Positions 1-26,166 of a stretch of DNA of 26,166 nucleotides are shown one piece after another. The notes under the pieces are model-generated. The model saw only the letters and a list, made by a program, of their open reading frames with translations, was not told the origin of the DNA and did not search any database. The first letter of the stretch is position 1. Each line of letters starts with the position of its first letter. A program made the position numbers and the translations under genes. The DNA comes from a virus, in the IMG/VR virus record IMGVR_UViG_3300025887_002434, positions 1 through 26,166 of that record. One strand, given 5' to 3'.

Positions 1-981
1 CTGGCCGAGATGACGCAGGCCATCAACATCCTGCCCAACCTCTACACTCGCCTCGGCCAGATCGGCCTCTTCCGCTTCGAGGGCGTCACCCAGCGTTCGG
101 TGATCATCGAGCAATACGAAGGCGTGCTGAACTTGCTGCCCTCGGTGCCGCTGGGCGGCCCTGCCACCGTCGGCACCCGCGAAGGCCGCTCGATGCGGTC
201 CTTTGCCCTGCCATGGATCCCGCATGACGATGTGATCCTGCCGGGTGACATTCAGGGCCAGCCCGCGCTGGGCGTCTTTGATGGTGCCGACCCGCTGGTC
301 GAGGTGATGAACCGAAAGCTGCAGCTGATGCGGCGCAAGCACGCCCAGACCCGCGAATACATGGAGATGAATGCCCTGCGCGGCATCGTGAAGGATGGCG
401 CGGGCACGACACTCTACAACTACTTCACCGAATTCGGCCTCGCGCAAATCTCGGTGGATTTCCTGCTGGGCACGGCAGGCACCAACGTTCAGGGCAAAGT
501 GCGCGAGGTCTTGCGGTCGATGGAAGACAACGTCCTCGGAGAAAGCATGACGGACGTCCATGCCCTCGTCAGTCGGGAATTCTTCGACAAGCTGATTGCG
601 CACCCCAAAACCGAGGAGGCCTACAAGTTCTACGCCGCCACCGGCGCGCAGCCCCTGCGCCAGGATGTGCGCCGCAACTTCCCCTTCGCGGGCATCGTGT
701 TCGAGGAATATTCTGGCATCGTCACGCTATCGACCAAGGCGACCGAGCGGCTGGTGCCCGCCAGCGAGGGCATCGCCTTTCCTTTGGGCACCATGGACAC
801 CTTCACCACCTACGGCGGCCCAGCCAACCTACTGGAAGCGGCAAACACCCTCGGCCTGCCGCTCTACGCTCGCCAGCACCTTGATGAGAAAGGCCGCTGG
901 ATCGACCTGATGACCGAGGCGTCGATCCTGCCGGTGAACAAGCGGCCGCGCATCGCGATCCGCCTGCACACCTCGAACTGA
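1..981 (+). CDS. Major capsid protein, lambda gpE-like (5' end probably outside window)
   Basis: This is the shell-forming major capsid protein of a tailed phage (phage major capsid protein E family). The 323 residues from the first ATG (base 10) begin with a TQAINILPN segment followed by a GLF block, which matches the conserved N-terminal LTAAIN...GLF pattern of the gpE family. The frame is open to base 1 and reads Leu-Ala-Glu before that Met. The lambda family has about 340 residues with a short lead before this motif, so the true start is probably just upstream of the window. A long acidic and aromatic central part ends with RPRIAIRLHTSN. It lies directly before an FII-like gene, as expected for a lambda-type head module. 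Family assignment is by pattern recognition; the position as first late head gene in view supports it. Confidence 0.85.
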   Translation: MAEMTQAINILPNLYTRLGQIGLFRFEGVTQRSVIIEQYEGVLNLLPSVPLGGPATVGTREGRSMRSFALPWIPHDDVILPGDIQGQPALGVFDGADPLVEVMNRKLQLMRRKHAQTREYMEMNALRGIVKDGAGTTLYNYFTEFGLAQISVDFLLGTAGTNVQGKVREVLRSMEDNVLGESMTDVHALVSREFFDKLIAHPKTEEAYKFYAATGAQPLRQDVRRNFPFAGIVFEEYSGIVTLSTKATERLVPASEGIAFPLGTMDTFTTYGGPANLLEAANTLGLPLYARQHLDEKGRWIDLMTEASILPVNKRPRIAIRLHTSN

Positions 982-998
982 CAGGCGGGGCAATCATC

Positions 999-1313
999 AT
1001 GACCGTCTTCGCCGCCGCCATGGACCGCATCTATGCCAACCCATCTATGGCGGCGGCCGCAGTCTGGATTTCCGCCACGACCTCGGAGGAACGCCCGATC
1101 CGCGTCATCCGCCGCGCCCCGGACCGCATCACAGACTTTGGCGCTGGGCGCTTTGTCAGTGACACGCTGATGGTGGATGTGCGCGTGTACGACCTGCCCG
1201 AACTGCGAGCGGGCGATCTGATCGTCATCGGCGCTGACAGCTTCACCATTCAGGGAGAGCCCATCCGCGACCGCGAACGCCTGATCTGGTCATTGGACCT
1301 GCGCCCATCATGA
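999..1313 (+). CDS. Head-tail joining protein, lambda gpFII-like
   Basis: A small protein of 104 residues that probably connects the filled head to the tail (phage attachment, gpFII type). It starts 17 bases after the capsid stop with a GGCGGGG stretch upstream that can serve as ribosome binding site. The C-terminal half alternates short strands and turns (LRAGDLIVIGADSFTIQGEP), typical of the small beta-barrel joining proteins, and the length fits the family (lambda FII is 117 residues). The stop overlaps the next start by four bases (ATGA), so it is translationally coupled to the DUF6441 gene. The assignment rests mostly on size, position and the beta-barrel-like C-terminus. Confidence 0.65.
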   Translation: MTVFAAAMDRIYANPSMAAAAVWISATTSEERPIRVIRRAPDRITDFGAGRFVSDTLMVDVRVYDLPELRAGDLIVIGADSFTIQGEPIRDRERLIWSLDLRPS

Positions 1314-1927
1314 AGTTGAAGATCGCGTTCGACCCCGACCTTGTCGCGTTGATGCAGGCGGAAATCGCAGCCGGAGAAAAGGCAGTGTCTGCCGCCATGC
1401 GCGAGGCTGGCACCTCCCTGAAATCCGCCTGGCGTGGCCAGATCACTGGCGCAGGGCTGGGGACGCGGCTGGGCAACTCAATCCGCCTCGCCAGTTTTCC
1501 GAAATCCGGCGACAGCCTGAACGCGGCGGCGCTGGTTTGGTCCAACGCCCCGGTCATCATAGGCGCACATGACACGGGTCCGCTGATCCGGTCGAAAGAC
1601 GGGTTCTGGCTGGCCATCCCAACCCCGGCAGCTGGCAAAAGCACCAAAGGCGGCCGCATCACCCCCGGCGAATGGGAGCGCCGTACGGGGTTGCGCCTGC
1701 GGTTCATCTATCGCCGTCGCGGGCCAAGCCTGCTGGTGGCCGAGGGGCGGTTGAATTCAAAAGGGCGCGCGGTGGCGTCCAGGTCCAAAACTGGGCGCGG
1801 CTTGGCGACGGTCCCGATCTTCCTGCTGGTGCCGCAGGTCAAACTGCGCAAGCGGCTGGATCTTGCGCGGGATGCAGAGAAGGCGGTGGATGGAGTGCCG
1901 GGGTTGATTGTGGCGAGGTGGGTGTAG
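1310..1927 (+). CDS. DUF6441-type phage protein (tail completion / minor tail)
   Basis: A 205-residue protein that I recognise as the DUF6441 type found between the head-joining and tail-terminator genes of Rhodobacteraceae and Rhizobiales prophages. Its biochemical role is not established; by position it resembles the tail-completion genes (lambda gpZ position). The N-terminal 60 residues are helical (MQAEIAAGEKAVSAAMREAG), followed by a Gly/Ser-rich core with WLAIPTPAAG, an Arg-rich stretch (LRLRFIYRRRG) and a C-terminal VPQVKLRKRLDL. The start overlaps the stop of the preceding gene. In related phages the next gene would be the tail terminator; here 1.4 kb with an oppositely oriented HNH gene separates them. 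Confidence 0.7.
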   Translation: MKLKIAFDPDLVALMQAEIAAGEKAVSAAMREAGTSLKSAWRGQITGAGLGTRLGNSIRLASFPKSGDSLNAAALVWSNAPVIIGAHDTGPLIRSKDGFWLAIPTPAAGKSTKGGRITPGEWERRTGLRLRFIYRRRGPSLLVAEGRLNSKGRAVASRSKTGRGLATVPIFLLVPQVKLRKRLDLARDAEKAVDGVPGLIVARWV

Positions 1928-2039
1928 GGAAAAGGAAGCTGATGTCGGCATTGCAGACAACGCCGCTTTGCGTATGGTGATTTTTTGATGTCTGCTCACC
2001 AGAAAGTGACTCACCGAGCTTTCTACATTCTTTGACCAA

Positions 2040-3110
2040 TCATAATTCGTGGGCTTGTTCGATGGCGCCTAGATTATACTGGTTTAAGAATTCCAAAAAC
2101 TTTCTATTATCTGGAAAATGGGCCTTTGCGACATCAAGGTCATACTGTCTATAGCGATAGAGTTGAGAGTAGTATTCACTTGATGGCTTCAGATCTTTCT
2201 CTGACAGCCTCAACTTTTCTACTTCTTCGCTCGGAGTATGAAACTTTGCCCCTCCATCTCCAAAAGTGCATATTTGTGTCTTCATTGAGGGTCGCCCGAT
2301 GATTTTAGACGCAGTGTATTCCGATTCGATCAAAGCCGCGTAGTTTTCATCATCCATAGCAGCTTCAATCAGGATCGATTGATAGACGCCGATTTGAGGT
2401 TGGTGAAAAGGGAATTCTAATACAGGCAGCTTCGGTTCTGAGCTGGCTACATAGTTGTCGATATATACCCGTCCGTCCCTGTGCGAAACGTCTTTAGGGT
2501 AAGGGAACCCCATATTTTGAGAGAGTAGTAACTCCGAGGAAAGGTTCAGAAAAATTAGACCGTTAATGGCGAGAATGAATGACGATGGTTTGTGCATGAA
2601 CACGGGATCAGAAGCCCCACTCATAACCAAACCTCTAAAATCAGGCCGATTGGGATAGACGAGGACGCAACGATCTTTTTTGCCAAGACGTTCATCGATG
2701 TAGAACTTTGGTGCCGGTGTTGGCCAGTCCTTGTTCAACAGCATGTTGCCCAGCCAAAGGCCAATTCGAACCTTATCAAACCAATCGAGCAGGTCGTCCC
2801 ACTCAGCCCCGGTCAAATTGCCACCTGCTAGTAGTCGAACCATGTACCCTTTGGTTCTTCCCTCAAGGTTAGAATATCGCTCATTGCAGTCTGTGCACGC
2901 GGGAAACTGAAATTGTTGAGCAGAAAAATTGCGAGGCTTTCTGTTTGGATCGCTCGTTTCTACCCCTAGGTGCCAAAGCCTTTTAGGATCACCTGTGAGT
3001 GCGATGAGCCACTTAGGAATGACATGTTCCTTATTCTTTATTGTTGGTGGTTTGCCACAGAAAATACACATCTTCTCACTTTTCGTTGGCAATGCTTCGA
3101 CATCAACCAT
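2040..3110 (-). CDS. HNH-endonuclease-like moron gene inside the tail operon
   Basis: A 356-residue protein with an N-terminal zinc-type HNH signature: C15-x2-C18, then E28-H29-V-I-P, then C72-x2-C75-N76. This is the C..C / H / C..CN layout of McrA-like HNH nucleases. The remaining 270 residues match no family I recognise. The start is the ATG at 3110, preceded on that strand by a purine-rich GAGGGGAAGAGGG stretch that can bind ribosomes; Met14 is a weaker alternative. The gene is transcribed against all surrounding structural genes and is much AT-richer than they are. This is the hallmark of a moron with its own promoter, a late arrival carrying a lysogeny or defence function. Whether it cuts DNA, RNA or nothing cannot be seen. 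The HNH-like fold is likely; the target is unknown. Confidence 0.75.
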   Translation of the reverse strand: MVDVEALPTKSEKMCIFCGKPPTIKNKEHVIPKWLIALTGDPKRLWHLGVETSDPNRKPRNFSAQQFQFPACTDCNERYSNLEGRTKGYMVRLLAGGNLTGAEWDDLLDWFDKVRIGLWLGNMLLNKDWPTPAPKFYIDERLGKKDRCVLVYPNRPDFRGLVMSGASDPVFMHKPSSFILAINGLIFLNLSSELLLSQNMGFPYPKDVSHRDGRVYIDNYVASSEPKLPVLEFPFHQPQIGVYQSILIEAAMDDENYAALIESEYTASKIIGRPSMKTQICTFGDGGAKFHTPSEEVEKLRLSEKDLKPSSEYYSQLYRYRQYDLDVAKAHFPDNRKFLEFLNQYNLGAIEQAHEL

Positions 3111-3153
3111 TTCGGCCCTCTTCCCCTCACCAGTTCGAAACGTAACGTGTAAC

Positions 3154-3184
3154 TGTATACCACTCTTGATCGAGCACGACGCAA
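3154..3184 (-). promoter_or_regulatory. Possible promoter of the HNH moron
   Basis: On the minus strand a TATACA (3154-3159) lies downstream of TTGCGT (3179-3184) with a 19-bp spacer, about 45 bases before the HNH start codon. The spacer is longer than ideal, so this is a weak prediction. An independent promoter is expected because the gene opposes the late operon. Confidence 0.25.
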
Positions 3185-3321
3185 GATGAAGGAACAGTGA
3201 ATGACTAGTGGGAAGAGCATTTTCATAAGATCAGAGCCGCGCAACCGTTTAACTGCCGTCAGGCTGGCACGCAGGATCCGACAGTTTGGGGTCAATCCGG
3301 CCACTGATTATTGGACAAACC

Positions 3322-3744
3322 ATGCCCACCACCCGCGAATCCGTCCTCGCCGCGCTACACGCGCGGCTGCAGCCGCTTGCCGCACTTGTTTTGCGCGATG
3401 GGGTCCTGCCCGAACGGATCCCGGCAACCGGCTTGATCATCCTGCGCGACGGCCAGCCGGGCGAGCCCGAGGTGACACTGTCGCCCCTGCGCTACCACTT
3501 CCAGCACCGGGCCGAGCTGGAGGTCGTCGTCCAGGCCCCGAATGGCAGGGCCAGCGCCTTCGACACCCTGATCGCCGCCATTGGCACTGCACTTGAATCC
3601 GACCGCACGCTGGGCGGTCTTTGCGATTGGGTCGAACCAGAAGCCCCGGCGTCGGTCGATCTGCCCATCGAGGGCGCGGCGGCACTGAAGGCGGCGATCA
3701 TTACCGTCGTGTTGCACTACTCCACCACGGGCCCTCTGGCCTGA
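3322..3744 (+). CDS. Tail terminator-like protein (often mis-named acyl-CoA transferase)
   Basis: A 140-residue protein placed immediately before the tail tube gene, the position of the tail terminator that caps the finished tail tube (lambda gpU-like). It has an N-terminal helix (RESVLAALHARLQPL), a beta strand with polar turn (GLIILRDGQPGEPEVTLSP), a strand block (HFQHRAELEVVVQA), a helix (SAFDTLIAAIGTAL) and a final strand, an alpha/beta layout consistent with tail terminators. Similar genes in related genomes are labelled acyl-CoA transferase, which I consider a transferred error. The ATG at 3322 is preferred; an upstream in-frame TTG at 3286 would add 12 residues. It is the first + strand gene after the HNH insertion, so its original upstream context has been altered. 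Confidence 0.65.
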   Translation: MPTTRESVLAALHARLQPLAALVLRDGVLPERIPATGLIILRDGQPGEPEVTLSPLRYHFQHRAELEVVVQAPNGRASAFDTLIAAIGTALESDRTLGGLCDWVEPEAPASVDLPIEGAAALKAAIITVVLHYSTTGPLA

Positions 3745-3769
3745 CATCCCCAACATCGAGGAGACTTCC

Positions 3770-4708
3770 ATGGCACGTGCGCAAGGCGCGCGGGCGCAGA
3801 TGGCGCTTGCGTATGAGACCGTTTACGGCACCCCGCCGGTCAGTGGGTTCCGCTTGATGCCCTTCGCCCGGGCGACGCTCGGGTCGGAACAGCCGTTGCT
3901 GGAATCCGAACTGCTGGGCTATGGCCGCGATCCTCTGGCCCCGATCAAGGACGCGGTCACCGCCGACGGTGAGGTGGTGATCCCCATCGATGTGGAAGCT
4001 TTCGGCTTTTGGCTGAAGGCGGCGTTCGGCCAACCCACCACCACCGGCACAACCCCCAAGACCCATACGTTCCAGTCCGGCAACTGGACGCTTCCCAGCA
4101 TGTCGATCGAGACGGCGATGCCGGAGGTGCCCCGCTTTGCGATGTATTCCGGCTGTGTACTGGATCAGCTGTCCTGGCAGATGCAGCGTTCCGGCCTTTT
4201 GACGGCCTCTGCAAAATTGATCGCCCAAGGCGAGACAATCGCCGCCACGACCGCTGCAGGCACGCCGACCGCACTCGGGCTGCAACGCTTTGGCCATTTC
4301 AACGGCACCGTAAAGCGCAATGGCACCGCGCTGGGCAATGTGGTCTCTGCCGAGATCACCTATTCCAACAACCTCGACCGCATTGAGACCATCCGCGGCG
4401 ATGGCCGCATTGATGGGGCTGACCCCACTATGGCGGCGCTGACGGGCCGGATCGAAGTGCGGTTCTCCGACACGACGCTGGTGACGCAAGCCATCGACGG
4501 CAGCCCCTGCGAGTTGGAGTTCAACTACAGCCTCGGGGCCAGTGCGAGTTTCACCTTCACAGCACATGCCGTGTACCTGCCGATTCCCCGGATCGAGATT
4601 GCCGGGCCACAGGGCGTGCAGGCCAGCTTTGACTGGCAGGCCGCCAAGGCCACCAGCCCGGCCCGCATGTGCACCGTCGTTCTCGTCAACACACTTACAG
4701 GATACTGA
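3770..4708 (+). CDS. Phage tail tube protein (major tail protein)
   Basis: A 312-residue protein that forms the tube of a long non-contractile tail (Phage_tube_2-type family). The N-terminus (MARAQGARAQ, then YETVYGTPP) is the typical opening of this family in Rhodobacteraceae phages, followed by an ELLGYGRDP element and a central strand-rich region with WTLPSMSIETAMP. A C-terminal repeat of the fold contains FTFTAHAVYLPIPR. A GAGGAG ribosome site stands about nine bases before the ATG. It is followed two bases after its stop by the chaperone gene, the usual order (terminator, tube, chaperone, tape measure). Confidence 0.85.
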   Translation: MARAQGARAQMALAYETVYGTPPVSGFRLMPFARATLGSEQPLLESELLGYGRDPLAPIKDAVTADGEVVIPIDVEAFGFWLKAAFGQPTTTGTTPKTHTFQSGNWTLPSMSIETAMPEVPRFAMYSGCVLDQLSWQMQRSGLLTASAKLIAQGETIAATTAAGTPTALGLQRFGHFNGTVKRNGTALGNVVSAEITYSNNLDRIETIRGDGRIDGADPTMAALTGRIEVRFSDTTLVTQAIDGSPCELEFNYSLGASASFTFTAHAVYLPIPRIEIAGPQGVQASFDWQAAKATSPARMCTVVLVNTLTGY

Positions 4709-4710
4709 TC

Positions 4711-5148
4711 ATGATCCGACTGAACCTGACCGCCGCGCCGGAGTGGCTGGACCTCACCCCCGACCTGCGCCTACTTGTGGGGCCTCTGACCACTGCACTG
4801 ATGGTCTCAGCCCGCGCCGATCTGGCCGTCGAGGAATTGCCCGAGGGCGCCACCCAAGAGGAAATGGCCCTCGCGATGGCCAAGGCGGTCGCCCGCCGTG
4901 CGGTTCTGGATTGGGAGGGTGTCGGCGATGATGCGGGCAATATCGTGCCCGTAAGCCCTGAAGGGATCGACGCCCTGCTGGAAATCTGGCCGGTTTTTGA
5001 GGCGTTCCAGACCCAATATGTCGCGCGCGGCCTGCTGCTGGACGCCGAAAAAAACGCCTCCGCGCCCTTGCCGACTGGTCCTTCGGCGGGGGCGACCGCT
5101 ACTGCGCAGCCTGCGCGGGGCGCTGCCCGGACTGCCCCGCAAGACTGA
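4711..5148 (+). CDS. Tail assembly chaperone (gpG-like), zero-frame product
   Basis: A 145-residue protein in the chaperone position between tail tube and tape measure. It coats the tape measure protein during tail assembly and is not part of the virion. The ATG at 4711 starts MIRLNLTAAPEWLDL. Residues 45-110 are acidic and helical with conserved-looking WEGVGDDAGN and FEAFQTQYVARGLLL segments. After codon 115 the reading turns into an Ala/Thr/Pro/Gly-rich tail of low complexity up to the stop at 5146-5148. The change of character coincides with a slippery heptamer, which suggests that the Ala-rich tail is what ribosomes make when they do not shift frame. An in-frame alternative start upstream (4669) lies inside the tube gene and is not preferred. 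Confidence 0.8.
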   Translation: MIRLNLTAAPEWLDLTPDLRLLVGPLTTALMVSARADLAVEELPEGATQEEMALAMAKAVARRAVLDWEGVGDDAGNIVPVSPEGIDALLEIWPVFEAFQTQYVARGLLLDAEKNASAPLPTGPSAGATATAQPARGAARTAPQD

Positions 5149-5378
5149 ACCGACCGCAGACGCCAGAGGGCTGGCAGGTCTGGGACCTCGTCGGCCGCCT
5201 TGGCGGGCAACTGCGTGTGATCCCCGGCGCTGTGCTCGGCTGGGACATGGGTGCGGCGCTGTCTCTTGCTCGCGCGCTGGGCATAGATGCCCTGATCGCC
5301 GCCGAACTGCTGCCCGAGATCGAGGCGGTGATGGTGCGCAAACTGAACGAACAGATGGAAGGTGGCCGCGATGGCTGA
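4711..5378 (+). CDS. Tail assembly chaperone, -1 frameshift product (gpGT-like)
   Basis: Predicted fusion of about 222 residues: codons 1-115 of the chaperone gene, a -1 slip at 5049-5055, then 107 codons from base 5055 to the TGA at 5376-5378. The downstream frame is open from 5001 to 5378 but has no ATG before its middle and no ribosome site, so it can hardly be expressed alone. It encodes a plausible protein: DWSFGGGDRY, a C-x2-C-x3-C-x2-C cluster, TPEGWQVWDLVGRLGGQL, then a helical C-terminus LIAAELLPEIEAVMVRKLNE. It stops overlapping the tape measure ATG (5371). Phages with long tails commonly make the second chaperone (the T domain, which contacts the tape measure) by frameshifting; lambda G/GT is the model. 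That the slip occurs is inference. Confidence 0.7.
5049..5055 (+). other. Slippery heptamer for programmed -1 frameshift
   Basis: In the chaperone frame the codons are GAA AAA AAC, giving A AAA AAC, a perfect X XXY YYZ heptamer within a run of seven A in otherwise GC-rich sequence. GCGCCC just downstream (5062-5067) could pair with GGGCGC about 50 bases later as a stimulatory structure, although this was not folded. Confidence 0.75.
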
Positions 5379-7839
5379 GAAACGGGTCAGTGTGCGCCTC
5401 GTGGCGGAGGGCGGCCGTCAGGTCCGCGCCGAGCTGGAGGGTGTCGGCGTGGCCGGGGCAAAGGGGTTTGGTCGTCTTTCCCGCGAGATGGAACTGGCCA
5501 ACACCCGGCTTGCAGGTTTCGCGCGCCGGGCAGGCATCGCGATGTCTGCAGCCGCCGCTGCCGCCACCGCGTCGCTCGGCCTGATTGTGCGCTCCACCGC
5601 CGAGAGTGCGACCCAAATCCGCCAGTTCGCGCAAGTGGCTAATGCCACGCCTGACGCCTTGCAACGTTGGTCGGCAGGCGCGCGGACGGTCGGCATCGAG
5701 CAGGAAAAGCTCGCCGATATCCTGAAGGACGTGAACGACCGGGTCGGGGACTTCCTGCAGACTGGCGGTGGGCCGATGGCGGATTTCTTCGAGAGCGTAG
5801 CCCCGCGCGTGGGCGTCACGGCTGATCAGTTTGCGCGGCTGTCGGGGCCTGAGGCGCTGCAGCTCTATGTGGACACGCTGGAACGCGCCGGGCTCGGCCA
5901 GCAGGAGATGACGTTTTATTTGGAAGCCATGGCATCCGATGCCACCCGACTGCTGCCGCTCCTGCGCAACGGGGGCGCGGAAATGGCGCGGCTGGGCGAC
6001 CAGGCGGCTGACCTTGGCGCGGTTCTGGACACCGACGCAATCGAAGCCCTGCGGCGCACGCAGGTGGCACTTGGCACACTGTCGCTGGTGTTCGAGGGCC
6101 TTCGCAACCGGATCGCCGTCGCCGTGGCACCTTCTCTTGAGGCTTTGGCAAACGCATTCGTGGCACTTGCCTCAGACGGTGGAATCTTGCGGTCGGCCAT
6201 CGACGCGCTGATTGGCAACCTCGGTCGCCTCGCCACCTATGCCGCCACCTTCGCCGCCGTCATAGCCGGGCGCTGGGTGGCGGGGCTGGCAGCCGCGGCG
6301 CTCTCTGTCCGTGGCCTCGCCACAGCACTGGTCTTCCTGCGCGGGGCGCTGATCCGCACCGGCATTGGGGCGCTGATCGTCGGCGCTGGCGAGCTGGTCT
6401 ATCAGTTCTCGCAGCTGGTGGACCGGGTTGGCGGCGTAGGCGAGACGTTCCGGCTGCTGGGCGATCTTGCGAAAGAGGTATGGTCCCGGACGGGGCTGTC
6501 GTTCGATGCCGCCTTTGCCAATATGGCGGCCGGGTGGGAAGGTCTGAAAGCAGCGGGGCTTTCGGCGCTTGAGGGTACCATCGCGGGCGTCGTCAGTTTC
6601 GGCGACCGGACGGCGGCCATTTTCCAAGGCGCCTATGATGCAGCGGTCGCAATTTGGGGCAGTCTCCCCGGTGCCATCGGCGACTTTGCCTTCCAGGCCG
6701 CGAACGGACTGATCTCAGGCGTCGAAGCAATGCTGAACGGTGTCGTCACCCGCATCAACACCTTCATCACCGGTCTCAATGCAGCACTGGCGCTGCTGCC
6801 CGACTGGGCAGTGGGCGAAGGCGGCGTCCGGATCGGGACGCTTGATCCGCTGGAACTCGGGCGGATTGGAAACCCCTTCGAAGGGGCGGCCACGACCGCC
6901 GGAACTGCCGCCGCCGATGCCTTCTCAGCTGCGCTATCCCGCACCTATCTCGAACCGCCTGACCTTGGCCTTGGCACCTTGGCCGAGGATGCGCGCGGCC
7001 GCGCCGACGGATATCGCGAGGCAGTTGGCATGCTCGCAGATGCAGCAGTTCGGCCGCTCGCCAGTTGGCAAGCGCTGCGCGACGCGGTCACTGGGACCGG
7101 ATCAGAGGCGGACGCCGCGCTGGCAGATGCTGCCAGTTCTGCTGATGCGCTGGCGGCCGGGCTGAATGACACCGCCACTGCAGCAGATGGCGCAGGCGGT
7201 GCGGCCCGCAATGCCGGTGCGGCGGCGGCTGCGGGTGCCGAACAAGCGGCAACAGGCTGGGGCGCTGTGACGGCGGCACTGGCCGACTATGCTGCAAAGG
7301 CCCGCGATATTGGAGGCGATATCGGCCAGACACTGGTTGGCGCGTTCCAGAGCGCGGAAAACGCTGTGGCCGACTTCGTCAAATCCGGTAAGCTCGATTT
7401 CCGCGATCTCGTCACCTCGATGATTGCCGATCTGGCCAAGCTGGCCGCGCGGCGGTTCATCCTCGGGCCTATCGCCAATGCGCTCTCCGGCGCGCTGGGC
7501 GGTGCTGGCGGTTTGTTCGCCGACATCCTGCATGCCGGTGGCACGGTCGGATCATCGGGCCCGGGCCGCATGGTGCCAGCGATGGCGTTCGCCGGTGCCC
7601 CACGCATGCATTCTGGGGGCTGGGCCGGGCTGAAGCCGGATGAGGTGCCAGCGATCCTGCAACGCGGCGAACGGGTGTTATCCCGTCGCGAGGCCGCTGG
7701 TTATGGACAGGAGCAGTCTTCCGCGCCTGCCATCAATGTCACCATCATGTCGCGTGACGCCGAAAGCTTCCGGCAATCCCGCACGCAGGTCGCAGCCGAC
7801 ATTGCTCGCGCCGTATCCCTCGGCAGGAGGGGAATGTGA
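5371..7839 (+). CDS. Tail tape measure protein
   Basis: An 822-residue protein that sets tail length and is coated by the chaperones. The ATG at 5371 (MAEKRVSVRLVAEGG) is chosen over the GTG at 5362 because GGAAGG sits about eight bases upstream of it and it overlaps the stop of the frameshift product. It has a coiled N-terminal region, hydrophobic stretches around residues 45-65 and 285-345, and Ala-rich helices. The conserved C-terminal block is LDFRDLVTSMIADLAKLAARRF followed by GGWAGLKPDEVPAILQRGERVLSRREA, the standard end of the lambda/GTA-type tape measure. The size is moderate, predicting a fairly short siphovirus tail of roughly 120 nm by the usual 1.5 angstrom per residue rule. Confidence 0.9.
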   Translation: MAEKRVSVRLVAEGGRQVRAELEGVGVAGAKGFGRLSREMELANTRLAGFARRAGIAMSAAAAAATASLGLIVRSTAESATQIRQFAQVANATPDALQRWSAGARTVGIEQEKLADILKDVNDRVGDFLQTGGGPMADFFESVAPRVGVTADQFARLSGPEALQLYVDTLERAGLGQQEMTFYLEAMASDATRLLPLLRNGGAEMARLGDQAADLGAVLDTDAIEALRRTQVALGTLSLVFEGLRNRIAVAVAPSLEALANAFVALASDGGILRSAIDALIGNLGRLATYAATFAAVIAGRWVAGLAAAALSVRGLATALVFLRGALIRTGIGALIVGAGELVYQFSQLVDRVGGVGETFRLLGDLAKEVWSRTGLSFDAAFANMAAGWEGLKAAGLSALEGTIAGVVSFGDRTAAIFQGAYDAAVAIWGSLPGAIGDFAFQAANGLISGVEAMLNGVVTRINTFITGLNAALALLPDWAVGEGGVRIGTLDPLELGRIGNPFEGAATTAGTAAADAFSAALSRTYLEPPDLGLGTLAEDARGRADGYREAVGMLADAAVRPLASWQALRDAVTGTGSEADAALADAASSADALAAGLNDTATAADGAGGAARNAGAAAAAGAEQAATGWGAVTAALADYAAKARDIGGDIGQTLVGAFQSAENAVADFVKSGKLDFRDLVTSMIADLAKLAARRFILGPIANALSGALGGAGGLFADILHAGGTVGSSGPGRMVPAMAFAGAPRMHSGGWAGLKPDEVPAILQRGERVLSRREAAGYGQEQSSAPAINVTIMSRDAESFRQSRTQVAADIARAVSLGRRGM

Positions 7840-8465
7840 TGGCGTTTCATGAGGTTCGATTTCCCGACAACATCAGCCGCGGTGCGCGCGGCGGCCCCGA
7901 ACGGCGCACGCAAGTGGTCGAACTGGCAAGCGGCGATGAAGAGCGCAACGCCAGCTGGGCTAACTCGCGTCGTCGCTATGATGTGGCATATGGCATTCGC
8001 CGTGCCGACGATCTGGCGGCGGTGGTTGCTTTCTTCGAGGCCCGCAACGGTCGCCTGCACGGGTTCCGCTACAAGGATTGGGCTGACTACAAGTCTTGCC
8101 TTCCCTCGCAGGCGGTCGCCCCGACCGACCAGCTCATCGGAACCGGCAATGGTGCTGTCTCCACGTTCGCACTCTTGAAACGCTACACCTCCGGTGCCCA
8201 AAGCTGGACCCGCGCCATCGCTAAACCGGTCGCAGGCAGCATTCGCCTCGCTCTGAACGGGGTGGAGCAGATGTCAGGCTGGGGCGCCGATACCGCCACC
8301 GGCAGCGTGAGTTTCGCCACCGCCCCCGGTGCAGGCGTCGCAATCACCGCAGGCTTCGAATTCGATGTGCCCGTCCGGTTCGACACCGACACGCTCGATG
8401 TCACGCTCGACATTGAACGGTTGGGCTCAATCACATCTATCCCCTTGCTGGAGATCCGCAGATGA
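7839..8465 (+). CDS. Distal tail protein, DUF2460 (GTA g12-like)
   Basis: A 208-residue DUF2460 protein that forms the ring at the end of the tail tube and anchors the tail tip. The start ATG at 7839 overlaps the tape measure stop (TGATG) with GGAGGGG ahead of it. MAFHEVRFPDNISRGARGGP is the conserved opening of the family. Further family-like elements are NGRLHGFRYKDWADYKSC and the C-terminal EFDVPVRFDTDTLDVTLD with the final SIPLLEIRR. It is the first of four genes syntenic with the tail tip of the R. capsulatus gene transfer agent. Confidence 0.92.
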   Translation: MAFHEVRFPDNISRGARGGPERRTQVVELASGDEERNASWANSRRRYDVAYGIRRADDLAAVVAFFEARNGRLHGFRYKDWADYKSCLPSQAVAPTDQLIGTGNGAVSTFALLKRYTSGAQSWTRAIAKPVAGSIRLALNGVEQMSGWGADTATGSVSFATAPGAGVAITAGFEFDVPVRFDTDTLDVTLDIERLGSITSIPLLEIRR

Positions 8466-9346
8466 AATCCCTTTCCCCTGCGTTGCAGGCCCATTTGGAC
8501 GATGGCACGACAACTTTGTCCTGGTGCTGGCGGATTTCGCGCAGCGATGGCGTGGCGCTCGGCTTCACCGACCATGACCGCGCCCTCAGTTTCGATGGTA
8601 CCGATTTTGAGCCCGAAAGCGGGTTTGCCGCCTCAGAAATCCGATCCGGCTCCGACCTTGCCGTCGACGCGCAGGACGCGAGTGGCGTGCTGACCTCGGA
8701 TCGCATCACCGAGACCGACATACTCGACGGGTGCTGGGACAACGCGGCGGTGGAGTTGTGGCGGGTGAACTGGGCGGACACCAGCCAACGGGTTCTGCTG
8801 CGGCGCGGTGCTGTGGGTCAAATTAGGCGCGGGCGGATGGCTTTCGTGGCGGAAGTCAGGTCGTTGGCGCATGTGTTGGGCCAGACCGTTGGACGGACGT
8901 TTCAGGCCGGGTGCGATGCCGCGCTGGGCGACGCGCGGTGCGGGATCGATTTGGATAACGCTATCTACAAGGGCACGGGAGTGGTCACCGACCTATTGCG
9001 AGACCGAGCGTTCATGGCCTTGGGGCTGTCGGCATTCGAGGCGGGATGGTTTACCTCAGGCACCCTGAGTTGGACCAGTGGTGCAAATAACGGGCGCATT
9101 ACCGAAGTTCTGGCCCATGGATTGGCCGATGCCATCGCGACACTAACCCTGCTGGAAGCGCCGGTGCGCACCATAGCCGAGGGCGACAGCTTCATTGCGC
9201 GGGCTGGTTGCGACAAACGCGTCGCCACTTGTAGCGCGAAGTTCGCGAACGTCGCAAATTTCAGAGGCTTCCCCAGCATCCCCGGCCAGGATGCCGTGCT
9301 GCGTTATGCGAGCCAAGATGGCGGCTATGAAGGAGAAGTGCTGTGA
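8462..9346 (+). CDS. Tail-tip hub protein, DUF2163 (GTA g13-like)
   Basis: A 294-residue DUF2163 / phage BR0599-type protein, a component of the baseplate hub between the distal tail ring and the TIM-barrel tip protein. It starts with an ATGA overlap to the previous stop. Family features seen are the opening LSPALQAHLDDG, the GLGFTDHDR-like block (GVALGFTDHDRALSFDG), and a C-terminal cysteine cluster with GCDKRVATCSAKFANVANFRGFP, which in GTA homologues binds an iron-sulfur cluster. Four cysteines are visible: two near residues 150-160 (GCDAALGDARCG) and two near 250-258. The next gene overlaps by four bases (GTGA). Confidence 0.92.
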   Translation: MKSLSPALQAHLDDGTTTLSWCWRISRSDGVALGFTDHDRALSFDGTDFEPESGFAASEIRSGSDLAVDAQDASGVLTSDRITETDILDGCWDNAAVELWRVNWADTSQRVLLRRGAVGQIRRGRMAFVAEVRSLAHVLGQTVGRTFQAGCDAALGDARCGIDLDNAIYKGTGVVTDLLRDRAFMALGLSAFEAGWFTSGTLSWTSGANNGRITEVLAHGLADAIATLTLLEAPVRTIAEGDSFIARAGCDKRVATCSAKFANVANFRGFPSIPGQDAVLRYASQDGGYEGEVL

Positions 9347-9789
9347 CGTCATTCCAATCGGCAGCCAACCCAGACGTCGTCATCGCTACTGCCCGCAGCT
9401 GGCTCGGCACACCGTACCACGATCAGGCCAGTTTGCATGGGGTCGGTTGCGATTGCCTTGGCCTCGCGCGCGGCGTCTGGCGCGAGGTTGTGGGCGACGA
9501 GCCTTTTCCAATCCCGCCTTACAGCCGGGATTGGGGCGAGACCGGCCCGCGCGAGGTGCTGGCCGAGGGGGCAAGGGCGATGATGCAGGAAATCGTCCCG
9601 ACCGAGGCCAGTCCAGGCGCATTGGTCCTGTTCCGGATGGCACCCCGCGCCATCGCCAAGCATGTCGGGATCCTGACCGGACCCGACCACTTCATTCACT
9701 CCTACGAACGGCTGGGTGTCATCGAAGAAGCCCTGACCCCGGCGTGGCGGCGGCGCATCGCCTTCGCTTTCCTGTTCCCTCAAAGCTGA
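9343..9789 (+). CDS. NlpC/P60 cell-wall peptidase of the tail tip (GTA g14-like)
   Basis: A 148-residue NlpC/P60 cysteine peptidase that probably opens peptidoglycan during DNA entry. The catalytic cysteine is C38 in GCDCLGL, the general-base histidine H107 in AKHVGILTG, and H119 in FIHSYERLGV is the likely third residue. The start is a GTG at 9343 that overlaps the preceding stop, with AAGGAGAAG as ribosome site. It corresponds to the fourth gene from the end of the GTA tail cluster (TIGR02219 type) and sits immediately before the large tip protein, as in the GTA. Confidence 0.92.
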   Translation: MTSFQSAANPDVVIATARSWLGTPYHDQASLHGVGCDCLGLARGVWREVVGDEPFPIPPYSRDWGETGPREVLAEGARAMMQEIVPTEASPGALVLFRMAPRAIAKHVGILTGPDHFIHSYERLGVIEEALTPAWRRRIAFAFLFPQS

Positions 9790-9799
9790 GACTTCACAC

Positions 9800-12700
9800 A
9801 TGGCAACTTTGGTTCTCGGTGCCGTCGGCTCCGCGATTGGCGGCAGCATTGGTGGGTCCATCCTCGGCTTTTCCAGCGCAGCGATCGGCGGCTTCATCGG
9901 ATCAAGCATCGGATCGGTGGTCGACAGTTGGATCGTCTCGTCGCTGGCCCCGGCGCAACGCATCGAGGGCGCGCGGCTCGACAGCTTGCGCATGACCTCC
10001 TCGACCGAAGGGGCCGTGATCCCACGCCTCTTTGGCCGGATGCGGATCGGCGGCAACGTGATCTGGGCCACGGATTTCCGCGAGGAGACCAACACGACCA
10101 ATCAGGGCGGTGGCAAGGGTGGCGGACCCAAGGTCACGACGACCGAGTATCTGTACTTTGCATCCTTCGCCGTAGCGCTCTGCGAAGGGAAGATTACTGG
10201 CATTGGCCGGGTCTGGGCCGACGGCAAGGCCATGGACATGACGGGCGTCACCTGGCGCTGGTATCCGGGCGACGAGGCCCAAACTGCTGACCCGTTCATT
10301 TCAGCGAAAATGGGGGCGGCCAACACCCCAGCCTATCGCGGTACGGCCTATGTCGTTTTCGAGGAACTGGACCTCAGCGCCTTCGGCAATCGTCTGCCAC
10401 AGATCAGCTTCGAGGTATTCCGCCCGCTGGCGGATGCTGACACCGCCGAAGGGCTGGTGAAGGCCGTGACCCTGATCCCGGCGTCGGGTGAGTTCAGCTA
10501 TGCGACGGCCACGGTCAAGAAATCCTCAGGCGCTGGCGGCGCGACCACTGCGGAAAACCTGAACGCGATTGCCGATACATCGGACATCGTTGTGGCGCTG
10601 GACCGGCTGCAATCCATGGCTCCCGTCTTGGAATCTGTGTCACTGGTTGTGGCGTGGTTTGGCGATGACCTGCGCGCAGGGAACTGCAAAGTGCGCCCCG
10701 GCGTGGAGGTAGCCGCCAAGACCACGACGCCCTCGGCATGGTCCGTGAACGGTGTCAGCCGGGCCGACGCGTTTCTGGTCAGTCGTGATGCCGAGGACCG
10801 CCCGGTCTATGGCGGCACGCCAGCTGACTTTGCGGTGGTGCAAGCGATCAGGGAAATGAAAGCGCGGGGCCTGCGCGTCACTTTCTATCCGTTCATCCTG
10901 ATGGACGTGCCATCTGGCAATACCAAACCCAATCCATACAGCGCCAATGCCGCCAGTATCGGCCAGCCGACTTTCCCCTGGCGCGGCCGGATCACCTGTT
11001 CCCCAGCGGCGGGCTATGCGGGAACCGTAGACAAAACCGCCGCGGCCACCACGCAAGTATCGGCTCTGTTCGGCACCGCCATGCCCGCAAGCTTCAATGT
11101 TTCAGGCAGCGATGTCAGCTGGACCGGTCCGGTCGGCGAATGGTCGCTGCGCCGGATGATCCTGCACTACGCCCAACTGTGCAAAGCCGCCGGGGGCGTC
11201 GATGCCTTTCTGATCGGATCGGAAATGCCCGGCCTGACCACCATCCGCTCAGGGGCCAGCACCTATCCTGCCGTTACCGCGTTCAAAGCCCTCGCCAGCG
11301 ATGTGCGCACGATCCTCGGCGCTGGAATCAAGATTGGCTATGCGTCCGACTGGTCGGAATACTTCGGGCACCACCCTGCCGATGGGAGCGGCGATGTCTT
11401 CTTCCACCTCGACCCGCTCTGGTCCGACAGCAACATCGATTTCATCGGCATCGATAACTATATGCCGCTGTCCGATTGGCGCGATGGGTTTGACCATGCC
11501 GACGCTGCATTGGCCGCCGCGATCTACGACCGCGCCTATCTGCAATCCAACATCACCGGTGGCGAGGGGTTTGACTGGTTCTACGCCAACCCGGCTGACC
11601 GCGCCGCGCAGGTCAGGACGCCGATCGCCGATGGCGGCGCGGGGAAACCATGGGTGTTTCGCTACAAGGATCTGCGGACCTGGTGGCAAAACCTGCATTT
11701 CAACCGATCGGGCGGGGTGGAGAGCGGAACGCCCACCGCATGGGTGCCACAGTCCAAGCCGATCTGGTTCACCGAACTCGGCTGCCCGGCGATTGATCGC
11801 GGCACCAACCAGCCGAACGTCTTCTTTGATCCCAAGTCCTCGGAAAGCTTCACGCCCTATTTCTCGCGCGGTTGGCGGGATGACGCGATCCAACGGGCCT
11901 ATCTCGAGGCGACGTATCTGTTCTGGGGTGCCGCGGCGAACAATCCTGTGTCCGCCATCTATGGCCAACGGATGGTCACGGAGCCGGAATGCGCCGCCTG
12001 GACCTGGGATGCGCGGCCCTATCCGTTCTTTCCCGAACTGACTGGTGTCTGGACCGACGGGCCGAATTGGCGGCTGGGCCACTGGCTGACAGGGCGGCTG
12101 GGCGCGGTGTCGCTGGCAGCGCTCGTCCGACACCTTTGCCTGCGCGCGGGAATGCCGGAAGACCAGATCGAAGTCTCCGGCCTTTGGGGTGCCGTTGAAG
12201 GCTATGTGATCTCGGCACTGGAAGCTCCGAGGGCGTCGATCAGCACCTTGGCTAGGCACTTCGGCTTCGATGCCGTCGAGAGCGAGGGCCGCATCAAGTT
12301 CCTGATGCGCGGCCGGATCGCCAGCGCCATCGTCACCCCTGACAGCATGGTGGCACCATCATCGGCGCAAGGCGACGTCATGGAACTCACCCGCGCACAA
12401 GAAACCGAACTGCCGCAAGCCCTCAAATGGCAAGTCGCTCGCGCCGACGAGGATTATGATGCAGCACAGGTCGAAGCCCAACGGATCACCGTAGACACCA
12501 CGCGCATCGCCTCCGAGGCGTTCCCGATGGCGGTGCCACCCGAAGAGGCCGAACGGCGCTGCCGTCGCGCGCTGATGGAGGCGTGGGTTGGGCGCGAAAG
12601 TGCGGTGTTTCGCCTGCCGCCCTCGCGCCTGGCGCTCGATCCCTGCGACGTCATCCTGCTCGACCACGATGGCCGCCTGACAGAATTGCGCCTCGTATCC

Positions 12701-13771
12701 ATAGCCGATTCGGACCTGCGCAGCATCGACGCCGTGCGCCAGGACCGGTCGGTCTATGACCTACCACCCGGCGAGCCACGCCCGGCGTCGCTGTCGAAGC
12801 CCACTGTATTCGGCACGCCTGACGTCGTCCTCTTGGACCTGCCGCAGCTGCGCGAGGATCAACCGGCGCACCGGCCCTTGATCGCCGCCCATGCCAAGCC
12901 GTGGCCGGGCGGGATCGCGGTCTACCGCAGCGCCGCGACCGACGGCTTTGCCCTGATGACCACTTTTAGCACTCGGGCGCGGATGGGCGTGCTCGCAGCT
13001 GACTTCTATGAAGGGCCGGTCTCGAGGTTCGATCTCGGCAATGCGTTGGTCATCGATCTATATTCTGGCACCCTCGAGAGCGTCACAGACATCAGCCTGC
13101 TGGGCGGGGCGAATGCGCTGGCCATCGAGACCAGCGCTGGGCAGTGGGAAATCATCCAGGCTGGCAATGCTGATTTGATCGCGCCGGGTCGCTATCGTTT
13201 GACCCGGCTGCTTCGTGGTCAGCGCGGAACTGAATACGCAGTTGCCAGCGTCGTTGCCACAGGCGCGCGGTTGGTGGTGCTGGATACGGCCCTCGCCAGC
13301 CTGCCGATCTCCGAAGCCGATCTCGGGCTGCCATGGAACTGGCGCACTGGCCCGGCGTCTAAGCCAGTCAGTGACGAGACCTTTGTCGCAACGACGTTCA
13401 CGCCGGAGGGCGCTGGGCTGCGGCCCTTCTCGGTGGGCCATGTCGAACAGCCATGGCGCACCGCGCGCAACACCGGTGACCTTACCATCCGCTGGACGCG
13501 CCGGTCGCGGTCGCTGGCAGCAGACACCTGGGGCGCGGGCGATGTACCCTTGGCCGAGGACAGTGAAGCCTATGAGGTGGAAATCCGCGACGGCGGGGCA
13601 ATAAAGCGCACGCTGAGTACCACCACGACCAGCGTTCTCTACACCGCCGCGCAGCAGACCGCTGATTGGGGTAGTCCCCTCGGCCCCGGCCAATCCCTCG
13701 CGATCCGTATTTACCAGCTCTCGGCTTTGATCGGCCGGGGCGCTGGGCGATCCGTCACCCTCACTTTCTGA
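9800..13771 (+). CDS. Large tail-tip protein with GTA TIM-barrel domain (GTA g15-like)
   Basis: A 1323-residue receptor-facing tip protein. The N-terminus is a glycine-zipper-like stretch (residues 1-45, repeated GG/GS). A glycoside-hydrolase-like TIM barrel lies around residues 420-760, with candidate catalytic acids E475 (IGSEMPGL) and E659 (WFTELGCPAIDRG) and a GIDNYMPLSDWRDG block. A phage-tail (tail tip attachment) domain spans roughly 800-1050, and a C-terminal beta domain has LTRLLRGQRGTEYA. This is the domain order of GTA protein g15, and the length is close to the family (about 1300). It may cleave capsule or peptidoglycan glycans. It is separated by 10 bases from the peptidase gene and belongs to the same transcript. 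Confidence 0.92.
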   Translation: MATLVLGAVGSAIGGSIGGSILGFSSAAIGGFIGSSIGSVVDSWIVSSLAPAQRIEGARLDSLRMTSSTEGAVIPRLFGRMRIGGNVIWATDFREETNTTNQGGGKGGGPKVTTTEYLYFASFAVALCEGKITGIGRVWADGKAMDMTGVTWRWYPGDEAQTADPFISAKMGAANTPAYRGTAYVVFEELDLSAFGNRLPQISFEVFRPLADADTAEGLVKAVTLIPASGEFSYATATVKKSSGAGGATTAENLNAIADTSDIVVALDRLQSMAPVLESVSLVVAWFGDDLRAGNCKVRPGVEVAAKTTTPSAWSVNGVSRADAFLVSRDAEDRPVYGGTPADFAVVQAIREMKARGLRVTFYPFILMDVPSGNTKPNPYSANAASIGQPTFPWRGRITCSPAAGYAGTVDKTAAATTQVSALFGTAMPASFNVSGSDVSWTGPVGEWSLRRMILHYAQLCKAAGGVDAFLIGSEMPGLTTIRSGASTYPAVTAFKALASDVRTILGAGIKIGYASDWSEYFGHHPADGSGDVFFHLDPLWSDSNIDFIGIDNYMPLSDWRDGFDHADAALAAAIYDRAYLQSNITGGEGFDWFYANPADRAAQVRTPIADGGAGKPWVFRYKDLRTWWQNLHFNRSGGVESGTPTAWVPQSKPIWFTELGCPAIDRGTNQPNVFFDPKSSESFTPYFSRGWRDDAIQRAYLEATYLFWGAAANNPVSAIYGQRMVTEPECAAWTWDARPYPFFPELTGVWTDGPNWRLGHWLTGRLGAVSLAALVRHLCLRAGMPEDQIEVSGLWGAVEGYVISALEAPRASISTLARHFGFDAVESEGRIKFLMRGRIASAIVTPDSMVAPSSAQGDVMELTRAQETELPQALKWQVARADEDYDAAQVEAQRITVDTTRIASEAFPMAVPPEEAERRCRRALMEAWVGRESAVFRLPPSRLALDPCDVILLDHDGRLTELRLVSIADSDLRSIDAVRQDRSVYDLPPGEPRPASLSKPTVFGTPDVVLLDLPQLREDQPAHRPLIAAHAKPWPGGIAVYRSAATDGFALMTTFSTRARMGVLAADFYEGPVSRFDLGNALVIDLYSGTLESVTDISLLGGANALAIETSAGQWEIIQAGNADLIAPGRYRLTRLLRGQRGTEYAVASVVATGARLVVLDTALASLPISEADLGLPWNWRTGPASKPVSDETFVATTFTPEGAGLRPFSVGHVEQPWRTARNTGDLTIRWTRRSRSLAADTWGAGDVPLAEDSEAYEVEIRDGGAIKRTLSTTTTSVLYTAAQQTADWGSPLGPGQSLAIRIYQLSALIGRGAGRSVTLTF

Positions 13772-13781
13772 AAGCGCACCC

Positions 13782-15707
13782 ATGTCCGACATCACCACCC
13801 ATCTCCTGCTGCCCTATATCCTGGCATCGCAGGCTCAGAAGCATGTCACCTATAACGAGGCGCTGCGGTTGCTGGACGCCATGGTGCAGCTGTCGGTGCT
13901 GGATCAAAACCGCACGACCCCAGCCGCAAGCCCGGCCGACGGCGACCGCCATATCGTTGCCTCAGGTGCCACCGGAGTTTGGACAGGGTGGGATCTGAAC
14001 GTGGCGTTCTGGGTCGATGGCGTCTGGATGCGGCTGGTCCCCCGCCCGGGTTGGCTGGCATGGATCGCCGCGGAACAAGCCTTTGTCGTCTGGAACGGCA
14101 GCACATGGGATTTTGTTGGCGAACCGGCGGATGTGTCAGATGCCGTGTTCAGCCTGGTCAACGAGGCGGATCCAACCAAGAAGGCGCTGTTCTCGCTGTC
14201 GGGTATCAACACCGGAACCACCCGGACCTTCACGCTGCCCAATACCTCGTCGGAACTCGCGATTCTTGCAGGCACGCAGACCTTCAGCGGCAACAAGACT
14301 TTCTCCGGCACCCTGACGGCCTCAGGAACTGTCACAGTCTCGGCGGCGGCGGCAACGATTGGCACGGCGACGACGACTGCCACCTACGGCATGGGTACCG
14401 GGACGACGACCACCGGCGTCACCAAGACGCTGAACCTTGGCACCGGCGGCGCGTCTGGATCCACGACGGTCATCAACATCGGATCGGCCACGGCAGGCGC
14501 TGGCGGCACGACAGTGGTCAACACGCCCTCTGTCACATTCGCCAACGCCGTGACTCAGGTCGGCATGCCGCAAGCGAACCTGACCGCGCAGCTGCTGGGC
14601 CTCGGTGGGGCGACGGCCGACAGCTACAACCGGCTATCGATCAACGCCCCGGCCATGCTGTTCAATAACGCAGGCGCCGGGATCGAGGCAACGGTGAACA
14701 AGGCTGCGGCCGGAAACGATGCGGCCTTCGCCTTCAAGACAGGGTTCTCGGCGCGGGCGCTGATCGGCCTTTTGGGCAGTGACGATTTCAGCTTCAAGGT
14801 CAGTCCCGATGGCGGAACGTTTCACGAAGCCATAAAGATCGACCGCAGCTCCGGCCGGGTCGAACTTCCCGAGCCGCTGCACATGCCCAGCTTGCCTGTA
14901 GCGCCAAACCCGCCACCTGCAGGAAAGCTCGCGGTCTATGCCCGGGACCGCGCCGGAGCGGGGTGGCTGGATGTGCAGCGTCCATCCGGCCGCTTCTTTC
15001 CCCTGCAGCCGCACTTCGGGGTCAATCGGATCGCCACATGGGCACCGTCCACGGGCACAACCGTCAACACCAACGGGATGCCGCGCACCGCCGTTGGCAC
15101 CGTGGCCACGCCAACGCTGGCGACCACCAACCTCTCGACGAGCATGCGGCGTTGGCGCGTGACGAGTGCCGCAACCGTCGATGCGGTAGCCGAGGAACGG
15201 TCTGCCGGATGGGTCTGCTGGCGGGGCAATGCCGACGGGCTTGGCGGCTGGAGCTACGTCAACCGGTTGTCGATGACGACGCTTCAAGCAACGGGCATGG
15301 GGTTCTTTGGGCTCTATGGCTCGACTGCTGCGCTGGTGACTACCCTAACGCTGGCCGCCGCGGTGAACTGCATCGGTATCGGTTTCCAGCGTGGCACACA
15401 CACCAATTGGCAGCTGGTGCACAATGACGGCAGCGGCGCGCCAACGCTGACCGATCTGGGCGGTAGCTTTCCGGTGGCCAGCACCACCAACGTCTTGTCG
15501 CTCTATATCGCCGCCGCCCCGAACGGATCGGACATCGGCGTACGTGTCGTTGAAGAGGTCAGCGGCGCAGCGGTTGAATTCACCATCACCACCGACATGC
15601 CTGCGACGACCCAACTCCTGAGCCCCCGAAACTACATGAACACCGGCGCCACCGCCGCGGCCGTCGCCTACGACTGCTCCGGCGTCTACGTCGAAACCGA
15701 CTTCTGA
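13782..15707 (+). CDS. DUF2793 tail fibre / spike-like protein
   Basis: A 641-residue protein with a DUF2793 domain at residues 1-112 (HLLLPYILASQAQKHVTYNE and GWLAWIAAEQAFVVWNGSTW), common on fibre proteins of Rhodobacteraceae phages. Residues 165-260 are a Thr/Gly/Ser-rich low-complexity repeat (TFSGNKTFSGTLTASG, GTATTTATYGMGTGTTTTG) that should form a beta-helical or fibrous shaft. The C-terminal 250 residues look globular (SGRFFPLQPHFG, FGLYGSTAALVTTLTL, TNWQLVHNDGSG) and probably carry the receptor-binding head. It ends 11 bases before the next gene. Receptor and host range cannot be read from sequence. Confidence 0.8.
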   Translation: MSDITTHLLLPYILASQAQKHVTYNEALRLLDAMVQLSVLDQNRTTPAASPADGDRHIVASGATGVWTGWDLNVAFWVDGVWMRLVPRPGWLAWIAAEQAFVVWNGSTWDFVGEPADVSDAVFSLVNEADPTKKALFSLSGINTGTTRTFTLPNTSSELAILAGTQTFSGNKTFSGTLTASGTVTVSAAAATIGTATTTATYGMGTGTTTTGVTKTLNLGTGGASGSTTVINIGSATAGAGGTTVVNTPSVTFANAVTQVGMPQANLTAQLLGLGGATADSYNRLSINAPAMLFNNAGAGIEATVNKAAAGNDAAFAFKTGFSARALIGLLGSDDFSFKVSPDGGTFHEAIKIDRSSGRVELPEPLHMPSLPVAPNPPPAGKLAVYARDRAGAGWLDVQRPSGRFFPLQPHFGVNRIATWAPSTGTTVNTNGMPRTAVGTVATPTLATTNLSTSMRRWRVTSAATVDAVAEERSAGWVCWRGNADGLGGWSYVNRLSMTTLQATGMGFFGLYGSTAALVTTLTLAAAVNCIGIGFQRGTHTNWQLVHNDGSGAPTLTDLGGSFPVASTTNVLSLYIAAAPNGSDIGVRVVEEVSGAAVEFTITTDMPATTQLLSPRNYMNTGATAAAVAYDCSGVYVETDF

Positions 15708-15718
15708 GAGGATTTCTG

Positions 15719-16027
15719 ATGACTGAGAAAACCAGCTTCTTGCAGGAGGTCGCCGAGGCCCTCCGCGATCACGGCATCGTCGCCGCCATCACCACGCTGA
15801 TCGGCGGCACCATCGCACTTCTGGCATCCGTGACGCGGAAAGCTTTCACCAACGACGCGATGCTCGCCCGTCTTGATCGCGAACTCAGCCAGGAACGTGA
15901 CCGCGTCGATCGACAGCGCGCCGAAGATCGCGACGACGATGCCGACCGGCTCGAACGCATCGAGACCGATATCCGCGCCATGCGTGATCTGATGTTCGAA
16001 GCCTTCCAGCGCGGCCGCACTGACTGA
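15719..16027 (+). CDS. Small membrane / coiled-coil protein of the lysis region
   Basis: A 102-residue protein of no recognised family. It has one hydrophobic segment at residues 19-38 (IVAAITTLIGGTIALLASV). From residue 45 on it is highly charged and predicted coiled coil (LDRELSQERDRVDRQRAEDRDDDADRLERI). A single anchor plus coiled coil just ahead of an endolysin would fit a holin-associated or spanin-like component, or a scaffold for the fibre; none is proven. AGAGGATTTCTG before the ATG gives a modest ribosome site. It is the last gene before a strong terminator. Confidence 0.6.
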   Translation: MTEKTSFLQEVAEALRDHGIVAAITTLIGGTIALLASVTRKAFTNDAMLARLDRELSQERDRVDRQRAEDRDDDADRLERIETDIRAMRDLMFEAFQRGRTD

Positions 16028-16055
16028 CCACCCCGCCGCCATCCAGATCCTACCC

Positions 16056-16081
16056 AACCCGCCCGCAAGGCGGGTTTTTTT
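16056..16081 (+). terminator. Intrinsic terminator between tail and lysis genes
   Basis: CCCGCC (16058-16063), a CGCAA loop and GGCGGG (16069-16074), extended by an AA/TT pair, are followed by an uninterrupted run of seven T (16075-16081). It lies 30-54 bases after the 102-residue protein and ends just before the ribosome site of the endolysin gene (AAAGGAG). Transcript abundance should drop here unless antitermination operates. Confidence 0.85.
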
Positions 16082-16113
16082 GATGCCCGGCGACGGGCGA
16101 AAGGAGCCTCCCC

Positions 16114-16767
16114 ATGTCCACCGATACCCGTGAACACCTCCGCCTGATCCAAAGCGGTCTCGACCAACTCGGCCATTCGCCCGGCGCCATCGACGGCCTC
16201 TGGGGTCTGCGCACCGCCCGCGCGATGAAGGCGCTGCTGGCCGCCAATGGTCGCGCGGCATCTGTCGCACCGCCGGGGCCCTTGCCCTGGATCACTGAAG
16301 CCAAATCCGCGCTCGGCCGCCATGAGGCACGGGATCGATCCTGGCTGATGGATTGGCTGAAACGTGACGGTCGGACTTTGGGCGATCCGTCCAAGAACCC
16401 GTGGTGCGGGGATTTCGTGGAAACCTGCATCCGCATGGGGCTGCCCGGTGAACCGCTGCTCGGCGCGCTGGGCACCACCCCCTATTGGGCGCGCAACTGG
16501 CTGCTGTTCGGGCGCGAGATTCAGCCGATCATAGGCGCGGTGCTGGTCTTTGAACGCGGATCAGGCGGCCATGTTGGTTTCGCGATGGGTCAGGACGACA
16601 CGCATTTCTATGTGCTCGGCGGCAACCAGTCTGACGCCGTCACCATTGCACGGGTCGCCAAGTCTCGTCTTCTCGGCGCGCGCTGGCCTGCAACTTGCCC
16701 GCCCCGCCTGCAACGCCTGACGACCATGAAGCCCGGCGAATTCCTCTCAACCAACAACGAAATCTGA
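16114..16767 (+). CDS. Endolysin: peptidoglycan-binding domain plus CHAP-like amidase/peptidase
   Basis: A 217-residue lysis enzyme (TIGR02594-like). Residues 5-45 form a peptidoglycan-binding repeat (LIQSGLDQLGHSPGAIDGLWG, then RTARAMKALL). Residues 60-185 form a cysteine peptidase or amidase domain with C98 (NPWCGDFV), H153 (GGHVGFAMG) and N171 (LGGNQSDAV) as the expected triad. There is no signal peptide, so release through a holin is expected, and a holin-like gene follows 13 bases later. AAAGGAG lies eight bases before the ATG. It stands directly behind the terminator, so it may need its own promoter, antitermination or read-through. Confidence 0.85.
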   Translation: MSTDTREHLRLIQSGLDQLGHSPGAIDGLWGLRTARAMKALLAANGRAASVAPPGPLPWITEAKSALGRHEARDRSWLMDWLKRDGRTLGDPSKNPWCGDFVETCIRMGLPGEPLLGALGTTPYWARNWLLFGREIQPIIGAVLVFERGSGGHVGFAMGQDDTHFYVLGGNQSDAVTIARVAKSRLLGARWPATCPPRLQRLTTMKPGEFLSTNNEI

Positions 16768-16780
16768 ACAGGAGACCATC

Positions 16781-16948
16781 ATGCTGAAACCTGCAATCCT
16801 CGCTCTGATCCGCCAAGTCCTGACAGTCGCTGGCACTGCGCTGGTCGCCAAGGGCTACGTCCAGGCATCAGATGTCGAGCCAGTCATCGGCGCGGTGCTG
16901 ACGATTGGATCGGTAGTTTGGTCGGTCGCCGACAAGCGCATGCGATAG
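16781..16948 (+). CDS. Small holin-like membrane protein
   Basis: A 55-residue protein starting MLKPAILALIRQVLTVAGTA and containing two hydrophobic helices (about residues 5-22 and 32-47) with a polar turn (KGYVQASDVEP), ending in a basic SVADKRMR. It resembles the Pam3 gp28-type putative holins found next to endolysins in Rhodobacteraceae phages. AGGAG stands eight bases before the ATG, 13 bases after the endolysin stop. Holins form membrane holes that release the endolysin. It is the last gene of the GC-rich phage block; composition changes directly after its stop. Confidence 0.75.
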   Translation: MLKPAILALIRQVLTVAGTALVAKGYVQASDVEPVIGAVLTIGSVVWSVADKRMR

Positions 16949-17255
16949 GGTTAACCTGCTTCAGAGCGGCCATTCATGGTATTCACCTTGAGTGGTCGCA
17001 GTGCGGGGAACCTGCTACAAAGTCAGGTGCCCAAAATTCACTTGGAAAATATGGCAGTTCTTCTTAATGAGGTTTTCAATACTAGTACCTCTCTTAAACT
17101 AAACTTGGAATATCAAAGTCTTGTAAGAGCACGTACTTTCCCCCTTTTACCAAATTTGCAATTTTATACGGACAATAAGGTCTTTTGCTGCTACAGTTTG
17201 GAAGTTCGGTGTTGGAGCATTATGAACCATTATGCTTTTTTGTTGAAATGCTCAC
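16949..17255. other. AT-rich non-coding stretch between lysis genes and RSH operon
   Basis: I see no supportable gene or RNA here. Base composition drops from the GC-rich phage block to AT-rich sequence within the first 100 bases. It holds the 3' flank of the minus-strand RSH gene, but I find no convincing hairpin-plus-T terminator on either strand. An open frame on the + strand running through it lacks a ribosome site and any recognisable sequence. This is the likely junction between the phage late module and its cargo. Confidence 0.5.
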
Positions 17256-19691
17256 TCATTTTCTATGTCGCTGTACCGACACGACCTCATTCTCAGCTTC
17301 CAACGCAACCATAATTGTTTCCAAATGTTGTACATCGCGGACATTGACATTGATCGCTAGTGTATGAAAACCTTCAGTCATATCCTGCAAACTGATTTGG
17401 CAGACGTTAGAGCCCAAATCATGGATCAAAATGAAAACGCGCCCCAAAATATTTGCGTTGTTCAAAACGGCGAGTTCAAGAGAAACCGTATGCACGGCAG
17501 CGTGTCGTCCCGCGCGCCACTCCATATCCAACCATCGATCTGGTCGACTCTCATATTTAGCCAGTTCAAAGCAGTCGATGGCGTGTAAAAGAATTTCCTT
17601 GCCGCTGGAAATGCCAACGATTCTTTCACCAGGCACTGGCTGGCAGCACGAAGCCATTGAAAAGTGTTGGTCGGGTGTGAGACCCACGACTGAGGTCTCT
17701 CTATCGATTTCATCGCTGTGGGTATCGTCAAGCTCTGGGTAAAGGACTCGGACCACGTGATCCCCCGAAATTTTTCCTTCACCTAGATGCTGAAAAACCT
17801 CGGACCCGGATGTAAGACCGATACGTTTAGCAACGACCATCATTGCTTTTTCCGTGACAGCTTTTCCAACGATTTCAAACGCTACGCGAGCTAGTTCTCG
17901 TCCCAATCCAACGAAACGCTCTCGCTCCCCCTCGCGCAGCGCTTTTCGAATCGCAGCTCTCGCCCTACCAGTGACTGCAACACCAACCCAACTCACTTGG
18001 GGTGTTTGTCCTTCAGCGACTATTATTTCTACCGACTGACCATTCTTTAAGCGGGTCCAAAGAGGGACACGAAGCCCATCGATCTTAGCTCCCACACAAG
18101 CGTCACCGATCCGTGTGTGAATTGCGTATGCGAAGTCAATAGGCGTGGCACCATGGGGCAACTTGATGACCTCGCCTTGGGGTGTGAAGCAGAAGACACA
18201 GTCAGCGTAAATCTGCAGCCTTGTAGATTCGAGAAATTCGTCTTGGTCTGTAGTAGCCTTGAATTGCTCCGACAAACTTGAAATCCATTTAGCCGGGTCC
18301 ACAGCCAAATAGTTTTCTGAGCGTAGCCCATTTCGATATGATAGTCCTTCAGCTACACCTCCTTTGGCTATCTCATGCATTTGGTGAGTCCGTATCAGGA
18401 CACTCATTCGCTTCCCATCACGACCCGATACCGTTGTATGGAGTGATCGATAACCGTTTGATTTTGGCTGACTGATGTAGTCTTTGAAGCGCCCCGGAAC
18501 GGCGCGCCACCGCTGATGAATTGCTCCTTGGATACGATAGCAATCGTGTTCCGTAGAAGTCAGTACCAGAAACTGGTAGACATCAGTCAGCCGTTTGAAA
18601 CTTAGTTCTTTCTCTTGCATCGAGAGCCAGATCGAATAGGGCTTTCGAGCACCTCCTGATACCTCTGCGACAATTCCAGCCTTCTCTAGCTCGATGTGAA
18701 TATCTTTGATAACTTTCTCTGCGATATCACCGCCTTCCTTCTTTAGCGCAATGAAACGGCGAATGATCGATGAACGAGCTTTTGGGTTGAGCACCCCAAA
18801 TGCCAGATCCTCAAGTTCATCTCTCATCCAATGCATCCCCATGCGACCGGCGAGGGGGCCAAAGACATCCAGGGTCTCATGTGCTTTCTGCGCCTGTTTG
18901 TCCGGTCGCATCGTTTCTATGGTACGCATATTGTGCAACCGATCCGATAGCTTGACTAGGAGGGCCCGAAGATCCTTTGACGTAGCCATGAACAGCTGCC
19001 GGAAATTTTCTCCTTGCTTGTTTTCGATTGATGCAAGCTGAAGATTGGTCAGTTTTGTCACACCTTCTACTAGGTCTGCGATCTCCTCTCCAAATTCCTC
19101 AACTATCGTCGCCCGAGAGGCCGTTGTGTCTTCAATAGTGTCATGAAGCAACGCAGTTACGATTGATGCATCGTCGAGCCTTTGTTCAGCCAGCATCATC
19201 GCAACCGCAACTGGATGCGAGAAATACGGTTCCCCGGAATGCCTGAACTGTCCTTCATGCATTCTTGCTCCATAGGCAAATGCAGTCCGAATAAGTTCTT
19301 CATTTGTACGTGGATTATATGCCCGCACTAGATTGACAAGATTGTCAACATCCTCGGCCCCTGAAAAATCAATAGGAACCGCGCCTCCTTTCTTCAATAA
19401 GGCAAAAGGAATCTCGCGATCAACGAATTTGTTATTTTCAAATATTCGGCAAGTTGATTGCGTTTCAGGGGAAATATCTCCCATACGAAAAATGCAATCA
19501 TAGACACAGGCATCGCGAAACTGGATCTCGCTCATATCGCAACCTGAGAAGTCTAAACCTTCCCAGATACCGTTATTAAAAAAGGTTCTTGGATCTTCCC
19601 CTGTTGCACCAACCAGGTCAAACAGATCATCTGAGCGGCAAGCATCGACCGCAGCATATTGTTTCGCTGCCCTACTTGTTACCCGCATCAT
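17256..19691 (-). CDS. Long RelA/SpoT homologue: intact (p)ppGpp hydrolase, degenerate synthetase, pentapeptide-like N-terminus
   Basis: An 811-residue RSH protein. Domains: pentapeptide-repeat-like residues 46-68 (F48, M53, F58, V63, F68 at five-residue spacing); HD hydrolase about 115-300; synthetase 340-450; TGS 491-555; Cys/His region 660-715 (SCCQPVPGERIVG); ACT 728-811. Hydrolase residues are all present: R150 and H159 in RHSGEPYFSHP, H183-D184 and E187-D188 in LLHDTIEDT, D250 and N254 in LSDRLHN. The synthetase keeps D370 and Y414 but has GGARKPYSIWLSM and MSVLIRT. The usual GR.K...RK Arg and Lys residues, the R of AVR (L375) and the catalytic E of E.QIRT (S430) are lost. Prediction: a dedicated alarmone hydrolase. 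It overlaps the upstream gene by 20 bases, with AGGAAGG five bases before the first ATG. Chromosomal Rel proteins have about 700-740 residues and lack the N-terminal extension. Confidence 0.9.
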   Translation of the reverse strand: MMRVTSRAAKQYAAVDACRSDDLFDLVGATGEDPRTFFNNGIWEGLDFSGCDMSEIQFRDACVYDCIFRMGDISPETQSTCRIFENNKFVDREIPFALLKKGGAVPIDFSGAEDVDNLVNLVRAYNPRTNEELIRTAFAYGARMHEGQFRHSGEPYFSHPVAVAMMLAEQRLDDASIVTALLHDTIEDTTASRATIVEEFGEEIADLVEGVTKLTNLQLASIENKQGENFRQLFMATSKDLRALLVKLSDRLHNMRTIETMRPDKQAQKAHETLDVFGPLAGRMGMHWMRDELEDLAFGVLNPKARSSIIRRFIALKKEGGDIAEKVIKDIHIELEKAGIVAEVSGGARKPYSIWLSMQEKELSFKRLTDVYQFLVLTSTEHDCYRIQGAIHQRWRAVPGRFKDYISQPKSNGYRSLHTTVSGRDGKRMSVLIRTHQMHEIAKGGVAEGLSYRNGLRSENYLAVDPAKWISSLSEQFKATTDQDEFLESTRLQIYADCVFCFTPQGEVIKLPHGATPIDFAYAIHTRIGDACVGAKIDGLRVPLWTRLKNGQSVEIIVAEGQTPQVSWVGVAVTGRARAAIRKALREGERERFVGLGRELARVAFEIVGKAVTEKAMMVVAKRIGLTSGSEVFQHLGEGKISGDHVVRVLYPELDDTHSDEIDRETSVVGLTPDQHFSMASCCQPVPGERIVGISSGKEILLHAIDCFELAKYESRPDRWLDMEWRAGRHAAVHTVSLELAVLNNANILGRVFILIHDLGSNVCQISLQDMTEGFHTLAINVNVRDVQHLETIMVALEAENEVVSVQRHRK

Positions 19692-20718
19692 TTGGGCCTT
19701 CCTTTGTTTGCTCTGATTCCAATGATCTCTTCATGAAGAATCTGCGCGCAGTGAGGTGTATATTGTGGTTCGATCCGTCACTGTTGCCTAAATCGATACC
19801 TCGACTAAGGACATGGCGTTTAATTTGATCGCGCAGGTTGAGATCGCTGGTTGGTGCATCGCCGTCTTTAGAGAATTCCAAAATCTGCAATCCACCTTTT
19901 TCTATTCCGATTCCCATCCAATCTTCTTTGTTGAAAACACCTTCAAGAGCGACGAAATTTGGGAGCGCAGGTGAAATCCCTGCAAGGGTCTTGCTCGTCC
20001 GCGCGGCGGATACCTCAAAATAAAGTCGACCATTACTTTCGCCAACATATCTGCACTTCAGTACATCCGCGAGGACTTGCTCTCCATTGAACCCGATCCC
20101 ATCGAGCACATCCATATTCTTATCTTCTGTTTCCACGATCACATGAGCATATATTGCCTCTATGTTGGCAGTTGCTAAGAGATTATCATTTTGATCATAT
20201 AGCCCTTCGTTTCGTAGTGTCCCAAAAATGGGCTTTATAGACATAGCTAGTGGCTGTCGCACGCCGGCTTCTGTGTTGATTGTATTCCGCCCTTTAAGCG
20301 GCGTCGGTGAAGATACCTCAAGATTTGCAAGGCGGTGCAATGGGACATCGCCAGGCATCGTTTGGAAAACATCAGTTGGGACGTCTAGTTTCGGTTCTTT
20401 CGCGGGCTCAATTATCTGCTCAACGTCAACGCCCAACACTTCTGCAACCATACACCAGCCTTGATAGTTCTGCGGGGATGTACCTTCTTCGTATTTTGAC
20501 CAAGTTGACGAAGGGTTTGGTTGATCCGGATCGGGCGACTGCAGGTTAGATTTTTTGCCGGATCCATGCCGCCAATCACTATTCTCGTCTTTGTCTGCAG
20601 CTCGCCATTTCTTAAAAATTGCTACTACAACCTGCTTCTTGGATCGAAAAGGGCCACTGCACCATGCTTCTCTTATGCATTCCCTTAGTGCGATGGATTT
20701 CGGCATACGTGTGTTCAT
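19672..20718 (-). CDS. XRE-like protein, first gene of the RSH operon (function unknown)
   Basis: A 348-residue protein. Residues about 70-103 (STWSKYEEGTSP...WCMVAEVLGVDVEQII) match the second half of an XRE/HTH_3 domain: the S.WSKYE.G turn and the L..VAEVLGVD helix. The first half (residues 8-40) is helical but separated by an insert of about 30 polar residues (DKDENSDWRHGSGKKSN). Residues 150-330 look alpha/beta (GLYDQNDNLLATANIEAIYA, GRLYFEVSAAR, EGVFNKEDWMGIGIEKGGLQ) and I cannot assign them. GAGG stands six bases before the ATG. The stop lies inside the next gene, so the two are translationally coupled. Likely roles: autoregulator of the operon, partner or inhibitor of the RSH, or sensor; no evidence separates these. 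Confidence 0.75.
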   Translation of the reverse strand: MNTRMPKSIALRECIREAWCSGPFRSKKQVVVAIFKKWRAADKDENSDWRHGSGKKSNLQSPDPDQPNPSSTWSKYEEGTSPQNYQGWCMVAEVLGVDVEQIIEPAKEPKLDVPTDVFQTMPGDVPLHRLANLEVSSPTPLKGRNTINTEAGVRQPLAMSIKPIFGTLRNEGLYDQNDNLLATANIEAIYAHVIVETEDKNMDVLDGIGFNGEQVLADVLKCRYVGESNGRLYFEVSAARTSKTLAGISPALPNFVALEGVFNKEDWMGIGIEKGGLQILEFSKDGDAPTSDLNLRDQIKRHVLSRGIDLGNSDGSNHNIHLTARRFFMKRSLESEQTKEGPNDAGNK

Positions 20719-20782
20719 GGTCCGCCTCAGTTGCTACAATGTGATAATGACCCAACATTCAATTTCCTCAAAGCTGCTAAAA

Positions 20783-20838
20783 TTGCGCAAGTTTGCGTAA
20801 GTTTGCGCAAGCCAGAAAGCTTGCTATATTTTGCGCAA
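20783..20838. promoter_or_regulatory. Operator array of TTGCGYAA palindromes
   Basis: The perfect 8-bp palindrome TTGCGCAA occurs at 20783-20790, 20803-20810 and 20831-20838, and the near copy TTGCGTAA at 20793-20800. The first three are exactly 10 bp apart, one helical turn, so a bound protein would contact one face of the DNA. The array lies 65-120 bases upstream of the XRE-like gene. Operator for that protein is the simplest reading. Confidence 0.65.
20803..20830 (+). promoter_or_regulatory. Possible + strand promoter inside the operator array
   Basis: TTGCGC (20803-20808) and TATATT (20825-20830) are 16 bp apart. The next palindrome (20831-20838) would cover the transcription start near 20837. 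This places a repressible promoter divergent from the XRE-like/RSH operon, facing the small reading frame at 20934. Confidence 0.4.
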
Positions 20839-20933
20839 ATTATTGAATTTGCTAATCAATCTCGGATCTCCATCTATTCAATATCGGACGAACGGCCCGC
20901 GTAGAGTGGCCAGGGATGCCGCAGGAGACCACC

Positions 20934-21089
20934 ATGGCACGTTTTCTATTAGTTCTAATTTTGGCCGCACTGCCGGTCTTGGTACAAGTTTCCGTCTCAC
21001 TTAACGTACAAATGCAGCCCTTGCCTCAGTGCTGGGGCGTGGACGCGGAGATGGATGAAGGTCGCGTGTTATCGGAGTCACCTGACTGA
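20934..21089 (+). CDS. Possible small membrane or secreted protein
   Basis: A 51-codon frame with a good ribosome site (AGGAG, eight bases before ATG) just downstream of the putative divergent promoter. The first 21 residues are strongly hydrophobic (MARFLLVLILAALPVLVQVS), followed by a short polar part. It could be a leader peptide, a toxin-like small membrane protein, or chance. No family is recognised. The ribosome site and its spacing resemble those of the holin gene at 16781. Confidence 0.3.
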   Translation: MARFLLVLILAALPVLVQVSVSLNVQMQPLPQCWGVDAEMDEGRVLSESPD

Positions 21090-21322
21090 TTGTCACGTTT
21101 GAACCAGTCAGCAGCGGGGACATGGTAAAGAGAGCCCGCGCTGTTGCTGGTGCGAGACTGCTGTGAATACAAAGTGTGCGAACGGCTGATATGTGCAATC
21201 GACTTTGCATACTGAAACTTGCGCCCACTAAATTGAAAGTCAACGAAAAGCCTAAGTTTGGCGGATGGCAGTTTTGAACGCGCATCCAGCGTTTCGCAAG
21301 AACGGTCGGGTGCAAAAGTATC

Positions 21323-22045
21323 CTACTGAGTCGGCATCGACTTCAGCGTATTATCAGTATTCAGACTCAGTGCGCTGCGCCACAACGGCGTCTTGAACAC
21401 GTGGTGCACGTGCCTGCCCTCGCGCTCTTCTCGGGTTTGGACTAGCAATCCGACCCATTCAAGCGGACGCAGGACGCAGGAGGAGAACGCGGCCATTTCG
21501 CGCCATCCTGCATTGTCCCAGTCATGCTCGTCGCCATAGAAGGCTGCGAACAGCGCCCGCTCGGTGGTGCCGTGGTCGGCTTCGACGTTGATGACATTCA
21601 TCCAGACATCCCATTTTCCGAAAGGGTGTTCCTCGAAGCGGGCGTAGGACGCATGGTCGATCTTGAGAACATAGAAGGGGATGAGTTCAGCAAACAACTG
21701 CGCTGGGGCCTGTGCCAGCTCTGCACCGCGTTTGGTTATGCGGAATTCACCTTTGAAGTGCCGCCCCAGGCGCAGGGTGATCAACAAGTAGTGCAGCACC
21801 TCGAGCGGCGGGAATTCATATTCATTGATGACCTTGTTGTAGCGGAACATTTCCTCCGCGCTTGAGCCCGGCCAGTTGAAGTGTTCGACGGCCCAGTGGA
21901 CGAAGACACGCTTGAACGCTTTCGTCTTCGTCAATCCGATTGCCCCATGTTCCTGAGTGTTCTGCAGCGTCAGCAACGCCGCGCGCAGGAGCGGCGAATG
22001 CGCAAGATCGGGATGGTCATCGGACAGGGGGCGGAAGGTGATCAT
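21323..22045 (-). CDS. Conserved-looking protein of unknown function
   Basis: About 240 residues from the ATG at 22045 (MITFRPLSDDHPDLAHSPLL). An upstream in-frame ATG at 22159 would add 38 residues that are Arg/Pro-rich and look non-conserved. The protein has helical segments and a winged-helix-like part (PPLEVLHYLLITLRLGRHF, then FRITKRGAELA), then FGKWDVWMNVINVE and WREMAAFSSCVLRPLEWVGL, where a second winged-helix-like unit ends in VFKTPLWRSAL. I have the impression of having seen such proteins in other Rhodobacteraceae but can name no function. Composition is GC-richer than the RSH operon and closer to a typical host gene. It stands alone, with a hairpin terminator about 80-100 bases before its longer start. 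Confidence 0.65.
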   Translation of the reverse strand: MITFRPLSDDHPDLAHSPLLRAALLTLQNTQEHGAIGLTKTKAFKRVFVHWAVEHFNWPGSSAEEMFRYNKVINEYEFPPLEVLHYLLITLRLGRHFKGEFRITKRGAELAQAPAQLFAELIPFYVLKIDHASYARFEEHPFGKWDVWMNVINVEADHGTTERALFAAFYGDEHDWDNAGWREMAAFSSCVLRPLEWVGLLVQTREEREGRHVHHVFKTPLWRSALSLNTDNTLKSMPTQ

Positions 22046-22239
22046 TGCGTGATGCTGCCACGGGATTTTTCGCGGGGCCAGATGCAAAGCGATAAGCGGC
22101 ACAACGCGATCAACTGATGTGGATGTCGGTGAGTCGCGCTTCTTTGCACGCGGCTGCATGTCGTTGCCTGCTTATGCGTTCTGGTGCGGTTTTTCTGGTC
22201 CAGTGTTGATGTGGCGTTGATGTAGACTGTAAACGCAAA

Positions 22240-22262
22240 AACCCGACTGATTAAGTCGGGTT
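22240..22262 (-). terminator. Hairpin terminator, best read on the minus strand
   Basis: AACCCGACT (22240-22248), loop GATTA, AGTCGGGTT (22254-22262). On the minus strand the perfect 9-bp stem is followed by a short T run (TTTTTGCG, counting the last two bases of the stem). On the + strand the trailing sequence is a weaker TTCTAAGCTTTT. It would stop transcription coming from the right before the gene at 21323-22045. Confidence 0.6.
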
Positions 22263-22290
22263 CTAAGCTTTTGATTTAGCGCTTTAAGTT

Positions 22291-22310
22291 GGTTGCGGGA
22301 GGACGCAACC
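22291..22310. repeat. Small inverted repeat, possible tRNA 3'-end remnant
   Basis: GGTTGCG (22291-22297) and CGCAACC (22304-22310) flank GGAGGA. Read on the minus strand, CCTCCCGCAACCA (ending at 22290) looks like the 3' end of a tRNA including CCA, and the terminator hairpin follows about 30 bases later. The rest of a tRNA is absent. Confidence 0.4.
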
Positions 22311-22399
22311 GCCGAAACCTACCCAGCTTAAGGTGCCTAATTTAGCAAAAAACGGACAGAACCTTTGAATATTGAGCCTATCGATCGACGCGAACGGCT

Positions 22400-22567
22400 G
22401 ATTCTGTTGAAAAACTCCCTTTCAGCGCGTTGACGCCAAATTTGGCAGAACAAAGTTCTGAATCTTTCACATTTCATCGGTGTTTTCGGGCTGAAGGGTG
22501 CCAGCGAAGAACAATTTTCCACTTTCTGAAAATTTGCAGATGCAGCAAAGAGTTTTTCAACAGAATC
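22400..22567. mobile_element. 168-bp element with perfect 18-bp terminal inverted repeats (MITE-like)
   Basis: GATTCTGTTGAAAAACTC at 22400-22417 is the exact reverse complement of GAGTTTTTCAACAGAATC at 22550-22567. Partial pairing continues outward (GGCT against GGCC). The sequence type resembles terminal repeats of insertion sequences that begin with a CTGTTGAAAAA motif. The 132-bp interior encodes no transposase, so it is a non-autonomous element or a deletion remnant. I could not identify a target duplication. Confidence 0.6.
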
Positions 22568-22753
22568 GGCCCATTGCGGTCATTGACCACGACTTCCCAT
22601 TGCTCCGGCGCTGCCCGTCGAAGCGGCCATTCGTGTTGAGCGCAGCATTTTGTCGCCGCCTTTTGCTGGCACAGCTATTGCTCACGCAGAAACTTGAGGT
22701 TGAATGCTGGAGCGTTCTGTGTTTTCGATTAGCTCTCTGAGATTGGACGATTT

Positions 22754-24361
22754 ATGCGCATTTCATACTCTGTCGAAAACATTCGAAGGCTGACTCAAGT
22801 TGATCCTGTTGAAATTCGACCCATTACGGTTCTCGTGGGACGGAACAGCGCTGGAAAGAGTACCTTCTTAAGATCATTACCACTTATCAGGCAGTCCATT
22901 GAGACGCGGAGCAGTGCCCCAATTCTCTGGTATGGCGATTTGGTTGATTTTGGAGATTTCAAAACAGCAATTTCGGATGACGAGAAGGTCGGTACAGCTA
23001 TCTTTTCGTTCAAAGTGGATGACCTAACTGGCCGTAGCCGCCGAACTGTAAGTCATCAAATCAACTATCTGATCTGGTACAAGACGCAAAACCTACACGT
23101 TCGAGGCCTGGAAGTGAGATATTTTGTCGGGGCTGAAGGAGGAAAAACTGTCTTAAAGAAAATCTCTCTCAAAATTCCGGGTGAGGAAATAGAATGTGAG
23201 ATCATCTACCGCGGCAGGTCCGGGACCGGGGGAACGGTTTCCGTGAACGGCGAAGAAATTAGTCAGATATCTCAGAGTTTTGAAATTGTTAATGCTAGCG
23301 ATAACTTATTCAGTTCTCCAAGCTTGATTTCGAAGGTGAGGGATTCAACTTCAAACGTTAGAAGGCGAAACTCGTATCAAGACGTGTTGGTCGTGGAATT
23401 AGAGAAGCTATTGAGGCGGAGCGTGACCAGAATTTCAAGTGACGACACTTTTAGAACAGAAGTTGCAAACATTATGAGCAGCAAGGTCTGTCTTAACGAA
23501 GTGTGGTCGGAATTAGCAGCGGATGCAGGGACCGTTTCATTCAAAAAGTTCTATCAGTCCATGCAACATAGTGGTTCTTCAAAGGTAAGAAACAGTGTCG
23601 CAACGATCCAGAAAACGTTCCGCTCACTTCAAGTACTTGACCTTCTGAGTGAAAAACTCACGGCTTTCTTCCTTGGCGTAGGCTACCTAGGTCCAGCCCG
23701 CGCTGCCGGTGAACGCTATTATCGCAAGCAGGAATTAGAAGTATCTGAGATTTTGCCCAACGGTTCAAACCTTCCCATGTTTTTGGATTCGCTTTCGACG
23801 AATCAGAAGCGAGCATTTTCTGACTGGGTGGAGAATTTGTTTGGGTACGGTGTAGAGCTTAAATCTTTTGAGGGGCACATCAGCATAAACCTCAAGGCTG
23901 GAAAAAATTCGGTCAACGTTACCGACACAGGATACGGGGTGTCCCAGATATTGCCGGTTTTGGCGACTGTCTGGTGGGCTAGCCAACGTCCGGCGGAGCG
24001 TTGGAGCGCTGCCCATCCGCGTAATACAAATATTCGTACAATTGCAATCGAGCAGCCGGAATTGCACTTGCATCCTGCACACCAAGCAAAGTTGGCGGAC
24101 GTATTCGCTGAAGGGATCGCACTTGGCGCGCGCGAGCATTCGACGAAAATAGTGAATGTTCTTGTCGAAACGCACAGCGAATCTCTAATCAACCGGCTTG
24201 GTGAACTAATTGAAATCGGAACCCTCAACAAGGATGATGTCCAGATCGTGATTTTTTCGGCAGAGGATGACATCAACTCACCGACCAAGGTGTCCTTGGC
24301 GGAGTTTGATGACCGAGGCGCGTTAACAAATTGGCCGTTTGGCTTCTTTAATTATTCTTGA
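22754..24361 (+). CDS. ABC/OLD-type AAA ATPase of a putative defence pair (DUF3696-like)
   Basis: A 535-residue ATPase. Walker A is GRNSAGKST at residues 29-37, the ABC-type signature is DTGYGVSQILPV around 391-401, Walker B is IAIEQPELHLHP at 430-441, and the switch histidine is in VETHSES (H474). The C-terminal NWPFGFF resembles the end of DUF3696-type ATPases. Residues about 100-380 between the nucleotide-binding halves are an insertion with charged helices. Such SMC/OLD-like single-chain ATPases usually work with a nuclease or other effector in anti-phage systems, and here a second gene follows 12 bases later. Start ATG 22754 follows a weak TTGGACGA site. The gene is AT-richer than the phage structural genes. 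Confidence 0.85.
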   Translation: MRISYSVENIRRLTQVDPVEIRPITVLVGRNSAGKSTFLRSLPLIRQSIETRSSAPILWYGDLVDFGDFKTAISDDEKVGTAIFSFKVDDLTGRSRRTVSHQINYLIWYKTQNLHVRGLEVRYFVGAEGGKTVLKKISLKIPGEEIECEIIYRGRSGTGGTVSVNGEEISQISQSFEIVNASDNLFSSPSLISKVRDSTSNVRRRNSYQDVLVVELEKLLRRSVTRISSDDTFRTEVANIMSSKVCLNEVWSELAADAGTVSFKKFYQSMQHSGSSKVRNSVATIQKTFRSLQVLDLLSEKLTAFFLGVGYLGPARAAGERYYRKQELEVSEILPNGSNLPMFLDSLSTNQKRAFSDWVENLFGYGVELKSFEGHISINLKAGKNSVNVTDTGYGVSQILPVLATVWWASQRPAERWSAAHPRNTNIRTIAIEQPELHLHPAHQAKLADVFAEGIALGAREHSTKIVNVLVETHSESLINRLGELIEIGTLNKDDVQIVIFSAEDDINSPTKVSLAEFDDRGALTNWPFGFFNYS

Positions 24362-24373
24362 TGGTAAACTTGC

Positions 24374-25462
24374 ATGATCTTTACACTTAATGGCTCCGTC
24401 GATGAATTAGCGGCTCTGCCAGATGATGAAGTCGAGAACCTTTTTACCATACTCCTGGATGCCGATCGGTCAGGTCGACATTTGGTCGTCATTGAGCGTG
24501 GTGTCTGTAGCTGGGGCGTCGAAAATCTTGATTTATCTGGCCAAAACAGGACACATCTTCGCGGGCTACGAGAGCAATATGCCACACGCGGAAACATCGA
24601 AAGATACGCGGGCTCCTACCTAGAGGTTGTAGTTGGCGATTGTCCTGTCATCAAAGTCGATGACTATTTCAAGATTGGTCACAGTAGCTTCATTTCAGGT
24701 GACTACGCGACATCTAAGACAAAGATGGTCGTCGAAAACCTGAAGGCGGATAGCAAGCTTTATGAATATTTGTTTAACGTCGCAATAAAGCAGACTGTTG
24801 TTCCAAGCTTGGCTGTCGATTTTGTCATGGGCGGAGGCAATACGACGGTCACGGTTTTCGAGGCGGAAATTGAAAAGCACAGGGTTTCTATTTGTGCTGT
24901 TGATACCGACAGAATTTCACCATGTGATCTACTTGGCGAAACAGCGAAAAAAGTAAAAAATAGACATTCCAAAAGGAACTTGCAGCCAAGCGACCCCGCA
25001 ACTGCCTATGTCGGCATTGCAATTGAAACGATCGGGCATGAGTTGGAGAACTATATACCTTTGTCAGCCATAAAACTACTCGACTGCTTTCTTTGTCATG
25101 CTAGTCTTGACAATTTCGTTTCTCAGGAAACTTATGAGGACTCTCTGAATTGCTTCTGGCTCTACTTTGACACAAAGAAAGGGCTTGATGGGGCAAAGAT
25201 TCAGAAAAAAGTTGATGATGGGGTTAAACCGTCCAGCACCATCAGTTGGATTTGTGACAAAACGGGGACGCAGGAAACAGAGTTTGTTTCCCTGAAAATC
25301 CCTGGAATTGGAAGCTCGATCGTGGAGCATTTCCTGAAACATGATGCGGCCAAAGAGCGATATGTAGTGTTTAGCAGGACTGACTATTGGAAAACACTGT
25401 TCTTACGCCACTTTGAGAAACTACTTTGGTTCCTGGCCGCGCCTCAAGTCAGCCGTTCCTAA
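24374..25462 (+). CDS. Putative effector partner of the ATPase, TOPRIM/DUF4435-like core
   Basis: A 362-residue protein with no confident family. A beta strand ending VMGGGN (residues 151-156), a helix, then SICAVDTDR (D177-x-D179), and later GHELENYIP (residues 221-229) follow the order of DUF4435/TOPRIM-like proteins, where a strand-turn, a DxD and an E-N-Y element line the active site. The usual glutamate in the first motif is not obvious. The N-terminal 110 residues contain HLVVIERGVCSWGVENLDL and resemble nothing I know. It lies 12 bases after the ATPase stop in the same direction, so the two form an operon. Proposed role: nuclease-like effector controlled by the ATPase. The identification is inference. 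Confidence 0.65.
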   Translation: MIFTLNGSVDELAALPDDEVENLFTILLDADRSGRHLVVIERGVCSWGVENLDLSGQNRTHLRGLREQYATRGNIERYAGSYLEVVVGDCPVIKVDDYFKIGHSSFISGDYATSKTKMVVENLKADSKLYEYLFNVAIKQTVVPSLAVDFVMGGGNTTVTVFEAEIEKHRVSICAVDTDRISPCDLLGETAKKVKNRHSKRNLQPSDPATAYVGIAIETIGHELENYIPLSAIKLLDCFLCHASLDNFVSQETYEDSLNCFWLYFDTKKGLDGAKIQKKVDDGVKPSSTISWICDKTGTQETEFVSLKIPGIGSSIVEHFLKHDAAKERYVVFSRTDYWKTLFLRHFEKLLWFLAAPQVSRS

Positions 25463-26166
25463 CAACATTCTTAAGAATGGCATATGAGTTGCAATGAAAG
25501 GGAGAGTTGGGATGTGTGATCTCAGCGGTGTCGCTGAACAGCTATTTCATGGAGTCGTCAATCAAGTTACCTACATTTAGTTGAATTTGACCTGCTGCGA
25601 AGCTGGCGGTCGTTCGTCAGAGCTTCCGCAAATGACCGCTTTCGCGGCTTTGCGCAGCCATCTCGCAGTTGCAGCGAAAGTCCGGTTCCCTGAAGGTTTT
25701 TCGATGTGGGCCGCAGCACGACGTTGGCGGCCATGAGATGGCGGCCCACGTTGACAAACCTCGGAAGGAGGAAGCCGCGGGGGTCTTGGACCATCCTATG
25801 GGGAAAGTGCCCAGACGTTTAAGACAACGCCTGCATCAGGGGTGCGGCTGATGGTGTGCGCGGCGCGTGAGACGTGCGAGAGTGCGGTGCGTGCCCCCGG
25901 AATCGCTGAACAATTTGGCGTAGGCGCTATCGTATCTCGCGCCGAAGATGGCTGGGCGCAGCCTGTCGTGACCGGGTCTGCCGTGGGCGGCCGGTGATGG
26001 TCCGTGACATCTGACAGGCGGTGTGTCATGCGGCCTGCTGGTGCTGTCAGACAAATGCGAACCAGTCTCTGCAAGGACAGTGAGGCTGATCCTTATGCCG
26101 CACATAGGCCGCGCCACTCGGCAAGAGCGGCGGTTCGGTTGAGCTTGAAATTTGAGCGGCTGTAGA
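25463..26166. other. No supportable gene to the end of the window
   Basis: A 14-bp perfect palindrome, CATTCTTAAGAATG (25466-25479), follows the effector stop immediately. After about 25580 the sequence becomes GC-rich again and all open frames are short and mutually overlapping with no ribosome site or recognisable product, consistent with decayed host or mobile-element DNA. On the minus strand an open frame enters from the right edge and stops at 26093-26095 (last residues RTAALAEWRGLCAA). It could be the C-terminus of a gene outside the window but is too short to call. Confidence 0.5.

Follow-up and report, generated by a model that had tools for sequence, protein, structure and literature searches.

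Based on sequence comparison, the tail assembly chaperone gene described here very probably undergoes programmed -1 ribosomal frameshifting of the lambda G/GT type at the heptamer A_AAA_AAC. The window, that is, the whole stretch of DNA analysed, is a 26,166-base IMG/VR virus record and belongs to a phage of the Rhodobacter group. The heptamer (5049-5055, + strand) lies at the same codon as in related loci. Two products with the first 115 residues in common are predicted, the 145-aa chaperone G, read in the zero frame (4711-5148, + strand), and a 222-aa G-T fusion (4711-5378, + strand), read from 4711 to 5055 and then from 5055 to 5375, with its stop at 5376-5378.

In the left part of the window lies a head-tail operon like those known from Rhodobacteraceae phages. 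It is related to gene transfer agents, and 9800-13771 encodes GTA TIM-barrel and Rcc01698 C-terminal domains. According to Pfam and PHROG profile matches, the gene order is tail tube, G, T and tape measure. The tail tube protein gene (3770-4708, + strand; PF18906 Phage_tube_2, E 2.7e-59) lies just upstream of the chaperone gene, whose zero-frame product matches phrog_313 'Tail assembly chaperone' (E 8.7e-28), and the tape-measure protein gene follows at 5371-7839 on the + strand (Tape_meas_lam_C, E 1.1e-21; phrog_8462, E 6e-157). The start and length of G are kept in relatives, with 115 aa up to the heptamer in 164 of the 170 loci in which a start could be called. The whole window was also scanned for Rfam families and tRNAs, and no match was obtained.

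Several other features of the window and its relatives were recorded. A 356-aa protein without a Pfam match (2040-3110, - strand) is reversed within the late head-tail operon; it has a CxxC followed by an H near its N-terminus and looks HNH-like by eye. At 17256-19691 (- strand) there is a full-length RelA/SpoT-type protein of 811 aa with HD, synthetase, TGS, AH/RIS and ACT domains and an N-terminal extension; the record that carries it is classed as viral. The stretch 22754-25462 (+ strand) holds an AAA_15 ATPase, matched by PADLOC as NsnB-like (E 1.5e-40) and PDC-M55A-like (E 5.7e-40), and then a 362-aa protein without a family match; the two possibly form a two-gene defence cassette. In Synechococcus phage Sc-Yong805-1 (OP858991.1, 1219-2157), a tail tube protein with 62% identity to that of the window bears the record label 'site-specific tyrosine recombinase'.

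The zero-frame codons GAA (5047), AAA (5050) and AAC (5053) place the heptamer in the canonical X XXY YYZ phase near the end of G, so that the first-pass annotation was right in describing it as correctly phased within the chaperone gene. That annotation also described a -1 frame open for 126 codons and overlapping the tape-measure ATG, and this holds as well: the frame is open at 5001-5378 (125 aa plus stop), and its TGA at 5376-5378 overlaps the tape-measure ATG at 5371. The whole of 5001-5378 had been proposed as the hidden protein. We retain only the part from 5055 on, where the new protein segment begins, as 5001-5054 is merely open frame before the slip. The T-like segment (5055-5378, + strand) comprises 107 aa and a stop, with the residues RLRALADWSFGGGDRYCAACAGRCPDCPARLN...NEQMEGGRDG. 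The zero-frame tail past the heptamer reads ASAPLPTGPSAGATATAQPARGAARTAPQD, and the first ATG, GTG or TTG of the -1 frame in the window is the GTG at 5217, 54 codons past the heptamer.

The heptamer in the window alone is weak evidence against chance. When the chaperone gene was synonymously re-drawn with the phage's own codon usage, an in-phase AAAAAAN appeared in 17% of the re-draws; the 4,689 late-gene codons contain just two X XXY YYZ heptamers that are in phase and have A or T as Y. The doubt is removed by the comparison across relatives that the first-pass annotation had suggested, because the heptamer is kept at the identical codon. In a first sample of 174 distinct related loci from isolates, bacterial genomes and MAGs, virus contigs and annotated phages, A_AAA_AAC occupies exactly this codon in 169; two divergent Rhodobacter phages have G_GGA_AAC, itself a classical slippery site, and one cyanophage has A_AAA_AAA. 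The heptamer is altered in two close relatives, to A_GAA_AAC in L049 (2990-3005 region) and to A_AAG_AAC, beside Ns, in L111, a MAG; these are either weaker sites or sequence faults, and they count against the frameshift reading. A second sample, from about 700 genomes, was picked by the C-terminal Pfam profile (DUF7697) only and thus avoids selection on the N-terminal part. It yielded 56 placeable loci, 54 with A_AAA_AAC and one with A_AAA_AAT at the same codon, i.e. a slippery heptamer in 55 of 56; the one locus without it, L328, matches the profile very weakly. Copies from PLSDB in Shinella and Methylobacterium also have A_AAA_AAC, and as these records list almost no genes they are uninformative on annotation practice.

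The same comparison bears on whether the two frames are an artefact. One explanation is that G and T are truly a single open frame split by a sequencing error, or that the gene has decayed into a pseudogene. Homopolymer runs are indeed error-prone, but the identical frame relation recurs in the 174 distinct loci and the 56 loci of the second sample, and it also holds for G_GGA_AAC, where there is no homopolymer. The single-base error that the first-pass annotation named as a possible refutation was therefore looked for without overturning the reading, and we regard its probability as practically negligible.

The -1 frame behaves as coding sequence that has no start of its own. In none of the 174 loci does the -1 part contain an ATG, GTG or TTG within its first 30 codons, and in 139 of them the -1 frame lacks these codons upstream as well. 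The lack of a usable start, claimed from the window, thus extends to the relatives, and the homologues with an independent T start that would have spoken against the claim did not appear within these 30 codons. Substitution rates were compared by codon position in 91 ungapped loci. Before the heptamer, they are 0.115/0.082/0.402 at zero-frame positions 1/2/3, and within the heptamer there are no substitutions. In the overlap, the rates at -1 codon positions 1/2/3 are 0.078/0.055/0.243, and past the zero-frame stop they are 0.125/0.052/0.322. Since the third-position peak moves to the -1 frame, the coding frame switches at the heptamer. The Ala/Pro/Thr tail of the zero frame has no third-position signal of its own in these loci, in agreement with its earlier description as filler. 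The -1 frame had also been called a coherent protein, and it does encode a conserved domain of 107 aa, with DUF7697 as its C-terminal half. The invariant residues of T lie mostly in the start-less part (R1, W8, G11, G13, Y16, C17, C20, C27 and P28), with W43 also invariant, among aligned sequences that diverge to about 36% identity.

These data also decide on the explanation that T is an independent gene with its own internal start, at GTG 5217 or later, the -1 frame upstream being incidental. The DUF7697 and phrog_11212 models do begin in the internal GTG/TTG region, as gene callers do. However, the start is not conserved, the first ATG or GTG falling at codon index 54, 59, 60, 64 or elsewhere depending on the locus, and the 54 codons before the GTG are under protein-level constraint and contain most of the invariant residues. 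Internal initiation fails as an explanation because these first 54 residues are constrained, and we consider an independent T gene extremely unlikely.

Within the start-less part, T residues 17-27 (5103-5135, + strand) form a conserved four-cysteine motif, CxxCxxxCxxC, in which C17, C20 and C27 are invariant and C24 is kept in at least 90% of 41 aligned sequences; the pattern suggests a putative metal site. An AlphaFold2 model of the T domain has a mean pLDDT of only 64.5. Foldseek searches with this model against BFVD and PDB found nothing significant (best E 0.19, to an uncharacterised myovirus protein), and the matches labelled 'tape measure chaperone' were weak (E 0.5-0.6). Because of the low model confidence and the lack of a significant match, the fold was not taken as evidence. 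The T-domain profile found no match among PDB sequences.

Downstream of the heptamer, a 7-nt spacer (5056-5062, + strand) leads to a stem-loop of 12 base pairs (5063-5094, + strand; 5063-5074 with 5083-5094), the probable stimulator. The stem-loop is kept beyond what the protein needs. In the window its stability is -24.7 kcal/mol, compared with a mean of -18.3 for synonymous recodings of the same peptide (p 0.02). Excess stability against synonymous recoding is found at p < 0.04 in 13 of 17 loci, including the divergent RcKemmy, RcOceanus and cyanophage loci and one gut-phage copy; it is not clear in the other 4, which is a further point against frameshifting. Codon choice follows the same pattern. 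Of 169 close loci, 168 use CTC or CTT for the Leu at codon 5 of T and none uses CTG, the codon for more than half of the Leu in these genes, and codon 12 (Gly) is GGG in 146 close loci. Across 28 aligned loci, the stem positions pair in 92.9% of cells, against 42-57% in slid registers. There are 4 double changes, a number reached by 10 of 500 shuffles, and this strict covariation support is modest because the protein sequence constrains the same bases. Overall, the stem-loop is likely to be a frameshift stimulator.

The spacing of the stem is also relevant to transcriptional slippage, in which RNA polymerase would stutter on the A run and the resulting mixed mRNAs would give the fusion. Seven consecutive A residues are present at 5048-5054. 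Nevertheless, such slippage usually needs at least eight identical bases in a row or a combination of two shorter runs (PMC3711429), so the run of seven falls short of the eight-base homopolymer, and its seventh A is in any case dictated by the Glu codon. What the relatives preserve is the phase and the tandem-slip pattern, not the length of the run, as seen from G_GGA_AAC in the Rhodobacter phages and in all the DUF1799 loci described below, and a stem 7 nt downstream is expected for ribosomal slippage. Transcriptional slippage is thus very unlikely. Like an independent start and sequencing error, it was tested and rejected as the main explanation.

For programmed ribosomal frameshifting, we infer both the occurrence of slippage and its rate from these sequence features. 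Most ribosomes would read 4711-5148 and produce G. The stem-loop probably stalls ribosomes on A_AAA_AAC, where a minority would slip back by one base, tRNA-Lys and tRNA-Asn pairing anew with AAA AAA; these ribosomes would continue to 5378 to give the G-T fusion. One published observation counts against this reading: in E. coli, A_AAA_AAC promotes less shifting than A_AAA_AAG (PMC5009743). What the two products may do is suggested by the lambda proteins gpG and gpGT (Levin et al. 1993; Xu et al. 2004, 2013, 2014; reviewed in PMC5009743), which are needed at a gpG:gpGT ratio of about 30:1, G binding the tape measure and T recruiting the tube protein (PMC5009743). By analogy, G would coat the tape-measure protein, and the T part of the fusion would recruit the tail tube protein and so start and time tail polymerisation. 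Both G and G-T would be absent from the finished virion.

The slippery site of lambda is G_GGA_AAG. The present locus resembles lambda G/GT in the order of tube, G, T and tape measure, in having, close to the end of G, a heptamer for tandem slippage into the -1 frame, and in its start-less T. It differs in the heptamer, in its strong 3' stem-loop and in the four-cysteine motif of T, and no match was found between the T of the window and that of lambda. The lambda logic proposed at first is upheld by the position, the phase of the heptamer, the start-less conserved -1 ORF, the conservation of the site and the chaperone profile, together with two-piece joins in homologous phages. These phages are Rhodobacter capsulatus phages RcKemmy and RcOceanus and nine relatives (MW677517, MW677520), which have homologous G and T at the same position, with 38-41% identity in G and 52-53% in T; they differ from the window in their heptamer, G_GGA_AAC, and in a longer T tail. 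The GenBank records of RcKemmy and RcOceanus give a two-piece join 'tail assembly chaperone' beside the short form, and the Rhodobacter capsulatus phage paper calls programmed frameshifting usual for tail assembly chaperone genes (PMC8601537). As these sources cover the homologous gene, the mechanism is known and our locus is a further case. The 'hidden second chaperone' of the first-pass annotation therefore needs rewording: it was rightly seen as a frameshift product, but it is a G-T fusion rather than a separate protein, better called a frameshift-extended form, and it is not hidden in the sense that the homologous gene is already annotated with a frameshift.

What the literature search did not find was any mention of DUF7697, or of DUF1799 together with a frameshift. 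DUF7697 (PF24752; 5217-5369, + strand) matches residues 73-123 of the -1 ORF with 97.7 bits (E 3.6e-28; gathering score 27 bits) and begins exactly at the internal GTG, the first of the -1 frame. The phrog_11212 model begins two residues before that GTG; in 30 loci, the codon at this point is the earliest one that could serve as a start. Both models cover the C-terminal 51-54 residues of the T of the window and miss the first half of the domain; they look like truncated half-domain models built from false internal GTG/TTG starts. In the family around Gemmobacter, 298 genomes were sampled and 68 of them carry DUF7697.

DUF1799 (PF08809), filed as a phage hypothetical protein, scores 15.1 bits on the T of the window (E 0.028), below its gathering score of 26 bits. 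It was followed into 20 prophage loci (L257-L276) of the same bacterial family. In all 20, an in-phase G_GGA_AAC precedes DUF1799 behind the tail chaperone gene, and DUF1799 lies in the -1 frame; in 18 a zero-frame stop directly follows the heptamer, and several loci have later internal start codons. From this arrangement DUF1799 looks like a frameshift-dependent T domain. A one-to-one profile comparison with the T of the window gave E 2.3e-4 over 61 columns, against E 0.15 or more among the ten column shuffles listed, so shared descent is likely but not certain. The DUF1799 loci resemble the window in that a T segment lacking a start lies in the -1 frame after a tail chaperone gene, and in this weak profile similarity, while they differ in the heptamer, the usually immediate zero-frame stop and the absence of the cysteine motif. 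Tentatively, and as a proposal somewhat more doubtful than probable, the T half may be a small module that binds a metal (zinc) and arises only through frameshifting, its four cysteines lying soon after the slip site. On the same proposal, DUF7697 and DUF1799 would be two branches of a single superfamily of start-less T domains in alphaproteobacterial prophages, whose members gene callers and Pfam would have truncated or overlooked.

As judged from sequence, the locus is a well-supported further case of tail-chaperone frameshifting. Because DUF7697 and phrog_11212 appear to be half-domains and DUF1799 a T domain made only by frameshifting, the annotation of this locus is likely to be wrong in many alphaproteobacterial prophages. 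The practical correction would be to treat two 'unknown' protein families as parts of slipped chaperone products.

Follow-up and report, generated by a model that had tools for sequence, protein, structure and literature searches.

A prophage-borne long RSH protein with a degenerate synthetase and a shared N-terminal domain: part of a possible two-gene conflict module

What role might a complete long RelA/SpoT (RSH) protein play among the cargo genes of a phage? The question is raised by an IMG/VR record of 26,166 bases, the whole of which was analysed and is termed the window here, with an RSH open reading frame on its minus strand (Table 1). The initial annotation had predicted a protein which degrades but does not make (p)ppGpp, and had described it as a one-way alarmone eraser carried by a mobile element. 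The reading tentatively favoured here, to which slightly less than even likelihood is attached, is that the gene supplies the variable component of a conflict module made up of two genes in a Rhodobacterales prophage cargo slot, where the payload is in this case a one-way alarmone hydrolase. The separate fates of the hydrolase and synthetase regions, the occurrence of the N-terminal domain in other proteins, the overlap with the upstream gene and the slot can each be established at the level of the sequence.

A variable cargo slot in a Rhodobacterales prophage

By its gene content, the element is a Rhodobacterales prophage, of a bacterium related to Rhodobacter. The head, tail and lysin genes occupy positions 10 to 16767, with similarity to the GTA-like tail proteins of Rhodobacter phages. 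Matches to the phage genes were observed in 145 phage records, the best of these sharing 65 % identity over 96 % of the protein. The G+C content of the phage genes is 64-65 %, as against 49 % for the RSH gene and 47 % for its upstream partner. Sibling loci were gathered with the tail-fibre-like protein as query (best 80 of 210), and the lysin is present in 10/80 of these, with more than 3.7 kb of sequence past the lysin in four. The gene at the right edge of the slot, for which family database searches gave no match, has an orthologue in three of these four long siblings (L171, L182 and L185), with differing genes between lysin and orthologue. As L182 and L185 share one source-genome number, this gene would appear to move with the prophage, rather than to mark a single fixed host flank. 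The differing cargo across the siblings (Table 1) thus places the RSH gene in a variable slot, which often but not always holds defence-type genes. Its proposed location within a mobile element was borne out, with the lysin on one side and the recurring prophage gene on the other. That it might be the housekeeping Rel of the host is countered by this slot position, by the absence of the chromosomal neighbours seen in Pseudorhodobacter turbinis and by a synthetase which is not intact.

Table 1. Features of the window and genes found past the lysin in sibling loci
Feature	Positions	Strand	Remarks
Head and tail genes of the phage, with major head protein, tape measure and GTA-like tail proteins	10..15707	+	Family and phage-collection matches
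Low-G+C gene	2040..3110	-	45 % G+C; opposite strand within the 64 % G+C head-tail operon
Phage lysin, TIGR02594	16114..16767	+	Left edge of cargo slot
Tagged long RSH, 811 aa	17256..19691	-	Adaptor-like domain at the N-terminus (aa ~3-68, extended to ~115), then HD hydrolase, a synthetase in degenerate form, TGS, AH/RIS and ACT
N-terminal domain, RSH aa 3-68	19488..19685	-	Pentapeptide-like; common to FtsZ and DnaA fusions elsewhere; found with window-free profile
Upstream partner, 348 aa	19672..20718	-	20-base overlap with the start of the RSH gene; stretch resembling an HTH, judged by eye only
Conserved gene	21323..22159	-	Right edge of slot; orthologues 82-86 % identical in L171, L182, L185
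AAA ATPase and 362-aa gene	22754..25462	+	12 bases between the two; second gene without family
L171 sibling, past lysin			LRR protein and transposase
L202 sibling, past lysin			McrB-like and McrC genes
L182 sibling, past lysin			HTH-TPR protein
L185 sibling, past lysin			TIR-DeoR-sensor protein and HAD hydrolase
L175 shorter sibling, past lysin			PAS-sigma54 regulator (no defence gene)
L169 shorter sibling, past lysin			MFS transporter (no defence gene)

The AAA ATPase (PADLOC NsnB 1.5e-40 and PDC-M55A 5.7e-40; 79 families) and the 362-aa gene that follows it probably constitute a second two-gene defence system to the right of the slot. The TIR protein of L185 (positions 13531-14868, plus strand) is fused to a DeoR-type sugar sensor, so that here too a defence domain is linked with a copied host regulatory domain. 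The low-G+C gene among the head and tail genes gives a weak HNH_5 match (E 0.087, under the cut-off) and resembles a moron endonuclease.

Hydrolase and synthetase regions of the RSH

HD_4, RelA_SpoT, TGS, RelA_AH_RIS and ACT_4 are all detected above the Pfam cut-offs in the RSH open reading frame, and the long-RSH family model TIGR00691 scores 601 bits against a cut-off of 499. Judged by its domain content the protein is a complete long RSH, in which synthetase active-site residues have been replaced. Its nearest relatives by identity are the housekeeping Rsh proteins of the Rhodobacterales, with 60-64 % identity from residues ~80-117 to 811 among the best 80 of 583 genome contigs (61.9 % for P. 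turbinis). In a FastTree phylogeny with four alphaproteobacterial outgroups it groups with the Rhodobacterales, and given the low inner supports around it (0.27-0.38) only this grouping, and no placement inside it, is claimed. Identity to the Acinetobacter baumannii SpoT (7qpr) is lower than to the Rhodobacterales Rsh, and descent from the Moraxellaceae SpoT clade was indicated neither by this identity comparison nor by the tree, which comprised Rhodobacterales and the four outgroups and had no Moraxellaceae row. An AlphaFold model of the RSH has a mean pLDDT of 63, with values below 50 for domain 1-112, so that a fold search is informative for the RSH part only; the best matches of the modelled part were 7QPR (A. 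baumannii SpoT) and ribosomal RelA, as expected from the sequence.

Residues were compared with 82 other proteins, derived from 80 genome contigs, one plasmid-collection record and one phage-collection record, using a Rel_Seq numbering offset of ~106, which was read off where the match to 1VJ7 begins and ends; the functional roles of the named residues are those which we take them to have in Rel_Seq. The hydrolase residues R150, H159, H183, D184, E187, D188, D250 and N254 are kept in the window protein and in 82/82 others, as well as in the four outgroup Rsh proteins. At positions 347, 349, 356, 357, 375, 430, 432, 448, 449 and 450 of the synthetase region, all 82 others have R, K, R, K, R, E, Q, A, H and W, respectively, and all ten are replaced in the window protein, by G, R, L, S, L, S, L, E, G and L. 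The outgroups agree with the 82 at these positions, save that position 450 differs in Methylobacterium and Sinorhizobium, and position 356 in Methylobacterium alone. D370, K403, K410, N412 and Y414 of the synthetase region are retained. The initial annotation had listed the eight hydrolase residues as kept, five synthetase positions (347, 349, 357, 375 and 430) as changed to G, R, S, L and S, and D370 and Y414 as remaining, and each of these statements was confirmed, the five changed positions differing from 82/82 others.

Positions conserved in at least 98 % of 81 housekeeping sequences were regarded as near-invariant. In the window protein 6/93 of these are altered in the hydrolase region, 1/37 in the TGS, 4/29 in the AH/RIS, 2/23 in the zinc-finger region, 19/79 in the synthetase region and 11/20 in the ACT. 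The uneven change by domain (6/93 and 1/37 versus 19/79) suggests that the synthetase loss was aimed at the pocket, rather than resulting from chance or general decay. That the window RSH is a hydrolase without synthetase activity is thus a well-supported prediction, in agreement with the proposal that it would degrade but not make (p)ppGpp.

The same combination of kept hydrolase residues and lost synthetase residues characterises SpoT[Hs] of A. baumannii, which is described as a long RSH with an intact HD and a degenerate synthetase (PMC9974481) and provides the best structural match to the window protein (7QPR). Hydrolase-only long RSH proteins are known from the Moraxellaceae, where the loss of synthesis is demonstrated (PMC9974481). 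Unlike the window protein, SpoT[Hs] is chromosomal and gammaproteobacterial, and has neither an N-terminal tag nor an overlapping partner. Given that the window RSH branches with the Rhodobacterales Rsh, its synthetase loss looks to be independent of that in the Moraxellaceae SpoT[Hs].

A shared N-terminal domain and overlapping gene pairs

Housekeeping Rsh proteins begin at approximately window residue 110-117, and the window protein therefore has about 115 extra N-terminal residues, on which the initial annotation was silent. A profile was constructed from four N-terminal domains, with the window excluded, comprising a lone 86-residue open reading frame adjoining an LRR gene on the Roseobacter litoralis plasmid pROLI127, the start of an FtsZ homologue encoded by an alphaproteobacterial genome, the head of a DnaA homologue on the Rhizobium johnstonii plasmid pRlX5, and the head of a protein without known family that is cut by a contig end. 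Among 18,182 open reading frames, this profile finds residues 3-68 of the window RSH at an i-E of 3.7e-11, as its top match outside the training set. The Pfam Pentapeptide model gives 0.023 on the domain, under the cut-off. The domain was not matched in the partner open reading frames at E 0.01 or in other open reading frames of the window at E 1. Across the searches, matches were obtained in 1/390, 23/385 (two-row profile), 1/17 (already known), 4/15, 9/394 and 12/398 genomes, and most of the weaker ones read as ordinary pentapeptide-repeat proteins. The regions examined included seven of the nine from the 394-genome search (five modules, two not), four of the twelve from the 398-genome search (three modules, one not) and one each from the 385- and 390-genome searches (both modules). 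Neither the N-terminal-domain alignment nor the partner in locus L109 matched viral_contigs, and the N-terminal domain of the FtsZ fusion had no match among the phages.

Twelve loci, including the window, have an upstream gene of 226-375 residues adjoining the tagged gene on the same strand. With gene starts taken as the first mechanical start codons (R. johnstonii excepted, where the ATG at 5956 was used), the two genes overlap by 1-20 bases in 10/12 loci and are separated by 2 or 5 bases in the other two. The tag heads varied C-terminal parts, namely RSH, FtsZ and DnaA (one locus each), TPR proteins (two), a P-loop NTPase-like protein (one) and proteins without known family (four), while one locus has the bare domain adjoining an LRR gene and one a short remnant. 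The partners fall into three sequence groups (L109, L085 and L118; L144, L146 and L147; L142 and L145), with the L110 partner weakly linked to the first, and those of L140, L141 and the window standing alone. The window partner has no significant similarity to any other partner among the twelve loci, no Pfam, PHROG, NCBIfam, PADLOC or PDB match, and no match among plasmids; its AlphaFold2 model, predicted from the single sequence, had a pLDDT of 31 and was not used. An HTH was read by eye in some of the partners.

The tagged FtsZ is 83 % identical to the FtsZ of its own genome over residues 110-441 and retains the GTPase motif, the T7-loop aspartates and the C-terminal peptide, with a linker of 23 residues as compared to 231 in the native protein. 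In Caulobacter, linker-less FtsZ is described as dominant lethal (PMC6994171). The tagged DnaA consists of two pieces, 67 % and 87 % identical to Sinorhizobium meliloti DnaA, with a frameshift between them, and its first part shares 65-69 % identity with the DnaA of five Rhizobiaceae records; searches by DnaA identity did not reveal a Rhizobiales centre. In one family search, TPR proteins that bear the tag and have homologous partners were found in two genomes (L144:1978-3222 and L146:2870-3793), which indicates a module broader than the form with captured host proteins.

Three further regions were not counted as modules. In L143, the tagged protein (3269-4120, minus strand) includes a weak CarD-like stretch and might be a captured host regulator; its assignment as a tagged CarD was set aside, with a Pfam E of 0.06 (16 bits, under the cut-off) and only a 39-residue match to the genome's own CarD, and the upstream gene encodes a 93-aa XRE-like protein. 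L148 comprises a pentapeptide membrane protein adjoining a response regulator; in L149, no gene overlaps that of the pentapeptide protein as a partner would.

A second tagged RSH was not found among the sequences read one by one, and RSH matches occur in a further 109 phage records and in 294 plasmid records. In viral_contigs no match was obtained with the RSH, with its partner or with the A1 alignment, nor in genome_contigs with the RSH as single query. A faecal phage record (L003) with a long-RSH match from query residue 18 encodes an ordinary Rel, with the ten synthetase residues kept and without the N-terminal domain of the window protein.

Possible functions and related systems

In the conflict module that is tentatively favoured, the upstream partner would be made in an overlapping operon with the tagged protein, which would have a small adaptor-like domain in front and, behind it, an altered copy of one of the host's core proteins, here a Rhodobacterales Rsh predicted to degrade (p)ppGpp without synthesising it. 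The partner may hold the tagged protein or act as sensor, and when infection occurs or the partner is lost, the protein that it accompanies would act on the cell, in this case by stripping the alarmone. Sister payloads might similarly act on division (linker-less FtsZ) and on the start of replication (DnaA), the tag and partner supplying a constant logic and the C-terminal part the specificity. This is supported by the detection of the N-terminal domain with a window-free profile, the overlap in 10/12 loci, the FtsZ and DnaA fusions, and the four siblings with TIR, HTH-TPR, LRR or McrBC genes past the same lysin. The preservation of the TGS is also consistent with a payload, since in A. baumannii SpoT, a hydrolase-only enzyme, the TGS aids hydrolysis (PMC9974481). 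Against a module stand the dissimilarity of the window partner from the others, the twelve partners forming at least three unlinked groups plus singletons, and the lack of a second tagged RSH among the records examined. The other tagged proteins, being TPR proteins or without known family, appear more sensor-like than payload-like, a one-way hydrolase is no obvious toxin and the DnaA copy is frameshifted, all of which argue against a payload. The MFS transporter of L169 and the PAS-sigma54 regulator of L175 past the lysin, neither of them a defence gene, likewise weigh against the favoured reading.

Alternatively, the tagged copies may serve as integrated decoys, baiting phage or plasmid inhibitors of host Rsh, FtsZ and DnaA and causing the partner to fire; catalysis by the copy would then be unimportant, and loss of the synthetase would avoid side effects. 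The resemblance of the copies to host-lineage proteins (FtsZ 83 % to its own genome; DnaA 65-69 % to Rhizobiaceae; RSH 60-64 % to Rhodobacterales, best 80 of 583), the TPR or LRR nature of other tagged or adjoining proteins, which are typical recognition scaffolds, and the TIR and McrBC genes that siblings carry in this slot all fit such a role. A pure bait would, however, need no hydrolase site unless the inhibitor binds there, and this site is fully kept and, besides the TGS, is the most constrained; moreover, the family searches revealed no recognisable effector in the partner. Bait is considered rather unlikely, and an acting payload is preferred on account of the constraint on hydrolase and TGS and of the FtsZ copy, which bears exactly the deletion known to be poisonous. 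A plain prophage eraser, lowering (p)ppGpp so as to sustain the growth of a lysogen or infected cell or to oppose toxins that make alarmone, accords with the kept hydrolase, the lost synthetase and the prophage location. It leaves the shared N-terminal domain, the overlapping partner and the FtsZ and DnaA fusions unexplained, and the gene lies on the minus strand in a defence-type slot outside the lytic operon; we regard it as improbable. Of the one-way eraser initially proposed, the predicted one-way chemistry stands, but the protein is not a bare eraser, as it shares its N-terminal domain with FtsZ and DnaA fusions and has an overlapping upstream partner, and the growth-sustaining and toxin-countering roles become only one of several possible functions. 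Maintenance mainly through addiction to the mobile element, with the partner as antitoxin and autoregulator and the tagged copy as toxin, would be in line with the overlapping two-gene order, the putative antitoxin being first, and with sister loci on plasmids with VapBC-type pairs. The overlapping arrangement resembles type II toxin-antitoxin systems in gene layout, but strong toxicity is not expected from a hydrolase-only RSH and the HTH of the partner was read by eye only, so that this explanation is considered very unlikely.

RSH chemistry in a mobile two-gene setting is shared with toxSAS toxins and their small alarmone hydrolase antitoxins, but these pairs are short and single-domain, whereas the window RSH is an 811-aa multidomain protein with no adjoining synthetase toxin. 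In the integrated decoys of plant NLRs, a copy of a host target is fused to a signalling protein; there is no NLR here, and a decoy role would be putative. The closest published concept is the effector-associated domain (EAD) of NTP-dependent conflict systems, a small non-enzymatic adaptor domain heading varied effectors in conflict operons, among which FtsZ/tubulin homologues are listed as rare effectors (Kaur et al. 2020, PMC7159879). As described there, EADs occur on both core and effector (PMC7159879), unlike the present domain, which was not found on the partners, and the loci have no MoxR/vWA core. The Panacea toxin-antitoxin network also consists of two-gene modules with one variable half, but there it is the antitoxin domain that is constant (PMC8832971), while in the present loci the variable protein bears the constant part and its partners differ widely from one another. 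No description of a tagged-RSH module was recognised in the literature covered, which was judged by titles and abstract openings and mostly lay outside subscription journals and preprints.

More tentatively than the module itself, the loci may represent a class of alphaproteobacterial mobile two-gene immune or anti-host modules, which capture core host genes for alarmone control, division and the start of replication, disable or trim them (a dead synthetase, a missing FtsZ linker) and place them behind a common adaptor, turning hubs into payloads or baits. If so, the conflict proteins of prophages and plasmids are assembled out of copied host hub proteins and all read out through one small domain, alarmone hydrolysis becomes tied to prophage defence cargo, and integrated decoys could be tested directly against corrupted-mimic payloads in bacteria, with the adaptor domain as search key for further such fusions.

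RSH-related genes were also observed on other mobile elements. The conjugative plasmid pMC4 of Sphingopyxis indica (L158) encodes a full long RSH in which all of the checked synthetase residues are intact. Furthermore, large Dickeya phages encode a protein annotated as a phosphohydrolase with an HD-only match (query 126-300), and small alarmone-hydrolase-like phage genes thus already exist.
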